From contig NZ_CP134779.1 of the NCBI RefSeq assembly GCF_031884435.1, positions 5,892,501 to 5,956,500 of the forward strand: DNA of 64,000 bases, read 5' to 3'. The first letter of the stretch is position 1. Every line of letters starts with the position of its first letter. Source of the stretch: Bosea sp. 685 (lineage in GTDB: Bacteria; Pseudomonadota; Alphaproteobacteria; Rhizobiales; Beijerinckiaceae). Positions 1 through 64,000 of this stretch are shown piece after piece. The position numbers and the translations under genes are program-made. Below the pieces are notes generated by a model. That model was not told the origin of the DNA. It searched no databases and was given only the letters and a program-made list of their open reading frames with translations.

Positions 1-656
1 GTCGGCGTCTCGATGCTCAGCGGGCGCAGATCATTGGGGTCGCGCGCGGCGAGCTCCTCCTCGATCCGAGCCAGCGGCGCCAGAGCGTAGCGGATGGCAA
101 GCCCCCCGGCGAGCAAGGTCAGCACGCTCATCGCGGCGATGATCAGCACGGCTCTCAGCGTCAGATCGCGCGCGAGCGCGATGCGCGCCTCGCGCGTCTG
201 CGCCAGAACGACATAGGCCCAGCCGGTTACGGACGGCGTCGACAGATACCGGCCGATGGCGGCGATCCGGACGGGAGAGCCCTGATAGGAGCCGTCCGAC
301 AGGATCGCGCCCTTCTGCGCGGTGGTGACGCTCTCGGGAAAGGCCAGGTCCGGATAGCCGGCGACCACGATGCCGCGCGTATCGGTGACACTATAGAAGA
401 CGAGGTCGTAAGCGGAGAGCGAGGCGAGAGCGGCGGCCGGCGGATCCAGCGCGATGACGCCGCCCTGGACGAAGATGTTCTCCGCGAGCTGGATCACCCC
501 TCCGACGAGGAGCCGGTCATAGGCCTCGTCGGCCGCGACGCGGGCATAGGAATAGGCGGCGACGCTCAACGCGACCGCGCCCACTGAGACGCCCGCGACG
601 ATGAAGAGCAGGCTGCGCGCATAGAGAGAAGAGCGAAGGCGCTCACGCAACGACAA
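1..656 (-). CDS. Sensor histidine kinase, N-terminal part (cut by window edge)
   Basis: Membrane sensor kinase of a two-component system; only the sensory half lies in the window and the catalytic domains lie beyond position 1. Reading the minus strand from a TTG at 656 gives an N-terminal membrane segment (about residues 13-35), a roughly 125-residue periplasmic domain resembling the 2CSK_N/TctE type, and a second membrane segment followed by a HAMP-like stretch with the motif ALAPLARIEEEL. The start overlaps the end of the response regulator gene by about 14 bases; a second TTG at 650 is also possible, and no ATG is available nearby. The coupling to the regulator marks them as one operon. 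The ligand is unknown; the divergent ABC importer is the obvious candidate target. Confidence 0.8.
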   Translation of the reverse strand, partial: MSLRERLRSSLYARSLLFIVAGVSVGAVALSVAAYSYARVAADEAYDRLLVGGVIQLAENIFVQGGVIALDPPAAALASLSAYDLVFYSVTDTRGIVVAGYPDLAFPESVTTAQKGAILSDGSYQGSPVRIAAIGRYLSTPSVTGWAYVVLAQTREARIALARDLTLRAVLIIAAMSVLTLLAGGLAIRYALAPLARIEEELAARDPNDLRPLSIETP

Positions 657-1308
657 TTTGATACCCCAGCCCGCGCAACGTCCTGATCTCGACGCCGGAG
701 CCGGCAAGCTTCCGGCGCAGGCGGGTCACATATTGCTCGACGGCATTGGGGCTGGGCTCCTGCTCGAAGCCGAAGAGCTGGTCGATCAGCTCTTCCTTGG
801 AGAAGATGCGCTGCGGCCGCCCAGCCAGGATTTCGAGAACAGTGAGCTCCCTGCGCGTGAGATCGAGCGAACGGCCGTCGACGGAGGCGATCCGCGCGCT
901 GCGGTCGACCGTGACCTGGCCGCATTGGATGATGTTCGTCGCCTCGCCGCCGCCCCGCCTCAGGAGCGCGCGGGCGCGCGCCTCGAGCTCGCGATAGTCG
1001 AACGGCTTGATCAGATAATCGTCGGCGCCGAGGTCCAGCGCGCTGACCCTATCGTCGACCGCCGAACGCGCGGTGAGGATGAGCACAGGGGTCGCCTTCC
1101 GCTTCATGCGCAGATCCTTGAGGATCGCAAAGCCGTCCCGCCCCGGCAGCATCACGTCGAGGACGATGAGGTCATAGGCCTGGACCTCGGCCAGATCGCC
1201 GGCCACGGCGCCGTCCTGTTCCCAGTCCACGGCGTGGCCCATCCGCTCGAAGCGCGCGACGATGGCCTCGCCGATATCGACCATGTCCTCGACAACGAGA
1301 ATGCGCAT
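643..1308 (-). CDS. OmpR-family response regulator (TctD/QseB-like)
   Basis: Cytoplasmic DNA-binding response regulator of 221 residues. The receiver domain (about 1-115) has the acidic pair E7-D8, the phosphoacceptor Asp51 in the motif VLDVMLPGRDG, Thr79 and Lys101 in LIKPF. The C-terminal half (about 125-220) is a winged helix of the OmpR class with the ending motif TLRGLGYQIV. It is translationally coupled to the sensor kinase gene downstream. Its 5' end faces the ABC importer starting at 1431, so the 120-base gap probably holds the controlled promoters. Tricarboxylate-type regulators (TctD) are the closest family I recognise, but the ligand sensed cannot be read from sequence. Confidence 0.92.
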   Translation of the reverse strand: MRILVVEDMVDIGEAIVARFERMGHAVDWEQDGAVAGDLAEVQAYDLIVLDVMLPGRDGFAILKDLRMKRKATPVLILTARSAVDDRVSALDLGADDYLIKPFDYRELEARARALLRRGGGEATNIIQCGQVTVDRSARIASVDGRSLDLTRRELTVLEILAGRPQRIFSKEELIDQLFGFEQEPSPNAVEQYVTRLRRKLAGSGVEIRTLRGLGYQIVVA

Positions 1309-1430
1309 TCATCGTTTCCTTGCGCCTCCCAGGGAGGGAGCCGCCAGTCAGTTTCGTGTCAGTTCAGCCCTGTAAGGTCCAGCCAAGCATCCCGAAACGT
1401 GGATGCAAGGCAACGACTTTCGGAGGAAAC

Positions 1431-2198
1431 ATGACGCTTCCCGCGCAATCCGCGCCGCTGCTCGATGTCGACGGCGTCACGCTGCAATACAAGACGCGCG
1501 ATGCGCTGGTCACGGCGACCTATCGGGTCAGCTTCGAGGTCCATCGATCCGACCGCTTCATCCTGCTCGGACCGTCCGGTTGCGGAAAATCCACCCTGCT
1601 CAAGGCGATCGGCGGCTATATGAGCCCGGTCGAGGGCGCGATCCGGCTCAAGGGCCGCGAGGTCAAGGCGCCCGGGCCCGACCGGATGATGGTGTTCCAG
1701 GAATTCGACCAGCTCCTGCCCTGGAATAGCGTCATCGAGAATGTCGTCTTCGCTCTTGAGGCCAGCGGTCGCTCCAGCGGCCGCGAAGCGATGGACAAGG
1801 CGCGCCACTATGTCGACATGGTCGGCCTGTCGAAATTCGCCGACAGCTATCCCCATACCTTGTCGGGCGGCATGAAGCAGCGCGTCGCGATCGCCCGCGG
1901 CATGGCGATGGAGCCCGACGTCCTCTTGATGGACGAGCCTTTTGCGGCGCTCGACGCCCTGACGCGGCGCAAGATGCAGGACGAGTTGCTGCAGCTCTGG
2001 GAGGACACGAAGTTCACCGTGCTGTTCGTGACGCACTCCATCGAGGAGGCGATCCGCTGCGGCACACGCATCCTGCTGTTGTCGCCGCATCCCGGCCAGG
2101 TCCGCGCCGAGCTGAACAGCCTGACAGCGGAAGAGGTGGGCACGGCCTCGCAAGTCGCGCTCGAGGCCCGCATCAACGACATGCTCTTTGCGCATTGA
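1431..2198 (+). CDS. ABC transporter ATPase, nitrate/sulfonate/taurine type
   Basis: Cytoplasmic nucleotide-binding subunit (255 residues) of an importer of the SsuB/TauB class. Walker A GPSGCGKST is at about 47-55, the signature LSGGMKQR near 144, Walker B VLLMDEP near 164, and the switch histidine lies in FVTHS near 202. I chose the ATG at 1431 because CGGAGG sits five bases upstream; an upstream in-frame extension to 1320 has no ribosome site and no family similarity. The permease gene follows after 7 bases and the binding protein after that, giving a complete three-gene importer opposite a two-component system. Substrate unknown. Confidence 0.93.
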   Translation: MTLPAQSAPLLDVDGVTLQYKTRDALVTATYRVSFEVHRSDRFILLGPSGCGKSTLLKAIGGYMSPVEGAIRLKGREVKAPGPDRMMVFQEFDQLLPWNSVIENVVFALEASGRSSGREAMDKARHYVDMVGLSKFADSYPHTLSGGMKQRVAIARGMAMEPDVLLMDEPFAALDALTRRKMQDELLQLWEDTKFTVLFVTHSIEEAIRCGTRILLLSPHPGQVRAELNSLTAEEVGTASQVALEARINDMLFAH

Positions 2199-2205
2199 GG
2201 TCGAC

Positions 2206-3081
2206 ATGAACGCATCCATCTCCCCGCTTCATATCCGCCCCGAGATCATCCGCGACCAGCAGGCGACGGATGTGCCCGCCGTCGAGAAGGCGCTGACGCC
2301 GTTCGAGCGGATCTATCGCATCGGCTTTGTCCGCAAGGCCGCCCTGCTGATCACCCTGGCCGTGATCTGGGAGATCTATGGCCGCTGGCTCGGCAACCCG
2401 CTGCTGTTTCCGACCTTCACCGCGACGATCGAGGCGTTCTGGGAGAACCTCGCCAATGGCGTCATCCCGGCGCGGGCTTTGTCGTCGATCGAGACGCTCT
2501 TGATCGGCTACGGCATCGGCATCGCGCTGGCCTCGATCCTGACGACGGTCGCCATCGGCTCGCAGATCGGTACGGATCTGCTGGAAACCCTGACATCGAT
2601 GTTCAACCCGCTGCCGGCGATCGCCCTGCTGCCGCTGGCCTTGATCTGGTTCGGACTCGGACAAGGCAGCGTCCTCTTCGTGCTGGTGCATTCCGTGTTG
2701 TGGGCAATCGCGCTCAACACGCATTCCGGCTTCCGCTCGGTGTCGAACACGCTGCGCATGGTCGGGATGAACTATAATCTGCGCGGCCTGCGCCTGGTCG
2801 GGAAGATCCTGATCCCGGCCGCCTTCCCCAGTATCCTGACCGGGTTGAAGGTCGGCTGGGCTTTCGCCTGGCGCACACTGATCGCGGCCGAGCTCGTCTT
2901 CGGCGTCTCGTCGGGCTCCGGCGGTCTCGGCTGGTTCATCTTCGAGAACCGCAACCAGCTCGAAACCGCCAATGTCTTCGCCGGGCTGTTCACGGTCATC
3001 ATGATCGGCCTGTTCGTCGAGAACGTCATCTTCGCCGCGATCGAGCGCAACACGGTCCAGCGCTGGGGCATGCAGAGCTGA
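2206..3081 (+). CDS. ABC transporter permease, SsuC/TauC type
   Basis: Inner-membrane permease of 291 residues with about six hydrophobic helices and the cytoplasmic EAA-type loop around residues 185-210 (GMNYNLRGLRLVGKILIPAA), which contacts the ATPase. The ATG at 2206 is preceded by GAGG at 2196-2199; a TTG six codons earlier inside the ATPase gene is less likely. The hydrophilic first 40 residues are usual for this family. It pairs with the ATPase at 1431 and the binding protein at 3143. Confidence 0.92.
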   Translation: MNASISPLHIRPEIIRDQQATDVPAVEKALTPFERIYRIGFVRKAALLITLAVIWEIYGRWLGNPLLFPTFTATIEAFWENLANGVIPARALSSIETLLIGYGIGIALASILTTVAIGSQIGTDLLETLTSMFNPLPAIALLPLALIWFGLGQGSVLFVLVHSVLWAIALNTHSGFRSVSNTLRMVGMNYNLRGLRLVGKILIPAAFPSILTGLKVGWAFAWRTLIAAELVFGVSSGSGGLGWFIFENRNQLETANVFAGLFTVIMIGLFVENVIFAAIERNTVQRWGMQS

Positions 3082-3142
3082 GGCGGCGGCATCTCCACAA
3101 GATCATAAGGCCGGGCCAATCCGGCATCATTCGGGAGGATAC

Positions 3143-4180
3143 ATGATGAGCATGACAAGACGGAACATAACAAGACGCCTGGCCACCCTTCTGACGGGCG
3201 CGGCCCTCACTCTCGCGATCAGCGCGCCCGGCGCCATGGCCGAGGTCAAGGAGGTCCGGATCTCCAAGGGCTACGGCATTCTCTATTTGCCCCTGATCGT
3301 CATGCAGGACCAGAAGCTGCTGGAGAAGCAGGCCGCCAAGGCCGGTCTCGGCGATGTCGCAACCAAATGGCTGGTCCTCGACGGCGGCAACGTCATCAAT
3401 GACGCGATGATGGCCGGCACGCTGGATTTCGCCGGCACTGGTGCGCCCGGCTTCGTCACGCTCTGGTCGAAGGCCAAGGGCATTCCCAATGTCGAGGTCA
3501 TCGGCATCGGCGGCATGAGCGCGACATCGCTTTCGCTCAACTCGATCAACCCGAATGTGAAGTCGCTGAAGGATTTCACCGCGAAGGACAAGATCGCGCT
3601 TCCCGGCATCAAGACCTCGCTCTCGGCCGTCGTGCTCCAGATGATGGTGGCCAAGGAGTTCGGCCGCGAGAACTTCGCCAAGCTCGACCCGATGACCGTC
3701 AGCTTGCCGCATCCCGAGGCGCTGGCGGCGCTGACCTCCGGCAAGACCGAGATCACGGCGCATTTCACCTCGCCGCCCTTCTCCTTCCTCGAGCTCAACA
3801 ATCCCAAGGTACATCTCGTCGCCGATTCCATCGACGTGATCGGCAACATCACACTCGACGTCGTCTTCGCGCCGAAGAAGTTCGTCGACGCCAATCCGAA
3901 GATGACCGACGCCTTCCTCGCCGCCCTCGACGAGGCCTGCGATTTCATTGCCCAGAACAAGGACGCCGCGGCCGAGATCTTCGTGCGGGGTTCGCCGGTC
4001 AAGGTCTCCAAGGACGAGGTCCTGACCATGCTCAACGACAAGGGCGCCAGATTCTCGGCCACCCCCAACAAGGTGATGGATTTCGCCGAGTTCATGGGCC
4101 TTGCCGGCACGATCAAGGTGAAGCCGGCCAAGTGGACCGACATGTTCATCCCGCAGCTTCACGGCCGCAAGGGCAGCTGA
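3143..4180 (+). CDS. ABC transporter substrate-binding protein, NMT1/SsuA-like
   Basis: Periplasmic binding protein of 345 residues. It starts with a basic twin-arginine-like segment (MTRRNITRR) and a hydrophobic core ending at about residue 33 (AMA), consistent with export. The mature part has the two-lobed NMT1/SsuA pattern: KGYGILYLPLIVMQDQKLLEK near the start, then LDGGNVINDAMMAGTLDFAG, typical of nitrate/sulfonate/thiamine-precursor binders. A strong ribosome site (GGGAGGAT) precedes the ATG. It is the last gene of the importer at 1431-4180. The ligand cannot be told from the sequence alone. Confidence 0.92.
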   Translation: MMSMTRRNITRRLATLLTGAALTLAISAPGAMAEVKEVRISKGYGILYLPLIVMQDQKLLEKQAAKAGLGDVATKWLVLDGGNVINDAMMAGTLDFAGTGAPGFVTLWSKAKGIPNVEVIGIGGMSATSLSLNSINPNVKSLKDFTAKDKIALPGIKTSLSAVVLQMMVAKEFGRENFAKLDPMTVSLPHPEALAALTSGKTEITAHFTSPPFSFLELNNPKVHLVADSIDVIGNITLDVVFAPKKFVDANPKMTDAFLAALDEACDFIAQNKDAAAEIFVRGSPVKVSKDEVLTMLNDKGARFSATPNKVMDFAEFMGLAGTIKVKPAKWTDMFIPQLHGRKGS

Positions 4181-4596
4181 CGCAATCCAAAATGCCGGCC
4201 TTGGCGGGCCCGGAGGCGACATCGCCGGGGATCATCGAGGCCGCCCTCGCCTCCTTGTCTGTCGATCCGGAAGGTCTCGCCTTCCGGATCCTGGCCGTCG
4301 CGCCGTCATCTGCGGCTCGCATGGGGCGACGATAATCGCTAGATTTCCGCGATGCGCCCGACACAGATTCGCAGCTGTGACCTTTCACCCCTTGCAGAAC
4401 TCGCCGCGTCGCGCGCCTCGTCTTGCCGAACGCTTCGGCAATCGGGCGCTTACGCTCGCGACAGCAAATATGGCGGAAACCGAAACCGTGGTTGCGCGTT
4501 CTGGTCGCATCACGGAGACAAAACGATGATCTTTGAGCTTGTGCCGGCCATGGCGGGTTATGACACCGACCATAATCACTCTGAGGGGCTTCAGTC
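4181..4596. other. Gene-free stretch with one perfect hairpin
   Basis: About 415 bases between the importer and the lipoprotein gene. No open frame here has a ribosome site and convincing composition. The one clear structure is the hairpin at 4264-4290. The segment 4580-4596 carries the GAGGGG ribosome site of the lipoprotein gene. Confidence 0.5.
4264..4290. terminator. Perfect 11-bp hairpin downstream of importer operon
   Basis: The arms GATCCGGAAGG and CCTTCCGGATC pair perfectly around the 5-base loop TCTCG. It lies 84 bases after the binding-protein stop codon. There is no T run after it, so it could be a Rho-assisted or processing-stabilising 3' hairpin rather than a classical intrinsic terminator, or simply a palindromic repeat. 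Confidence 0.4.
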
Positions 4597-4911
4597 ATGA
4601 GACCTGTTATCGCGGCCGCCGGCATGCTGAGCCTGGCCCTTCTGGCAACCGGCTGCGTCCAGCCCCCGCGTCAGCGCGTGATCGTGGCGAGCCCCGAGCC
4701 CGGCCTCGGACCGGCAACCGCGAAGCGAATTTCGCCCGATGGCGTCGGAGGCCTGTTTCTTCCAGACGGATCGCGTGTCGAGGTGGATCGCGCCGGCGGC
4801 TTCACGCTCCCCAATGGCGACTATGTCCGCCGAGATGCGTCCGGTGCGCTGAACCTGCCCAATGGCTCGCGCTGCCTGCCCGACGGGCAAGGCGGATATG
4901 GCTGCCCGTAG
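4597..4911 (+). CDS. Small lipoprotein with LPDG/LPNG repeats
   Basis: Predicted 104-residue lipoprotein. The signal peptide ends in the lipobox LLATGC (Cys at about residue 20), so the protein is expected to be lipidated and anchored to a membrane. The mature part contains a fourfold degenerate repeat built on the pentapeptides FLPDG, TLPNG, NLPNG and CLPDG, spaced by about 15-20 residues and rich in Gly and Asp, which suggests short beta-hairpin repeats. Two cysteines lie near the C-terminus. The ribosome site GAGGGG is about nine bases before the ATG. I do not recognise a characterised family. It appears monocistronic and converges on the SDR gene. Confidence 0.75.
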   Translation: MRPVIAAAGMLSLALLATGCVQPPRQRVIVASPEPGLGPATAKRISPDGVGGLFLPDGSRVEVDRAGGFTLPNGDYVRRDASGALNLPNGSRCLPDGQGGYGCP

Positions 4912-4959
4912 CGCATCGGCCCGAAAAGTGGGGACCGGTTTTCGGGAGAAGCCGATGCG
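4912..4959. repeat. Palindromic intergenic repeat of the CCGAAAA...TTTTCGG type
   Basis: It begins at the stop codon of the lipoprotein gene. Outer arms CGCATCGGC (4912-4920) and GCCGATGCG (4951-4959) and inner arms CCGAAAA (4921-4927) and TTTTCGG (4939-4945) fold into a nested hairpin. Sequences of this type (a GTGG..ACCGG core between A and T runs) are, from memory, frequent between genes in Bradyrhizobium and Bosea relatives. It may also serve as the 3' end of the lipoprotein transcript. Confidence 0.6.
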
Positions 4960-4990
4960 AGACAAAAACCCGTAGCATTCGACGGGCCAC

Positions 4991-5040
4991 GGCATGCAGG
5001 TGGTCCGGGCTCGCCACGCGAGCCGGACCACCTGCATGCC
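4991..5040. terminator. Long hairpin between convergent genes
   Basis: Arms 4991-5014 and 5018-5040 pair over 23 positions with a single bulged G and a 3-base loop (CAC). It lies between the plus-strand lipoprotein gene and the minus-strand SDR gene, so it is well placed as a bidirectional transcription stop. No T run follows on either side. Confidence 0.5.
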
Positions 5041-5066
5041 GGACGACGATCAATAGGTCGGATATC

Positions 5067-5849
5067 TCAGTAAGTCGCCCGGCCGCCTGACAGGTCAAAA
5101 ATGCCTCCGGTCGAGAAGGAGCATTCGTCGCTGGAGAGCCAGAGCACCAGGCGCGCGACCTCCTCGACCTCGACGAAACGCCCCATCGGGATGCGGCCGA
5201 GGATGTCGGCGCGGCGCTCGGCCGAGATCTCCCTGGCCATCGCCGTCTCGGCGGCGGCCGGTGTGACCGCAGTCACGATGATGCCGTCGAGCGCCGTTTC
5301 CTTGGCGACGCTTTTGGTCAGCGCGAGCAGCCCTGCCTTCGAGGCCGAATAGGCTGCAGCCTTGGCCATGCCCTCCTTGCCCTGGATCGAGGCGATGTTG
5401 ACGACATGGCCGCGCAGGGGATGCGGCGTGGTCGCGCAGGCGCGCGCCGGCTGCTGGCGCATCAATCCAATAACGGCGCGGGTGACGAGATAGGAGCCGA
5501 ACAGGTTGACCTGCAGCACGCGCTGGAAATTCTCCGGCGTCGTCTCCCAGACCGGCTTCACCTCGCCGAGCACGCCGGCATTGTTGACCAGGATATCGAT
5601 GCGACCATGGTCCGCGAAAGCGGCCTGCGCCGCGGCCTCGACCGCAACGGCGTCGGTGATATCGAGTACGCGCGCGCGGGCGCCTTCGCCCAGTTCCGCC
5701 ACAGCCTCGGCAAGGGCTGCGCTATTGGCGTCCCAGAGCTCGACGATCGCGCCGGCCTCGATCAGGGCATGCGCGATGCCGCGCCCGAGCCCGCCGGCGC
5801 CGCCGGTGACGATGGCGATGCGGCCACCAAGATCATAATGCGCATTCAT
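5067..5849 (-). CDS. Short-chain dehydrogenase/reductase
   Basis: Soluble NAD(P)-dependent oxidoreductase of 260 residues, the normal size for classical SDRs. The Rossmann glycine motif TGGAGGLG is at about 15-22, the structural NNAG motif near 88-91, and the active site follows the Ser ... YSASK pattern (Tyr and Lys around 166-170). Acidic D39 after the second strand (LWDANS) suggests preference for NAD(H). The start codon overlaps the stop of the upstream DUF4286 gene in a TGATG arrangement, so the two are co-translated. The substrate is unknown. Confidence 0.9.
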   Translation of the reverse strand: MNAHYDLGGRIAIVTGGAGGLGRGIAHALIEAGAIVELWDANSAALAEAVAELGEGARARVLDITDAVAVEAAAQAAFADHGRIDILVNNAGVLGEVKPVWETTPENFQRVLQVNLFGSYLVTRAVIGLMRQQPARACATTPHPLRGHVVNIASIQGKEGMAKAAAYSASKAGLLALTKSVAKETALDGIIVTAVTPAAAETAMAREISAERRADILGRIPMGRFVEVEEVARLVLWLSSDECSFSTGGIFDLSGGRATY

Positions 5850-6553
5850 CAGCCGGCGCTCCAGGCCGTCTTGGTGCGGGTGATCTGATGGCGGTAGAGG
5901 CCCAGTGAATAGGGGCCGCTTCCACCGATCGCATCGAGCTTCTCGCCGGCCAGCTCCGCCTTGGCGAGCGCGACGAAACCCGCCTCGTCACCCCAGCCTT
6001 CGAGCAGCAGCACCCATCGCGGTACGGCATTGGCGACGCCGCGCGCCTTCTGCTCGGCGGTAGCGACGCCGCTCGCCTCGGCATCGGCGGTGAGCAGGTG
6101 CACGCCGGCGACGCCCGGCCTGGCGAGCAGGTCGGGAATGGTCTGGCGCAGCAGCGCAGCCTTATGTGCGGCGGCCTCTGCATCCACCACGTCGTAGCGC
6201 AGCGTCGCGATCAGCCCGCCCTGGGCCGGGCCGGTGCTGTGGGCGACGCGGCAGATCGAACGCGCGACGGAGCGGAAATGCTTCACCGCCGCGAGCGTCC
6301 AGGGCGTCGGTGCGTTGACGCGGGCGGTGTAGTCCTGGCTCTTCAGGACTTCGACGCTCAAAGCCTCGTAAAGATTGAAGAATTCAAGCTCGGCCTCGAT
6401 TGCGGCATAGCGCCGCCCGCGCGTGAAACCGGGAATGCCGAGCCGTTCCGGCATGTGCTCCTCGCCATGCCAGGCATAGAAGATCTCGCGGCCTTCTGGC
6501 GCGATGTCGTGCCAGATCGCGACCGCGCCTTCTCCAGATAAGCTCACTGACAT
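5849..6553 (-). CDS. DUF4286-like protein (paired ferredoxin-like folds)
   Basis: Protein of 234 residues with two related halves, each resembling a dimeric alpha/beta barrel domain; the motif WHGEEHMPERLGIPGFTRGR near residues 29-48 is characteristic of this family as I remember it. No signal peptide or membrane segment. It is co-translated with the SDR downstream and faces the IclR regulator across a 106-base gap that holds a palindromic operator, so both genes are probably controlled by that regulator. Members of such barrel families are often small-molecule isomerases or monooxygenase-like, but no catalytic residue can be assigned here. Confidence 0.75.
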   Translation of the reverse strand: MSVSLSGEGAVAIWHDIAPEGREIFYAWHGEEHMPERLGIPGFTRGRRYAAIEAELEFFNLYEALSVEVLKSQDYTARVNAPTPWTLAAVKHFRSVARSICRVAHSTGPAQGGLIATLRYDVVDAEAAAHKAALLRQTIPDLLARPGVAGVHLLTADAEASGVATAEQKARGVANAVPRWVLLLEGWGDEAGFVALAKAELAGEKLDAIGGSGPYSLGLYRHQITRTKTAWSAG

Positions 6554-6608
6554 GCTCCCGGTCGGGTCTCGTTAGGGCGCGTTGACTCCGCCTCTTGTCG
6601 TTCGTATA

Positions 6609-6641
6609 TGAAATTCAATTCTGAATTGGAAATCAATTCCA
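6609..6641. promoter_or_regulatory. Putative IclR-family operator
   Basis: TGGAAATCAATTCCA at 6627-6641 is a near-perfect palindrome matching the known IclR-type consensus (TGGAAAT..TTTCCA). Directly upstream, AATTCA (6612-6617) and TGAATT (6621-6626) form a second inverted repeat. The site lies 18 bases before the IclR start codon, in the gap between the divergent regulator and DUF4286-SDR pair, fitting autoregulation plus control of both directions. Confidence 0.6.
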
Positions 6642-6659
6642 AAATCAAAACGACGAGGG

Positions 6660-7565
6660 ATGGCAAGGAGGCCAAGCGTGACGATCGCAGCGGTGGAGCG
6701 GGCGTTGAAGGTACTGGAGGCGTTGTCGGGCGAGCCCGATGGCGTCGATCTCAGCCTGCTCGCAGAGCGCCTCGATCTGCCGGCCAGCGCGACGCACCGG
6801 CTTCTGGCGACTCTCGCCGAGCGCGGTTTCGTCGCGCAGGACCCTTCCAGCGGCGCCTATGGGCTGACGCTGAAGCTCTCCCAGCTCGCTTTCCGCAATC
6901 TCGATCTGCGCGGCCTGCCCGATGCCGGACAGATTGTGCTCGACGGGCTTGCCGTCGCGACCCGCGAATATTGCCGCCTTGCCGTCGTCGAGGGCGAGAG
7001 TCTGGTCTGGATCGCGCGGGCTCAAGGAGCAACCGCCGGCCTGCGCTATGAGCCGCCGATGGGCACCGAGATCGTGCTGCACGCCACCGCGACGGGAAAG
7101 GCCTGGCTCGCCTCCTTGCCGGAGGCCGAGGCGCTGCGCATCGTCTGCGCGCGCGGTTTCCGGGCTGATGGCCGCACCGGGCCCAATGCCTTGCAGGATG
7201 TCGACGCGCTGCGCGCCCATCTCGACGAGACCCGCCGTCGCGGCGTCGCGCTCGCAGTGGAGGAGGGCGAGATCGGCACCGTCGCCATGGCGACGACCTT
7301 CCGCGCCGGCCCCGATAGTGATGCTCCCGTCGCGGGCACGCTCAGCGTCGCCGGCCCGGCTGCGCGCATGAGCGAGAGCCGGCACGGCGAGATCACGGAC
7401 GCCTTGCGCCAGGCCGCGCGCGCCATGGCGGAGATCTGGCCGCTGCGGCGCCGGCAGATCCAGAGCCTCGTCCCTGCTGTCGCAGGCGGCGAGCCGCGCC
7501 ACAGTCTTTCCTCGGGCCACAGTCTTTCCTCGGGCCACAGTCTTGCCGCAGGGACAAACGCATGA
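6660..7565 (+). CDS. IclR-family transcriptional regulator
   Basis: DNA-binding regulator of 301 residues. The N-terminal winged helix (about 8-65) contains SLLAERLDLPASATHRLLAT; the C-terminal effector domain (about 80-250) has the usual HATATGKAWLA motif. Family members are about 250-270 residues; this one has a roughly 45-residue extension ending in three tandem HSLSSG-like hexapeptides encoded by an 18-bp DNA repeat. The ATG has a GACGAGGGA ribosome site. Its stop codon overlaps the permease start (ATGA), so it is the first gene of the importer operon, an unusual place for a regulator. Confidence 0.92.
   Translation: MARRPSVTIAAVERALKVLEALSGEPDGVDLSLLAERLDLPASATHRLLATLAERGFVAQDPSSGAYGLTLKLSQLAFRNLDLRGLPDAGQIVLDGLAVATREYCRLAVVEGESLVWIARAQGATAGLRYEPPMGTEIVLHATATGKAWLASLPEAEALRIVCARGFRADGRTGPNALQDVDALRAHLDETRRRGVALAVEEGEIGTVAMATTFRAGPDSDAPVAGTLSVAGPAARMSESRHGEITDALRQAARAMAEIWPLRRRQIQSLVPAVAGGEPRHSLSSGHSLSSGHSLAAGTNA
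7500..7553 (+). repeat. 18-bp tandem repeat, three copies, inside the IclR gene
   Basis: Units at 7500-7517 and 7518-7535 are identical; the third at 7536-7553 is diverged in its second half. Each unit starts CACAGTCTT and adds six residues (HSLSSG, HSLSSG, HSLAAG) to the C-terminus of the IclR protein, so unit gain or loss keeps the frame. Confidence 0.9.
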
Positions 7566-8383
7566 CGGACGAGGTCGCAACCCGGCCGACGCAACAGCCC
7601 GCCGAGGCCTCCCAGGCACAGAGCCGGGCCGGCGCATGGACATCTGCTATCGCCTGGCCGCTGGCGAGCTTTGCCGTTCTGCTGCTGGCCTGGCAGTGGC
7701 TGGTGCCGCTGGCGGGCATCCCCGAATACATCCTGCCCGTGCCGAGCGCCTTCTTCGAACGGCTCTGGAGCGACCGGGCCCTGATCTTCCAGCACACGCT
7801 GGTGACGGGCAATGAGATCGTGCTCGGCTTCCTGATGGCGGCGGTGATCTCGATCCCGCTCGGCTACATCATCGTTTCCGTCAAGATCCTGGAAAAGGCG
7901 ATCTATCCGGTGATCGTCTTCTTCCAGCTCGTGCCGAAGATCGCCATCGCCCCGCTCTTCGTGGTCTGGTTCGGCTTCGGCCTGTTTCCAAAGGTGCTGC
8001 TCACCTTCCTGCTCTGCTTCTTTCCGACGCTGGTCGCCAGCATGACGGGGTTCCGGGCGCTGGATGAGCGCGTGCTTTATCTGACCCGCTCGATGGGCGC
8101 TTCCGCCTGGCAGACCTTACGCTATGTCCGGGTGCCGGCCGCGCTGACCTATATCTTCTCCGGCCTCAAGGTCTCGGCAGTGTTCGCCGCGACGGGCGCG
8201 ATCGTCGGCGAGTTCGTCGGCGCCAATGCCGGGCTCGGCTATCTCCTGCTGCGCGGCACGAGCTTCCTCGACATGCCATTGATCTTCGCCTGCCTCGTGG
8301 CGCTGAGCCTGGTCGGAATCCTGTTCAGCTATCTCGTCGACGGGCTCGAGGTCGTGCTGATGCCCTGGCAGCGCAAGGGCTGA
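7562..8383 (+). CDS. ABC transporter permease, SsuC/ThiX type
   Basis: Inner-membrane permease of 273 residues with about six hydrophobic helices (first near 30-50) and the EAA loop near 178-200 (SMGASAWQTLRYVRVPAALTY truncated here to its key residues). The motif PKIAIAPLFVVWFG is typical of the nitrate/sulfonate/thiamine-precursor class. Start overlaps the IclR stop by four bases. Works with the binding protein at 8472 and the ATPase at 9469. Confidence 0.9.
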   Translation: MTDEVATRPTQQPAEASQAQSRAGAWTSAIAWPLASFAVLLLAWQWLVPLAGIPEYILPVPSAFFERLWSDRALIFQHTLVTGNEIVLGFLMAAVISIPLGYIIVSVKILEKAIYPVIVFFQLVPKIAIAPLFVVWFGFGLFPKVLLTFLLCFFPTLVASMTGFRALDERVLYLTRSMGASAWQTLRYVRVPAALTYIFSGLKVSAVFAATGAIVGEFVGANAGLGYLLLRGTSFLDMPLIFACLVALSLVGILFSYLVDGLEVVLMPWQRKG

Positions 8384-8471
8384 CGAGGCCGAGGGCTGAC
8401 GCGCCGACCCATTCTGTTCACGAACGAATCATCAACCCGGACCAACCGGGGCATACGGGAGGACCAAGATC

Positions 8472-9464
8472 ATGAACCGACGCATGTTGATCACGACAGT
8501 CGCCATGCTCGCACTCGGCGCAGGCAGCGCCTTCGCACAGAGTGCCGGCAAGCCGATGAAGATCACGCTGAACTTCCTCGCGGCCGCGCCCAATGCCGGC
8601 TTCATGATGGCCAAGCAGCTCGGCCTCTACGAGAAGGCCGGCATCAACCTGACGATCGAGGAGGGCAAGGGCTCGGGCACCACGGCGCAGATGGTCGCCA
8701 CCGGCCAGACCGATATCGGTTTCGCCGATGCACCAGCCGCGATGCAGCTGCGCACCAAGGGCGCTCCGGTCAAGATCATCGCCCCCGTGCTCCAGACCAA
8801 TGGTTTCGCGATCATCGCGCTGGAAGACAGCAAGATCGATGCGCCCAAGGACCTCGTCGGCAAGAAGCTCGCGGTCCAGCCGGGAACGGCGCAGACGACG
8901 CTGCTGGAAGCCATCCTCGCCAGCAACGGGATCGACAAGAGCAAGGTCGATGTCATCGCGATCGATCCCGGTGCCTTCGTCGGCGCGCTGCTCGAGAAGA
9001 AGGTCGATGCCATCCTGGGCGGCGCCGATTTCCACTCGATCCAGATTCGCGAGCGCGGCTTCAAGGTCCGCGACATCTTCTACCGCGATGTCGGCGTGCC
9101 GACGGTCGGCCTTTCGATCATCGCCCGCGACGACCGGATCAAGGCCGATGCGGAGCTGTTCAAGAGATTCGTCGACGCGAGCCTCCGGGGCTGGGACGCG
9201 GCGCGCAAGAATCCCGAAGCGGCGGCGGACGCGGTCGTGGCGCAGTTCCCGGCGGTGAAGAAGGCGCAGGTGCTGGCGCAGTTCGATGTCGTCAACAAGC
9301 TGCTCTGCGCGCCGGGAGCAACCGCGCTCGGCAAGGTGCCGGCGACAAACTGGACCGTCAGCTACGACCTGCTGACGCAATATCTCGGCCTGCCCAAGGA
9401 CAAGCCGATCACCGACTACTACACCACCGAGCTGCTGCCAGCCTCGGCGCCGGCCTGCCCGTGA
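8472..9464 (+). CDS. ABC transporter substrate-binding protein, NMT1/ThiY-like
   Basis: Periplasmic protein of 330 residues with a Sec signal peptide cleaved after about residue 23 (AFAQ). The mature N-terminus (MKITLNFLAAAPNAGFMMAK) and the TTAQMVATGQTDIGFADAP stretch are characteristic of NMT1/THI5-type binders, which take pyrimidine, thiamine-precursor or aromatic ligands. A GGGAGGACC ribosome site precedes the ATG. The ATPase gene follows after four bases. The pairing with an IclR regulator hints at an aromatic or carboxylate ligand, which is only inference. Confidence 0.9.
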   Translation: MNRRMLITTVAMLALGAGSAFAQSAGKPMKITLNFLAAAPNAGFMMAKQLGLYEKAGINLTIEEGKGSGTTAQMVATGQTDIGFADAPAAMQLRTKGAPVKIIAPVLQTNGFAIIALEDSKIDAPKDLVGKKLAVQPGTAQTTLLEAILASNGIDKSKVDVIAIDPGAFVGALLEKKVDAILGGADFHSIQIRERGFKVRDIFYRDVGVPTVGLSIIARDDRIKADAELFKRFVDASLRGWDAARKNPEAAADAVVAQFPAVKKAQVLAQFDVVNKLLCAPGATALGKVPATNWTVSYDLLTQYLGLPKDKPITDYYTTELLPASAPACP

Positions 9465-9468
9465 GGCG

Positions 9469-10263
9469 ATGATGCATCCCAGCTCCGCGCAGCCCGGCAC
9501 CGGCGCCGCCTCCATCTCCGGACGCGGCGTGATCAAGAGCTTCGGCGGCTTCACCGCCGTCGATGGTCTCACCCTCGATATCAGGAGCGGCGAGTTCGTC
9601 AGCCTGATCGGCCCTTCCGGCTGCGGCAAGAGCACCTTCATGCTGATGGCGGCGGGGTTGATTCCGATCAGCTCCGGCGAGCTCCTGGTCAATGGCAAGC
9701 CGCTGACCTCGCCGCTGACCGATATCGGCATCGTCTTCCAGGACCATCTCCTGCTCGAATTCCGGACGGCGCTGGAGAACGTCATGCTCCAGGCCGAAAT
9801 TCGCGGCCTGCCGCTCGCGCCCGCGAAGGAACGGGCGCTGGAGCTCTTCGCCAAGCTCGGCATCAGCCACGCCGTCGACCGTTACCCCAAGCAGCTCTCG
9901 GGCGGCATGCGCCAGCGCGTCTCGATCGCGCGCGCGCTGATCCACGATCCCTCCGTCCTGATGATGGACGAGCCTTTTGGGGCGCTCGACGCGATCACAC
10001 GCACCCAGATCCGCCACGATCTCGAAATGCTCTGGCTGGAGACGGGCAAGACCGTCGTCTTCATCACCCACTCGATCGACGAGGCGATCGGCCTGTCGGA
10101 CCGCGTGCTGGTGATGTCGCCGACGCCCGGCCGCGTCGTCGACGAGATCGCAATCGAATTGCCCCGCCCGCGCCCCGCGCATCTCGGTGACTATCCGAGC
10201 TTCAACGCCTATGCCGACCGTATCCACGACGCATTCCGGCGCTTCGGCGTGATCAAATACTAG
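9469..10263 (+). CDS. ABC transporter ATPase, nitrate/sulfonate type
   Basis: Cytoplasmic ATPase of 264 residues. Walker A GPSGCGKST at about 47-55, Q-loop in GIVFQDHLL, signature LSGGMRQR near 142, Walker B VLMMDEP near 163 and switch His in FITHS. Two adjacent ATG codons are present at 9469 and 9472. It completes the IclR-permease-binding protein-ATPase operon. The insertion sequence begins about 70 bases after its stop and does not disrupt it. Confidence 0.92.
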   Translation: MMHPSSAQPGTGAASISGRGVIKSFGGFTAVDGLTLDIRSGEFVSLIGPSGCGKSTFMLMAAGLIPISSGELLVNGKPLTSPLTDIGIVFQDHLLLEFRTALENVMLQAEIRGLPLAPAKERALELFAKLGISHAVDRYPKQLSGGMRQRVSIARALIHDPSVLMMDEPFGALDAITRTQIRHDLEMLWLETGKTVVFITHSIDEAIGLSDRVLVMSPTPGRVVDEIAIELPRPRPAHLGDYPSFNAYADRIHDAFRRFGVIKY

Positions 10264-10335
10264 GAAACGCGACGCCAGCCGAGCAGCGCACGGCGCTGCC
10301 GGGGCCGCCAAAGAATAAAGAAGGGGCGCGGGGAA

Positions 10336-11506
10336 CCCTTCTCCCGTGTGGATTCCTCTGCGAAACGCGGCTGAGGACTGATATTTTGACGGCGGATTGT
10401 TCGCCTGTGACGGGCGGTCTTCAGCGGTTGGCTTGGAGAGCTCGCAGTCGACCTGGTTCAGCCGCCTGCGATGATGGTGGCGCGCCGGAGATTGTAGACG
10501 GTTGCGAAGGCAATCAGGTCTGCGGTGTTGGCGACGAACGAGTGGCATCGCGTCCGGGCTTTGCCATAGAGGCGCTTCATGGCGCTGAAGACAGCTTCGA
10601 CGGGAGCGCGGCGGCGCGCGATCAGGGCGTTGCGGCGCTGCAGCCAGCGCGGCAGGACAGCGATGTGCTTGTGCCGGCGATGCATGATCCGGTCCTTGAT
10701 GCCCAAGGCCTTCAGGGCGGCGCGCTGGGCCTTGCTCTCATAGCCGCGATCGGCATAGACGGCGGCCTCGTCGCCGCTGACGAGCCCTGGGGCCATCTCG
10801 ACGTCCTGTATCCGCGCCGAGGTCACGAGCGCCGTGCGGATCAGGCCCGAGCCCTCGTCGACGCCGACATGCAGCTTGTAGCCGAAATGGGCCTTGCCGT
10901 TCTTCTTGCCCCAGTCGGCGCCGGGTTCACGGGGGTGGCCCTTGCCCAGCCCGGCTTCGCGTGACGGGGCAGCATGCGTCGCCTGAACGATTGTGGCGTC
11001 GAGCAATGTGCCCTTCTTCAGGATCAGACCCTTGGCCGAGAGCTGCGCGCCGATCTCGGCAAAGCAGGCCTCGAGCACGCCCGCCTGCGCTGCCGCCAGC
11101 CGAAAGCGGCACAAGGTCGTCTCGTCGGGCGTGCCGCCATCGAGCGCAAACCCGCAGAAACGTCGAAACGACAGCCGGTCCAGCAGCGCCTCCTCCAGGC
11201 CGGGATCCGACAAATCGTAAAGCGCCTGCAGATAGAGCGCCTTGAGCATCGCAAGCGGCGCGTAAGGCGGCCTGCCCGTCTCAGCCTGGCGCAGCTTGCC
11301 GGCCAAGGGCGCCAGCCGATCCCACGCGATCAGCCCATCGATCTTCGCAAGCTTCGCGTTCGCACCCAGGCGTGGGTCCAAAAACGCCTCAGCCAAAGAC
11401 ATCTGATCCGACATGCCGATCACCCCGCCGCACCCGAGCGAAGTGAATCAGCAATCAAACCTCAACGCCAGGGCCCTTTCGCAGAGAAATCCACACGGGA
11501 GAAGGG
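10336..11506 (-). mobile_element. IS5-family insertion sequence
   Basis: A single transposase gene lies between inverted ends: 10336-10365 and 11477-11506 match at 29 of 30 positions. The outer 10-12 bases of these ends also occur as part of a genomic repeat found again at 14719-14743 without any insertion sequence, so the true element may be shorter, starting around GTGTGGATT (about 10347) and ending around 11496. No clear target-site duplication is visible with either choice. The element sits between two intact genes. Confidence 0.85.
10458..11423 (-). CDS. IS5-family DDE transposase
   Basis: Intact transposase of 321 residues, the size of E. coli IS5 transposase, which it resembles along its length. 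The N-terminal DUF772-type region has GRPPYAPLAMLKALYLQALY and TPDETTLCRFR. The catalytic triad reads Asp142 (TLLDATI), Asp225 (YADRGYES) and Glu276 (APVEAVF), and the C-terminal KRLYGKARTRC region fits. No frameshift or stop interrupts it, so the element may still be active. A start at the internal ATG (residue 4) is equally plausible. Confidence 0.93.
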   Translation of the reverse strand: MIGMSDQMSLAEAFLDPRLGANAKLAKIDGLIAWDRLAPLAGKLRQAETGRPPYAPLAMLKALYLQALYDLSDPGLEEALLDRLSFRRFCGFALDGGTPDETTLCRFRLAAAQAGVLEACFAEIGAQLSAKGLILKKGTLLDATIVQATHAAPSREAGLGKGHPREPGADWGKKNGKAHFGYKLHVGVDEGSGLIRTALVTSARIQDVEMAPGLVSGDEAAVYADRGYESKAQRAALKALGIKDRIMHRRHKHIAVLPRWLQRRNALIARRRAPVEAVFSAMKRLYGKARTRCHSFVANTADLIAFATVYNLRRATIIAGG

Positions 11507-11574
11507 CAGGGATGAGGGCCTGCCGCTGATTGTTGGGGCGCGACTGAGCCGCGGCGCCTTCTACTGAAAGGGCA

Positions 11575-11640
11575 CACCCTCACCCCTGCCCCTCTCCCAT
11601 CCGGGAGAGGGGTTCCCCGCGCTCAACCGGGTTCCCCGTC
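11575..11640. repeat. REP-like palindromic repeat
   Basis: CCCCTCTCCC (11589-11598) and GGGAGAGGGG (11603-11612) form a perfect 10-bp hairpin with an ATCC loop. The flanking G/C-rich bases match, in inverted orientation, the repeat at the left end of the insertion sequence and the copy near 14719. The 316-base gap between the transposase and ROK genes is otherwise made up of the right insertion-sequence end and the ROK control region. Confidence 0.6.
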
Positions 11641-11689
11641 GTCCCCATGTTCGAGCCCCCTGATGCGGAGTATTTGACAACGACCGGAT

Positions 11690-11740
11690 CATCTTCCACC
11701 TTCATTCTTACATAAAACAAAAATGAACAGGGTGGAGATG
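11690..11740. promoter_or_regulatory. Inverted repeat overlapping the ROK gene start
   Basis: CATCTTCCACCTTCATT (11690-11706) and its imperfect complement AATGAACAGGGTGGAGATG (11722-11740) flank an A/T-rich spacer. The right arm contains the ribosome site and the first base of the GTG start. It could be an operator for autoregulation or an RNA hairpin hiding the start. Sites of ROK repressors such as NagC are A/T-rich palindromes, which fits only loosely. Confidence 0.4.
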
Positions 11741-12912
11741 TGAAGGGGGCTTGGAGCCGGCAGGAGACGCGTGCCGCGGTTCTCCGCTATCTCTGGCGAT
11801 CCGGCGGCTCGTTCCGGCCGGATGTGATCGCTCATGTCGGCCTGACCGATGCGAGCATCTCCCGCATCGTGGCCGATCTCAAAGCGGAAGCGCTCGTCGA
11901 CGAGACCCGCAAACGCGCGCCTTATCGCGGCGGCCCCAGCACTTTTCTGACGCTGAGCGAGAGCCAGTTCGTCGCAACGATCGAACTCTCCAACAACCGC
12001 CTGCATGCCGGCATCGGAAACCTCAAAGGCGAGGTGCTGTTCTCAGAACACCACGAGCTGCCCGACGGCATTGCCGCCATGGCGGCGGAAAACATCACGG
12101 CTGCAGCCATCGCAAGCATGGCCGATTGGTGCGCGCACCACGACATCGTCTTGCGTCAAATGGCGATCTCGATACCCGGCTACCATTCTGGCAGGGCGAG
12201 CAACCCGATTGTGGCGCTGCGGCCAGACTTCATCACCCGGACACTGGACGCGGCACTTCCGGACGTGCCGGTGACTTGCGCCAACTCGATCGTGACGCGC
12301 GCGCTCGCCCATCGCCTCCAGCTGGGCGTCACGCGCGATGAAAGACCCTATTTTTACGTGTTCCTCGGGCACGGAGTCGGCGGCGCCTTCGTCGATGAAA
12401 GCGCCGGGAGCGACGAGGTGCTCCCCTGCGAAATCGGGCACATGATCATGGACCGGCAGGGCGCGCCGTGCCGCTGCGGCCATTCCGGCTGTCTCGAAGC
12501 CTATGTCTCGACAGGAGCCATGGCTCCGCTCATCGGCAAAACGGAGCAGCAGATGCTCGCGCCCCGCGATAGCTGGCGCGAGGGCGTTCGGCTGTCCGGT
12601 CATGCCGAGGCCGAGATCGGTATCCGTCTCGCCCAGCTCGGCACGGCGATCGGCAATGCCTTGAACCTCAACCGCGTCAGGCGGGTCGTAGTCGCAGGCT
12701 GGCCAAGCGCGCTGCAGGACAAGGCCGGCCCGGCCGTGCTGGCCGGCATCGATCGCAGCCTGTTCGGCGGTGCGGCCGGCGTCGAGCTGTCCTTCTCCGC
12801 AATCGAGCTCGGCCGGGAGCCCGCATCCGGCATCGCGCTCGCCACCTTCGCCTTCATCAATCGCGGCGGGCACATGGCCCTGGCGCCCGACCGCAAGCGG
12901 GCACACGCCTGA
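11740..12912 (+). CDS. ROK-family transcriptional regulator
   Basis: Protein of 390 residues: an N-terminal winged helix (about 5-60; LTDASISRIVADLKAEALV) joined to a sugar-kinase-like ROK domain. The ROK zinc motif CRCGHSGCLEAY is present, and GHGVGGAFVDES marks the phosphate-binding region. The start is a GTG at 11740 behind GGTGGA. It is followed 45 bases later by an orphan solute-binding protein, so it probably controls that gene and responds to a sugar-like or other small ligand. Regulatory rather than kinase function is inferred from the helix-turn-helix. Confidence 0.9.
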   Translation: MKGAWSRQETRAAVLRYLWRSGGSFRPDVIAHVGLTDASISRIVADLKAEALVDETRKRAPYRGGPSTFLTLSESQFVATIELSNNRLHAGIGNLKGEVLFSEHHELPDGIAAMAAENITAAAIASMADWCAHHDIVLRQMAISIPGYHSGRASNPIVALRPDFITRTLDAALPDVPVTCANSIVTRALAHRLQLGVTRDERPYFYVFLGHGVGGAFVDESAGSDEVLPCEIGHMIMDRQGAPCRCGHSGCLEAYVSTGAMAPLIGKTEQQMLAPRDSWREGVRLSGHAEAEIGIRLAQLGTAIGNALNLNRVRRVVVAGWPSALQDKAGPAVLAGIDRSLFGGAAGVELSFSAIELGREPASGIALATFAFINRGGHMALAPDRKRAHA

Positions 12913-12957
12913 CGCCGTAAGCATCATGACAAACGACACAAAAAACGGGAGGACATC

Positions 12958-14514
12958 ATGAAAGCGCATTGGATTATCGGCGCCGCCCTGCTCGCTCTGT
13001 CGGCCGGTTCGGCCGCGGCGCAGAGCGTCCTGAAAGTCAGGCCGTCCGGCGACGTCAAGATCCTCGACCCGATGCTGGGCTCGGATTCGATGGCCCGCAA
13101 CTTCGGCTACATGGTCTACGACACGCTGTTTGCGGTCGACGACACCCTGGCGGTGAAGCCCCAGATGGTGGCGGCGTGGAGCAGTTCGGCCGACGGCAAG
13201 ACCTGGGACTTCACGCTGCGCGACGGCCTGGCGTTCAGCGATGGCCAGCCCGTCACCCCCGACGATGTCATCGCCTCGCTCAAGCGCTGGAGCGGCAATG
13301 ACAGCATGGGCCAGCAGCTCAACGCGCGCGGCGCGGTCTGGAGCGCGACCGACGCCAAGAGCTTCAGGCTGACGCTGTCCCAACCCTGGGGCTTCGTGCT
13401 CGACGCGCTCGGCAAGCCCGGAGCGCCCGTGCCCTTCATCATGCCGGCGCGGATCGCCACGGCGACGCCCGCCAATCAAGGCGTGACCGACCAGACCGGC
13501 TCCGGCCCCTTCATCTTCAAGAAGGAGGAATGGCTCTCGGGCTCGAAACTGGTCTTCGTCCGGAACCCGAACTATGTGCCGCGCACGGAGGCGCCGAGCG
13601 GCTTCGCTGGTGGCAAGATCGCGCGCGTGGACCGCGTGGAATGGCAGATCATCCCCGATCAGCAGACGGCGATGAACGCCGTGCTGAAGGGCGAGATCGA
13701 CATCAGCGAAGACCTCTCCGCCGATCTGATCGGGCTCGCCAAACCGGCAAAGGACGTCGTCATCGCCCGCCAGGATGAACTTGGCGTGGCGCAGCAGATC
13801 CGCATCAACTCGCTGCAGCCGCCATTCAACAATCCCAAGGTGAGGCAGGCCCTGCTCCATGCCGTCAACGGCTCCGAGTTCCTGGAGGCCGTGATCGAGG
13901 ATCCGAGCCTCGGCAAGACCTGCCGCTCCTTCTATATCTGCTCCTCGCCCTATTTCACGGAGGAGGGCTTTCCCAAACCGGACCTCGACAAGGCCAAGGC
14001 GCTGGTGAAGGAAAGCGGCTATGACGGCACGCCGGTCGTGCTGCTCGACGCCACCGAGAACACCAATATCCACGCCTTCACCATGGTCGCGGATCAACTG
14101 CTGCGCAGCATCGGCCTCAAGACGGACGTCCAGGCGATGGATTGGGCCACGGTCGTGAGCCGCCGCGCGAGCAAGGAGCCGGTCGGCAAGGGCGGCTGGT
14201 CCATCTTCATTTCGGGACCTGGAGGGCTCGACATGATGGAGCCCCTCAGCCATCTCGGCCTGCGCTCGAACTGCGACAAGGCCTGGTTCGGCTGGCCTTG
14301 CGACGCCGAGATCGAGGCCATGCGGTCCGCCTTCGCCGACCTCTCCGACCTTGGCGCGCGCAAGGCGCTCGCCACGAAGATCCAGCGCCGGGCGGTTGAG
14401 ACGGTGCCCTATATTCCGATCGGCCTGCAATATCAGATCCGGGCCCACCGGGCGAACCTGACCGGAATCCTGACGCCGCCGGCGCCGGTCTACTGGAATA
14501 TCGCGCGGAAGTAA
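12958..14514 (+). CDS. ABC transporter substrate-binding protein, family 5 (orphan)
   Basis: Periplasmic binding protein of 518 residues of the peptide/nickel/opine class (SBP_bac_5). Sec signal peptide ends near residue 22 (AAAQ). Typical features are LRDGLAFSDGQPVTPDDVIASLKRW and, later, INSLQPPFNNPKVRQALLHAV. Ribosome site GGGAGG before the ATG. No permease or ATPase gene is near, so it must use transporter subunits encoded elsewhere. It resembles the second orphan family 5 protein at 36831 in the same window, sharing among others DKAWFGWP near the C-terminal third. Confidence 0.9.
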   Translation: MKAHWIIGAALLALSAGSAAAQSVLKVRPSGDVKILDPMLGSDSMARNFGYMVYDTLFAVDDTLAVKPQMVAAWSSSADGKTWDFTLRDGLAFSDGQPVTPDDVIASLKRWSGNDSMGQQLNARGAVWSATDAKSFRLTLSQPWGFVLDALGKPGAPVPFIMPARIATATPANQGVTDQTGSGPFIFKKEEWLSGSKLVFVRNPNYVPRTEAPSGFAGGKIARVDRVEWQIIPDQQTAMNAVLKGEIDISEDLSADLIGLAKPAKDVVIARQDELGVAQQIRINSLQPPFNNPKVRQALLHAVNGSEFLEAVIEDPSLGKTCRSFYICSSPYFTEEGFPKPDLDKAKALVKESGYDGTPVVLLDATENTNIHAFTMVADQLLRSIGLKTDVQAMDWATVVSRRASKEPVGKGGWSIFISGPGGLDMMEPLSHLGLRSNCDKAWFGWPCDAEIEAMRSAFADLSDLGARKALATKIQRRAVETVPYIPIGLQYQIRAHRANLTGILTPPAPVYWNIARK

Positions 14515-15171
14515 GCGGCCGCCGAAACATCGAGAGGCGGAAGTCCGTCGGCGGGTCGCCGAGCGCCCGGCAGGCCGGATCTGGATCACAGTCAATCCAG
14601 ACAGGGTGCATGTTTTCGACGTGAAGACGGGAGCAAGGCTGGGGCGGGTATAACGCGCTCGCCGGCGGGATTTGGGTGGGTTCTTCCCCTCCCCCTGGCG
14701 GGGGAAGGGAGAGATGGGAAGGGCGCGGGGAACCCTTCTCCCGCGTCGAAGCCGGGTCTACCCGACTTCGACACTCTGGGTGCCGAATTCGAGACGCTGC
14801 TCTCACTCTTTGATGAGAGCCCGTTTGGAAATCTCTTGAACCCATTTTCCAAACGCTCTGCGAGGCCCGCGACATCCATGTCCCGGCACGCCATGACCGC
14901 CCCTTCCTTTTGGCACGCCAGGGCGCGCACAAAACTTCGTTAAGACAGCGCCTGTAAGGGTTCCGAGCATTGGATCGGATCACAAAACCGGAATGCCGCA
15001 GGCCTTCATCTCAGGCCCGACGCGGCGCACCCGGCCGGGGCTGCCAGCGCCCCATGATCTGACGACGAGGAAACGGCCGAACCGATTGCCTCGATCGTCA
15101 CGATCGAACCGAGCCCATCCCCGTCGTCGCGCCGCCCCACAGAACCCCGCCGCCGAAAGCTGACCATAGCC
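14515..15171. other. Repeat-rich gene-free stretch
   Basis: No supported gene in 657 bases. It holds C-rich/G-rich palindromic sequence at 14690-14715, a block at 14719-14743 that matches the left flank of the insertion sequence at 10322-10346 at nearly every position, and an inverted repeat with arms GTCGAAG (14745-14751) and CTTCGAC (14766-14772). The last 60 bases before 15172 should carry the chemoreceptor gene's promoter, but I see no convincing -35/-10 pair. Confidence 0.55.
14690..14772. repeat. REP-like repeat cluster
   Basis: Contains a C-run/G-run hairpin, a block shared with 10322-10346, and a 13-bp imperfect hairpin (14745-14772). The same block occurs inverted at 11575-11625, making three copies within 4.5 kb. 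Confidence 0.55.
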
Positions 15172-17262
15172 ATGCTCAAGCACGCCTCCATCGTGTCGAA
15201 ATCCATCGGCGTCGTCGCCGTGATGAGCGTCGTCGCCATCGTCATCGCCCTTGTCGGCTGGACGGGGCTGACGCAGCTCAAGCGCTCGATGCTCGATGTC
15301 GAGCAGACCGGCGGCGTCGCGCGCGAAGCGATGGATTTGCGCATCGACATCATCGCGATCAGCCGGATGACCTATCAGCTCGCGCGCCAGCCTGAGAAAT
15401 ATGCCGAGTTCGCGACCGAATCCGAGCGACGCATGAAGGAGATGCTGGCCCGGCTGCCGATCCTGGAAGCGCTGGCCGATACCGAGGAGAAGCGCCTGAT
15501 CGGCGATGTCCGCGCCAAGCTCGGCAGTTATTTCGATCAGATCCGCGCCATGGTTGCCGCCTCCCGGAACACCACGGCCGATCGCTCGGCGGTCGAGGCC
15601 GCGCTGGCTGCCTGCCTTGACGGGCAGAAGGCCGTGACCGATGCAGTCAAGGCCTACACCACCTATTCCGGCAAGACGATCGAGGCGACCCGCGACACCG
15701 CCTTTGCGGCCGTCGACCGCTTCCTTCTGGTGCAGATCGTCGTCGCCGTGCTCGGCATCCTCGGCGGGCTGCTGCTGAGCCTGTTCGTGGCGCGCCGCGG
15801 CATCCTGCTGCCTCTGCGTGGTCTCAACCGCACGATGCACTCCATCGCCGACGGCGATCTCGATAGCGCCGTCGAAGGCACTGATCGCCGCGACGAAATC
15901 GGCCAGATGGCCGCCTCGCTGCAGATCCTGCGCGACAATCTCCAGAAGATCCGCGCGCTCGAGGAACAGGAGCGCGAGGCCTCGTCGCGCCGTCTGCGTG
16001 CGGCGGAAAACATGGCCTCTGTCGTCTCGGATGTCGGCGAGGTCGTTGCCGCTGCGGCTGCGGGCGATTTCTCGGCGCGGCTGCAGATCGACCAGGCCGA
16101 CGAGCAGATGCAGAAGCTCGTCGCCGGCATCAACGAGATCAATGCGGTGGTTGATTCAGCCACATCCGAGTTCGCAGCCGCCCTGCAGGCGGTGGCGGGC
16201 GGGGACCTGACCGCCCGGATCGAGACCGCCTATCGCGGCAAATTCGCCGAGCTCAAGGGCGCGATCAACGAGACGGTGGACCGCCTGTCCTCGACGGTGC
16301 GGACGATCCAGGTAACCTCTGCGGATGTGGGCTTGGCCGCCCGCGAGATCACCATGGGCGCCGATGATCTGTCGAAGCGCACGGAAGAGCAGGCGAGTTC
16401 GCTGGAGGAGACCGCAGCCACGACCGAGGAGCTCGCTGCTTCCGTGAAGGCCTCGGCCCAGGCCTCGAAGGACGCAGCCGGCATCGCCAATGACGCGATG
16501 CAGGCGGCCCAGTCGGGCGGCGTGATCGCCGGCCAGGCGGTCGACGCGATGGCGCGCATCGAGAGTGCCTCGCAGAAGATCTCCGACATCATCCGGGTGA
16601 TCGACGATATCGCCTTCCAGACCAATCTGCTGGCGCTGAACGCGGCGGTGGAGGCGGCGCGTGCCGGCGATGCCGGCAAGGGCTTTGCCGTGGTGGCGTC
16701 CGAAGTGCGCACGCTGGCGCAGCGTTCGAGCGCCGCCGCCAAGGACATTTCGGGCCTGATCTCCTCGTCCAACATGGAGGTCGGCGCGGGCGTCAAGCTG
16801 GTCCGCCAGGCCGGCGACCAGCTCGACCAGATCCTCAGCCATTCCCGCAAGGTCGCCGCCACCATCGCCGACATCTCCTCGGCCGCCAGCGAACAGGCCA
16901 ACGGCATCGACGAGATGAGCCAGGCCGTCGCCCATCTCGACGAGATGACGCAGGCTAATGCCGCGCTCTCCGAACAGAGCGCAGCTTCGGCCACCTCGCT
17001 GTCCTCGCGCATCGTCGAGCTCAACGACCTCGTCGCCGCCTTCAGGACCGGCCCTGAGGGTGCAGCTGCCTCATCGGCCAGTCATGGCTCGGAGCCCGAG
17101 CGCCTGCGCAAGCTCGCCGCGGCCGCCTTCGGCCAGAGCAGGGCATCGGCGCCGACAGCTCGGGCCCAGGCCCAGGCCCAAGCCATTGCGCCTGCGCCGC
17201 GCGCCCCGGCCAGGAAGGTCGCCAACAGCCGCGCCGGCGATGCCGGATGGGAAGAGTTCTGA
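15172..17262 (+). CDS. Methyl-accepting chemotaxis protein
   Basis: Membrane chemoreceptor of 696 residues. Helix 1 (about 11-32), a periplasmic four-helix-type sensor (about 35-183), helix 2 (about 184-207), a HAMP domain (about 208-262), a second HAMP-like segment with two AAGDF/AGGDL turns (about 290-375), then a long cytoplasmic coiled coil. The conserved signalling tip [20 protein letters not shown] lies near residues 477-497. The protein ends in GWEEF, the type of C-terminal pentapeptide that tethers CheR/CheB in other chemoreceptors, after an Ala/Gln-rich linker. No che genes are in the window. Ligand unknown. Confidence 0.95.
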
Positions 17263-17284
17263 GACCCCATCTGTTTGGAAAGGT

Positions 17285-17588
17285 GAGCCCTCATCCTGAG
17301 GAGCAGCCGTCAGGCTGCGTCTCGAAGGATGCTCCAGCTTGCAGGGGAGCCTCCTGGAGTATGCCGTTCATCCTCGGAACCACGCGGTCATCCCGGACAA
17401 GCGGCAAAGCCGCGCCGATCCGGGATCCATTCCTGAACCTAACCAGGCAACGCTCCGTCATCCCGGGTCTCCTTGCAGTCGCCCGGGATGACGGCGCGTG
17501 GGCGGCCAGGACAGAGCCACCACCGGAGCCTCCTGGAGCATCCTTCGAGACGCGGGCTATGCCCGCTCCTCAGGATGAGGGCTCCGGG
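17285..17588. repeat. Composite of nested palindromic intergenic repeats
   Basis: The whole gap between the chemoreceptor and peptidase genes is repeat. Segment 17285-17335 reappears inverted at 17535-17585 (core TCATCCTGAGGAGC and its complement). Inside lie two further G/C palindromes with TCATCCCGG / CCGGGATGA cores (about 17388-17436 and 17457-17497). Such elements are frequent in Hyphomicrobiales intergenic DNA. No gene is seen here. Confidence 0.7.
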
Positions 17589-17625
17589 GCCCCAAACAGA
17601 CTCTCAGCAAATCCGAGCCGGCCGT

Positions 17626-18162
17626 TCAGCCAGTCGCAGGCCTGATGATCTCGTCGATCTCGTCGCGATCGATCCGCCGCCGTTCAACCAGCGTTTTGGC
17701 GATGGCCTTCTGGGCCGCGAGCCTAGCGGGCTGATACAGGATTGCAGCGGCTGCCCTGGCGCAGCGCGCCCGCAAAGCGAGCTCATCGGCAGGCCGCAGA
17801 AAGGCGATATAGGGCCGCATCTGTTCCAGATCATCCGCGTGGGACTGGGTCTCGCCCGGATACCATTGGAGTCCGTCTCCCTCATTCCAATAGATCATCT
17901 CACCGCAATGGCCGGCGGACAGGATGGTGATCTCGACCTCGGCGCGCCGGAGGTCCGCCTGCCGCTCGGTCTGAAAGCCTTTCCGGTAAGGCTCGAAACA
18001 GGTCTCGCCGGTGAAGCCATAAGGCGGCCGGAGCCAGGCATGGGTGACATATCGCTCGTGATGCCAGCCGACGATGATGTGGCCGGCCTCATGAAATGCA
18101 CAGGCCGCGCGCCGGATCTCGGCAGGGATGGCGCTGAGCTCGTGATGCCGTCTCACCCTCAT
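17626..18162 (-). CDS. Stand-alone M41 (FtsH-type)-like metallopeptidase
   Basis: Small soluble protein of 178 residues with the zinc-protease motif HEAGH at 24-28, followed by the helix HIIVGWHH, a Gly-rich segment ILSAGHCGE (81-88) and ADDLEQ (109-114). This order matches the peptidase domain of FtsH (HEAGH, GGRAAEE-like, third ligand Asp in NDLEQ), but the AAA ATPase and membrane parts are absent. From family knowledge it may cleave or bind a specific partner without ATP. The ATG at 18162 has AGGAG touching it; a GTG at 18156 has the same AGGAG at an ideal six-base spacing and may be the true start. It stands alone next to a tRNA gene. Confidence 0.75.
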   Translation of the reverse strand: MRVRRHHELSAIPAEIRRAACAFHEAGHIIVGWHHERYVTHAWLRPPYGFTGETCFEPYRKGFQTERQADLRRAEVEITILSAGHCGEMIYWNEGDGLQWYPGETQSHADDLEQMRPYIAFLRPADELALRARCARAAAAILYQPARLAAQKAIAKTLVERRRIDRDEIDEIIRPATG

Positions 18163-18293
18163 CTCCTGCGCCTCTCGCGTCTGCTGACTGAGGCCAATCG
18201 CAGCGAAAAGCCAGCCACAGCCGCGGCGCGCCCGGCAAGCTCGCAGGTTTGACCTTAGCCTGCCGGGCTCTGGCTCGATCGCAAAATCCCTCG

Positions 18294-18322
18294 TTGCCGA
18301 GCCGACGGCAATCAGCTATCCA
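18294..18322 (+). promoter_or_regulatory. Putative promoter of tRNA-Arg
   Basis: TTGCCG (18294-18299) and TATCCA (18317-18322) are separated by 17 bases and end 13 bases before the tRNA. Both hexamers differ from the sigma-70 consensus at two positions, but spacing and position are right. Confidence 0.45.
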
Positions 18323-18335
18323 CCATCCACGGATT

Positions 18336-18412
<77 letters not shown>

Positions 18413-18721
18413 TTTCCGTCTTTTGGCCACTCCAATCCACCGTTTTCAACGTCAGTATGCCTTCGGGCTGCCTTGCGCCTCGAACGCATGCATAACACCG
18501 CGCATGATGCGGCCGACGATGAAATGAGCGTTCTGATTACCTGACAATCCGAAACGGCGGGGATCAATACGGGCGCCGGGCGCTCGAAGATTTGCTCGAA
18601 TCGTCTCCGTTCGCTCGAATCCAGAAATCTCTTCGCAGGCGTTGGCCTGCCTCCCGTTTCCTGGACTCCCAAAAGCTGGAAAATTCCGGTTTGTCGGCAT
18701 GGGCTGCGATACGGATTGACG
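18413..18721. other. Gene-free stretch after the tRNA
   Basis: About 309 bases. An open minus-strand frame (18452-18700, 82 codons) has no ribosome site and no recognisable family. No integrase, direct repeat of the tRNA end, or attachment site was seen. Confidence 0.4.
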
Positions 18722-19429
18722 TCACGACGCGGCGGCAAACTCCTGCGAGGTCGCAAAGACCGCGATCTCGTCTGCGAGCACGTCCTCGAGCGAGGGGCCG
18801 ATCTCCTCGCAGATTGTCGGCCGCAGGCGCGTCTCGACGAGCGAGAGATGCGCCGTCATCGCCTTCACCGCCTTGCCCCGCTCCTGCGCCGCCAGAGCCC
18901 GGAAAATCGCGCGGTGCTCCTCGCAACCGCAGGCCGAGCCCGCTGTCGTCTCGTAGCGCTTGACCAGCATCAGCGTGCGGCTGATCAGCTCATGCGCCTG
19001 GCGCTGAACAAGCGGATTGCCCGTCATCTCCGCCAGCAGGAAGTGGAATTCGGCCGAGAGCCGCTGCCACGTTGCCTGGTCGCCCAGCCGCAGCGCCTTC
19101 GCTTCCGCGTCGACATGCTCGCGCAGGCGCGCGATCTGCGCATCGGTGAGATTGTCGGCGAGATGGGCGGCCATGCCGCTCTCCAGGATTCGCCGCGCCT
19201 CGTAGACCATATGGCTCTCGCGCAGGTCCGGCTCGACGGTGAACGCACCCCGGTTCCTGACGATGTCGAGCAGCCGCTCATGCCCAAGCCGGTGCAGCAC
19301 CTTGCGGATGCGCTCCCGGCTCACGCCGAAGATTTCCGCCAGCCGATGCTCGCCGAGCTTGACTCCGCCCGGCAGCCGTCCACCCCGCAGGACGGAGGTC
19401 AAAATCGTATGGATGCCCTGCTCGTTCAT
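18722..19429 (-). CDS. GntR-family regulator, FadR/FCD subfamily
   Basis: Transcription factor of 235 residues: N-terminal winged helix (about 5-70, with KLGEHRLAEIFGVSRERIRKVLHRL) and an all-helical FCD ligand domain (about 80-215) with the metal/carboxylate-binding pattern of the family (EFHFLLAEMTGNP, EEHRAIFRAL). It is divergent from a polyamine-type importer, and a palindrome typical of this class lies between them, so it probably represses that operon until a carboxylate-like inducer binds. Confidence 0.92.
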   Translation of the reverse strand: MNEQGIHTILTSVLRGGRLPGGVKLGEHRLAEIFGVSRERIRKVLHRLGHERLLDIVRNRGAFTVEPDLRESHMVYEARRILESGMAAHLADNLTDAQIARLREHVDAEAKALRLGDQATWQRLSAEFHFLLAEMTGNPLVQRQAHELISRTLMLVKRYETTAGSACGCEEHRAIFRALAAQERGKAVKAMTAHLSLVETRLRPTICEEIGPSLEDVLADEIAVFATSQEFAAAS

Positions 19430-19506
19430 GCTCCGACTATCGCCGCTGCACGCATGGGCGGCAACTCCGACGCTGCCACGCGCTTCGGCAAGCCAGCCTT
19501 TATAAT

Positions 19507-19536
19507 GAGCACAATCATATCAATATTGTGCACAAT
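19507..19536. promoter_or_regulatory. Putative GntR/FCD operator pair
   Basis: ATTGTGCACAAT (19525-19536) is a perfect 12-bp palindrome. The half-site GCACAAT (19509-19515) also pairs with ATTGTGC (19525-19531), giving a second overlapping inverted repeat. The site lies about 95 bases before the GntR start codon and 150 before the binding-protein start. Confidence 0.6.
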
Positions 19537-19686
19537 AATCTCTGCATTCGAGCGAGACCGGATGCGAGATATTCGCCTAAGTATTTGATCGAATTGAACC
19601 ACAGCGGATTCCGCGCAAGACCGCGCGGCTTGGCATGGGGGTTGCTGAGGACAGGTGCGTTTTCCGCAACGAAAAGGAACCCGACC

Positions 19687-20733
19687 ATGGACGTCCTCTC
19701 TGCCCGGCCGACCCGTCGCTCCCTGCTCTCCGGCGCCGCAGGCGCCGTGAGCCTCATTGCCGCCCCGTCGATCCTGCGCGCCCAGACGAAGGAATTGGTC
19801 GTCGGCGGGGCGGCCGGCCACAAGCCCTGGGTCGAGCAGGTCGTGGTTCCCGCCTTCGAGAAGAAGTACAATTGCAAGGTGCTATTCGAAGGCACCCGCT
19901 CTCTCGTCAACCTCGAGAAGATGCAGAAGAACAAGGGCAAGCAGTACATGTCCGTCGTCCAGATGGACGATCCCGTCATGATACTGGCGGTGAAGGAGGA
20001 CCTTCTCGATCCGCTGACACCCGGCAAGGCGCCGAACCTGTCGCAGCTCGTGCCCGGCTCCAGCCATATGGAGGGCATGTGGGCCAACTATCTCCAGCCC
20101 TGGCTCGGCGTGGCCTACAGCAAGGGCGCGATGAAGACCCCGCCCTCATCCTGGGCCGATCTGTTCGATGCGAAGTATAAGGGACGGATCATCATCCCCT
20201 CGCTGCAGAACACGGAAGGGCTGCCGGTGCTTTTCGCCGCGGGCATGCTGGCGGGCGGGACGCTCGAGGCGATCCAGAAGGACACCGACGCCGGCTTCAA
20301 GAAGCTGGTCTCGCTGAAGCCGAACCTGCTGACGATCTACACCCAGCAGCCGCAGGCCTATAACCTGCTGGAGCAGGGCGAAGCCTATATGATCGGACCG
20401 GCGATGTCGTCCTATGCGCTCGAGCGCAAGGCGGCGGGCGCGCCGATCGACCTCGTCGCGCCCAAGGAAGGCGTGTTCGCCATGCCCTCGGGGATCGCCG
20501 TGATCAAGGGCGCGCCGCAAGCCGAGCTCGCCTTCGCCTATGTCAACGAATTGCTCGGTGCCGAGCTGCAGGAGAAACTCGCCGGCCCGACCTTCTCGCT
20601 CGCGACCAACAAGGCGGTGCCGAGGCCGGCTGGCCTTAGCGCCGATGTGACGATCCACCAGATCGACTGGGCCAATGTCGCGGCGCAGCGCAATGACTGG
20701 ATCAAGCGCTGGGACCGCGAGATGGCGATCTGA
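19687..20733 (+). CDS. ABC transporter substrate-binding protein, spermidine/putrescine type
   Basis: Periplasmic protein of 348 residues. The N-terminus TRRSLLSGAAGAVSLIAAPS is a twin-arginine signal with cleavage after about residue 32 (LRAQ). The mature protein has the PotD/AfuA-like two-lobed pattern, including WVEQVVVPAFEKKYNCKV at its start and PSSWADLFDAKYKGRI. I set the start at 19687, where the Tat motif begins, behind an AAGGA site; an open upstream extension to 19528 lacks support. First gene of a complete importer (19687-23450) followed by a deacetylase gene. Confidence 0.9.
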   Translation: MDVLSARPTRRSLLSGAAGAVSLIAAPSILRAQTKELVVGGAAGHKPWVEQVVVPAFEKKYNCKVLFEGTRSLVNLEKMQKNKGKQYMSVVQMDDPVMILAVKEDLLDPLTPGKAPNLSQLVPGSSHMEGMWANYLQPWLGVAYSKGAMKTPPSSWADLFDAKYKGRIIIPSLQNTEGLPVLFAAGMLAGGTLEAIQKDTDAGFKKLVSLKPNLLTIYTQQPQAYNLLEQGEAYMIGPAMSSYALERKAAGAPIDLVAPKEGVFAMPSGIAVIKGAPQAELAFAYVNELLGAELQEKLAGPTFSLATNKAVPRPAGLSADVTIHQIDWANVAAQRNDWIKRWDREMAI

Positions 20734-20749
20734 GCCCGGGACCGCCTCG

Positions 20750-21826
20750 GTGAACCCGGCCTTTCTCGACATTACCGGCGCCAGCAGGAGCTTCGGCGCC
20801 GCCACCGTCCTCGACGGTGTCGATCTCGCCGTCGGCAAGGGCGAGTTCATCTCGCTGCTCGGCCCGTCCGGATGCGGCAAGACCACTCTGCTGCGGATCG
20901 TAGCCGGGCTGATGACGCCCGACACCGGCCGGGTCGTTCTGGACACGCACGAGATCACGCGCAAGCCGCCGCATCGGCGCGACATCGGCGTGGTCTTCCA
21001 GAACTACGCGCTGTTCCCGCATCTCAGCGTGGCGGAGAACGTCGCATTCGGCCTCAAGGCCCGCGGCACTGCACGGGAGACGATCGCGCTGACGGTCGCG
21101 CGTTATCTTGGCCTCGTCCAGATGACGGCCTTTGCCGACCGCTCGATCAAGGCGCTCTCGGGCGGCCAGCAGCAGCGTGTCGCAGTGGCGCGCGCTCTCG
21201 CCGTCGGGCCCAAGCTCATGCTTCTGGACGAGCCCTTCTCGGCGCTCGACCGCAAGCTGCGCGAGGCGATGCAGATCGATCTCAAGCGGATCCTGCGCGA
21301 GGTCGGCACCACCGCGATCTTCGTCACCCACGACCAGGACGAAGCGCTGACCATGTCCGACCGCATCGCCGTGATGTATCGCGGCCAGATCGAACAGCTG
21401 GACACGCCGACCGCGATCTACCATCGCCCGGCGACGCCCTTCGCGCTCGATTTCGTCGGCCTGTCGAGCCGGCTCGCCGGCACGGTCGTCGCAAGCCACG
21501 ACAGGATGCTGACGATCGAGACCGCAGCGGGAATGCTGTGTGCGCCGGGACAATTCATCCCCGGCAGCCCGGTCGTCCTCGGCATTCGCCCCGAGCGCGT
21601 GACGGTCGGGGCGGGAGGCGAGAACAGCATCGAGGCGACGCTGATCGACGTCGTGTTCCAGGGCGCTCGGGTCCAGCTCCATTTCGAGGCACCGGCGGGC
21701 GGGCGCCTGCTCGTCGAGGCGCATGAGGCGCCGGCGGGCGCAGCGCCTGGCGCCCGGTTGCCTCTGAGCTGGCGCCAGGCCGACACGCTGGTCTATCCCG
21801 CCCCCGCAGAGGGAGGCGCGGCATGA
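20750..21826 (+). CDS. ABC transporter ATPase, PotA-like
   Basis: ATPase of 358 residues with Walker A GPSGCGKTT at about 38-46, signature LSGGQQQR near 136, Walker B LMLLDEP near 157 and the switch His in FVTHDQDEA. The last 80 residues form a TOBE-like regulatory domain (VVLGIRPERV). The start is a GTG at 20750 with only a weak ribosome site, consistent with coupling to the gene 16 bases upstream. Overlaps the next permease start by four bases. Confidence 0.9.
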   Translation: MNPAFLDITGASRSFGAATVLDGVDLAVGKGEFISLLGPSGCGKTTLLRIVAGLMTPDTGRVVLDTHEITRKPPHRRDIGVVFQNYALFPHLSVAENVAFGLKARGTARETIALTVARYLGLVQMTAFADRSIKALSGGQQQRVAVARALAVGPKLMLLDEPFSALDRKLREAMQIDLKRILREVGTTAIFVTHDQDEALTMSDRIAVMYRGQIEQLDTPTAIYHRPATPFALDFVGLSSRLAGTVVASHDRMLTIETAAGMLCAPGQFIPGSPVVLGIRPERVTVGAGGENSIEATLIDVVFQGARVQLHFEAPAGGRLLVEAHEAPAGAAPGARLPLSWRQADTLVYPAPAEGGAA

Positions 21827-22653
21827 GCACGGCGCGCCGATTCGATCCGATCCTGCTGCTGGCCGCTCCAGCCGTCGCCTATCTCACCGTCGTGTATGGC
21901 CTGCCATTGCTGTTCCTGCTCGGTCGCAGCCTGCTTGGCGCCGGCGGCGTTTCGGCCTTCGCCGGGTTCTTCGCCGATCCGTTCAGCTGGACCGTTCTCG
22001 GCAATACCGTTCGCAGCGCGGCGCTGGTGACGCTGGTCTGCCTCGTCATCGGCTATCCGACAGCGCTCGTGCTGGCGCGCGCCGGCGGCTTCGTCCAGGC
22101 GGCGATCCTTGTTGCGATCATCCTGCCGCTTTCGGTCGGCGTCGTGGTCAAGGCCTTCGCCTGGCAGATCGTGCTGCGGCGCGACGGCGTCGTATCGCAG
22201 ATCTTCACCGGGCTCGGCATCTGGGACGAGCCGCAGCGCCTGCTCTTCACCGAGACCGGCCTCGTCATCGGGGCGGCCAATATTTTCGTGCCCTTCATGA
22301 TCCTGCCGATCTATTCCGTGCTGAAGCTCGTCGATCCGCGGCTGGGCGAGGCGGCGGCAACGCTCGGCGCCTCGCCGGTCTATCGCTTCTTCAAGGTGGC
22401 GATACCGCTGTCGCTACCCGGCATCATCACGGGCATAGCCTTCGTCTTCTCGATGGCCGCCTCGATGTATGTGATTCCAAGCCTCGTGATCGGCGACCGC
22501 TTCCAGACGCTGGCGACGCTGACGGGACGCTCCTTCCTGTTCATGCGTAACGAACAGCTCGGCTCGACGACCGCCGTCGTGCTGCTCGCGCTGACGATCG
22601 GCATCGTCGTGGCGAGTTCCAGGCTGTCGCGCCGGCTGGGAGGCGCCGCATGA
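21823..22653 (+). CDS. ABC transporter permease, PotB-like
   Basis: Membrane permease of 276 residues with six predicted helices (first at about 10-33) and an EAA loop (LGEAAATLGASPVYRFFKV). Four-base overlaps with the ATPase before it and the second permease after it show tight translational coupling. Part of the polyamine/iron/thiamine-type importer class. Confidence 0.9.
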   Translation: MSTARRFDPILLLAAPAVAYLTVVYGLPLLFLLGRSLLGAGGVSAFAGFFADPFSWTVLGNTVRSAALVTLVCLVIGYPTALVLARAGGFVQAAILVAIILPLSVGVVVKAFAWQIVLRRDGVVSQIFTGLGIWDEPQRLLFTETGLVIGAANIFVPFMILPIYSVLKLVDPRLGEAAATLGASPVYRFFKVAIPLSLPGIITGIAFVFSMAASMYVIPSLVIGDRFQTLATLTGRSFLFMRNEQLGSTTAVVLLALTIGIVVASSRLSRRLGGAA

Positions 22654-23450
22654 CCGCAATCGAAAAAATCGCCGGCTGGCTGGCCGGGTTGCTTGCGACC
22701 TTCACCGTCGTGTTTCTGCTCACCCCGCTCGTGGTGACGGTCGCGGTCTCCTTCGGTTCGAGCGCGGTCTTCACCTTGCCGCCGCCATCATGGTCGCTGC
22801 GTTGGTACGAGGCGCTGGCCCGCTCGCGCGATCTCTGGCCGCCGGTCTTCGCCTCGGTGAAGCTCGCCGCATTCTCGACCGCGGTCGCGCTGGTTCTCGG
22901 CACGCTCTGCGCCATCGGCCTGCTGCGCGGCCAGTTCCGCGGACGTGAGGCCGTGGTCACCTTCCTGGTCTCGCCGCTGATGCTGCCCGGCCTCGTCATC
23001 GGCATCGCCATGCTGGAGAGCTTCCGCGCGGCAGGCCTGCGCGACGTCTGGGTGAGCCTCGTGCTCGCCCATGTCGTGATCACGCTGCCCTATGTGGTGC
23101 GCACCGTCTTTGCTGCGCTCTCGCTCTTCGACTTCACCCTGATCGACGCCGCCCGCACGCTCGGCCTGACCTATCCGAAAGCCGTGTTCAAAGTGCTGGT
23201 CCCCTCGCTCGCACCCGCCTTCCTGACCTCTGGCATGTTCGCCTTTCTCGCCTCCATGGACAATTATCCGATCTCGATCTTCTTCACCGATGCCTGGACC
23301 AAGACGCTGCCGATCCAGATGCTGCAATATGTCGAGGAAAGCCCCGATCCCACCATCGCCGCGATCTCGACGCTGCTGATCCTGCTGTCGATCGGCGTCC
23401 TCGTGCTCGGCGACCGCCTCGTCGGCCTGCGCCGCATGGCCGATCTGTGA
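22650..23450 (+). CDS. ABC transporter permease, PotC-like
   Basis: Second membrane permease, 266 residues, with six helices and the EAA loop LIDAARTLGLTYPKAVFKVL. Heterodimer partner of the 21823 product. Its TGA overlaps the ATG of the following deacetylase gene (TGATG), linking uptake to metabolism of the same compound. Confidence 0.9.
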   Translation: MTAIEKIAGWLAGLLATFTVVFLLTPLVVTVAVSFGSSAVFTLPPPSWSLRWYEALARSRDLWPPVFASVKLAAFSTAVALVLGTLCAIGLLRGQFRGREAVVTFLVSPLMLPGLVIGIAMLESFRAAGLRDVWVSLVLAHVVITLPYVVRTVFAALSLFDFTLIDAARTLGLTYPKAVFKVLVPSLAPAFLTSGMFAFLASMDNYPISIFFTDAWTKTLPIQMLQYVEESPDPTIAAISTLLILLSIGVLVLGDRLVGLRRMADL

Positions 23451-24376
23451 TGAGCGGGATCATCGGCAGCGATCGCGATTTCCGCGGCTATGGCAGCGCG
23501 CCTCCAGCCGTGCGCTGGCCCGGCGATGCGCAACTCGCCGTCTCGGTCGTCATCAATATCGAGGAAGGCGCGGAACTCTCGCTCGGCCAGGGCGATGAGC
23601 GCAACGAGTCCGTCTATGAGGTCGTCGAGGAGATTTCCGGTGTCCGCGACCTGTGCATGGAGTCGCATTTCGAATACGGCCCGCGCGCCGGCTGGCCACG
23701 CATTCGCAAGCTGCTGCAGGACTATGGCGTGCGCGGAACGATGAACGCCAATGGCCGCAGCCTGGCGATATCGCCCTGGCTCGCACAGGAAGGTGTCACT
23801 GATGGCCATGAGGTCGCGGCCCATGGCTGGCGCTGGGAGCGCCACGCCAATATGAGCGAGGATGAAGAGCGCCTCGCCATCGCCCGCACGGTCGAGGCCA
23901 TCACGGCCGCGGCCGGGATGCCGCCGCGCGGCTGGCACACGCGCTCGGCAACCTCCCCGAACACCCGGCGGCTCCTCCTGGAACAAGGCGGATTTCTCTA
24001 CGATTCCAATGCCTATAACGACGACCTGCCCTATCTCGTGGGAGTCGAGGGCCATGACCACCTGGTGCTGCCCTATGCCTTCGACACCAACGACATGCGT
24101 TTCCAGCGCGGCGGCGGCTTTGTCTTCGGCGATGACTTCGCCCGCTACTGCATCGATGCCTTCGACCGGCTCCATGAGGAGGGCGCGGACGCACCGCGCA
24201 TGATGACGGTCGGCCTGCATCTGCGCATCATCGGCCGTCCCGGGCGGATTGGCGGCCTGGAGCGCTTTCTCGCCCATGCGGCGTCAAAGCCGGGAACCTG
24301 GTTCGCGCGGCGCGACGAGATCGCCCGGCACTGGCTGCGCGAGACCGGGCGCGGGGAGCTGATCGGCGGGCGCTGA
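23450..24376 (+). CDS. Polysaccharide deacetylase-like hydrolase, PuuE (allantoinase) type
   Basis: Soluble NodB-fold amidohydrolase of about 308 residues, with no signal peptide. Features typical of the PuuE/allantoinase subgroup are VVINIEEGAE near the N-terminus, TMNANGRSL, HEVAAHGWRWERH and the HTRSATSPNTRRLL segment. PuuE-type enzymes open cyclic ureides such as allantoin, which fits the neighbouring importer and a racemase-like gene; substrate identity remains inference. The ATG at 23450 overlaps the permease stop codon; a GTG three bases earlier is an alternative start. It converges on the racemase-like gene, with 34 bases between them. Confidence 0.82.
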   Translation: MSGIIGSDRDFRGYGSAPPAVRWPGDAQLAVSVVINIEEGAELSLGQGDERNESVYEVVEEISGVRDLCMESHFEYGPRAGWPRIRKLLQDYGVRGTMNANGRSLAISPWLAQEGVTDGHEVAAHGWRWERHANMSEDEERLAIARTVEAITAAAGMPPRGWHTRSATSPNTRRLLLEQGGFLYDSNAYNDDLPYLVGVEGHDHLVLPYAFDTNDMRFQRGGGFVFGDDFARYCIDAFDRLHEEGADAPRMMTVGLHLRIIGRPGRIGGLERFLAHAASKPGTWFARRDEIARHWLRETGRGELIGGR

Positions 24377-24410
24377 GGCGCCCACGCCGCAGCGTCCGGG
24401 ACAACTCCCA

Positions 24411-25154
24411 TCAACGATGCTCGATGCGCGCCGCCAATGCCTCCGAGAGCCCCAGCGTCGGTTTCGCCGGCGGCCTGCGGAAGGTTCCGGCGCTCGCCTT
24501 GCGCGGCCGCAGGGCGACCAGAGCCTCGGCCTGCTTCAATGCCGCGCCGATCTGGTCGATGACGGGCACCGGGATGCGGTGGGCCACCTTGGCCGCCAGC
24601 CCGGCCAGCGGCGCCCCTGCGAGGATCACGCAATCGGCCCCATCCTCGGCCACGGCCCGGTTGGCCAGTGCCACGATGACCTCCTCCTTCTCCTCCTGCA
24701 CGTCGCCGATATCGGCGAAGGTTTCGTCGAGCATGCGGATCCCGGCGCAGCGGCCGCCGAGCCCATGCATGGCGACGCATTCCTCGTACCAGGGCCCGAG
24801 CGCCCGCGCGAAGGTGACGATGGAAAAGCGCTTGCCGAGCATGCAGGCGGTCAGCATGGCTGCCTCGGCCATGCCCACGACAGGGATATCGAAGAGCTCG
24901 CGCGCGCCCATCAGCCCGGGGTCGCCAAACGCGGCGATGATTGCGGCGTCAACCGCGTGGTGATGCTCGGCCAGCATGTCGAGCGCGATGGCTCCGCCAA
25001 TCTGAGCCTCGGCACGGCTGGCGATATAGGGCACGCCACGCGGCGCCGTCAGCGGCACGATCTCGGTCCCCGGCGTCGCCACCGCCTTGGCCGCGACCAG
25101 GAGGCGCTGGGTAATCGCTTCGGTGGTATTGGGATTCAGCAGAAGGATGCGCAT
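24411..25154 (-). CDS. Asp/Glu/hydantoin racemase-family protein without the usual cysteines
   Basis: Cytoplasmic protein of 247 residues with the family start LLLNPNTTEAIT and the motif AFGDPGL. Characterised hydantoin and allantoin racemases use two catalytic cysteines, one in a CFGDPGL motif and one in an LGCAGM motif. Here the first position is Ala75 (IAAFGDPGL) and the second motif reads ILAGAPL, so both are missing; other cysteines (104, 126, 136, 175) are elsewhere. The fold is probably kept with altered chemistry or binding. It converges on the PuuE-like gene. Family assignment is firm, racemase activity doubtful. Confidence 0.8.
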   Translation of the reverse strand: MRILLLNPNTTEAITQRLLVAAKAVATPGTEIVPLTAPRGVPYIASRAEAQIGGAIALDMLAEHHHAVDAAIIAAFGDPGLMGARELFDIPVVGMAEAAMLTACMLGKRFSIVTFARALGPWYEECVAMHGLGGRCAGIRMLDETFADIGDVQEEKEEVIVALANRAVAEDGADCVILAGAPLAGLAAKVAHRIPVPVIDQIGAALKQAEALVALRPRKASAGTFRRPPAKPTLGLSEALAARIEHR

Positions 25155-25178
25155 GGATCTCCGTCCTCATGGGCGCGC

Positions 25179-25340
25179 TCAGACGCGTCCGCCAGGCAGA
25201 TAGTGAAGCGCGTCGCCGCGTCCGTCGATCTCGCATGGGGCAAAGCGCCCGACATGCAGGATCATCGCGTTGGCCACCGCGATCCCCGTGTATCCCGGCA
25301 GTTCGTCGGGGATCGCGACTTGATTGGCGAATGACGGCAT
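25179..25340 (-). CDS. Short open frame, possible gene remnant
   Basis: Fifty-three codons from an ATG at 25340, upstream of the racemase-like gene in the same direction. The sequence (containing IAVANAMILHVGRFAPCEI and ending LPGGRV) has protein-like composition but I do not recognise it. There is no ribosome site. The frame stays open upstream through the dispersed repeat at 25354-25445, so it may be the 3' remnant of a longer gene broken at the repeat. Confidence 0.3.
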   Translation of the reverse strand: MPSFANQVAIPDELPGYTGIAVANAMILHVGRFAPCEIDGRGDALHYLPGGRV

Positions 25341-25353
25341 GAAAGGCACGACA

Positions 25354-25445
25354 GGGCGTTTTCGAACGACGTGGATACCGGCTCGCGTGAAGACAACGCG
25401 TCAGGACAAAGGGCTCGGGCAATCGAACGATTCAATCGGATCGGA
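25354..25445 (+). repeat. Dispersed intergenic repeat, copy B
   Basis: Member of a family with the core GCGTTTTCGA...ATACCGG..CGCGTGAAG...ACGCGT; the closest relative in the window is 32606-32705, with similarity running over about 90 bases up to a shared GAACGATTCAATC-like end. A reverse copy is at 63780-63833. Confidence 0.75.
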
Positions 25446-25503
25446 CATCGCTCTCGTCAGGCATTCCGGTCGGAAGAGCCTGGCGAGGCCGTCCGTTACA
25501 AGC

Positions 25504-26148
25504 TTATCTGGCTTGGCCAACAAGCTGCAGGTGGCGGGCGTAAAGCGTCAGGGGCCGGCAGATGACGAAGTAGATCAGCCCCACCAGGCCATAGACCGTG
25601 AGCGGCTCGAAGGTCGCATTCGCGATGGCGTTGGAGGTCCGCATCAATTCGTCGAAACCGATGATCGAGGTCAACGCCGTGCTTTTGACCAGCTGAACAA
25701 GGTAGCCGACCACCGGGGCCCGTGTGATCGCAAAGGCCTGCGGCAGGATGACGAGCCGCATCTGGTTGGGATAATGCAGGCCGAGGCTCTTGGCGGCATC
25801 CCATTGGCCCTTCGGCAGGGCCTCGACCCCGCCGCGCCAGATCTCCGCCAGATAGGCGCTGGCGCAAAGCGTCAAGGCGAGGGCGGCTGCGGACCAGGGT
25901 TCGATGCGGAAGCCGATCAGCGGCAGGCCGAAGAAGACCAGGAATAGCTGCATCAGCAGGGGCGTGCCCTGGAACAGGCCGATATAGAGCTCGGCGAAGC
26001 GGCGCAGCCAGTGGCGAGCCGAGACGCGGGCCAGCAGGATCGCCATACCCACGATACCGCCGCCGATGAAGGCCACGATCGAGAGCAGGATCGTCCAGCG
26101 TGTCGCGAGCAGCAGATTGCGCAGGATATCCCAGAAGGTGAAGTCCAT
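25504..26148 (-). CDS. ABC transporter permease, polar amino acid type (HisM-like)
   Basis: Membrane permease of 214 residues with about five helices and the polar-amino-acid signature LAEIWRGGVEALPKGQWDAAKSLG, its key residues being the EAA-type loop (key residues only). The start ATG at 26148 overlaps the stop of the preceding permease gene (TGATG); an open extension upstream in that gene is not used. It is the last gene of the minus-strand transporter run 25504-31550. Confidence 0.9.
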   Translation of the reverse strand: MDFTFWDILRNLLLATRWTILLSIVAFIGGGIVGMAILLARVSARHWLRRFAELYIGLFQGTPLLMQLFLVFFGLPLIGFRIEPWSAAALALTLCASAYLAEIWRGGVEALPKGQWDAAKSLGLHYPNQMRLVILPQAFAITRAPVVGYLVQLVKSTALTSIIGFDELMRTSNAIANATFEPLTVYGLVGLIYFVICRPLTLYARHLQLVGQAR

Positions 26149-26816
26149 CAGGGCGCCGCCCCGATCAAATATTTCCGTCCGGTGAAGCCGAGCAGCCGGC
26201 GCAGGCAAAAGCTCAGCGCCAGATAGACCATTGTGATGATGAAATAGGTCTCGAAGGCACGGAAACTGCGTGCCTGCAGCATGTCGGCCTCATAGGTCAG
26301 TTCGCGCACGGAGATCTGCGAGACCGCAGCCGATTCCAGCATCATAATGATGATCTGGCTTTGCAGGGCCGGGAAGATCACCTTCAGCGCCTGCGGCAGG
26401 ACGATCTTGATGAAGACCTGCGCGGAGCGCAGGCCCAGCGCGCGGCCAGCTTCCTTCTGCCCGTTGGGGACGGCATCGAGACCGGCCGCGACGATCTCGG
26501 TGCCATAGGCCGAGAGGTTGATCGTCATCGCCAGGGTCGCGGCGATGGCCGGATCGAGCCGCAAACCGAGGCTGGGCAGGCCGAAGAAGATGAAGAAGAG
26601 CTGGAGCAGGAACGGCGTGTTCCTGATCAGCTCGACATAGCTGCCGACCGCGCGGCGCAGCAAGGGAGAGCGGCTGCGCACGGCCGCCGCTCCCAGAATG
26701 CTGCAGGCCGTGCCGAGCACCGCCGTGACGGCGATCAAACCCACCGTCGCCACCGCGCCGCGCGCGATGGGTTCGGCGGCCTGGCTCAACCAGTCGAAGT
26801 TGAGATTATAGGCCAA
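26148..26816 (-). CDS. ABC transporter permease, polar amino acid type (HisQ-like)
   Basis: Membrane permease of 222 residues, about five helices, with the family motif VELIRNTPFLLQLFF and the EAA loop DAVPNGQKEAGRALGL. Partner of the 25504 product. It starts three bases after the stop of the binding-protein gene. No HisP/GlnQ-type ATPase gene accompanies the pair. Confidence 0.9.
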   Translation of the reverse strand: MAYNLNFDWLSQAAEPIARGAVATVGLIAVTAVLGTACSILGAAAVRSRSPLLRRAVGSYVELIRNTPFLLQLFFIFFGLPSLGLRLDPAIAATLAMTINLSAYGTEIVAAGLDAVPNGQKEAGRALGLRSAQVFIKIVLPQALKVIFPALQSQIIIMMLESAAVSQISVRELTYEADMLQARSFRAFETYFIITMVYLALSFCLRRLLGFTGRKYLIGAAP

Positions 26817-26819
26817 GCC

Positions 26820-27626
26820 TCAGAGATCCTTGGGATCGAGCGGCTTGCCGAGCCACTTGACCGAGACCTTGTTGAGCGTGCCGTCGGCGAGCAGCTTCGC
26901 GACGATCTCGTCGAGAGCCTGCTTGAGGCGCGGTTCGTTCTTGTTCAGCGCGATATGGTCCGGCGAGGTCATCAGCTGGAATTTCTGCTCGGGCTTCAGC
27001 GCGGTCTGGCGCGACAGCACCTGGGCGCCGACATCGTTGCCGACGACCATCAATTGGGCCTGGCCGGAGATGAAGGCCTGGATGACCGAATTATAGCTGT
27101 CGAAGCGCTTGATGTCGGCGGAAGGCGGTGCGGCCTCCGTCAGCGACGTGTCCTCCAGCGTGCCGCGGCTCACCGCGATCGACTTGCCGGCGAGATCCGC
27201 CTTGCCTTCGACCTTCACGGCCTGCGGACCGATGACGGCGATGTAATAGGGTGCGTAGGCGGCGGTGAAATCGAGCACCTTTTCGCGCTCGGCGCTGTGG
27301 CCGACGCTGAGCAGGATGTCGACGCGGCGTTCGGTCAGGAAGGGGATGCGGTTCTGGCCGGTGACGCTGACGAGATTAAGCTTCACCTTCAGCGTGCTGG
27401 CGATGATCTCGGCGATGTCGATGTCGTAGCCCTTCAGGCTCATATCGGCGCTGGCCGACGAGAAGGGCGGGAAGTCGGAGAAGACGCCGACCTTGAGGGT
27501 GCCGGATTTGGTGATGTCGTCGAGCGCGTCGGCACGGGCAGGCGCGGTCGCGAGGCTGAAGCCGGTCAGCAGGCTCAGCGCCAGCAGCGATGTCTTGATC
27601 TTGGTGTAGGTGGTCACGTGGTTCAT
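26820..27626 (-). CDS. ABC transporter substrate-binding protein, amino acid type (family 3)
   Basis: Periplasmic protein of 268 residues with a Sec signal peptide ending near residue 32 (ARA). The mature part opens with SGTLKVGVFSDFPPFSSASA and has GYDIDIAEIIA and LTERRVDILLSVGHSAERE, the classic family 3 amino acid binder pattern. Works with the two permeases immediately downstream. Ligand unknown; the divergent agmatinase further along hints at basic or guanidino amino acids. Confidence 0.9.
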   Translation of the reverse strand: MNHVTTYTKIKTSLLALSLLTGFSLATAPARADALDDITKSGTLKVGVFSDFPPFSSASADMSLKGYDIDIAEIIASTLKVKLNLVSVTGQNRIPFLTERRVDILLSVGHSAEREKVLDFTAAYAPYYIAVIGPQAVKVEGKADLAGKSIAVSRGTLEDTSLTEAAPPSADIKRFDSYNSVIQAFISGQAQLMVVGNDVGAQVLSRQTALKPEQKFQLMTSPDHIALNKNEPRLKQALDEIVAKLLADGTLNKVSVKWLGKPLDPKDL

Positions 27627-27641
27627 CCTTCCCTGGGAACG

Positions 27642-28745
27642 TTAGATCGAGGCGTTGAGTGCGGCGCGGTTGCTGGCCGGCATGGTGATGCAGGCAGCGA
27701 CGGGAAAGCCGATCCGCACCGCCTTGCCGGGATCGAGGCCGTCGCCGACGCGATTGGCCTGCATGACGAGCAGCTGCTCGCCGCCAGGCATCTCGACCAG
27801 GATCTGGCGTGTGGCGCCGAGCAGGGCGACGTTGAGGATCCGGCCCTTGGCGCTGTTGGCCATGCCATCGGGATCGGCCGCATCGGCGGCGGAGAGCACG
27901 ATGTTCTCGGGCCGGACGCAGATATCGATCGCGTCCGACGCGCAGTCGGGCACCATCAGGGACAGGCCCGACCGGCTGGTCGCCCGGGCGAAGCCCATTT
28001 CACGGCGCGTAACCTGGGCTTCGATCCAGTTGGTGCGCCCCATGAAATCCGCGGCGAAACGCGTGTCCGGGCGACCATAGACATCCGACGGCGTGCCGAC
28101 CTGGACGATACGGCCCGATTGCATCAGGAAGACGCGTTCTCCGAGGCTCATGGCCTCTTCCTGGTCGTGCGTGACCACCATCGCGGTCGAATTCACCGCG
28201 GCCAGAACCTGCTTGAGCTCGGCGCGCAGGTCCTGACGCAGCTTGGCGTCGAGCGCCGACAGCGGCTCGTCCAACAAGATCAGGCTGGGGCGTGTCGCCA
28301 AAGCGCGGGCCAGCGCGACGCGCTGCTGCTGACCGCCGCTGAGCTGATGCGGGCGGCGGGCACCGAAGCCCTGCAACCGCACCAGCGCCAGCATCGCCTC
28401 GACGCGATCGGGAATCTCGCGCTTGTCGGCGCCGCGATGCCGCAGCCCATAGGCGATGTTCTCCGCCACGGTCATATGCGGGAACAGGGCGTAATGCTGG
28501 AACAACAGCCCGACATTGCGTTCATAGGGCTTGAGTGCGGTGACGTCGCGGCCGCCGATGCTGACCGTGCCGGCATCGGGTCGCTCAAAGCCGGCGATCA
28601 CACGCAAAATGGTTGTCTTACCGCAGCCGCTGGGGCCCAGCAGCGCGACGGTCTCGCCGGCGGCGATCGAGAAGGAGACGTCATCGACGGCTGTGACCCC
28701 GCCGAAGCGGCGGCTGATTCCGTGAAACTCGACCGCGTTGTTCAA
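27642..28745 (-). CDS. ABC transporter ATPase, PotA-like
   Basis: ATPase of 367 residues. Walker A GPSGCGKTT at 37-45, signature LSGGQQQR in the middle, Walker B LILLDEP, switch His in VVTHDQEEA, and a C-terminal TOBE domain (DICVRPENIVL). It belongs to the polyamine-type importer encoded by the genes at 28757-31550 and lies between those and the amino-acid importer, which has no ATPase of its own. Sharing of this subunit is possible but would cross transporter classes. Confidence 0.9.
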   Translation of the reverse strand: MNNAVEFHGISRRFGGVTAVDDVSFSIAAGETVALLGPSGCGKTTILRVIAGFERPDAGTVSIGGRDVTALKPYERNVGLLFQHYALFPHMTVAENIAYGLRHRGADKREIPDRVEAMLALVRLQGFGARRPHQLSGGQQQRVALARALATRPSLILLDEPLSALDAKLRQDLRAELKQVLAAVNSTAMVVTHDQEEAMSLGERVFLMQSGRIVQVGTPSDVYGRPDTRFAADFMGRTNWIEAQVTRREMGFARATSRSGLSLMVPDCASDAIDICVRPENIVLSAADAADPDGMANSAKGRILNVALLGATRQILVEMPGGEQLLVMQANRVGDGLDPGKAVRIGFPVAACITMPASNRAALNASI

Positions 28746-28756
28746 CGTCTTGACCC

Positions 28757-29590
28757 CTATGAACGAAACAGCCCCTGGCCCAACAGACGGTCGAAACCGA
28801 CGAAGCGCTCGAGAACCAGGATGAGAAGGGCGCTGACCGCCATCAGCAGCACGGCGGCGGCGGCAATGGTGAGATCGAAGGAGGCGCGCATGTTGCTGAC
28901 GAGCGCGACCGGCAAGGTGTAGGTCGAGGGGTCGGTCAGGAACATGCTGACCGCGACGTCATCCAGCGACACGGCGAAGGCGAAGACGGCGCCCGTGACC
29001 ATGCCGCTGCGGATCAGCGGCAGGGTGATGTTCCAGAAGGCCTGGCTTTCGGTCGCGCCCAGCACCAGGGCCGCCTCGGTCAGGCGCCGGTCACGGCCCG
29101 TGAGGCTGGCGAGCACGGTGCGCACGACATAGGGCAAGGTGATCACGACATGGCCGCAGAGCAGCCGGATGAAGCCATCGGCGATGCCGATCCGCGACAG
29201 GAACAGCAGGAGCGCAAAGCCGATCACCACGGCCGGCACGATGAGCGGCGAGAGGAAGGCGGCCATCAGCAGGCCGCGACCGCGGAAACTGCCGCGATCA
29301 AGCGCGACCGCGGCAGCTGTTCCGACCAGCACATCGATCACGGTCGTCAGGACGGCGATCTTCAGGCTGGTCGCCAGGCCGGTCGCGACATAGTCCAGCG
29401 AGACCAGCTTCTCGAACCAGCGCAGGGACAGGGCCGGCGGCGGCAGCGGCCCGAGAAAGCCGCGCGCATCGAAGGCGAGCAGGCAAGTGACCAGGAGCGG
29501 CGTCACAAGGAAGGCGAGCACCAGCGCCAGCATCGCGATCATCGCGCCACTGAGGAACTGGTCGCTGCGACGTTTTGCGGTGCCGTTCAT
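28757..29590 (-). CDS. ABC transporter permease, PotC-like
   Basis: Membrane permease of 277 residues, six helices, with EAA loop LTEAALVLGATESQAFWNITLP. The ATG at 29590 overlaps the end of the upstream PotB-like gene by four bases. It works with the 29587 product as a heterodimer. Confidence 0.9.
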   Translation of the reverse strand: MNGTAKRRSDQFLSGAMIAMLALVLAFLVTPLLVTCLLAFDARGFLGPLPPPALSLRWFEKLVSLDYVATGLATSLKIAVLTTVIDVLVGTAAAVALDRGSFRGRGLLMAAFLSPLIVPAVVIGFALLLFLSRIGIADGFIRLLCGHVVITLPYVVRTVLASLTGRDRRLTEAALVLGATESQAFWNITLPLIRSGMVTGAVFAFAVSLDDVAVSMFLTDPSTYTLPVALVSNMRASFDLTIAAAAVLLMAVSALLILVLERFVGFDRLLGQGLFRS

Positions 29591-30486
29591 GAGCCTGCGC
29601 CCTTGCGTGGCTGCACCAGCGAAACCAGCGACAGCGCGAGCAGCGAGATGACCAGCATCGCAATCGAGACGGCGGCTCCGCTGGGATAGTTCGCGACGTC
29701 GCTGAAGCGCGTGTAGATCGTGTTCGACAGGAACAGCACCCGTCCCTTGCCGAGCACCATCGGAATGACGAAGGCGCTGATCGCGAAGGTCATGGCGATC
29801 AGAAAGGCCGAAACCAGTCCCGGCAAAGCGAGCGGCACGGTGATGCCGAGATGCGCCTTCCAGGCGGGAGCGCCGAGCGATTGCGCGGCGTCGCACAGCC
29901 GGGGATCGATGTTCTGGATCGTTCCCAGCAGGGTCAGGGTGCAGATCGGCACGATCGCATGCAGCAGGCCCGCACCCACCAGCGTCTCGATATACCAGCG
30001 GCTCGTCGGCGAGATTCCCAGCACCAGGAGCAGCGGGCGAGCGATTCCGACCGAACCGAAGGCGAGTTCCAGCGCATAGGTGCGCACCAGCATGCTGAGC
30101 AGCACCAGCATCACCAGCAGGCCGATGCAGGCGGCACGCTGGCGCGGCGAGAACCGCCGCACGATGCAATAGGCCAGCGGAAAGGCCGCCAGCAGCCCGG
30201 TCAGCGCCGCCGCCACGCTCAGCTTGAAGGTCTCATACAGCACGCCGGCGAAGGAGGGCGTCGCGAGCTCGCGATAATTCTCCAGCGTCAGCGGCGCATC
30301 AGCGGCCGAGCCGACCCGGCCCGGCACATATTGCTTGAGGCTTTCCAGCGCGAGCCCGAGCAATGGCAGGGCGAAGATGACGAAGAGGAGCAGCAGGCCC
30401 GGCGCGAGCAACGGCAGCGTCGTGCGCCCCAGTGCCGGCACCGCGCTCGCCGGCTTCCGCAGTGGGATGGCGGTCACGGCGCTCAT
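29587..30486 (-). CDS. ABC transporter permease, PotB-like
   Basis: Membrane permease of 299 residues, six helices, first at about 25-47, EAA loop LCDAAQSLGAPAWKAHLGI. The start ATG at 30486 overlaps the binding-protein stop (ATGA). Overlaps the next permease by four bases. Together with 27642, 28757 and 30483 it forms a complete importer. Confidence 0.9.
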   Translation of the reverse strand: MSAVTAIPLRKPASAVPALGRTTLPLLAPGLLLLFVIFALPLLGLALESLKQYVPGRVGSAADAPLTLENYRELATPSFAGVLYETFKLSVAAALTGLLAAFPLAYCIVRRFSPRQRAACIGLLVMLVLLSMLVRTYALELAFGSVGIARPLLLVLGISPTSRWYIETLVGAGLLHAIVPICTLTLLGTIQNIDPRLCDAAQSLGAPAWKAHLGITVPLALPGLVSAFLIAMTFAISAFVIPMVLGKGRVLFLSNTIYTRFSDVANYPSGAAVSIAMLVISLLALSLVSLVQPRKGAGS

Positions 30487-31550
30487 AGCAGCGGTGCGAT
30501 GTCGGCTTCCCAGCGCTTGGCCCAGGCGTCCTGCTGACCCAGCACCACCTTGTAGTCCGGCACGTGCACGAAGCTCTCGAACTCCTTCGGCGTGAAGGTG
30601 AGATGGGCCAGTTCCGGCGGTGTCGTGGCCTTGCCGTTCAGGGGCGCCTCGCCGGCGACCTTCGCATAGAGCGCGCTCATCTCGGGGCTGATGGCGAAGT
30701 TGATGAAATCGCAGGTCGCCTTGCGGTTTGGCCGGTTCTTCATGACGGCGAAGCCGCTCTGATAGAGGAAGGTCGCCATGCCGGCCTGCTTGGTCAGGCG
30801 GGTGATCTTGAAGTTCTTGGCGACGGCGGCCCAACTCGGCTCGGCGAAGAAGCCGACCGAGGTCTCGCCGGAGGTGAAAGAGTTGGTGAAATCGACATCG
30901 GTCACGGCGATGCGGCCGATATTGCCGGATTTCGCCAAGTCTTTCATCAGCTTCCAGCCTGGCTCCATATTGGATTCATTGCCGCCACCCTGCAAAGCGA
31001 GCGCGACGATCTGCAGCATCATGCTCTGGGTCGGGCCGGGCCAGCAGATCGCGCCCTTGAGGCGCTTGTCGAAGAGATCGTCGACCTTGCCGATGGCGAA
31101 GGGGGCGGTGTCGGTCCGATAGCCGAAATACATGCCGCCGACGGCGCGCGGCACCGCTTTCACATTGCCCTTGGCATCCCGCATCATGATCTTCTCGGGG
31201 ATGTCGGCGAGATTGGGGACATCGGCTGCCGTAATGGTCTCGACCCAATCCTCCGCGATCATGCTGTTGAAGGAGCCTTCCCAGCCGGCGATGTAGTCGT
31301 AATCGACCTTGGGCCAGCCCGCCTTGATCTTGGGCAGGATGGCGCCGGCGCCGCCCTGATGCAGCACCCAGTTGAACTGAGCCGCATCCTGCTTGGCGGC
31401 GATCTGCTTCATCGCCTCGACGACATCACCGCCCCATTCGGCGGCCGTGAGGCCAGTCGCTGCCCGAGCTCTGCCCAGGAACGGACCGGCGAGCCCGACC
31501 GTGCCGGTCGCGCCGATCAGGGAGAGAAGGTTCCGGCGTGTCATCGTCAT
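30483..31550 (-). CDS. ABC transporter substrate-binding protein, spermidine/putrescine type
   Basis: Periplasmic protein of 355 residues with a twin-arginine signal (TRRNLLSLIGATGTVGL) cleaved near residue 30 (ARA). The mature protein follows the PotD-like pattern (AEWGGDVVEAMKQIAAKQ near its start; GYRTDTAP; KRLKGAICWPGPTQS). First gene of the minus-strand importer operon, facing away from the LysR gene, with an agmatinase-family gene beyond that. Polyamine or guanidino-compound uptake is a reasonable guess. Confidence 0.9.
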   Translation of the reverse strand: MTMTRRNLLSLIGATGTVGLAGPFLGRARAATGLTAAEWGGDVVEAMKQIAAKQDAAQFNWVLHQGGAGAILPKIKAGWPKVDYDYIAGWEGSFNSMIAEDWVETITAADVPNLADIPEKIMMRDAKGNVKAVPRAVGGMYFGYRTDTAPFAIGKVDDLFDKRLKGAICWPGPTQSMMLQIVALALQGGGNESNMEPGWKLMKDLAKSGNIGRIAVTDVDFTNSFTSGETSVGFFAEPSWAAVAKNFKITRLTKQAGMATFLYQSGFAVMKNRPNRKATCDFINFAISPEMSALYAKVAGEAPLNGKATTPPELAHLTFTPKEFESFVHVPDYKVVLGQQDAWAKRWEADIAPLL

Positions 31551-31730
31551 GGTGTCAGGTCCTTCGCGCCACAGGTCGAGGGGCCACAGGCTGTGCCTGT
31601 CGCCAGCGGCGACCAGGCTCCCGAGCCGTCCAGAGCCGTGATTGCACCCGCTAGGAGGGCGCCGCGGTAGGGTGAAAATGCTTGCCCGGCTATAAGCGGG
31701 CGTGAATGCCGCTGCCGGCTCATGGCCGGC

Positions 31731-32588
31731 TCATGGCCGGCTCAGGTCGCTCTGTCGGGAAATGAAGTCCACGAGAAAACTCGCCTCGGTCGGTGCGCCG
31801 GTCCGCGAATAGAGCCCGATGCTGATCTCGACCGGCTCGGGCAGCCCGGCGACATGGTCGAGGATCCGGCAATCCTCAGGGATAGTCGCCGCGATCATCG
31901 GACCGATGCCGATGCCGACGCGCACCGCGGTCGCCATGGCGACCAGCGTCGAGGCCTCGCAGACGATGTTCCACTGCATGTCGTGCCCCGCCAGCGCCTT
32001 CAGCGCCGGCGTGCGCCAGGGGCAGGATTCCTCGAACATGATGATCGGCAGCGGGACTTGCGTCGAAACCACCATGTCCGCGCGCACCACCCAGAGCAGC
32101 CGCTCGGACCAGACCAGGGTCGGCTTCCGGTTGAGCCGGGTCGTGTCGCAGACGGCAATGTCGAGCTTGTCGTTCTCGAGCATCGCGGCCAGGCGCTTGT
32201 TGGGCTCGACGATGATGTCGATATCGACCTTCGGATTCTGGTCGCGGAAGGCCTTCAGGATATCGATCAATCGGGTCGCGGCGAAATCCTCGACGACGCC
32301 GAGGCGGACCCGGCCTTCGATCGTCTTGCCGTTGAGGCGCTTGCCGATCTCGCTGTTGAGCCGCAGGATTTCGCGGGCATAGGGCACGAGCAGCACGCCA
32401 TTGGTCGTGAGCTCCAGCCCTTTGGACGAGCGCTCGAACAGCTCGCCACCGAGCAGATCCTCAAGCTTGCGGATCTGCATGCTGACGGCGGCCTGGGTGC
32501 GATTGAGCGACAAAGCAGCGCCATTGACCGTTCCGACCTCGGCGACGGTCAGGAAGGCGCGCAGCAGATAGGGGTCGAGCTCGAGCAT
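31731..32588 (-). CDS. LysR-family transcriptional regulator
   Basis: Regulator of 285 residues: N-terminal helix-turn-helix (about 5-62; NGAALSLNRTQAAVSMQIRK) and a periplasmic-binding-protein-like effector domain (about 90-280). The gene ends inside an 11-bp tandem repeat (GGCTCATGGCC, 31717-31744) that supplies the stop codon. It is upstream of the 25504-31550 transporter run and divergent from the agmatinase-family gene at 32902, so it may control either. Effector unknown. Confidence 0.92.
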   Translation of the reverse strand: MLELDPYLLRAFLTVAEVGTVNGAALSLNRTQAAVSMQIRKLEDLLGGELFERSSKGLELTTNGVLLVPYAREILRLNSEIGKRLNGKTIEGRVRLGVVEDFAATRLIDILKAFRDQNPKVDIDIIVEPNKRLAAMLENDKLDIAVCDTTRLNRKPTLVWSERLLWVVRADMVVSTQVPLPIIMFEESCPWRTPALKALAGHDMQWNIVCEASTLVAMATAVRVGIGIGPMIAATIPEDCRILDHVAGLPEPVEISIGLYSRTGAPTEASFLVDFISRQSDLSRP

Positions 32589-32901
32589 TCAGCTCTCGTT
32601 ATAGCGCTAGAGCGTTTTCGAGCGAAGGGGACACCGGTTCGCGCGAAAACGCGTTGAAACAAAGAGCTGGAGCTGTTGAACGATCCAATGGAAACGGAAA
32701 CGGATCTAGAGGCGACTTGACGCAGGCATCGCTGCAAAACTGCTGCCAACCGGTCCGATCGTCCCGTGTTTTGGCTTCGCCGCGGCCGGAATCGGAGCCC
32801 TATTCAGTTTCGTTTATAGGGCAGCGTGCTTTTTCGCCCTACCGAGCGCCACCGCCCGGTGCCAGCCTGCAGCGCTCCGCACCATTTGCTTGCAGGTTGC
32901 C
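32589..32901. other. Divergent control region containing a dispersed repeat
   Basis: The 313 bases between LysR and the ureohydrolase hold the repeat copy at 32606-32705 and about 190 bases of apparently unique sequence. No LysR T-N11-A box stands out clearly enough to call. Confidence 0.5.
32606..32705 (+). repeat. Dispersed intergenic repeat, copy C
   Basis: Contains GAGCGTTTTCGAGCGAAG, ACACCGGTTCGCGCG and AAACGCGTTGAAACAAAGAG; matches copies at 25354-25445 (same strand) and 63780-63833 (opposite strand). The ends GCGTTTTCG and CGAAAACGC are complementary, so the element can fold. Confidence 0.75.
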
Positions 32902-33960
32902 ATGCCCTTCAATGATGCCGCCCTCGACCGTCTGCGCCAGCGCTACGCTTCCGCTGGAGGCGGCGAGATGCATGATCCGCATTTCAAGGCGGTCGCCGAC
33001 ACGATCTTTCAGGGCTCGGACCGGCGCAAATGGCCGTTCGCCGACCCGGCGACCTTCCTCGACGCGCCTTTCGTGCCGGATGGACTTTCGCTGGACACGC
33101 TCGCCGGGCTCGATGTCGCCCTGATCGGCGTGCCGATGGATCTGGGCGTCACCAACCGCGCCGGTGCGCGACTGGGGCCGCGGGCCGTGCGCGCCGTCGA
33201 GCGGATCGGACCTTACGAGCACGTCCTGCGCGTCGCGCCACTGGGCAGGCTGCGTGTCGCCGATGTCGGCGATGTCGCGCTGAGCAGCCGCTACAGCCTG
33301 GCCGATTGCCATGCCGATATCGAGGCCTGCTACCGCATGATCGCCAGGACGACGACGATACCGCTCTCGGTCGGCGGCGACCACTCGATCACCGGCTCGA
33401 TCCTGAAGGGGCTGGGCGCCAAACGCCCGGTCGGCATGATCCATATCGACGCGCATTGCGACACGGCCGGCCCCTATGAAGGTTCGAAATTCCATCATGG
33501 CGGCCCGTTCCGGGAGGCGGTCCTGGCCGGGGTGCTCGACCCGACCAGGACGATCCAGATCGGGATTCGCGGCGGCGGCGAATATCTCTGGGAGTTCTCG
33601 TTCGATTCCGGAATGACCGTGATCCACGCCGAGGAGGTCGGCGCGCTGGGGCTTGCGGCCGTGATCGAGAAGGCGAAGGCCGTCGTCGGCTCCGGACCTG
33701 TCTATGTCTCCTTCGACGTCGACAGCCTCGACCCGGGCTTCGCGCCGGGTACCGGCACGCCCGAGGTCGGGGGCCTGTTGCCGCGCGAAGTGCTGGAGAT
33801 CCTGCGTGGCGTCGCAGGCATCGACATCATCGGCGGCGACGTCGTCGAGGTCGCTCCGCAATATGACCCGACCACGAATACGGCGCAGGTAGCGGCGCAG
33901 GTCCTGTTCCAGCTGCTCTGCCTCGTGGCCTGCAAGGGTAATCCTGTAAGAGCAGGATAG
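32902..33960 (+). CDS. speB: Agmatinase/ureohydrolase family protein
   Basis: Manganese-dependent hydrolase of 352 residues that, by family, removes urea from a guanidino compound such as agmatine, guanidinobutyrate or guanidinopropionate. All metal motifs are present: GGDHS (middle), IHIDAHCDT and SFDVDSLDPGFAPGTGTPE. The first 65 residues are longer than in E. coli SpeB, as in the guanidinobutyrase/guanidinopropionase group. The ATG at 32902 is preferred to a TTG four codons upstream. Divergent from a LysR gene and close to polyamine-type and amino-acid importers, fitting uptake and breakdown of a guanidino compound. The symbol is a family label only. Confidence 0.88.
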   Translation: MPFNDAALDRLRQRYASAGGGEMHDPHFKAVADTIFQGSDRRKWPFADPATFLDAPFVPDGLSLDTLAGLDVALIGVPMDLGVTNRAGARLGPRAVRAVERIGPYEHVLRVAPLGRLRVADVGDVALSSRYSLADCHADIEACYRMIARTTTIPLSVGGDHSITGSILKGLGAKRPVGMIHIDAHCDTAGPYEGSKFHHGGPFREAVLAGVLDPTRTIQIGIRGGGEYLWEFSFDSGMTVIHAEEVGALGLAAVIEKAKAVVGSGPVYVSFDVDSLDPGFAPGTGTPEVGGLLPREVLEILRGVAGIDIIGGDVVEVAPQYDPTTNTAQVAAQVLFQLLCLVACKGNPVRAG

Positions 33961-34150
33961 CCGCCCAAATAGCCTTCCGGCGAACCCGGAGCGATCCCGT
34001 ACCTGACCATCCGCCGAGCCATCCAAATCTCTGCAGCGACCTCAATCGGGGCGACTTCGCAGCTTGCTGGAGGGTGGGATCAAGTCACTCATCCCGCCTC
34101 GTCAGCGCCCAGGCCGCGCGTTCCATCGGCCGTGGCCTGATTGGCTCGTC

Positions 34151-35085
34151 TCATTCCGCCCGTGCAGCAACGCACCTGTCCATGACCTCGGAGATTTCGG
34201 CAGCGGACAGGGCCGCCAGCTCGGCAATGAACACGATCCTCGCGCGCGGCGGCCCCGATGCCGGCGCACCAGCCGGGACCAGGGTCGCCCGGCCGCCAGC
34301 GAGTTGAAACACAAACTGCTGGCCCGGTTGCTCCACCGTCTCGAACAGCCCCTTGGCGCGGGCGAGCTTCGGGGCAAGCCGAGCGATCGCCTGCTGCAGG
34401 AGCGGCAGCGAGACCGGCCGGTCGGAGGTCCAGCTCAGGCTCTCGAACCGCTCGAAGCTCGGACGGCGGCCGCCGGAAGCGCGCGGTATGGGTGGCCGGT
34501 CCGGGCTGTCAGGGAAAACCAGCTCCAGCGGCACCTGGCCGTGCGGGGCCTCGATCTGGAGCACGCCCAGGCGGATCGCCGCGACGGCGTCACGTACCCG
34601 CTGCCGCTGCGCCTCGTCGACGAGATCGACCTTGCTCAGCGCCACCATGGTGGCGGCGCGAAGCTGCGCGCGCAGCAGGGGATCGTCCAGCCCTGCGGGA
34701 GACATCGTCGCATCCACCACGCACAGCACCGTCTCGAGCGGCGCCTCCTGGAAGGTCACGGGATCCAGGAGATTGCGGACGATGTCCTCGGGGTCGGCGA
34801 CGCCGCTCGTCTCGATCAGGATGGCGTCCGGCCTGGGCTTGCGCCGCAGGATCGTCGCCAGCGTGCGCAGCAGGTCGCCCTCCAGCGAGCAGCAGATGCA
34901 GCCATTGGCCAGGCTGACGACCCCGTCGCTGGCCCCGGTGATGAGTTCGGCGTCGATATTGATGGCACCGAAATCATTGACCACGGCGGCGATGCGCCGC
35001 CCCCGGCGTGGGCCAGGATGTGGTTCACCACCGTCGTCTTGCCGGCCCCCAGAAAGCCGGCCACGAGCAGGATCGGGACGGACAT
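34151..35085 (-). pseudogene. COG0523 (CobW-like) GTPase with a frameshift
   Basis: P-loop metal-chaperone-type GTPase that would be 311 residues if whole. The start at 35085 encodes ILLVAGFLGAGKTTVVNHIL (Walker A), and the rest, in another frame, encodes VVNDFGAINIDAELI, the family's GCICCS metal motif, IETSGVADP and the SKVDLVD guanine-specificity motif. The frames join at a run of five C on the plus strand (35000-35004); one extra base would restore HAGGRRIAAVVNDFG. The gene length (935 bases) is one short of a multiple of three. Either a true mutation or a sequencing error. It follows the D-aminoacylase gene by six bases and is probably co-transcribed with it. Confidence 0.85.
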
Positions 35086-35091
35086 GCCGGC

Positions 35092-36585
35092 TCAGGCGAC
35101 GGAGGCGACGGGCCGGCGCACGGGCTGGCCGGGGCGCGCCGCCACCTCCATGACACCGTTGCCGATCACGGCATGCCCATTGACCAGGAGATGCTTCACG
35201 CCCTCGGCCGGGCGGTTCATCGCCGTGAATTCGGCCCGGTCGGTCAGCGTCTCGAAATCGAAGACGACGATATCGGCATCGGCGCCGCGCCGTAGCCGCC
35301 CCTTGTCGCGCATGGCGGGCGTGCTCGCCGCCAGGATCTGCGCCGGGATCAGCGTGCATTTGGCGATGCCGTCCAGCAGCGAAACCGCCTGGCGCTCCCG
35401 CACCCAGTGGCGCAGGAAGCGCGTGAAGGTTCCAGCCGAGCGCGGATGCGAGGTCGCGTCCTCGGGCAGGGGCCAGGCATCGCCGGTATAGATCGAGGCA
35501 TCCGGCAAGCTCCAGGGCATGGCGTCGGAGGCGATCGCGCCGCCGGGATAGAGCACGGAGAGATCGAGCATGCGGCGGTGCTGTTCGTTGTTCTCGGTGT
35601 CGAGGATGTGCCAGAGCACCAGCGTGGAGGGCTCCTCGGCTTGCGCCGCCAGGAGTTCCTGCCGGTCGCGGAAGCGGCGCCCATCGGCCACGCGCTGCAC
35701 GGAATCATAGCCGGTACCGTTGCGCGTCTCGAATTCGGGATCGCTGAAGAAGGCGGCCGCCAGCACGGTGGAGCCGGTGCCATAGGGATAGGCCTCGACC
35801 GTGATCGGCAGGCCCTGTGCCTGCGCCTTCATCACCAGCTCGGCGCAGCGGTCCACATCGGTTTTGCTGGAGCTGTTGAAATGGCAGATATGCATATGCG
35901 CGCCGGTCGCGCCGGCATAGCCGATCAGGCGGATATAGGCCTCGACCGCGCTTTTGGGATCGATGCGCGACATATAGGCGATGTGGGTGAATGTCGGCAC
36001 GCCCTGCGCCGCCGCGAGCTGGCAGACCGCCGTCAATTCCTGCACGCCGGCGCCCGGCGCATAGGCATTCAGAATGCCGATGCCGATGCCACCCTCGTCC
36101 AGGCCCTGCGCGATGCGCGCGATGATCCCGGCCTGCTCGCCGTCGCTGGCGATGTTGTCCATCCAGCGCGGGTCGCGCATGGCGCGGCCGAACGCCTCCA
36201 GGGACGATTCCTCGTTGATGCCGACCATGGCGCCGATCCGGGCGAAGGCCCAGTTGGTGGAGGCGCCATAGTTCAGGATCCGACCCTGCTCGGCCTGGCG
36301 CCGATACCAGGAGGCAACCGGCATCACGCCGGCTTCCAGATCGAGCGTCGTGGTGACGCCGTCGAAGGCCTGCATGCGGTCGGCGGGGATGGACTGGCCA
36401 TGCGCGTGCAGGTCGATGAAGCCGGGCGCCACGACCAGCCCCGTCGCGTCGATGACCCGCTCGGCCTCGCCGAGCCCGGTTCCAACAGCGGCGATCTTGC
36501 CGTCGAGCACCGCTATCTCGGCCACCGCATCGATCCCGCTTTCAGGATCCACCACCCGGCCGCCCCGGATCACCAAACCGCTCAT
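35092..36585 (-). CDS. N-acyl-D-amino-acid deacylase family amidohydrolase
   Basis: Soluble amidohydrolase of 497 residues of the D-aminoacylase/dihydroorotase-like superfamily. The metal motif is DLHAHGQS (after GLVVAPGF) and further ligand regions are HICHFNSSSKTD and SDAMPW. The family releases D-amino acids from N-acyl derivatives using zinc. The ATG at 36585 starts the family's usual LVIRGGRVVDPESG; an upstream open extension is rejected. Gene neighbours are the COG0523 GTPase downstream, which could supply metal, and a divergent family 5 binding protein that may bring in N-acyl amino acids or small peptides. Exact substrate unknown. Confidence 0.88.
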   Translation of the reverse strand: MSGLVIRGGRVVDPESGIDAVAEIAVLDGKIAAVGTGLGEAERVIDATGLVVAPGFIDLHAHGQSIPADRMQAFDGVTTTLDLEAGVMPVASWYRRQAEQGRILNYGASTNWAFARIGAMVGINEESSLEAFGRAMRDPRWMDNIASDGEQAGIIARIAQGLDEGGIGIGILNAYAPGAGVQELTAVCQLAAAQGVPTFTHIAYMSRIDPKSAVEAYIRLIGYAGATGAHMHICHFNSSSKTDVDRCAELVMKAQAQGLPITVEAYPYGTGSTVLAAAFFSDPEFETRNGTGYDSVQRVADGRRFRDRQELLAAQAEEPSTLVLWHILDTENNEQHRRMLDLSVLYPGGAIASDAMPWSLPDASIYTGDAWPLPEDATSHPRSAGTFTRFLRHWVRERQAVSLLDGIAKCTLIPAQILAASTPAMRDKGRLRRGADADIVVFDFETLTDRAEFTAMNRPAEGVKHLLVNGHAVIGNGVMEVAARPGQPVRRPVASVA

Positions 36586-36830
36586 ATCGCCGCTCCGCCT
36601 GCCAAAACCCTGCGCTTCGGGCCGGCGACGCATTCGACCGGCCATGGGCGAACAGGGCCGGCAGTAGAGGCAGATTCTCCGGCGGCCGCAATCGGCTGCG
36701 GCGCATGACATGGCCGCGGATTTGCTTTCGCATCGTGACGCAGCAGCGCTCACGCTGACGAGACTGGCCTCACAGCCAACAGTTCAGCCGCTTTGGGCAC
36801 ATGCCGCAGGAATCAGGAGCACAGATCAGC

Positions 36831-38423
36831 ATGAAACGCCGTCACTTCCTTCTGGGCGCAGGAGCCGCCCTGGCCGGCAGCCGCCTCACGGCTCCCAGCA
36901 TCGTCCGCGCGCAGGACGCCAAGGTGCTTCGCTTCGTGCCCCAGGCCGACCTGCCCAATCTCGACGCCGTCGCCGGCACGCAGCTCGTGGTTCGCAATGC
37001 GAGCCTGCTGGTTTTCGACATGCTCTACGGCATCGGCGCCGACCTCACCCCGAAGCCGCAGATGTGCGAGGGCCATGAGGTCTCGGCCGACGGCAAGGTT
37101 TGGACGCTGAAGCTGCGTGCCGGGCTGAAGTTCCACGATGGCGAGCCGGTGCTGACCAGGGACGTCATCGCCAGCATCAACCGCTGGATGCCGCGCGACG
37201 GCATGGGACAGATGATCCAGTCACGCCTGGATGCGCTGGAGGCGGTCGATGACCGCAGCTTCCGCTTCCGCCTGAAAGCGCCGTTCCCGAAGCTGCTTTA
37301 CGCACTCGGCAAGAGCAACACGCCGCTCCTGGTGATCATGCCGGAGCGGATCGCCAGGACCGACCCCTTTACCCAGATCAAGGAATATATCGGCTCCGGC
37401 CCGATGGCCTTCAAGCGCGACGAATGGGTCTCAGGCTCCCGCGCCATCTTCCAGCGCTTTGCCGGCTATCAACCCCGGCCGGAGAAGAGCGACTGGCTCG
37501 CCGGCGGCAAGGTCATGAAGGTCGACCGCGTGGAATGGATGACCATGCCAGACCCCGGCACGGCCGCGAGCGCGCTCCAGAACGGCGAGATCGACTGGTG
37601 GGAAAACCCCATCGCCGATCTCGTTCCGCTGCTCGCCAAGAACCGCGCCATCAAGGTCGGCATCGCCGATCCGCTGGGCAATGTCGGCGCCATGCGCATC
37701 AACCACCTGCTGCCGCCCTTCAACAACAAACTCTGCCGCCAGGCGCTGCAATGGGCCGTCAGCCAGGCCGACTACATGCAGGCCATCGTCGGCGAGGACA
37801 CCGCGCTGTGGAAGGAGATGCCGAGCTTCTTTACGCCCGGCACGCCGCTCTACAGCGAGGCCGGCGCCGAGCGCCTGAAGGGCCCGCGCCAATACGACAA
37901 GGCGAAGGAGCTCCTGAAGCAGGGCGGCTACAACGGCGAGAAGGTGGTGATGCTGGTCGCCGCTGATGTGCCGATCACCAAGGCCCAGGGCGACGTCACC
38001 GCCGACATGCTCGGCCGCATCGGCGTCAATGTCGACTACCAGTCGCTGGACTGGGGCACGGTCGGCTCCCGCCGCACCAGCAAGAAAGCGGTCACCGAGG
38101 GCGGCTGGAACATCTTCTTCAGCTGGCATTCCGGCGTCGATTGCATCAACCCCGCCCCTTACAAGGGCGTCAGCGCCAGCGGCGACAAGGCCTGGTTCGG
38201 CTGGCCAAGCAATGACGAGGTCGAGCAGAACATCGCCACCTGGTACGATGCGCCCGACCTCGCCGCCGAGAAGAAGGCGATCGACGCCGTCAATCGCGCC
38301 GGCATGGACGATGTCACCTTCGTGCCGACCGGCTTCTTCCTCGGCCATTCCGCCTGGCGCAATGCGCTCTCGGGCGTGGCGCAGGCGCCGTTTCCGCTGT
38401 TCTGGGACGTCAGCAAGGGCTGA
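36831..38423 (+). CDS. ABC transporter substrate-binding protein, family 5 (orphan)
   Basis: Exported solute-binding protein of 530 residues. The N-terminus MKRRHFLLGAGAALAGS is a twin-arginine signal, cleaved near residue 29 (VRAQ). Family 5 features include LRAGLKFHDGEPVLTRDVIASINRW (key part) and INHLLPPFNNKLCRQALQWAV. It resembles the 12958 protein. An open extension to 36801 is not supported. No permease or ATPase genes adjoin. The divergent N-acyl-D-amino-acid deacylase suggests an acylated amino acid or peptide ligand. Confidence 0.9.
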   Translation: MKRRHFLLGAGAALAGSRLTAPSIVRAQDAKVLRFVPQADLPNLDAVAGTQLVVRNASLLVFDMLYGIGADLTPKPQMCEGHEVSADGKVWTLKLRAGLKFHDGEPVLTRDVIASINRWMPRDGMGQMIQSRLDALEAVDDRSFRFRLKAPFPKLLYALGKSNTPLLVIMPERIARTDPFTQIKEYIGSGPMAFKRDEWVSGSRAIFQRFAGYQPRPEKSDWLAGGKVMKVDRVEWMTMPDPGTAASALQNGEIDWWENPIADLVPLLAKNRAIKVGIADPLGNVGAMRINHLLPPFNNKLCRQALQWAVSQADYMQAIVGEDTALWKEMPSFFTPGTPLYSEAGAERLKGPRQYDKAKELLKQGGYNGEKVVMLVAADVPITKAQGDVTADMLGRIGVNVDYQSLDWGTVGSRRTSKKAVTEGGWNIFFSWHSGVDCINPAPYKGVSASGDKAWFGWPSNDEVEQNIATWYDAPDLAAEKKAIDAVNRAGMDDVTFVPTGFFLGHSAWRNALSGVAQAPFPLFWDVSKG

Positions 38424-38446
38424 GCGGACCGTCTCGCCAGATGTCT

Positions 38447-38489
38447 GTTCCGGAACCGCGATCTCGTGTCCGCGGTCTCCGGAATGGAC
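38447..38489. terminator. Hairpin after the binding-protein gene
   Basis: TCCGGAACCGCG (38449-38460) and CGCGGTCTCCGGA (38471-38483) pair imperfectly around a 10-base loop, 25 bases after the stop codon. No T run follows, so this is a weak terminator call. Confidence 0.35.
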
Positions 38490-38669
38490 GCCTCTGCAAC
38501 GCGAGGCAGCGGCTTCCGTTCAGGCAACGCTGTCCGCGTCTTGCCGATAGCCAAAGCTTTGAAAACGGCCATGGCGTTGCCTGCCTGCGCTGGCGCGAAT
38601 AGGCCTCGTGATGTCATCGATCACGCAAGCCATTCCTATCTCCCCTGACCTGACGGGCTGACCCAAGCG

Positions 38670-39929
38670 ATGTCTTCAGACGAGGCACGGCCGGCGGCCG
38701 ACAGTTCCGATGCTCCGCCGCAATGGATCTCGGCGCTCGTGACCATGACCGCCGTCCAGGCGGCAACCGCGTTCCTGACACGCATCCCGCCGACGCTCGC
38801 GCCGGCCTTCACGGCGGAAAGGGGCTGGTCGGATGCGATCATCGGCTATCTGGCGAGCCTGGGCACGCTCGGCTCGATCATCTTCCTGACGCTCGGCGCT
38901 CCGATGCTGCGCCGGCTGGGCTCGGTACGCGCGCTGCAATGCGGGCTCTGCCTCGGCGTCATCGGATTGCTGCTGCTCCTGCCGCCGTTCTGGCCGGCGG
39001 CCGCCGCGGCCTCCCTGCTGATCGGGCTCGGCTACGGCCCGTCCTCGCCGGCGGGCAATGATGTGCTGCACCGGACAGCGCCCGCGCGCCACCGCGCGAT
39101 GATCTTCTCGATCAAGCAGGCCGGCGTGCCGGCGGGCGGCATCGTCGCCGGCCTGATCCTGCCGCCGGTCGTGGAAGCCTTCGGCTGGCGCGCCTCGCTG
39201 CTGGTATCGGCTGTTCTGGTCATGCTCGTGCTTCTCGCCGTGCAGCCCATGCGCGAAAGGCTGGACGCCGCCAGGACGCGCGACCAGGCGGTGACGCTGC
39301 GGGCCTTCCTGTCACCGGCCAATATCCGGGCGCCGCTTGCGGCGCTGACCAGCTCGGCCTCCATCGTCAGGCTCGCCATGGCCGGGGCCTGTCTCGCGCT
39401 CGGCCAGGGCATCTGGTTTGCCTATCTGATGACGTTCTCGGTCTCCGCCATGGGGCATGATCTCCGCGCAGCCGGCATCGCCTTCGCGATCATGCAGGCG
39501 AGCAGCGTCGTCGGCCGCATGCTGCTCGGCTGGCTGGCGGACCGGCTCGGTTCGCCGCGGCAGCTTCTCGGATTGATGGGGCTGGCCTCCGGCCTGACCT
39601 CGCTCGCCATGGCCTTCGCCGGGCCGGAATGGTCCTACGGGCTGTTCTGCACGCTCGCAGTGGTGGCGGGCGTCACCGTGTCGAGCTGGAACGGCGTCCA
39701 GTTGTCGGAGGTCGCCCGGGCCTGCCCGCCTCATCTCGTCAGGGAAGCCTCCGCCGGTGCGACCTTGATCATCTTTCTGGGCTATGTCGTGGGCCCATCC
39801 GTCTTCGCGGTTCTGCTGATGCTCACGCATCGTTTCGATATCGGCTTCCTCCTCTGCGCCCTCTTCGGCGTCATCTGCTTCGCAATCATGCCGCGTCGCG
39901 CTTCGAGCCCGCCTGGCGGCCACGGCTAG
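38670..39929 (+). CDS. MFS transporter
   Basis: Major-facilitator transporter of 419 residues with about 12 hydrophobic helices arranged as two six-helix halves. The first half has a short Gly/Pro-rich loop (RIPPTLAPAFTAERGWSDAIIGYL) and the half-linking loop lies near residues 200-225. The start has a poor ribosome site. It precedes a LysR gene by 98 bases in the same direction. Substrate cannot be assigned; uptake or efflux of a small organic acid is typical of the group. Confidence 0.88.
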   Translation: MSSDEARPAADSSDAPPQWISALVTMTAVQAATAFLTRIPPTLAPAFTAERGWSDAIIGYLASLGTLGSIIFLTLGAPMLRRLGSVRALQCGLCLGVIGLLLLLPPFWPAAAAASLLIGLGYGPSSPAGNDVLHRTAPARHRAMIFSIKQAGVPAGGIVAGLILPPVVEAFGWRASLLVSAVLVMLVLLAVQPMRERLDAARTRDQAVTLRAFLSPANIRAPLAALTSSASIVRLAMAGACLALGQGIWFAYLMTFSVSAMGHDLRAAGIAFAIMQASSVVGRMLLGWLADRLGSPRQLLGLMGLASGLTSLAMAFAGPEWSYGLFCTLAVVAGVTVSSWNGVQLSEVARACPPHLVREASAGATLIIFLGYVVGPSVFAVLLMLTHRFDIGFLLCALFGVICFAIMPRRASSPPGGHG

Positions 39930-40027
39930 GCTCAAGTAACCCGCTCTCCTGTTCTCGATGGTCAGCGTCTGGCTCCGGGAGAACCCTGAGCCTAGATTGC
40001 GGCTCGATCACATTGGAGTTGGCTGCG

Positions 40028-40933
40028 ATGAGGATGGACGTCCTGGGCCTGCAGGCTTTCGTCAGCATTGCCGAACGCGGCAGCTTCCGGGCGGCAGCCT
40101 CGCATCTCAACCTGTCGCAGACCGCGCTCAGCCATCGCATCCGCAAGCTCGAGGAATCGCTTGCGACGCCGCTCCTGCTGCGCACGACCCGGCAGGTCTC
40201 GCTCACCCCCGCCGGCCTCGCTTTGCTGCCGCGGGCGCGGAAGATCTTCGAGGAGCTCGGCTCCGCGATCGACGAAGTCCGGGCCGATGCGAAGGACAGC
40301 GGCGAGCAGGTCGTCATGGGGTGCCTGCCAACGGTGGCGATGCATTGCATGCCAGGCGTGATCGCCGAATTCGAGAAGCGCTATGACGGCTTCCGGGTCA
40401 GGGTCCATGACAATTCGGCCTCCGAGATCGCCAGCAAGGTGCAGTCGGGCGAGGCGGAGTTCGGCGTGACCATCGTCGCGGCCAATCGCTGGGACCTCGA
40501 GCTCAAGCCGGTGGTCAAGGAGCCCTTCCTGCTCGTCTGCCATAGCAGCATGCCCCTCGCCCAGTCCGAATCCCTGACCTGGGCGCAATTGCAGGGGCTG
40601 CCGCTGGTGCGGATCAGCGCCGAGACCGGCAACCGCATCCTGATCGACGATGCGCTCGGATCGCGCCGCGAGACGCTCACCTGGCGCTATGAGGTGCAGC
40701 GCGTCATCACCGCCGTCAGCCTGGTTCGCTCGGCCATCGGCTATGCGATCGTGCCGCAGCTCGCACTCGACATCGTCGATGCCGGCGAGCTCGTCGCGAT
40801 TCCGCTGCGCTCGCCCACGGTCACGCGCACGCTCGGCATCATCACCCGCAAGAACCTGCCGTTGAAGCCGCCCGCCCGCTATCTCCTGAAGCTGATCAGC
40901 GAGGCCCTCAAACGCAGCGTCTCGGCGCGGTGA
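40028..40933 (+). CDS. LysR-family transcriptional regulator
   Basis: Regulator of 301 residues: N-terminal winged helix (about 3-62; SFRAAASHLNLSQTALSHRI) and an effector-binding domain (about 90-295; GCLPTVAMHCMPGVIAEFE). An open frame continues far upstream inside the MFS gene, but the conserved start is the ATG at 40028. It lies between the MFS gene and the oxalomesaconate cluster on the same strand; LysR proteins often control such aromatic pathways, so it is the likely regulator of 41051-51085. Confidence 0.9.
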   Translation: MRMDVLGLQAFVSIAERGSFRAAASHLNLSQTALSHRIRKLEESLATPLLLRTTRQVSLTPAGLALLPRARKIFEELGSAIDEVRADAKDSGEQVVMGCLPTVAMHCMPGVIAEFEKRYDGFRVRVHDNSASEIASKVQSGEAEFGVTIVAANRWDLELKPVVKEPFLLVCHSSMPLAQSESLTWAQLQGLPLVRISAETGNRILIDDALGSRRETLTWRYEVQRVITAVSLVRSAIGYAIVPQLALDIVDAGELVAIPLRSPTVTRTLGIITRKNLPLKPPARYLLKLISEALKRSVSAR

Positions 40934-41050
40934 CCGCCATCATTGCTGCATGAAAATCATCAATCGCTGCAAAGTGATCATTTGAAGTAAGAATAGCCTG
41001 GCCCCAGGCTTGTCGCGGGACATGGAAACGCACAAGCAAGGGGTCGACGG

Positions 41051-41872
41051 ATGGCTGAAGCCACACCGGCAACGATCGCATTCATCGGATTTGGCGAGGT
41101 CGGGCAGACCTTCTCGCACGGCCTGCTCGCCAGCGGCCGCGTGCGCATTCGCGCCTATGACGTGCTGTTCGGATCAGGAGCGGGACACAAGCTCGAGACG
41201 GCGGCGAGCACTATTGGCGTCGCGACGGCGGCCTCGCTTGAAGAGGCCTGCGCCGGCGCCGACATCCTGTTCTCGGCCGTGACCGCCGACAAGGCGGAAG
41301 CGGTCGCGACCCAGGCCGCGCTGTGGCTGAAGCCCGGCCAGGTCGTCGTCGACGTCAACTCGGCCGCACCATCGACCAAGCAGCGCGCGGCGAAGGCCGT
41401 CGAGGCCGGCGGAGCGGATTATGTCGAGGGCGCCGTCATGGCGCCCGTGCTCAAGCCCGGCATCAAGGTGCCGATCCTGGCCGGCGGCCCGCTTGCCGAG
41501 CCGATTTCGGCCTCGCTCAACAACCTGGGCATGAACCTGACGCCCGTCTCGGAGGTCCATGGCCGCGCCTCGGCGATGAAGCTGTGCCGCAGCATCATGA
41601 TCAAGGGCCTGGAAGCGCTGATGGTCGATTGCACGGCAGCCAGCGAAGCCTGGGATGTGAAGGACGCGGTCTTCGCGAGCCTCCACGCGACATTCCCCTC
41701 GATCGATTTTCACGCGCTGTCTGCCGACATGCGCGAGCGCGTCGCGACCCATGGCGTCCGTCGGGCAGCGGAAATGCGTGAAGCCGCCGAGATGCTCGCC
41801 GCGCTCGGGTTGGATCCCGAACTCGCCCGCGCCGTCGCCGACAGCCAGCAGCGGGGTGCCCGTCGCAGCTAG
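41051..41872 (+). CDS. NAD(P)-dependent dehydrogenase, DUF1932 type
   Basis: Protein of 273 residues related to 3-hydroxyisobutyrate and 6-phosphogluconate dehydrogenases. The Rossmann motif IGFGEVG is at about 12-18; the central NSAAPSTKQRAA and the Lys-containing helix MKLCRSIMIKG match the family's catalytic region, and the last 70 residues match the DUF1932 helical domain. It is the first enzyme gene of the galD-galB-galC cluster. The substrate is unknown; an aromatic-pathway hydroxy acid or aldehyde is only a guess. Confidence 0.82.
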   Translation: MAEATPATIAFIGFGEVGQTFSHGLLASGRVRIRAYDVLFGSGAGHKLETAASTIGVATAASLEEACAGADILFSAVTADKAEAVATQAALWLKPGQVVVDVNSAAPSTKQRAAKAVEAGGADYVEGAVMAPVLKPGIKVPILAGGPLAEPISASLNNLGMNLTPVSEVHGRASAMKLCRSIMIKGLEALMVDCTAASEAWDVKDAVFASLHATFPSIDFHALSADMRERVATHGVRRAAEMREAAEMLAALGLDPELARAVADSQQRGARRS

Positions 41873-41922
41873 CCGGAGGCTCCACCAACCAACTCAAAAA
41901 CAAAACAAGAGGGAAACGCACC

Positions 41923-43101
41923 ATGTCGCTCAATCGCCGTTCGCTGCTCGCAGGAGCGAGCCTTTCGATGGTTGCCGCCGCCGCGCCGCGCGCTTTCGCG
42001 CAGGCCGACACGATCAAGATCGGGCTCATCGCGCCGATGACCGGGCCCTTCACCTCGACGGGGCGCATGCTCGATGCCGGCACGCGGCTCTATATGCGGC
42101 AGAAGGGCGAGACGGTCGCCGGCAAGCGCATCCAGCTCATCCTGCGCGACGACACCGGCGTCGCCGATGTGACTCGCCGCATTGCCCAGGAGATGGTCGC
42201 CAATGACGGCGTCCATGTGCTGGCGGGCTTTGGCCTGACGCCGCTGGCGCTGGCCGTCGCGCCGCTCGCGACGCAGGCAAAGGTGCCCCAGATCGTGATG
42301 ATGTCGGCGACCTCCGTGGTCACCGAGCGCTCGCCCTTCATCATCCGCACCGCCTTCACCCAGGCCCAGACCACGGTTCCGCTGGCCGAATGGGCCTATG
42401 CCAATGGCGTGCGCAAGGTGGTGAGCCTCGTCGCCGACTATGCGCCCGGCATCGATGCGGAAGCCGGCTTCAACAACCGCTTCAAGGCGCTCGGCGGCGA
42501 CATCGCCCAAACCATCCGCGCGCCGCTCGCCAACCGCGACTTCGCGCCCTTCCTGCAGCGCGCCGCCGACGCCAAGCCCGATGCGCTCTTCGTCTTCGTT
42601 CCGACCGGGCTGGGTGCTGCGCTGATGAAGCAGTTCGTCGAGCGCGGCCTCGACAAGGCCGGTATCCGCGTCCTCGGCGAAGGCAGCGTCACCGAGGACG
42701 ACATCATCACGCAGATGGACGATTCCGTACTCGGCATGGTGACCTCGCACCACTACTCCGCCGCCCATCCCGGGCCTGAGAACGAAGCCTTCTGCAAGGC
42801 TTTCCGGGCGGACGCCGGCACGCGGCCCAACCACATCGCCGTCCACGCCTATGACGGCATGCACCTGATCTACGAGGCCCTGAAGAAGACCGGCGGCGCG
42901 ACCAGTGGCGAAGCCCTCGTCGAGGCGATGAAGGGCCTCTCCTGGCAGAGCCCGCGCGGCCCCCTGAGCATCGACCCCGAAACCCGCGAGCCGATCCAGA
43001 ACATCTACATCCGGCGCGTCGAGCGGGTGAATGGCGAGCTCTTCAATGTCGAGTTCGCGACGGTGCCCAACGTCAAGGACCCCGCGAAGGTCAAGGCCTG
43101 A
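41923..43101 (+). CDS. Branched-chain-type ABC substrate-binding protein (LivK-like)
   Basis: Exported binding protein of 392 residues. The signal NRRSLLAGASLSMVAAAAP is of twin-arginine type, cleaved near residue 27 (AFAQ). The mature part starts IKIGLIAPMTGPFTSTG, the standard family pattern. Ribosome site AAGAGGGAAA. With the permeases and ATPases at 46679-50033 it makes a complete importer, interrupted by the enzyme genes. In aromatic-pathway islands such binders often take aromatic acids rather than leucine, which is inference. Confidence 0.9.
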   Translation: MSLNRRSLLAGASLSMVAAAAPRAFAQADTIKIGLIAPMTGPFTSTGRMLDAGTRLYMRQKGETVAGKRIQLILRDDTGVADVTRRIAQEMVANDGVHVLAGFGLTPLALAVAPLATQAKVPQIVMMSATSVVTERSPFIIRTAFTQAQTTVPLAEWAYANGVRKVVSLVADYAPGIDAEAGFNNRFKALGGDIAQTIRAPLANRDFAPFLQRAADAKPDALFVFVPTGLGAALMKQFVERGLDKAGIRVLGEGSVTEDDIITQMDDSVLGMVTSHHYSAAHPGPENEAFCKAFRADAGTRPNHIAVHAYDGMHLIYEALKKTGGATSGEALVEAMKGLSWQSPRGPLSIDPETREPIQNIYIRRVERVNGELFNVEFATVPNVKDPAKVKA

Positions 43102-43132
43102 GCGGTCGGCGCCGGCACGGAGGGACAGGATC

Positions 43133-44116
43133 ATGATCAACCGACGCAGCGTTCTGGCCGGGCTCGGCCTTGGCGGCTTCTGCAACTCAGGGCAGCTGAT
43201 GGCGCAATCGCCCTGGCCATCGCAGATCATCAGGCTCGTCGTGCCGTTCACGCCCGGCGGCAGCACGGATGTGCTGGCGCGCCTGATCGCCAACAAGCTC
43301 GAGCGCACGATCCCGGGCAAGGGCTTCGTGATCGAGAACCGTCCGGGCGCGGGCGGCATGAACGCCGCCGGCCAGGTCGCGAAGGCGGAAGCCGACGGAT
43401 ACACGCTGATGATGGGCCATATCGGCACGCTGGCCTTCTCGCCCTCGCTCTATCCCAACGTGCCCTACGACCCGGTCAAGGATTTCCAGCCGGTCGCGCT
43501 GGTCGCGATGCTGCCCAATGTGCTGGCGATCAATCCCAAGCTCCCGGTGAACAGCTTCCAGGAGTTCGTTGCCTATGCGAAGGCCAATCCCGGCAAGCTG
43601 AACTACAGCTCCGGCGGCCAGGGCAGCGCCGCTCATATCGCCGGCGCCTATCTCTGCTTCCGCGCGGGGATCGAGGCGGTGCATGTGCCCTATCGCGGCA
43701 CCGCTCCCTCCGTGAACGATCTCGTCGCCGGCTCGGTCGATTTCACGCTGACGGGCGGGCCGGCGGTGCTGCCCCTCGCGGAAGGCGGCCAGTTGAAGGT
43801 TCTGGCCGTCGCCAATCGCGACCGCGTCCCCTTCGCCCCGAACCTGCCCACCATCGCGGAGAGCGGCCTGCCCGGTTTCGAGGCGGTCCAGTGGTATGGC
43901 GTCGTCGCGCCGCGGCGCACGCCGATGGAGATCGTCGCCCGGCTCAACCGCGAGATCAACGTCCTGCTCGGCGAACCGGAATTCTCCGCCGCGCTCATCC
44001 GCGACGGTGCGATCGCCCGGCCGGAAACGCCCGACGGCTTCGGCAAGCTGATCGCGTCCGAGCTCGTGCTGTGGCGCGACGTCATCACCAAAGCCCACAT
44101 CACGGCCGGAGGTTGA
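43133..44116 (+). CDS. TctC/Bug-family solute-binding protein (orphan)
   Basis: Exported protein of 327 residues with an N-terminal RR-containing signal (INRRSVLAGLGLGG). The Bug pattern is clear: IRLVVPFTPGGSTDVLAR, IENRPGAGGMNAA and HVPYRGTAPSVNDLVAG. By family these bind carboxylates for tripartite tricarboxylate transporters or act as sensors. No TctA/TctB genes are present, so it is an orphan, as many Bug proteins are. ATG at 43133 lies eight bases after GGAGGG. It directly precedes galD. Confidence 0.9.
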   Translation: MINRRSVLAGLGLGGFCNSGQLMAQSPWPSQIIRLVVPFTPGGSTDVLARLIANKLERTIPGKGFVIENRPGAGGMNAAGQVAKAEADGYTLMMGHIGTLAFSPSLYPNVPYDPVKDFQPVALVAMLPNVLAINPKLPVNSFQEFVAYAKANPGKLNYSSGGQGSAAHIAGAYLCFRAGIEAVHVPYRGTAPSVNDLVAGSVDFTLTGGPAVLPLAEGGQLKVLAVANRDRVPFAPNLPTIAESGLPGFEAVQWYGVVAPRRTPMEIVARLNREINVLLGEPEFSAALIRDGAIARPETPDGFGKLIASELVLWRDVITKAHITAGG

Positions 44117-44120
44117 AGCG

Positions 44121-45236
44121 ATGCAACGCCCGACCCCCTGCATGCTGATCCGCGGCGGCACCTCGAAGGGCGCCTATTTCCTCAGCGACGACCTGCCCAC
44201 CGACCCGGCCGCGCGCGATGCGTTCCTGCTCGCGGTGATGGGCTCGCCGGACAAGCGCCAGATCGACGGGCTCGGCGGCGCGCATCCGCTGACCAGCAAG
44301 GTCGCGATCGTCTCGCGCTCGACCGAGCCCGGCTGCGACATCGACTTTCTGTTCGCGCAGGTCGGGATCGAAACCGCCAAGGTCGACACGACGCCCAATT
44401 GCGGCAACATCCTCGCCGGGATCGGCCCCTTCGCCATCGCGCGTGGGCTCGTCACTGCTACGGGCGCATCCACGACCGTGCGGGTCAGGACGCTGAACAC
44501 CGGCACCATCGCCGATCTGGTGCTGGAGACCGCTGACGGCCACGCGAATGCCGATGGCGATGCGCGCATCGACGGCGTGCCCGGCACCTCGGCGCCGATC
44601 AAGATCAGCTTCCTCGGCACCGAAGGCTCCGTCTGCGGCGCCTTGCTTCCGACCGGAAACGCCGTCGACATCGTCGATGGCGTCGAGGTCACGCTGATCG
44701 ACAACGGCATGCCGGTCATCGTGCTGCGTGCGGCCGATGTCGGGCGCAGCGGCTATGAGCCGCGCGAGGTGCTGGACAAGGACACCGAGCTCAAAGCCCG
44801 GCTCGAGCGCATTCGCCTCGCTGCCGGTCCCTTGATGAATCTCGGCGATGTCTCGGCGAAGGTCGTGCCCAAGATCGCGCTGGTCGCGCCGCCGCGCGAA
44901 GGCGGCGCCATCGCGACGCGCAGCTTCATTCCCCATGAATGCCATGCCTCGATCGGCGTTTTTGCGGCCGTCACGGTCGCGACCGCCGCGGCCTTGCCGG
45001 GTTCGCCTGCGGCCTCGGTCGTCGCCATGCCGGCGGGGCGCGAACGCTCGATCTCGGTCGAGCACCCCACCGGTGAGTTCACCGTCCACCTGACCATGGG
45101 CGGAACCCCGGAGCGACCGGTGGTCGAGCGGGCCGGGCTTTTGCGCACCGCGCGCATCCTGATGGAGGGCATGGCTTTCGTGCCGGGGCGCGCCCTCGAG
45201 CACAACGCAAGTGGTGCTCTCCGCGCCGCCGAATGA
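44121..45236 (+). CDS. galD: 4-oxalomesaconate tautomerase (PrpF/GalD family)
   Basis: Cytoplasmic isomerase of 371 residues of the PrpF family (diaminopimelate-epimerase-like fold). Start RPTPCMLIRGGTSKGAYF and VDTTPNCGNILAGIGPFA are hallmark segments. In Pseudomonas putida GalD converts the keto to the enol form of 4-oxalomesaconate in gallate breakdown. It is followed by galB and galC in the same order of reaction, which supports this function over the related aconitate or methylaconitate isomerases. Starts four bases after the Bug gene. Confidence 0.85.
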   Translation: MQRPTPCMLIRGGTSKGAYFLSDDLPTDPAARDAFLLAVMGSPDKRQIDGLGGAHPLTSKVAIVSRSTEPGCDIDFLFAQVGIETAKVDTTPNCGNILAGIGPFAIARGLVTATGASTTVRVRTLNTGTIADLVLETADGHANADGDARIDGVPGTSAPIKISFLGTEGSVCGALLPTGNAVDIVDGVEVTLIDNGMPVIVLRAADVGRSGYEPREVLDKDTELKARLERIRLAAGPLMNLGDVSAKVVPKIALVAPPREGGAIATRSFIPHECHASIGVFAAVTVATAAALPGSPAASVVAMPAGRERSISVEHPTGEFTVHLTMGGTPERPVVERAGLLRTARILMEGMAFVPGRALEHNASGALRAAE

Positions 45237-45262
45237 ACCCGAGACGAGAGGATATTCGAGAT

Positions 45263-45988
45263 ATGTCGAGCCTGCAGAAGACAGGTCTGGTGATCACCGC
45301 CCATCCCGGCGATTTCGTCTGGCGGGCCGGCGGTGCGATCGCGCTCCATGCCAAGCGCGGCTTCCGCGTAAAAATCCTCTGCCTCTCCTATGGCGAGCGC
45401 GGCGAGAGCCAGTTCGCCTGGAAGAAGGCGGGCGTGAAGATGGAAGACGTCAAGGCGCAGCGCCGCGACGAGGCCGAGCGCGCCGCCGCGATCCTCGGCG
45501 CCGAGATCGAGTTCATGGATGCCGGCGATTATCCGCTGCGCACCACGGAAGCCATGCTCGACCGTGCGATCGACATCTTCCACGAGCTTGGGCCGAGCTT
45601 CGTTCTGACCCACGCGCTCGAAGACCCCTATAATGTCGACCATCCCGAGGCGACGCGCTTTGCCCAGGAGGCGCGGATCATCGCCCAGGCGGCCGGCCAC
45701 AAGCCCGATCCGGAGCGGGCCTATGCCGCCCCGCCCCTCTTCCTGTTCGAGCCGCACCAGCCCGAGCAGTGCAATTTCAAGCCGAACGTGATCCTCAACA
45801 TCGACGAAGTCTGGGAGGCGAAGCGCCAGGCCTTCGAGATCCTCGCCGCCCAGAAGCACCTCTGGGAGTACTACACCCGCGTGGCGCTGAACCGCGGCAT
45901 GCAGGGCGGGCGCAATTCCGGCAAGGCCATGACCTATGGCGAAGCCTATCAGCGGCTCTTCCCCGAAGCGCTGGAGGCGCTGGCATGA
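45263..45988 (+). CDS. galB: 4-oxalomesaconate hydratase, PIG-L/LmbE type (GalB)
   Basis: Zinc hydrolase-fold protein of 241 residues. The first metal motif is [15 protein letters not shown]; the loss of the second acidic residue of the usual AHPDDE and the DFVWRAGG stretch are, from memory, typical of GalB-like hydratases. Further conserved segments are LSYGERGES and [15 protein letters not shown]. GalB adds water to 4-oxalomesaconate, giving 4-carboxy-4-hydroxy-2-oxoadipate. The ATG at 45263 is preferred; an ATG at 45233 overlapping the galD stop is an alternative. Overlaps galC by four bases. Confidence 0.85.
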
Positions 45989-46674
45989 CCCCCGTCGTCA
46001 TTCGCACCAACAAGCGCGCCGCCACCTCCGACATCGCTGCTCTCGCCGAGCTCGGCGTCTCCACAACCCATGAGGCGATGGGGCGCAGCGGGCTGCTGAA
46101 GCCCTATATGCGGCCGATCTATCCAGGAGCCTTCATCGCCGGCTCCGCCGTCACCGTGCTGGCGCAGCCCGGCGACAACTGGATGATCCATGTCGCGATC
46201 GAGCAGGTGAAGCCGGGCGATGTCCTCGTCGTCGCCTGCACCACCGACAACACCGACGGCATGTTCGGCGACCTGCTCGCGACCTCGCTCAAGGCCCGGG
46301 GCGGCGTCGGTCTCGTCATCGATGCCGGCGTGCGCGATGTCCGCGTGCTCACCGAAATGGGCTTCCCGGTCTGGTCGCGGGCGATCTCGGCCAAGGGCAC
46401 GGTCAAGGCGACGCCGGGCAGCGTCAATATTCCCGTCATCTGCGCCGGCGCGCTCATCCATCCCGGCGACGTGATCGTCGCCGATGATGACGGCGTCGTC
46501 GTGGTGCCGCGCCTGGATGCAGCGACGGTCGCTGCCGCCGCCCGCAAGCGCGAGGCGAATGAGGAAGAGAAGCGGCGGCGCCTGGCGGCGGGCGAGCTCG
46601 GCCTCGACATGTATGCGATGCGCGAGGGGTTGGCGAAGGCGGGCCTCGTCTATCGCGACGATCCGGAAGGGTGA
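45985..46674 (+). CDS. galC: 4-carboxy-4-hydroxy-2-oxoadipate aldolase (RraA-like)
   Basis: RraA-fold protein of 229 residues. The motifs [37 protein letters not shown] (key residues) and VIDAGVRDV match class II HMG/CHA aldolases (GalC/LigK), where GD..AT and R(D) bind a divalent metal and substrate. The reaction splits the C6 acid into pyruvate and oxaloacetate, the last step of the pathway. The 4-base overlap with galB shows co-translation. RraA itself (RNase E inhibitor) is shorter and lacks this context. Confidence 0.87.
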
Positions 46675-46678
46675 GGCG

Positions 46679-47533
46679 ATGCTGACGATCCTGTTCGACG
46701 GCGTGGCTTATGGGATGCTGCTGTTCATCCTGGCTTCGGGCCTGGCCGTGACGCTCGGCCTGATGAACTTCGTCAACCTGGCCCATGGCGCCTTCGCCAT
46801 GGCTGGCGGCTATGTCACGGTCGTGCTGATGCAGCGCTACGATGTACCCTTCGTCGCGACGCTACCTTTCGCTTTCCTGGTGCCGGCCGCCATCGGCGCT
46901 GTGCTGGAGCGGACGATCTACCGGCCGATGTATGCCAAGAGCCATCTCGACCAGGTGCTGTTCTCGATCGGCCTCGTCTTCATGGTGGTGGCGGCGGTCG
47001 ACTACGTCATGGGCTCGCAGCAGCAGCTCATCCGCCTGCCGGCCTGGCTGCAGGGCCGCTTCGACATCGCCGGCATCGGCATCGGCCGTTACCGCAGCTT
47101 CGTGATCGCGATCTGCATCGTCCTGACCATCGCACTCCAATATGTGCTGGTGCGGACGCGCTTCGGCAGCCGCTTGCGCGCGGCGGTGGACGACCAGCAG
47201 GTGGCGCGCGGGCTCGGCATCAATGTCGGCGTGATCTTCTCGCTGACCTTCGCCGTCGGCTCGGGCCTTGCCGGGCTTGGCGGGGCGCTCGGGGTCGAGA
47301 TGCTCGGGCTCGACCCGACCTTCCCACTCAAATTCATGATCTACTTCCTGATCGTCGTGACCGTGGGCGGCCGCTCGGGCCTGACCGGGCCGTTCACTGC
47401 TGCGCTGCTGATCGGCGTCGTCGATGTCGCCGGCAAATATTACGTGCCCCAGCTCGGCGCCTTCCTGATCTACGCCTTGATGGTCGCGGTGCTGTTCCTG
47501 CGCCCGCAAGGCCTGTTCGCGGTGGCGCGATGA
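46679..47533 (+). CDS. Branched-chain-type ABC permease, LivH-like
   Basis: Membrane permease of 284 residues with eight or so hydrophobic segments. The start GVAYGMLLFILASGLAVTLG and NFVNLAHGAFAMAGGYV are diagnostic of LivH. Starts four bases after galC and overlaps livM by four bases, so it is in the same operon. Confidence 0.92.
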   Translation: MLTILFDGVAYGMLLFILASGLAVTLGLMNFVNLAHGAFAMAGGYVTVVLMQRYDVPFVATLPFAFLVPAAIGAVLERTIYRPMYAKSHLDQVLFSIGLVFMVVAAVDYVMGSQQQLIRLPAWLQGRFDIAGIGIGRYRSFVIAICIVLTIALQYVLVRTRFGSRLRAAVDDQQVARGLGINVGVIFSLTFAVGSGLAGLGGALGVEMLGLDPTFPLKFMIYFLIVVTVGGRSGLTGPFTAALLIGVVDVAGKYYVPQLGAFLIYALMVAVLFLRPQGLFAVAR

Positions 47534-48554
47534 CCATGGCTCTCGATACGCCGCGTCCGGCGCTGAGCGATCTGGTCGGCAAGACCCTGTTGCGGCGGCG
47601 GCGCTGGAAACTCGGCGAGGTCGTCTTCTGGAGCCTCACAGCTGCGGCCCCCTTCATGCTCCCGCGCGGCATGCTGCTCCTGAACGAGGTTGCGATCCTG
47701 GCGCTGTTTGCCCTGTCGCTCGACCTGATCCTCGGCTTCGCCGGCATCGTCTCGCTCGGCCATGCCGCCTTCCTCGGCGCGGGCGCCTATGCGGCTGGGC
47801 TCTTCGCCCTGCATGTCAATGCCGACCCGCTCACGGGGCTCGTCGTGGCCGTGCTCGCAGCGGCGCTGCTCGGCTTTCTCACCAGCTTCCTCGTCCTGCG
47901 AGGGACCGATCTGACACGGCTGATGGTGACGCTGGGCATAGCCCTGCTGCTGTTCGAGCTCGCCAACAGCTTCAGTGCGATCACCGGCGGTGCCGACGGC
48001 CTGCAGGGCATCAGCATGGGCCCGCTGCTCGGGCTGTTCCCCTTCGACCTGCAGGGGCGGACGGCCTATCTCTACTCGCTGTCGGTCCTGTTCGTCCTGT
48101 TCCTGGTGGCGCGGCGGATGATGGCCTCCCCTTTGGCCTGTCGCTGCGTGCGATCCGCGACAACCCGCTGCGCGCCTCGGCGACGGGCGTCGCGATCAAC
48201 GGCCGGATCGTGATAGTCTATACGATCGCCGCTGCCTATGCGGGCGCTGCCGGCGCGCTGATGGCCCAGACGACGCAGTTCGTTTCGCTCGACGTGCTGG
48301 AGTTCCATCGCTCGGCCGATCTGATGCTCGTCGTCATCATCGGCGGCGCTGGCTGGCTCTATGGCGGCATCATCGGCGCCATCCTGTTCAAGGTGCTGCA
48401 GGACGCGATTTCGCTGGCGACACCGCAATACTGGCAGTTCTGGATCGGTCTCCTGCTCGTCGTCTTCGTGCTCGGCGGTCGGGAGATCCTCCACGGCCTG
48501 CTGGCCAGGTCGCGCGCGGCACTAGCGAAGCTCATCTCACGGAGAGCGCCATGA
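47530..48554 (+). pseudogene. Branched-chain-type ABC permease, LivM-like, with a frameshift
   Basis: Would be a 341-residue permease. The first part (to about 48130) encodes LALFALSLDLILGFAGIVSLGHAAFLG, and the second, in another frame, encodes GLSLRAIRDNPLRASATGV, IVYTIAAAYAGAAGALMAQ and the LivM C-terminus, ending in overlap with livG. The break is at a run of four C (48128-48131); one more C gives ASPFGLSLRAIRDNP. The span of 1025 bases is one short of a multiple of three. The rest of the operon is intact, which suggests a sequencing error or a very recent mutation. Confidence 0.88.
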
Positions 48555-49306
48555 GCGCACCGGCGCTTCAGACCATCGGGCTGGTCAAGCGTTTCGGCGG
48601 GATCGTCGCGACCAACGACGTCTCGCTCACGATCGAACGCGGCGCCCGCCACGCGCTGATCGGCCCCAACGGCGCCGGCAAGACGACGCTCGTCAACCAG
48701 CTCACCGGCGTGCTCAAACCCAGCGAAGGCAGGATCCTGCTGGAGGGGCGCGACATCACCACGGCCAAGCCGGAAGCGCGCGTGCGCCTCGGCATGAGCC
48801 GGACTTTCCAGATCAACCAGCTCTTCCAGTCGATGACGCCGCTCGACATGCTGCTGCTCGTCCTCTGCGAGCAGCAGCATGTCGGGCTGAAGCTCTGGCA
48901 GAAGCTGGACAAGAGCGGCGATCTGGCGCGGGAGGCGGCTGCGATCGCCGAGCGCTTCCGGCTCGACGACGTGATCGAGGAGCGGATCGCGACCTTGCCC
49001 TATGGCAAGCAGCGGCAGCTCGAGATCGCCGCCGCCTTCGCCGCCCGGCCGCGCCTGCTCCTGCTCGACGAGCCGGCAGCCGGCGTGCCGGAGGCCGAAC
49101 GCCGCGACCTGCTCGCAACCGTCGCCGATCTTCCCGCCGATGTCAGCGTGCTCCTGATCGAGCACGACATGGACCTCGTCTTCCGCTTCGCGACCCGCAT
49201 CACCGTGCTCGTCAACGGCACGGTCATCGCTGAGGGAACACCGTCCGCCATCGCGGCCGATCCTGCCGTACGCGCTGCCTATCTCGGGGAGAGCCTCGAT
49301 GCCTGA
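48551..49306 (+). CDS. Branched-chain-type ABC ATPase, LivG-like
   Basis: ATPase of 251 residues. Walker A GPNGAGKTT at 38-46, the modified signature LPYGKQRQLEIAAA, Walker B LLLLDEPAAG and switch His in IEHDMD. This modified signature (YG instead of SGG) is normal for LivG. The 4-base overlap with livM and 8-base overlap with livF mark one operon. Confidence 0.92.
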   Translation: MSAPALQTIGLVKRFGGIVATNDVSLTIERGARHALIGPNGAGKTTLVNQLTGVLKPSEGRILLEGRDITTAKPEARVRLGMSRTFQINQLFQSMTPLDMLLLVLCEQQHVGLKLWQKLDKSGDLAREAAAIAERFRLDDVIEERIATLPYGKQRQLEIAAAFAARPRLLLLDEPAAGVPEAERRDLLATVADLPADVSVLLIEHDMDLVFRFATRITVLVNGTVIAEGTPSAIAADPAVRAAYLGESLDA

Positions 49307-50033
49307 CCTCTTCTCCATCACCGGCCTGTGCGCGGGCTATGGCGAGGCGGCGATCCTGCATGATGTCAGCCTCTCGCTCGGAGAGGGCCGCTCGCTCGCG
49401 CTGCTCGGCCGCAACGGCGTCGGCAAGACCACGCTGATCAACAGCATCGTCGGCGTCACCCGCCGGACGGCAGGCGAGATCAATCTCGGCGGCGTCGCGC
49501 TGACGCGGCTCAAGCCCGAGCGCCGGGCGCTCGCCGGCATCGGCTGGGTGCCGCAGGAGCGCAACATCTTCCGCTCGCTGACGGTGACCGAGAACCTGAC
49601 GGCCGTCGCCCTGCCCGGCCCTTGGACGCCGGAGCGCGTCTTCGCGATGTTTCCGCGCCTGGCCGAGCGCAAGCGCAATCTCGGCCATCAGCTGTCCGGC
49701 GGCGAGCAGCAGATGCTGGCGATCGGCCGCGCGCTCGTGCTGAACCCAAAACTCCTCCTGCTCGACGAGCCGACCGAAGGCCTGGCGCCAATCATCGTCG
49801 AGGAACTGCTCAGGGCGTTGAAGCGGATCTTCATGGAAGAGAGGATTTCAGGGATCATCGTCGAGCAGCACGCCCAGAAGATCCTGAAGATGACCGACGA
49901 CGCCATCATCATCGAGCGCGGACGGGTGGTGCATGCGGCGCCCAGTGCGACGCTGCTCGCCGACCCCGCTACGCTGCAACGCTATCTCGGCGTGACGCAT
50001 CAGGCCGGGCCGCCATCCGACCGCGCCGCCTAG
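49299..50033 (+). CDS. Branched-chain-type ABC ATPase, LivF-like
   Basis: ATPase of 244 residues. Walker A GRNGVGKTT at 37-45, signature LSGGEQQM, Walker B LLLLDEPTEGLAP and IVEQHAQK, the LivF pattern. Last transporter gene of the cluster; the extradiol dioxygenase gene follows after 86 bases. Confidence 0.92.
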   Translation: MPDLFSITGLCAGYGEAAILHDVSLSLGEGRSLALLGRNGVGKTTLINSIVGVTRRTAGEINLGGVALTRLKPERRALAGIGWVPQERNIFRSLTVTENLTAVALPGPWTPERVFAMFPRLAERKRNLGHQLSGGEQQMLAIGRALVLNPKLLLLDEPTEGLAPIIVEELLRALKRIFMEERISGIIVEQHAQKILKMTDDAIIIERGRVVHAAPSATLLADPATLQRYLGVTHQAGPPSDRAA

Positions 50034-50119
50034 GCGCTTCCAATCGCAACCACCGGCTCGAACGAGCACGATCAAAAGCAGGCCGCAGCGATGGCCAAAG
50101 ACCAGCGGGAGCAGATGCC

Positions 50120-51085
50120 ATGAAGCCGGAACCGATCCACGACATCGCCCATCTCGCGCATGTCGAACTCCTGACCGACAAGCCCGAGGCCAGCCTCGAC
50201 TTCTTCGTCAATATCTACGGCCTGACCGAAGCTGGCCGCGAGGGCGACAGCGTCTATCTGCGGGCCTGGGACGATTACGAGTTCCACACGCTGAAGCTGA
50301 CGGCGGCGAATACCACCGGCGTCGGCCATATCGGCTACCGCGCGACGAGCGAGCAGGCCCTCCTGCGGCGGGTCGCAGCGATCGAGGCGCTCAGTGCCGG
50401 CATCGGCTGGGTCGAAGGCGATCTCGGCCATGGCCGCGCCTTCCGCTTCCGCGACCCGGACGACCACATCTTCGAGATCTATTTCGACACCCACAAATAC
50501 GTCGCGCCGCCCCAGGAAAAGCCGGCCCTGAAGAACCAGCCGCAGCGCAACCATGGCCGGGGCTGCGCCGTGCGCCGCCTCGACCATCTCAACCTGCTGG
50601 CGCGCGATGTCGCGGCGATCCGCGATTTCCTGCCGAAAGCGCTGGGCAGCCGCGTCACCGAGCAGATCGTGCTCGATTCAGGCGAGGTCGGCGGCTGCTG
50701 GTTCACGGTCAACAACAAGAGCTACGACATCGCCTATACGCGCGACCACACCGACAGCCTGGGCCGCTTCCACCATGTCACCTATGCGGTCGACCAGCGC
50801 GAGCATGTGCTGGAAGCCGCCGATATTTTCCTCGAGAACGGCGTCTTCATCGAGACCGGGCCGCATAAGCATGCGGTGCAGCAGACCTTCTTCCTCTACG
50901 CCTATGAGCCGGCGGGCAACCGCGTCGAGATCGCCAATGCCGGCGCACGCCTGATCCTCGATCCCGACTGGCAGACCGTGACCTGGACCGAAACCGAACG
51001 GAAGAAGGGGCAGGCCTGGGGGCTGAAGACGATCGAGAGCTTCCACACCCATGGCACCCCACCCGTGCCGACAGCGGGACATTGA
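50120..51085 (+). CDS. Type I extradiol dioxygenase, catechol 2,3-dioxygenase-like
   Basis: Two-domain VOC protein of 321 residues, about the size of catechol 2,3-dioxygenase. The N-terminal domain has HLAHVELLTDKPEASLDFF and REGDSVYLRAWDDYE, close to XylE-type enzymes. The C-terminal domain carries the predicted Fe(II) ligands His156 (RLDHLNLL), His219 (FHHVTYAV) and Glu270 (NRVEIAN), plus Tyr260. Ribosome site GGGAG eight bases before the ATG. By family it opens the ring of a catecholic compound next to a hydroxyl group. It lies in the galD-galB-galC island, but gallate and protocatechuate are normally opened by unrelated type II enzymes, so its own substrate is unclear. Confidence 0.85.
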   Translation: MKPEPIHDIAHLAHVELLTDKPEASLDFFVNIYGLTEAGREGDSVYLRAWDDYEFHTLKLTAANTTGVGHIGYRATSEQALLRRVAAIEALSAGIGWVEGDLGHGRAFRFRDPDDHIFEIYFDTHKYVAPPQEKPALKNQPQRNHGRGCAVRRLDHLNLLARDVAAIRDFLPKALGSRVTEQIVLDSGEVGGCWFTVNNKSYDIAYTRDHTDSLGRFHHVTYAVDQREHVLEAADIFLENGVFIETGPHKHAVQQTFFLYAYEPAGNRVEIANAGARLILDPDWQTVTWTETERKKGQAWGLKTIESFHTHGTPPVPTAGH

Positions 51086-51241
51086 GCCGGTCTGGCCGAT
51101 CTCAGGAACGTCGCCCCGGGATGCCGCGCCCCTGCCTTGTTTGAGTGGCTTTTCCGCGGGTGACAGCGGTTCCACCGAGTGCGGTGGTTCGGGCTGCCTG
51201 GCTTTGCTCTTCACATCTTTGCGCTTCACTTGGATCGATCG

Positions 51242-51862
51242 ATGGACGAGGCCGTCACCACCGTACTCGACGCCTATCATGCACGGATGCAGGAGGAGGT
51301 CGGGACGAGGCAGGCCGCAGCGCAGGCCGGCCTCAAGGATGCCCTGCGCGATCAGTTCCTGCTGTCCGTGGGGCCGGAGAGCGGGCAACTCATCAACATC
51401 CTGGCGCGCAGCCTGAAGACGCCCAACATCCTCGAACTGGGAACGTCCTATGGCTATTCGACCATCTGGCTGGCGGAAGCTGCGCGCTCGGCCGGCGGGC
51501 GGCTGACGACGATGGAGCTGCACGACTACAAAGCCGCCCATGCGCGCGACATGGCGGGAAAGGCCGGGCTGGCCGAGCATGTCGACTTCAAGGTCGGCGA
51601 TGCCGTGCAGATGATCGCTGAGCTTCCCCACGGGATCGATTTCGTGCTGATCGACCTCTGGAAGGAGTTCTACCTGCCCTGCCTGGAGGCGTTTTATCCC
51701 AAGCTCAATCCCGGCGCGATCATCGTCGCCGACAATATCATCCGGCCGGGCAAGGACGGCGCCCTGCGCTATGTCGAGGCTGTGCGCGCCAAGCCCGGCA
51801 TGAGCAGCATCCTGCTGCCGGTCGGAGCGGGGCTGGAGGTCAGTCGCTTCGACAGGCCGTAG
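51242..51862 (+). CDS. SAM-dependent O-methyltransferase-like protein
   Basis: Class I methyltransferase of 206 residues. The SAM motif is ILELGTSYGYSTIWLA at about 59-74, the acidic motif FVLIDLWKEFY follows, and DNIIRPGKD resembles the metal-linked DN motif of catechol-type O-methyltransferases. The ATG at 51242 has only a weak ribosome site; an open upstream extension to 51179 is not favoured. It follows the extradiol dioxygenase by 156 bases. It could methylate a catecholic compound, but that rests on family and context. Confidence 0.75.
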   Translation: MDEAVTTVLDAYHARMQEEVGTRQAAAQAGLKDALRDQFLLSVGPESGQLINILARSLKTPNILELGTSYGYSTIWLAEAARSAGGRLTTMELHDYKAAHARDMAGKAGLAEHVDFKVGDAVQMIAELPHGIDFVLIDLWKEFYLPCLEAFYPKLNPGAIIVADNIIRPGKDGALRYVEAVRAKPGMSSILLPVGAGLEVSRFDRP

Positions 51863-51918
51863 CCGCCAGGCACGCGTCGATGATCGGGTGACGCGCGGCT
51901 GCCTCTCAACCTTGGCCC

Positions 51919-52236
51919 TCAATCCTGCCACTCGAAGCGCAGCGGCGCCTCGCGGAAGGCGAAGCGGTCGAGATGGCTTGCGACGACGCCTTTCAGCGCC
52001 GCGAGCTGCTCGGGCACGCTGGCTTCGATGCGGCATTCGAGATTGTCGTCATGGGCCAGCAGATCGAGCGTGGCGTCGCCGGGCCAATCCGCGCCGCGCA
52101 CGTCTCGCGGAAAGGTCACCCGCCCCATTTGGGGCGTGAACGTGACCTTGAGATTATGGCTCCAATGCTTGCAAAGCTGCTGGAGATAGCGGCTGCTATT
52201 TTCGGTCGGCACGCGCGCGATGCTGGAAACGGTCAT
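51919..52236 (-). CDS. DUF2218 protein
   Basis: Small soluble protein of 105 residues. The start SSIARVPTENSSRYLQQLCKHWSHN and the segment TFPRDVRGADW are typical of DUF2218. Members often sit next to metal- or siderophore-related genes and PadR regulators. Here it is 60 bases downstream of a YqjI-like PadR gene on the same strand, so it is probably controlled by it. The C-terminal F-R-F/E-W-x-D ending is conserved in the family as I remember it. Molecular function unknown. Confidence 0.8.
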   Translation of the reverse strand: MTVSSIARVPTENSSRYLQQLCKHWSHNLKVTFTPQMGRVTFPRDVRGADWPGDATLDLLAHDDNLECRIEASVPEQLAALKGVVASHLDRFAFREAPLRFEWQD

Positions 52237-52296
52237 GGTCTCTCCTGAGTGCGATGGGCCGCGGGCGGGATGGGCAGCCCGCCCGACCTGTTCTCT

Positions 52297-52908
52297 TCAA
52301 AGCCGTTCGATCCGCTGCGCAGCCTCGTCGAGGATCGCGGCGATGTCATGGACGATGGCCTGGTCGGAATCGCGGCCGCCGAGACGGCCGCGTAGCGCGA
52401 CCTTGAGATTCTCCATGGCGCGGCGAACCGGCCCGCCATCGGTGCGCTCGTGCATGGTGGCGATCGCAGCCAAGCGCGTCATTTGCGCCTCGACCTTGTC
52501 CGCGTTGGCGGCGAGATCGGCCTTGCCCGTCTCGGTGACGGCGAAGGCCTTGCGCGCGCCTTCCGATGCGACTTCGCCGATATGTCCGAGATCCTGCAGC
52601 ATCGACAGCGCGGGATAAATGACGCCGGGGCTGGGGACGTAGCTGCCGCCCGAGGCCTCCTCGATCGCGCGGATCAGGTCGTAGCCATGGCGCGGTTGAT
52701 CGGCGATCAGCTTGAGCAGGACAAGGCGCAGATCGCCGGAATCGAAGACGCGCCTGCGGCCGCCGCCGCGCTCTCCACGCTCCCGGCCCCATTCATGGCC
52801 GAAATGATGGGAATCGCGCGAGCGATGCTGGGCGAATTCGCGGGAATGCGGATGCCCGCGGTGGTTTCGATGTGAGTGACGAGTGAAATCCATCTTGATG
52901 TTCTCCAT
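52297..52908 (-). CDS. PadR-family regulator, YqjI-like (metal-responsive)
   Basis: Regulator of 203 residues. A His/Arg/Gly-rich N-terminal tail (about 9-52, at least nine histidines) precedes a PadR winged helix with LRLVLLKLIADQPRHGYDLI and YVPSPGVIYPALSMLQ. This layout matches E. coli YqjI, a nickel-responsive repressor of a ferric-reductase gene whose His/Cys-rich tail binds metal; here cysteines are absent from the tail. It probably represses itself and the DUF2218 gene downstream through the palindrome at 52920-52937. Confidence 0.85.
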   Translation of the reverse strand: MENIKMDFTRHSHRNHRGHPHSREFAQHRSRDSHHFGHEWGRERGERGGGRRRVFDSGDLRLVLLKLIADQPRHGYDLIRAIEEASGGSYVPSPGVIYPALSMLQDLGHIGEVASEGARKAFAVTETGKADLAANADKVEAQMTRLAAIATMHERTDGGPVRRAMENLKVALRGRLGGRDSDQAIVHDIAAILDEAAQRIERL

Positions 52909-53209
52909 TTTAAGATGCGTCTACGATATATCGCAGAATATCTGAATTGCAAGAGGCCCGTTCCATCGCGACCACCGGAGAGCGTGTTCCAGAGCTGACG
53001 GGCGGGCGACGCCGGGCTTGCTGCACGCGCACCGAGGGCGGAAGAAACCCGAGCGGCGGCGGCTTCCCGCGCGGCAAGGCGGAATGCTATGGGGTGCGGC
53101 GTTCGGTCGATTTCGGTTCAGGCTTTCAGCCTGCTCTGAGCGCATGCATTCGCAGCCGAATGACGATTTTTCCGATAGCAAGCGCCAGCGAGAGGCGAGA
53201 CCACGCACC
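52909..53209. other. Divergent gap between PadR and hydrolase genes
   Basis: Contains the putative PadR operator at 52920-52937 near the left end. The remaining 270 bases have no supported gene; the stretch 53144-53209 is open in the hydrolase frame and could be part of it if an upstream ATG is used. Confidence 0.45.
52920..52937. promoter_or_regulatory. Putative PadR/YqjI operator
   Basis: TCTACGATATATCGCAGA is an inverted repeat with a perfect CGATATATCG core (52924-52933) and one mismatch pair over 18 bases. It lies 12 bases upstream of the PadR start codon. TATATC-containing palindromes are the type of site known for YqjI-like repressors. Confidence 0.55.
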
Positions 53210-53941
53210 ATGGATGACGATGCCGCCCCGCCTTCGCGAGAACGCCAGCCGCTGGTCCTGATCCCCGGCCTCCTCAACGACGCCGACCTCTGGCGCGATC
53301 AGATCGCCGCGCTCGGCGATGTCGCCTTGTGCCAGGTGGCGGACATCTCCCAGGGCGAGACGCTGGAGGTCCTGGCCGAGAGCGTGCTGGCGGCAGCGCC
53401 GCCGCGCTTCTCACTGGCCGGATTTTCGATGGGCGGCTATGTCGCCCAGGAAATCATGCGCCGCGCGCCCGACCGGGTCGCGCGGCTTGCGCTGCTCGAC
53501 ACCTCGCTGCGCGCCGACACGCCCGAGCGCCTCGCAGCGCGACGCAGCCTCGACAAGACCGCGATCCTGCCCGGCAAGTTCCATGGTTTCGGCGACCGGC
53601 TGCTGGGAGCCTATCTCGCCCCCTCGCATCTGAAGGACGAGGTGATCATCGGCCGCATCCGAGCCATGACCGCGCGGCTCGGCGCGGAAACCTTCCTGCG
53701 GCAGAACGGGATCGAGCGAAAGGACGGGGTCGCCGTGCTGCGCGCACTGTCATGCCCGCTCCTGATCCTGTGCGGCGAGCACGACAGCTTGACGCCGGTC
53801 GCGGACCATCGGGCCATGGCGGCGCTGGCGCCACATGCGACGCTCGTCATCATCCCCGATAGCGGCCACATGACACCGCTGGAAAACCCGCAGGCGGTGA
53901 CGCAGGCCTTGCGGAGCTGGCTGGAGATGCCGGTCGTTTAG
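53210..53941 (+). CDS. Alpha/beta-fold hydrolase
   Basis: Soluble hydrolase of 243 residues. The oxyanion region is LVLIPGLLND, the nucleophile elbow GFSMGG carries the catalytic Ser, and the acid and histidine lie in CGEHDSLTP and SGHMTPLENP. No lid insertion of note and no signal peptide from the chosen ATG at 53210; an ATG at 53144 would add 22 polar residues. It stands alone between the PadR gene and the convergent molybdoenzyme gene (five bases between the stops). Substrate unknown. Confidence 0.85.
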   Translation: MDDDAAPPSRERQPLVLIPGLLNDADLWRDQIAALGDVALCQVADISQGETLEVLAESVLAAAPPRFSLAGFSMGGYVAQEIMRRAPDRVARLALLDTSLRADTPERLAARRSLDKTAILPGKFHGFGDRLLGAYLAPSHLKDEVIIGRIRAMTARLGAETFLRQNGIERKDGVAVLRALSCPLLILCGEHDSLTPVADHRAMAALAPHATLVIIPDSGHMTPLENPQAVTQALRSWLEMPVV

Positions 53942-53946
53942 CCCCC

Positions 53947-56900
53947 TCAAGCGTCGAGGACGAGATCGGTCAATGGCACCGCCTGGCAGGTCAGGCATTG
54001 CCCGTCCTCCAGATCCGAACAGTCGACGAGATGGCGGACCTGCCCCTGCTTGATCGACACGAGACAGCTCTCGCATTGCCCGACGCGGCAGCCGCTAGGC
54101 ACGGTCAAGCCAGCCCCCTCGGCCAGCGCCAGGATGCTGCCGAGCGGCGCATCCGGCGACCAGGTCACGGTCTTGCCCGAGCGGGCGAAGGCTATGCTCC
54201 GCGGCTTGAGCCCGTCCAGGGCCGGCGGCTCGGGAGAGCGGAAGCGCTCGGTGAAGATCTCGAAGGCGGGGACGCCGCGGGCCTTCAGCCCGGCGCCGAC
54301 CTCCGCCATCATCGCATCGGACGCGCAGATATAGACTCGCGCACGCTGCGAAAGCAGCTCCGCATCGATATCGGCTGCGGTGAAACGGCCTTGCCGATCG
54401 AAACGGTCGCCATCCACCGGCCGGCTGAGATGCGACATCAGCTTCAGGTTCGGCAGACGCTGCCGCAGCACCTCCAATCGCTCCCGGAAGGGCTGGCTGT
54501 CGCCATCGCGGCAACCGTAATGCAGCGTGATCTCAGGCTCGTCCGCCCCGCCTTCCAGCGTTTCGAGATAGGACAGGAACGGCGTGATGCCGATGCCGCC
54601 GGCAATCAGCACGATCGGGAATTCGTTGCGTATGGGCAGGACGAAGCCGCCCTTCGGCGCCTGCAATTCGACCGTATCGCCGGGAGCAAGCTCGCGCCGG
54701 ATCGCCCCCGAAACCTGCCCGCCCTCGATATGGCGGACCGCGATCCGATAGGCCTCCGGCTGCGCCACCGCCGGTCCGATCAGGGAATAGGAGCGCGTCG
54801 CGCCGGCCACGCGCAGCCCGACATATTGGCCAGGCCGGAAGCCAGGCAAAGGACGGGCGTCGACGGGGTTAAGCGTCAGCGCCACGACCTCGCCGGCCTC
54901 CTCGCGACGCTCAGTGACGACGAAGGACCGCCATCCCGACCAGGGGGCGGCCTCGTGGCGCTCGACATCGCAGGCGAAGGAGCGCAGCGCCAGGGAGCCG
55001 CTGAGCGGGTCGCGCTCGCTTTCGGAAATGATCGCATTGAAGCTCCCGCCGATCGGGCTCGCCGCATCCGGCAGATAGCCGGGCAAACCGAGATCGGGCG
55101 CCGGCTGCCACCAGCCATAGTCGCTGGCGACCACATCCTCGGCGAGCGCATCGTTCAGCGCCACGCGCAGCCTGATCTGGCCCTTGCGCGTGCGCACCAG
55201 CATCCAGTCGCCCTCTCTGATGCCTTTGCGGCGCGCGAGTTCGGGATGGATCTCGGCCGTCGGCTCCTGGCGCTTGCGACGGAGTGCCGTGATGCCGCGA
55301 TGCTGGCTATGGCAGAAATAGCCGCTATTGGCGGAGAAGAGCGTGAGCGGGAACGCCTCGCTGCGCTGTTCGGCCGGTGCGACGAAGCGGGGCACCGCCG
55401 GGTAGCCATGGCGGTACAGCAGCTCCGAATAGAGCTCCGCCTTGCCGGTCTGCGTCGCGAAACCGGTCTTGCGATATTTCCGGTGGCTATGCGGCAGCGG
55501 GATGCGGATGCCCTCGGGCTTGGCGCGCAAGGTCGCGAGATCGAGGCCGAGCGGGGCGAGGAGATGGGCAAAGCCCTTCTCGATATCGCCGTCGAAGAAC
55601 AATTCGCCCATGCCCAAACGCTTGGCGAGCTGGAAGACGATCCACATGTCGGAGCGCGCCTCGCCCTGGCGCGGGATCATCTGTGGGCGAAGCTGGACCA
55701 GCTCCTGCGCCTCGGGCGAGATCTCGAAGCCGAGCCTGAGCGCCTCATGCTCCCACGGGCTCGAGACCGGCAGCACGATATCGGCCATCTCGGCGGTGGG
55801 GTTGAGGAAGAGGTCGCAATGGACCTGGAAGTCGAGCGCCTTCAGCGCCTCGCGCCCACGCTCCGGCGCCGGATGCGAAACCAGGAGATTGGAGCCGAAG
55901 GTGAGGAGCGCGCGAATGCGATAGGGCTTCGCCGAGAGGGCCGCATCGTAGAAATCGCTGGAGGTGATCCAGCCATCGGCAGGCGGGCCGATTGGACGCT
56001 CGCTCAGGCCGAGCGCCTTCGCCCTGGTCTCGGGCGGGATCATTGCCATCGCATGCAGCGCCGGCACCGGCAGGGCCGGCATCCGGACATTGCCGCCGGG
56101 CGCATCGAAATGGCCGGTCAGCGCGTAGAGCGTCGCGATCGCGCGCTCGGTCTGCGCGGCGTTGGTATGCTGCCCGATGCCGGTCCAGCCGTGATAGCTG
56201 ATCGAGCCGGCGGCAGCGATCGCGCTGGCCAGCTCCTCGACCTGGGCCGCGGGAATCCCGGTGATGCGCTCGACACTCGCCGGATCGTAGTCAGCCGTCG
56301 CGGCAACGTAATGGTCAAAGCCAGTGCGACACGCGATCAAACAGCCGGGGGCTGCGACCTCGAAGCGCCCTTGCAACGCCGCTCCGGCGAGCCCGTTTTC
56401 TGCCGAGACAGCCTTCGCCTGAGCCGCATCCCAGACCAGGAAACCATCGCCTTCCAAGCCGAGATCCGCCGGGCGCAGGAAGAGACCGTCATCCTCCCGC
56501 ACCAGGAAAGCGGCGTTGGTCCAGTGCCGCACGAAATCGGCGTCATAGGCGCGATTGACGATGAGCCAGCGCGCCAGCCCAAGCGCCAGCACGGCATCGG
56601 TGCCGGGTTGGATGCGCAGCCAGAGATCGGCGTCGCGCCCCGAACCCGCCCGGCGCGGATCGATCACGGCGAGCCGCGCGCCTTTCGCCCGTGCCGCGCC
56701 GATCGCCTCGGCCTGGGCAAGCCAGACATTGGCAGGGTTGTGGCCCCAGAGCAGGATCAGCTCGGAGTTGCGATAATCGGCCGTCGGCAGCCCGCAGCCG
56801 AAGGTGAAGACGTGGGCGTGGTCCTTGTGCCAGTTGCAGATCTCGGTCGAGAACACGGTGTTGGGGCTGCCGAAGCCGCGCACGAAGCGTTGCAGCCAGT

Positions 56901-57264
56901 CGATGCTGTCGGAGGTCGAGGAGGACGAGCCCGAGGTGATGGCGAAGGCGACCGATTCCGGGCCGGTCTCGGCGCGATAGCGGCCAAGCTTCCCGGCGAT
57001 CTCCGTCAGGGCCTCGTCCCAGGAGATCGGCACGAAGCCCGGATCGGCCGCACCTTTGGGCGCGGTGCGGCGCAATGGCGTCTTCAGGCGGCGGGCGGAA
57101 TGGGCGATCTCCGGCGCGGCGCGGCCCTTGGGGCACATCGCCTTGCCGGTGGGATGAGCGGGATTGGGCCTGACGGCGACGAGGCGATCATTCTCGACAA
57201 CATTGATCGTGCCGCAGCGCGAGCGGCAGAGCGTGCAGAAGCCGGGTTTCTCAAGCGTCGCCAT
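53947..57264 (-). CDS. Molybdopterin oxidoreductase fused to FAD/NAD reductase and 2Fe-2S ferredoxin
   Basis: Single 1105-residue cytoplasmic protein without signal peptide. (1) Residues 1-760: a DMSO-reductase-family module with a 4Fe-4S site (Cys10, 13, 17, 44), the probable Mo ligand Cys143 (STEICNWHKDHAHVF) and a C-terminal dinucleotide-binding domain. (2) About 785-1020: a flavohaemoglobin-like reductase with FRPGQYVGLRV, RSYSLIG (FAD) and IAGGIGITPFLSYLE (NAD(P)). (3) About 1030-1105: a plant-type ferredoxin with Cys1059, 1064, 1067 and 1093. The order implies electron flow from NAD(P)H to FAD, 2Fe-2S, 4Fe-4S and Mo, so a self-sufficient reductase is likely. Its substrate is unknown. 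Neighbours are an ornithine-cyclodeaminase-like gene (26 bases upstream), a cupin regulator and a branched-chain-type importer. Confidence 0.92.
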   Translation of the reverse strand: MATLEKPGFCTLCRSRCGTINVVENDRLVAVRPNPAHPTGKAMCPKGRAAPEIAHSARRLKTPLRRTAPKGAADPGFVPISWDEALTEIAGKLGRYRAETGPESVAFAITSGSSSSTSDSIDWLQRFVRGFGSPNTVFSTEICNWHKDHAHVFTFGCGLPTADYRNSELILLWGHNPANVWLAQAEAIGAARAKGARLAVIDPRRAGSGRDADLWLRIQPGTDAVLALGLARWLIVNRAYDADFVRHWTNAAFLVREDDGLFLRPADLGLEGDGFLVWDAAQAKAVSAENGLAGAALQGRFEVAAPGCLIACRTGFDHYVAATADYDPASVERITGIPAAQVEELASAIAAAGSISYHGWTGIGQHTNAAQTERAIATLYALTGHFDAPGGNVRMPALPVPALHAMAMIPPETRAKALGLSERPIGPPADGWITSSDFYDAALSAKPYRIRALLTFGSNLLVSHPAPERGREALKALDFQVHCDLFLNPTAEMADIVLPVSSPWEHEALRLGFEISPEAQELVQLRPQMIPRQGEARSDMWIVFQLAKRLGMGELFFDGDIEKGFAHLLAPLGLDLATLRAKPEGIRIPLPHSHRKYRKTGFATQTGKAELYSELLYRHGYPAVPRFVAPAEQRSEAFPLTLFSANSGYFCHSQHRGITALRRKRQEPTAEIHPELARRKGIREGDWMLVRTRKGQIRLRVALNDALAEDVVASDYGWWQPAPDLGLPGYLPDAASPIGGSFNAIISESERDPLSGSLALRSFACDVERHEAAPWSGWRSFVVTERREEAGEVVALTLNPVDARPLPGFRPGQYVGLRVAGATRSYSLIGPAVAQPEAYRIAVRHIEGGQVSGAIRRELAPGDTVELQAPKGGFVLPIRNEFPIVLIAGGIGITPFLSYLETLEGGADEPEITLHYGCRDGDSQPFRERLEVLRQRLPNLKLMSHLSRPVDGDRFDRQGRFTAADIDAELLSQRARVYICASDAMMAEVGAGLKARGVPAFEIFTERFRSPEPPALDGLKPRSIAFARSGKTVTWSPDAPLGSILALAEGAGLTVPSGCRVGQCESCLVSIKQGQVRHLVDCSDLEDGQCLTCQAVPLTDLVLDA

Positions 57265-57290
57265 CGCCTTCTCCCCTCGGCCTTTGCGGC

Positions 57291-58271
57291 TCAGGATGCC
57301 GCGCGGGCCATCCCCGGCGTCGGTTCACCCGCAAGCAGGGTCGCCGCCGCGAGATCCTCAATCGCGGCGCCCACGGATTTGAACAGCGTGATCTCGCCCG
57401 CGGCGAGGCGGCCGGGTTTCGTGCCGCTCGTCAACTCGTGCAGATCGCCGCAGATCGCCTCGGCCTGCCAGCGGCCGGACGCAATCGGCTGCAGCAGGTC
57501 GCCGGCCTCGGCGAGCGCGCCGGCGTAGGTGTCGACGAAGACGCGGCTGCGCGCGAGCGCCTCGTCATCGCTCTCGCGCATCTGCGGCGTGAAGGCGCCG
57601 ACGAGATCGAGATGCGTGCCTGGCCGGAGATCTCGCCCCATGACCAAGGGCTCGCGCGAGGTGGTGGCGCAGCTGACGATGTCCGCCAGCGCGAGCGCCG
57701 CCGGCAGATCGGTGACGGGGGTGGCGTCGAAGCCCTGGCGAGCGAGCACCCCGGCAAGCGCCAGTGCGCGCTGCGGATGGCGCCCCCAGACCAGGACCTT
57801 GTCGATCGGTCGCACGGCCCGGTGCGCGGCCGGCAGATGTGCCGCGACATGCCCGGTTCCGACCAGGAGCAGCGTGCGGCTGTCAGGGCGCGAGAGATAG
57901 CGCGAGGCGAGCGCGGAGGCCGCCGCCGTGCGCCGGTTGGTCAGCGCTTCGCCATCGACCAGCGCCCGAGGCTGGCCGGTCTCCCCGTCGAACAGCACGT
58001 AGATCGAGGAGATCGCGCCCAGACCGCGCGCAGCGTTCTGAGGGAACGCCGTCACGAGCTTGACGCCCAGTGCCTTGCCGCGCTCCCAGGCCGGCATGGT
58101 CAGCAGATGGCTCGGCTGGCCGGTCAGGCCGACTTCGTAGCTCTGCCGGACCGGCATCGCCTCGCCGCCGCGGCGGAACGCCTCGCCCAGGGCTTCGATC
58201 AGCCGGGGATAATCGAGCGCGGCCTCGACCTCCGAAGCGGAATAATGGTGCAGCACGGCAGGTGTCCTCAT
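57291..58271 (-). CDS. Ornithine cyclodeaminase/mu-crystallin family protein
   Basis: NAD(P)-binding protein of 326 residues. The Rossmann motif is LLLVGTGHVAAHL (about 133-145), and the substrate region has GVKLVTAFPQN (Lys near 69) and HLDLVGAFTPQMRE. The family includes ornithine cyclodeaminase, alanine dehydrogenase (archaeal) and imine reductases, so reductive amination or cyclic-imine chemistry is likely. The ATG at 58271 is used; an open extension into the regulator gene is unlikely. It sits between the regulator and the molybdoenzyme fusion and appears to be co-transcribed with both, possibly acting on the same compound. Confidence 0.85.
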   Translation of the reverse strand: MRTPAVLHHYSASEVEAALDYPRLIEALGEAFRRGGEAMPVRQSYEVGLTGQPSHLLTMPAWERGKALGVKLVTAFPQNAARGLGAISSIYVLFDGETGQPRALVDGEALTNRRTAAASALASRYLSRPDSRTLLLVGTGHVAAHLPAAHRAVRPIDKVLVWGRHPQRALALAGVLARQGFDATPVTDLPAALALADIVSCATTSREPLVMGRDLRPGTHLDLVGAFTPQMRESDDEALARSRVFVDTYAGALAEAGDLLQPIASGRWQAEAICGDLHELTSGTKPGRLAAGEITLFKSVGAAIEDLAAATLLAGEPTPGMARAAS

Positions 58272-58278
58272 GGCCTGG

Positions 58279-58959
58279 TCATTCAAGCGCGGTGATGCCG
58301 GTGCAGATCCAGAGGATCTCGGCATCCTCCTCGCTCAGCGAAACGACAGCGTGGCCCATCTTGCTGTCGAAATAGGTGCTGTCGCCGACCTCGAGCACGA
58401 CCGGCGAATAGAATTCGGTGAAGACCTGAACGCGGCCCGAGAGCACGCAGAGGAACTCCTCGCCCTCATGGCGCACCCAGCCGGGGAAATCGTCGAGGCT
58501 GCGCGCCGTCACCCGCGCCTTGAAAGGCAGGATCTGCTTCTGCGAGAGATCGGTCGCCAGCACCTCATAGCGATAGGCTCCGGTGAGATGCGGCTTGCCC
58601 TCGCCGCGCTTGGTCACGCTGCGCCGCCCGAAGGGCGCGTTCTGGCGGCGCGCATCGAATAATTCGACGATGTCGAGCCCGGTGCCGCGCGTGATCTTCT
58701 GCAGCACGTCATAGGTCGGCGACATCTGGCCGTTCTCGATCTTCGAGAGCGTCGAGCGCGCCACGCCGGTACGCTGGCTGACATCCTCGAGCGTCCAGCC
58801 ATTGTCGACGCGCATGCGCTTCAGCCGCAGGCCGAGATCGACCGGGCTGTCCTCGGCCCTGGCCTCTGCGGCCGAGAACCGGGCCGGCATCGCGGTCGCC
58901 GCCAGAGTGGCCGCGTCGCTGAGGCCGGACCGGATCGCATTCTTCTTCGTCACAGGCAT
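58279..58959 (-). CDS. XRE-family regulator with C-terminal cupin
   Basis: Regulator of 226 residues: an N-terminal tail, a helix-turn-helix (about 42-97; LKRMRVDNGWTLEDVSQRTG, SRSTL-like recognition helix) and a cupin domain (about 150-222; HEGEEFLCVLSGRVQVF, VGDSTYFDSKMGHAVVS) likely to bind a small ligand. It starts at a 20-bp direct duplication that also contains a second, out-of-frame ATG. The cyclodeaminase-like gene follows after seven bases. By family and position it probably controls the 53947-58959 operon. Confidence 0.9.
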   Translation of the reverse strand: MPVTKKNAIRSGLSDAATLAATAMPARFSAAEARAEDSPVDLGLRLKRMRVDNGWTLEDVSQRTGVARSTLSKIENGQMSPTYDVLQKITRGTGLDIVELFDARRQNAPFGRRSVTKRGEGKPHLTGAYRYEVLATDLSQKQILPFKARVTARSLDDFPGWVRHEGEEFLCVLSGRVQVFTEFYSPVVLEVGDSTYFDSKMGHAVVSLSEEDAEILWICTGITALE

Positions 58960-58979
58960 ATTCTTTTCGTCACAGGCAT
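58940..58979 (-). repeat. 20-bp direct duplication at the start of the XRE-cupin gene
   Basis: Segments 58940-58959 and 58961-58979 are near-identical (core TTCGTCACAGGCAT on the plus strand). Each contains the ATG-CCT-GTG-ACG start sequence of the regulator, 20 bases apart and therefore in different frames. Confidence 0.8.
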
Positions 58980-59028
58980 GTCCTTGCCGAGGCGGTCGCG
59001 GGCGGCGACAGAGCCGCCCGGCGAGAGA

Positions 59029-60258
59029 TCATTTCTTTACGAGCGGGCATTCGCTCTGGGCGAGAGGCAGGAAGGCCTGATCGCCGGGAACGGTCGCCAG
59101 CACGTCATAATAGTCCCAGGGCGCCTTGGATTCGGAAGGCTTCTTGACCTGGACGAGCAGCATGTCGTGCACCATGCGGCCATCCTCGCGGAGCTTGCCG
59201 TTCTTGGCGAAGAAATCATTCACCGGCAATTCCCGCATCTTGGCGGAGACAGCCTTCGCCTCGTCGGTGCCGGCGGCCTGGATCGCCTTGAGATAATGCA
59301 TGACCGAGGAGTAGACGCCGGCCTGCAATGCTGTCGGCATCGCCTTGCGAGCCTCGAAGAAGCGCTTGGCGAAGGCCCGCGTCTCGTCATTCTGGTTCCA
59401 GTAGAAGCCTTCGATGAAGGAAATGCCCTGCGCGGTCGGCAGGCCGAGCGCGTGCACGTCGGAGATGAACATCACCGGGGCGGTGAGGATCTGCCCGCCG
59501 GCGGTGACGCCGAACTCATTGGCCTGCTTGATCGCGGTGGTCATGTCCTTGCCGGCGGTCGCCAGCATGATGACCTTGGCCTTCGAGGCCTGGGCCGGCA
59601 GCAGGAAGGCCGAGAGATCAGTCGCGCCGAAGGGATGGCGGATGGTGCCAACGACCTTGCCGCCATTGGCCTTGATCGCTTCGGTCGCGATCTTCTCCAA
59701 GGAATGGCCGAAGGCGAAGTCAGCCGTGATGATGAAGAAGGTGTCGTTGCCCTTGTCGATCAGGGCCTTCACCGGGCCGACCGCGTTGGAATAATTGTCG
59801 TAGACCCACTGGACGCCGGTCGGCGAGCACTGCTTGCCGGTGAGATCGGTGGTGCCGGGCGAGGAGAACAGCGCGACGCGGTTGGTCTCGCGAGTCAATT
59901 GCTGCACGGCGAGCGCGATCGCGCTGTTGGTGACGTCGGAGATCGCGTCGACCTTCTCGTTCTCGATCCAGCGCCGCGCGATGCCGACGCCGACATCGGC
60001 CTTGTGGAGATGGTCGGCGCCAATGATCTCGATCGGCTTGCCCAGCACCGTGCCGCCGAAATCGGCCGCGGCCATCTGCGCTGCGAGCAGCGAGCCCGGC
60101 CCGTTCATGTCGGACCACTGCCCGGACATGTCGGTCAACACGCCGATCTTGACGACGTCGTCGCTGATCTGCGCCGAGGCCTGCCCCGCCAGGCCAAGCG
60201 AGCCGAGGCAGAGCGCGGCCGCAAGCCCGCGCATGAGATTGAAAGCGGTCAGTTGCAT
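59029..60258 (-). CDS. Branched-chain-type ABC substrate-binding protein (LivK-like)
   Basis: Exported binding protein of 409 residues with a Sec signal ending near residue 30 (ASAQ). The mature part starts VVKIGVLTDMSGQWSDMNGP and contains FGHSLEKIATEAI, the usual LivK pattern. The ATG at 60258 follows AGGGGA; an upstream open extension is not used. It belongs to the importer at 60373-63845. The ligand may be the compound handled by the molybdoenzyme and cyclodeaminase-like proteins next to it, as inference. Confidence 0.9.
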   Translation of the reverse strand: MQLTAFNLMRGLAAALCLGSLGLAGQASAQISDDVVKIGVLTDMSGQWSDMNGPGSLLAAQMAAADFGGTVLGKPIEIIGADHLHKADVGVGIARRWIENEKVDAISDVTNSAIALAVQQLTRETNRVALFSSPGTTDLTGKQCSPTGVQWVYDNYSNAVGPVKALIDKGNDTFFIITADFAFGHSLEKIATEAIKANGGKVVGTIRHPFGATDLSAFLLPAQASKAKVIMLATAGKDMTTAIKQANEFGVTAGGQILTAPVMFISDVHALGLPTAQGISFIEGFYWNQNDETRAFAKRFFEARKAMPTALQAGVYSSVMHYLKAIQAAGTDEAKAVSAKMRELPVNDFFAKNGKLREDGRMVHDMLLVQVKKPSESKAPWDYYDVLATVPGDQAFLPLAQSECPLVKK

Positions 60259-60372
60259 CGTCGGTCCCCTTGTTGTCCGGTCCTGTTCGGCCGGGTTTTG
60301 CTTGAGCCTTGTTTGATTGAGCCTTGGCCGGGCCCAGTTGAGCAGCCCGGTTTCCTCATCGGACATCATGTC

Positions 60373-62286
60373 TCATTCAGCGGGTGCCGCTGCCGGAGTT
60401 TGCCGAGCCGCGTCCGCTGGCGGCGACGCCTGGCTCCGGCGATGCCAGAACTCGATCAGCTCACCGACGATGCCGCGCCGGAAGGCGAGCACGCAGAGCA
60501 CGAAGATCAGCCCGTGGATGACGGTGACCCATTGCCCGAGCGCAGCCAGATAGTTCTGCATGGCAACCACGATGAAGGCGCCGACGACCGGGCCGTAGAG
60601 CGTGCCCACGCCGCCAAGGAAGGTCATCAGCAGGATTTCGCCAGACATCGACCAATGCGCGTCGGTCAGGCTCGCGATCTGGCTGACGATTGCCTTGGTC
60701 GAACCGGCGAGGCCCGAGAGCGCCGCCGATAATGTGAAGGCAACGAGCTTGTAGCGGCTGGTCTCGAAGCCGAGCGACTGCGCCCGGGGCTCGTGATCGC
60801 TGATCGCCTTCAGCACCCGGCCGAAGGGCGAGCCGACGAGCCGCATGATCAGGAGGAAGCCGCCAAGGAAGATCGCCAGCACGAAGGCGTAGAGATTGGC
60901 CGGCCTGGAGAGGTCGACGAACCCGAACAGCAGGCCGCGCGGCACGCCTTGCAAGCCATCCTCGCCGCCGGTGAAGGGCGCCTGCAGCGCGACGAAATAG
61001 ATCATCTGCGCGAAAGCCAGCGTCACCATGGCGAAATAGATGCCGCTGCGGCGGATCGCGAGCCAGCCTGAGGCGAGCCCAAGCAGCGCCGCCGTCGCGG
61101 TTCCCGCCAGGATCGCCAGTTCCGGTGTCAGCCCCCAGATTTTGGCGGCATGGCCGCAGACATAGCCGGCCGAGCCGAGGAACATCGCATGGCCGAAGGA
61201 GACGAGCTTGCCGTAGCCGGCGATCAGGTTGAAGGCGCAGGCGAAGAGCGCGAAGATCATCGCCTTCATCATGAAGCCGGGATAGATCACCAGCGGCGCG
61301 GCCGCGAGGCAGGCGGCAACCGTCAGGAAGACGAGCGTCTGCGTGCGGGCCGAAGGCGCAGGTGCCGAAAGCGAGGCCTGCTGATGGCCCCCAGCGGCTT
61401 CCGGCTTCGAACCGAACAGCCCGGCCGGGCGGATCAGCAGCACCACCGCCATGACGACGAAGACGACCGTGCTCGACAATTCCGGATAGAACGCCTTGGT
61501 CAGGCCCTCGATCAGGCCGACGAGGAAGCCGGTCACGATCGAGCCCATGATCGAGCCCATGCCGCCGATCACCACGACCGCGAAGACGACGATCAGGAGA
61601 TCAGCGCCCATGGTCGGGCTGACCTGATAGATCGGCGCCGCGAGCACGCCGGCCAGCGCCGCCAAAGCGACGCCGGCGCCATAGGTCAGCATGATCATGC
61701 GCGGCACGCGGATGCCGAAGGCCTGGACCAGCATCGGGTTCTCGGTCGCCGCGCGCAGATAGGCGCCGAGCTTGGTGCGCTCGATCACGTACCAGGTGGA
61801 GAGACAGACGACGAGCGAGACCAGGATGACCCAGGCTCGGTAGTTCGGCAGGAACATGAAGCCGAGATTGCGCCCGCCGGTCAGCTCGGCCGGGATCGCA
61901 TAGGGCTGGCCCGACGCGCCGAACCAGTTGCTGAAGGCCCCTTGCACCATCAAGGCAAGCCCGAAGGTCAGCAGCATGCCGTAGAGATGGTCGAGCTTGT
62001 AGAGCCGCCGAAGCAGCAGCCGCTCGATCACGACGCCGGTGAGCCCGACCGCCAATGGCGCGAGCAGGAGCGCCCACCAATAGCCGATGCCGAGAAAGTT
62101 CAGCAGCAGCCAGGCAACGAGCGCGCCCATCATGTACTGCGCGCCATGGGCGAAGTTCACGATGTTCATCATGCCGAAGATCACCGCCAGGCCGAGGCTC
62201 AGCATGGCGTAGAAGGCGCCGTTGATCAGGCCGAGCAGGAGCTGGCCGTAGAGGACCGCGGACGGGATGCCGAAGATCGTGGTCAT
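60373..62286 (-). CDS. Fused LivH-LivM branched-chain-type ABC permease
   Basis: One 637-residue membrane protein combining both permeases. Residues 1-300 are LivH-like (GLINGAFYAMLSLGLAVIFG, NFAHGAQYMMGALVAW) and about 330-620 are LivM-like (ALFACAFNLIAGYGKLVSFG, SPFGRVLKAISDHEPRAQSLG). A roughly 25-residue Ala/Ser/Pro-rich linker (about 300-325) joins them. The ATG at 62286 precedes the conserved start; an open frame extends upstream into livF without support. Such fusions exist in other proteobacteria; here the other importer in the window keeps the two genes separate. Confidence 0.92.
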   Translation of the reverse strand: MTTIFGIPSAVLYGQLLLGLINGAFYAMLSLGLAVIFGMMNIVNFAHGAQYMMGALVAWLLLNFLGIGYWWALLLAPLAVGLTGVVIERLLLRRLYKLDHLYGMLLTFGLALMVQGAFSNWFGASGQPYAIPAELTGGRNLGFMFLPNYRAWVILVSLVVCLSTWYVIERTKLGAYLRAATENPMLVQAFGIRVPRMIMLTYGAGVALAALAGVLAAPIYQVSPTMGADLLIVVFAVVVIGGMGSIMGSIVTGFLVGLIEGLTKAFYPELSSTVVFVVMAVVLLIRPAGLFGSKPEAAGGHQQASLSAPAPSARTQTLVFLTVAACLAAAPLVIYPGFMMKAMIFALFACAFNLIAGYGKLVSFGHAMFLGSAGYVCGHAAKIWGLTPELAILAGTATAALLGLASGWLAIRRSGIYFAMVTLAFAQMIYFVALQAPFTGGEDGLQGVPRGLLFGFVDLSRPANLYAFVLAIFLGGFLLIMRLVGSPFGRVLKAISDHEPRAQSLGFETSRYKLVAFTLSAALSGLAGSTKAIVSQIASLTDAHWSMSGEILLMTFLGGVGTLYGPVVGAFIVVAMQNYLAALGQWVTVIHGLIFVLCVLAFRRGIVGELIEFWHRRSQASPPADAARQTPAAAPAE

Positions 62287-62314
62287 GGCGCCTCTTGTTC
62301 CTGTCGACAGCCGC

Positions 62315-63016
62315 TCAAAGGCCGAGATAGCCCTTGAGCGCGCCGAGCCGGTTCTCCAGCTCGCCGCCCGGGATTTCCTCGACGACACGGCCGAGTTCGA
62401 CGACGTAGTGCCGATCGGCGAGCTGCGAGGCGAAGCCGACATTCTGCTCGACCAGCAGGATGGTGAAGCCCAGCCTCTTGAGCTGGACGATGGTGCGGCC
62501 GATCTGCTGGATGATGACCGGCGCCAGCCCCTCGGTCGGTTCGTCCAACAGGAGGATGCGCGCGCCGGTGTGCAGGATGCGCCCGAGCGCCAGCATCTGC
62601 TGCTCGCCGCCCGAGAGCTTGGTGCCCGGGCTGTCGAGCCGCTCCTCCAGATTGGGGAACAGGGTCAGGATCTGGTCGATCGTCATGCCGCCATTGGCGA
62701 CCTTGGGCGGCAGCAGCAGATTCTCGCGCACGCTGAGGCTGGAGAAGATGCCGCGCTCCTCGGGGCAGAAGGCGATGCCCTTGCGGGCGATGTCGTAGGG
62801 GGCGGCCGCGATGATCTCGCCGCCATCGAGCCTGATCGAACCCGCCCGCTTGTCGAGCAAACCCATGATCGCCTTGAGCGTCGTCGTCTTGCCGGCGCCG
62901 TTGCGCCCGAGCAGCGTCACCACCTCGCCGGCCCGGACGGTGAAGTCCATGCCGTGCAGAACCTGCGATTCGCCGTACCAGCCTTCGAGGCGATTGACGG
63001 TAAGGGTCTCAGCCAT
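62315..63016 (-). CDS. Branched-chain-type ABC ATPase, LivF-like
   Basis: ATPase of 233 residues. Walker A GRNGAGKTT at 37-45, signature LSGGEQQM, Walker B ILLLDEPTEGLAP, VEQNVG. Overlaps the end of livG by eight bases and is followed 28 bases later by the fused permease gene. Confidence 0.92.
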   Translation of the reverse strand: MAETLTVNRLEGWYGESQVLHGMDFTVRAGEVVTLLGRNGAGKTTTLKAIMGLLDKRAGSIRLDGGEIIAAAPYDIARKGIAFCPEERGIFSSLSVRENLLLPPKVANGGMTIDQILTLFPNLEERLDSPGTKLSGGEQQMLALGRILHTGARILLLDEPTEGLAPVIIQQIGRTIVQLKRLGFTILLVEQNVGFASQLADRHYVVELGRVVEEIPGGELENRLGALKGYLGL

Positions 63017-63845
63017 GTGCCTGCCCCGGATGCGCCTGCCCCGTATAGGCCGCCATCACATCGGGCCGCGCCGAGACCTCGGCATAGCTCCCTTCCGCCA
63101 GGATCTCGCCGCGCACCATTACGGTGATCCTGTCGGCGAGCTCGGCGACCACGTTCATGTTGTGCTCGACGAGCAGAACCGTGCGGCCCTGCCCGGCCTC
63201 GCGGATCAATTGCGTCACCCGCCCGATATCCTCGCGCCCGAGCCCGGCCATCGGCTCGTCGAGGAGCAAGACCTTCGGCTCCAGCGCCAGCGTCGTGGCG
63301 AGCTCCAGCACGCGCTTGCGGCCATAGGAGAGGTTGCCGGCCATGGTCTGCGCCTGGTCGGCAAGGCCGAAGCGCTCCACGAGCGCGTCCGCCTGTTCCG
63401 AGACACCGCGCCGGCTGGAAATCCGCCCGAGCAGGTTCCAGGCGAGGCCGCTCGCGCGCAACAAAGCGAGCTCGACATTCTCGCGCACCGTCAGCCCCGC
63501 GAACACCGCCGAGATCTGGAAGGAGCGCACCACGCCGCGCTTGGCCATTGCCGGCATGGCCAGGCGCGTGACGTCCTCGCCGTCATGCAGGATCGCGCCC
63601 GCGGACGGCATGAGATATTTCGTCAGGAGGTTGAACAGCGTCGTCTTGCCCGCGCCATTGGGGCCGATGACGGCATGCATGCTGCCCTTAGCAAGCCGGA
63701 AATTCACATCCCGCACGGCGAAGAAGCCACCGAATTCGCGGCTCAGGCCATGGGCCTCCAATGCGTTGCCAGTGCCGTGTTTTAACGCGTTTTCTTCACG
63801 CGAACCGGTACCCACTTCGCTCGAAAACGCTCCAGTGCCGTCCAT
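63009..63845 (-). CDS. Branched-chain-type ABC ATPase, LivG-like; start uncertain
   Basis: ATPase with Walker A GPNGAGKTT, the LivG-type signature LSYGRKRVLELA, Walker B VLLLDEPMAG and VEHNMN. Similarity to the family begins at LEAHGLSREFGGFFAVRDV. No ATG lies there: the frame upstream runs through a dispersed repeat (63780-63833) to an ATG at 63845 and a TTG at 63866. Starts at 63845 (used here) or at a TTG at 63761 just after the repeat are both possible; the first would add about 28 repeat-encoded residues. The repeat is normally intergenic, which favours the later start. Confidence 0.85.
   Translation of the reverse strand: MDGTGAFSSEVGTGSREENALKHGTGNALEAHGLSREFGGFFAVRDVNFRLAKGSMHAVIGPNGAGKTTLFNLLTKYLMPSAGAILHDGEDVTRLAMPAMAKRGVVRSFQISAVFAGLTVRENVELALLRASGLAWNLLGRISSRRGVSEQADALVERFGLADQAQTMAGNLSYGRKRVLELATTLALEPKVLLLDEPMAGLGREDIGRVTQLIREAGQGRTVLLVEHNMNVVAELADRITVMVRGEILAEGSYAEVSARPDVMAAYTGQAHPGQAHG
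63780..63833 (-). repeat. Dispersed intergenic repeat, copy D
   Basis: On the minus strand it reads GGAGCGTTTTCGAGCGAAG, GGTACCGGTTCGCGTGAAG and AAAACGCGTTAAA, matching copies at 25354-25445 and 32606-32705. It overlaps the apparent 5' end of the livG reading frame. Confidence 0.8.
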
Positions 63846-63973
63846 TCCCCACGCCCACCTTCGCAAAGAACCAGCCTACGAAGGGGAACGTGGAACCAAA
63901 GTTTCCTATCGTCAACAAATTCCACTATGTCGACGGCCTGGATTTTAGGCTGCGTGATCAAGCGCGCGGCAGA

Positions 63974-64000
63974 TCATTCCGGCTGGATGCCGGCGGCCTT
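63974..64000 (-). CDS. C-terminal end of an unidentified gene (cut by window edge)
   Basis: The last eight codons before a TGA at 63976 would read KAAGIQPE on the minus strand. Such an ending is common in TctC/Bug-type binding proteins, but eight residues are too few to identify a family. It would lie upstream of livG on the same strand. Confidence 0.25.
   Translation of the reverse strand, partial: KAAGIQPE

Follow-up and report, generated by a model that had tools for sequence, protein, structure and literature searches.

The fused molybdoenzyme of Bosea sp. 685 carries in one chain a reductase that would supply its electrons, and its gene lies beside that of a reductase annotated for cyclic ketimine acids, a partner that recurs across phyla. 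The proposal is that it works in the cytoplasm as an NAD(P)H-driven reductase and would yield a cyclic ketimine acid, which is then reduced to proline or pipecolate (probability about 0.5). The modules, ligands, gene order, and recurring partner and carrier are read directly from sequence. The molybdoenzyme family to which the protein belongs is widespread and has no curated NCBIfam model that matches it, and the proposal gives it a specific hypothesis that is inexpensive to test. The prediction of the product rests on the recurrence of partner genes, one of which comes from another superfamily and occupies the same slot. In this report "the window" is the whole stretch of DNA analyzed (64,000 nucleotides).

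Domain architecture and gene neighborhood

The fused protein contains, in a single chain, the modules listed in Table 1 (Pfam domain scan and alignment). Its Molybdopterin, Molydop_binding, and Fe4S4 domains score above the Pfam cut-offs, placing it in the MopB (DMSO reductase) superfamily, and the MopB fold is also supported by structure comparison. A Mo- or W-bisPGD cofactor is predicted for this MopB-type enzyme. Cys143, found in the loop EICNWHKD, is invariant in all 40 aligned sequences and aligns with the part of acetylene hydratase around its Cys, which points to it as the protein ligand to Mo. The next residue is N, G, or T in the family alignment, followed by W-H. Arg14 is present in at least 90% of 40 aligned sequences. 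The remaining part is of the phthalate dioxygenase reductase type, with FAD (RxYS), NAD, and a C-terminal plant-type 2Fe-2S domain with four Cys. The initial annotation, made without database searches, had described MopB, FAD/NAD reductase, and ferredoxin in one chain. This is borne out, including all of the cysteines that it named. The cytoplasmic location that it assigned is supported as well, and its route from NAD(P)H to Mo within one chain appears probable from the modules and ligands.

Table 1. Fused molybdoenzyme gene and neighboring genes in the window
Feature	Position	Strand	Basis or remark
Fused molybdoenzyme, 1105 aa	53947..57264	minus	4Fe-4S, Mo-bisPGD, FAD, NAD(P), and 2Fe-2S modules
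OCD/mu-crystallin family reductase, PRK06141	57291..58325	minus	NCBIfam, 399.6 bits (cut-off 322)
XRE-type HTH and cupin_2 regulator	58279..58959	minus	domain scan; present at 10/15 clade loci
Periplasmic substrate-binding protein, Liv/Urt type (Peripla_BP_6)	59029..60369	minus	domain/profile scan
Fused LivH-LivM-type permease (BPD_transp_2, two stretches)	60373..62442	minus	domain/profile scan
LivF/UrtE-type ATPase	62315..63016	minus	domain/profile scan
LivG/UrtD-type ATPase	63009..63866	minus	domain/profile scan

PRK06141 is the profile of Delta1-pyrroline-2-carboxylate/Delta1-piperideine-2-carboxylate reductase. The gene scoring above its curated cut-off is located 26 bp upstream of the fused gene and is predicted to have ketimine reductase activity. 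Translation may in fact begin at residue 19, an ATG codon. Such a partner is found within 100 bp at 11 of the 15 loci of the window's clade. The linked genes from which a substrate had initially been guessed are conserved, since OCD, the XRE-cupin regulator, and the gene of the Liv binding protein accompany the fusion at 10 of these 15 loci. The permease ORF overlaps the next gene and therefore its annotated start is probably too long.

Relation to known molybdenum enzymes

None of the 25 NCBIfam models listed for the fused protein reaches its cut-off. The best match is formate dehydrogenase (TIGR01591, 258.7 bits; cut-off 666.25). In the active-site loop of formate dehydrogenases, Sec or Cys is followed by His. 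Here N, G, or T and then W-H follow Cys143, and this identity was rejected on both the score and the loop. Acetylene hydratase was also rejected, because its first Fe-S loop has the catalytic Asp13 where the aligned fused protein has Arg14. The profiles of S- and N-oxide reductases (DmsA, BisC, and TorA type) also score below their cut-offs (TIGR00509, 124 against 1017.55 bits; TIGR02166, 169.2 against 777.7). The Mo ligand of BisC/TorA is Ser, while the fused protein has Cys at the ligand place.

That the enzyme reduces nitrate or another inorganic oxyanion, using its built-in reductase, is very improbable. This would agree with the Cys-ligated MopB fold, with weak matches to the NasC and NapA profiles, and with the nasC annotation of a relative on a Paracoccaceae plasmid (H23). 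Perchlorate, arsenate, and nitrate reductases are found among the structural neighbors as well (VIA-align list, from which absence of a family does not exclude that family). However, the scores are low (NasC, 172 bits against a cut-off of 1100; NapA, 105.7 against 904). Note that the NasC cut-off alone is not decisive, because the NasA-like protein of this genome, encoded by another gene, also misses it (405.6 bits). Nitrate reduction is unlikely because the same genome has a separate nas-type nitrate-assimilation cluster, about 1.7 Mb from the fused gene, which includes a NirA-family reductase (968.6 bits). The recurring neighbors are, moreover, organic-acid carriers and ketimine reductases. 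Nitrate reductase identity was rejected on profiles, gene neighbors, and this cluster together. The initial annotation had allowed that the fusion might prove to be a known nitrate reductase type, which it did not, and the profiles and the nas cluster strengthen its preference for an N-containing organic substrate over nitrate. For the N-oxide or hydroxylamine that it specifically suggested, no positive evidence was found.

Recurring partner reductase and carrier

At 55 of 103 fused loci, a reductase annotated for cyclic ketimine acids is encoded within 6 kb on the same strand, extending the neighbor conservation across phyla. The proportion is similar when loci are counted by 80%-identity groups (28/58) or after merging pairs (54/97), and OCD alone was found at 54 of 100 loci in an earlier locus set. 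The 103 loci derive from 122 rows after removal of 9 unfused ones, with at least 2.5 kb needed on both sides; short loci of 1.5 kb were excluded before the count. They are not a random sample (one homologue set is the best 80 of 237), and they include two gene copies split across frames (L106 and L143) and six same-locus or near-identical pairs.

The reductase in the partner slot is of three kinds: PRK06141, LhpI, and, in one case, a DpkA-like Ldh_2 protein. The partners were named by profile cut-off or by similarity, and reductases of this sort can have a broad range. The DpkA-like protein, which is of a different superfamily, occurs at a single locus; in NCBIfam it matches models of other Ldh_2 dehydrogenases best, none of them at its cut-off. 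A short-chain-acid (SCFA-type) carrier is found at 60 of the 103 loci. All three carrier proteins scanned reach Pfam SCFA_trans and none of them reaches the TIGR00366 cut-off. PutA and P5C dehydrogenase are neighbors in two lineages. Matches to the PutA query at eight other loci (L025, L055, L084, L090, L100, L107, L116, and L144) are partial and of the aldehyde-dehydrogenase type, and were not counted as PutA. A PDB search with DAO gave no match at 1e-30.

No ketimine-type reductase lies within 6 kb at 48 of the 103 loci, and 27 have neither the reductase nor the SCFA-type carrier. Among the loci without the partner is that of a Siculibacillus protein 84% identical to the fused protein (L022); that genome has a single OCD match at E≤1e-40, with 50% identity and outside the stretch analyzed. 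A paralogue in the Bosea genome itself (48% identity) also lacks the reductase within 6 kb; it adjoins an ABC importer that was judged by eye to be of the polyamine type. At four Amycolatopsis loci, NADP-glutamate dehydrogenase takes the place of the ketimine reductase. The family may have several substrates, with reductase partners marking only some branches and the link in the window reflecting local history. The 27 loci with neither partner fit this rather unlikely view, as do the various importer types beside family members and the copper/heavy-metal gene setting of a relative in Klebsiella p17277A_477. The close and conserved spacing of the PRK06141 partner in the window's clade argues against it.

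Distribution and origin of the fusion

A protein search with the fused protein found 1685 homologues at E≤1e-50, and the fusion occurs in Pseudomonadota and Actinomycetota. It is not rare, and the architecture recurs. Among the matches listed, 117 of 120 have the Mo, NAD, and Fer2 domains (P0034, P0037, and P0071 each miss at least one). The tree fits one fusion origin: the 112 fused rows require one change (support 73) and the 7 unfused rows three. Here "fused" denotes a reductase-domain match at the same locus; three divergent fused rows fall outside the main 109-row clade, and some deep forks are weak. Since the architecture recurs and a single origin fits the tree, an assembly artefact is ruled out. 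Unfused, Mo-only relatives exist, and therefore other donors can presumably serve the Mo module; that the fused enzyme needs no partner for its electrons, as the initial annotation proposed, is an inference. P0037, in which OCD is fused to the Mo enzyme, was not used as evidence, because it lacks Fer2 and diverges from the rest of the family at its C-terminus.

Proposed reaction

The enzyme would reduce its substrate in the cytoplasm at a Mo- (or W-) bisPGD site and would be powered by an integral module of the phthalate dioxygenase reductase type. A small acid would be imported by the linked Liv importer, or in many relatives by the SCFA-type carrier. Judging from domain order and conserved ligands, electrons would pass from NAD(P)H through FAD, 2Fe-2S, and 4Fe-4S to Mo. 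The enzyme would yield, directly or nearly, Delta1-pyrroline-2-carboxylate or Delta1-piperideine-2-carboxylate (five- or six-membered cyclic ketimine acids), which the neighboring reductase would convert to L-proline or L-pipecolate for ordinary catabolism. We infer this electron direction, product, and physiological role. If true, this would give proline and pipecolate metabolism a new point of entry.

Among the candidate substrates, pyrrole-2-carboxylate, which would undergo a two-electron reduction, agrees best with a monocarboxylate carrier and a pyrroline product, and it is also the boldest. The enzyme would then work aerobically, using NAD(P)H and its Mo-bisPGD site to reduce the ring of an N-heteroaromatic acid (perhaps picolinate in some relatives), leading through Delta1-pyrroline-2-carboxylate to L-proline in two steps. 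This specific version is tentative and less likely than not. If correct, it would represent a new kind of biological ring reduction running on ordinary NAD(P)H.

Enzymes of this Mo family usually work by abstracting oxygen. The enzyme could accordingly deoxygenate an N-O group, converting a cyclic nitrone, N-hydroxy amino acid, or 2-oximino acid to an imine; OCD, a DpkA-like protein, or glutamate dehydrogenase would then, as the partner, reduce this imine to the amino acid. This is close to the idea of the initial annotation and would account for both OCD and glutamate dehydrogenase as partners. It is rather doubtful, because the slot holds three kinds of reductase annotated for cyclic ketimines that a general oxime reductase would not need. 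In addition, no natural source was identified and no neighbor was recognized for making or handling N-oxygenated acids, though most neighbors are unannotated. An improbable alternative is the reverse direction, in which an NAD(P)+-linked dehydrogenase oxidizes a cyclic amino or imino acid and the carrier is an exporter (e.g., making pyrrole-2-carboxylate, or inverting D-proline via the ketimine). The same gene set would serve either way and formate dehydrogenase is the top NCBIfam match, albeit below cut-off. However, FAD-NAD-Fer2 modules in this order normally oxidize NAD(P)H, and the PutA and P5C dehydrogenase neighbors indicate catabolism.

Comparison with known systems

Among the papers listed from the open-licence PMC literature, none was recognized as treating this fusion or its proposed reaction, or a Mo enzyme feeding a pyrroline-2-carboxylate reductase. 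Acetylene hydratase (2e7z) and the related catechol dehydroxylases are among the closest known systems; the fused protein differs from acetylene hydratase in Arg14 and in the attached reductase module. NasC/NasA are cytoplasmic MopB enzymes with an N-terminal 4Fe-4S cluster and receive electrons from NAD(P)H via a flavoprotein or ferredoxin. The fused protein resembles them in these features and differs in its NasC score and organic-acid gene neighbors. Its reductase module is like those of phthalate dioxygenase reductase, PaaE, flavohaemoglobin reductases, and the self-sufficient P450 CYP116B, but here it would power a Mo site. Like self-sufficient P450s, such a one-chain Mo reductase would be convenient to use in biocatalysis.

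The recurring partners correspond by annotation to the known Delta1-pyrroline/piperideine-2-carboxylate reductases (PRK06141, PyrPipCarbRedLhpI, and DpkA). Known routes to their substrates employ dehydratases or flavin oxidases/dehydrogenases. XdhD of the reductive urate pathway differs from the fused protein in being a Mo enzyme of the xanthine oxidase family. PMC5144071 describes 3-hydroxyproline dehydratases, and LhpI there is one of these, not the NCBIfam reductase. The pyrrole-2-carboxylate decarboxylase HudA is the subject of PMC7976604; PMC10667639 is unrelated to the fusion. The reductive urate pathway (XdhD-YgfM and YgfK), as described in PMC12990295, is similar in that an NADH-driven Mo reductase acts on an N-heterocycle and a dearomatization dependent on NAD(P)H comes next. 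There, however, the dearomatizing step is carried out by YgfK, described as an iron-sulfur dehydrogenase.

Fused family and its unfused relatives

The initial annotation described a MopB module, a reductase and a ferredoxin in one chain (the Mo fusion), and this arrangement is real. With the Mo fusion as query, 7995 candidates were scored and 1685 homologues retained at E<=1e-50; PF00384, PF00175 and PF00111 are present in 117 of the 120 matches listed. Among 237 stretches confirmed in named genomes the best 80 were kept, and these and the tree rows belong to Pseudomonadota and Actinomycetota. The family is widespread, and the gene is patchy in whole-genome samples (each tally takes in the query or centre genome if that is a member of the sample). 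At E<=1e-100 it is found in 10 of 61 relative genomes (10/37 of the window's own genus, 0/24 of the others). At 1e-80 there are matches in 5/398 genomes across the phylum and 10/289 of the class, where the nine outside the own genome align to the Mo part only. At 1e-200 the gene occurs in 2/201 and 10/250 genomes of two other families and in 10/58 of one genus.

In a FastTree phylogeny of 122 rows, including one outgroup, the 112 fused rows are explained by one change (support 73), and 109 of them group in one 100% clade. The unfused relatives inspected were eight of the nine Mo-only matches of the class sample and a Variovorax plasmid locus (L105). No reductase-domain match lies in the fetched stretch at the eight Mo-only loci, two of which are contigs of only 5 kb; in Variovorax it is encoded by the separate next gene (25% identity). 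The EICNWHKD loop, which holds the Mo ligand Cys143 by alignment, is retained in seven of the nine Mo-only matches. In two sister Mo-only proteins (L111 and L114) it is replaced by ELCGWGRY, by its sequence a second loop type. At L109, an Ldh_2 protein directly adjoins the unfused Mo protein; it scores 342 bits with the malate/lactate/ureidoglycolate dehydrogenase model (cut-off 336), and its nearest solved relative is 2g8y.

Coordinates and model scores (bits; cut-off) of the features discussed
Feature	Location	Strand	Model score
Mo fusion	window 53947..57264	-	
OCD gene	window 57291..58325	-	PRK06141, 399.6; 322
Second importer region (tautomerase scored)	window 44121-51085		4-oxalomesaconate tautomerase, 517; 440
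Own-genome paralogue (L002, L107)	G000:C2:3794901-3798248		
NasA-like Mo protein	C2:4.25 Mb		NasC, 405.6 (under cut-off); formate dehydrogenase, 442.6
NirB-like flavoprotein	C2:4.25 Mb		350 (under cut-off)
NirA-family reductase	C2:4.25 Mb		968.6; 523
Mo-only protein, L111	616-3009		
Mo-only protein, L114	8645-11071		
Unfused Mo protein, L109	8721-12319		

Profile comparisons

In the NCBIfam scan of the Mo fusion, none of the 25 models listed (45 matched) exceeded its own cut-off. The scores were 258.7 bits for formate dehydrogenase (cut-off 666), 172 for NasC (1100), 124 for the BisC family (1017) and 105.7 for NapA (904). Nitrate reduction is an unlikely job for the Mo fusion, because a separate nitrate-assimilation-type cluster, made up of the NasA-like, NirB-like and NirA-family proteins of the table, exists in the own genome at C2:4.25 Mb.

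Gene neighbourhood and the recurring partner

In the window, LivG, LivF, LivHM, LivK, an XRE-cupin regulator, the OCD gene and the Mo fusion form a closely spaced minus-strand series. The OCD gene matches Delta1-pyrroline-2-carboxylate/Delta1-piperideine-2-carboxylate reductase (PRK06141), and 6t3e, a Delta1-pyrroline-2-carboxylate reductase, is second among its nearest solved relatives. The OCD gene, regulator and LivK are all retained at 10 of 15 clade loci (60-84% identity), and the OCD gene lies at most 100 bp from the Mo gene at 11 of 15. At the closest relative by tree, Siculibacillus L022, none of the window's neighbour genes is seen. Close to the Mo operon is probably a meta-cleavage aromatic cluster, with a second Liv-type importer (by eye), a tautomerase and further ORFs resembling, by eye, ring-cleavage and aldolase-type genes.

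The partner was counted at 103 fused loci with at least 2.5 kb on either side, out of 122 rows with a match; these are the best matches to the window query rather than a random sample. A match to a ketimine-acid-reductase query of at least 100 bits within 6 kb is found at 55 of 103 loci, on the same strand in 55/55 and 11-126 bp away in 46/55. About 1% would be expected by chance, by arithmetic from one genome (six OCD genes over cut-off in 6.8 Mb). By best query, 52 partners are PRK06141-like OCD, two LhpI-like and one DpkA-like. Eleven of 12 partner OCD proteins scanned pass the PRK06141 cut-off; that of L064 passes the LhpI model instead, and the L071 partner is 91% identical to it. A short-chain-acid (SCFA-type) carrier gene occurs at 60/103 loci, with the partner at 39 and neither at 27. 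After grouping at 80% identity, at least one member has the partner in 28 of 58 groups and the carrier in 33. The initial annotation, which had read an N-containing organic substrate rather than nitrate from the neighbours, was half right: nitrate is disfavoured and the neighbours are kept within the clade. No partner was found within 6 kb at 48/103 fused loci. Different branches possibly use different substrates.

At L126, an Ldh_2-type gene lies 50 bp past the carrier; its product has 1wtj, a Delta1-piperideine-2-carboxylate reductase, as nearest solved relative, and its NCBIfam matches are all under cut-offs. Another superfamily with the same annotated activity thus replaces the partner at this one locus, the strongest hint that the reaction itself, beyond the neighbour, is conserved. 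At L090, MoaA follows the carrier gene.

Some nearby genes hint at downstream steps. Zobellella L095 has a PutA gene (1452 bits against a cut-off of 747) on the opposite strand, 1.9 kb upstream and separated by two regulator genes. Proline and P5C dehydrogenases are found 5-8 kb away at two Rhodococcus loci, L101 and L034 (the latter the same locus as L135). In the window's clade, 9 of 14 loci have a DAO protein nearest to the L-pipecolate oxidase AmaA, yet under the AmaA cut-off; a 59% relative is located elsewhere in the window's genome. In Amycolatopsis (L042, L053, L058, L060), NADP-glutamate dehydrogenase directly follows the Mo gene.

Proposed reaction

No characterised member of the family was found in searches of an open-access library. 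The Mo fusion is read as a MopB reductase joined to an NAD(P)H module, and its predicted product is a cyclic ketimine. With domain order, ligands, gene order and the recurring partner established here, we infer its electron direction, product and role as follows. NAD(P)H would reduce the FAD, from which electrons would reach Mo by way of the 2Fe-2S cluster and then the 4Fe-4S cluster. The metal, as Mo(IV), would then reduce a small imported acid to a cyclic ketimine acid, or one step short of it, which the partner would convert to L-proline or L-pipecolate. Three observations weigh against this reading: the 48 fused loci without the partner, the lack of the window's neighbours at Siculibacillus L022, and the polyamine-type importer (by eye) beside the own-genome paralogue.

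The carrier type favours a monocarboxylate. Candidates are pyrrole-2-carboxylate, which would take two electrons to Delta1-pyrroline-2-carboxylate; picolinate, which would take four; a cyclic nitrone or N-hydroxy acid, by N-O removal; and a hydroxylated pyrroline, by reductive dehydroxylation. Ring chemistry is possible since the Mo fusion resembles acetylene hydratase and, through it, catechol dehydroxylases (PMC7028382). A parallel is found in gut urate breakdown, where the NADH-fed Mo enzyme XdhD-YgfM reduces an N-heterocycle (PMC12990295); there, however, the dearomatising step is done by another enzyme.

Divergent copies

The own-genome paralogue is also fused (48% identity); it has no ketimine reductase within 6 kb and adjoins a four-gene polyamine-type ABC importer (by eye). 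The fused copies of L102 (a Klebsiella plasmid), L076 and L080 are near-identical in distant genera and form one long branch. Upstream of the L102 copy, CueR-type regulators, P-type ATPases and LpxC are annotated in the sequence record. Gene clusters common to all three suggest that L076 and L080 share this setting. Ketimine reductase was not found within 6 kb of these copies, and their role may differ. Copies broken across frames (L106, L143 and L120, the last from the window's own genus) possibly reflect gene decay or sequencing errors. In P0037, a predicted protein of 1311 aa, an OCD domain precedes the Mo module in one chain; this may be an error, because the protein lacks Fer2 and its C-terminus is unlike that of other members.
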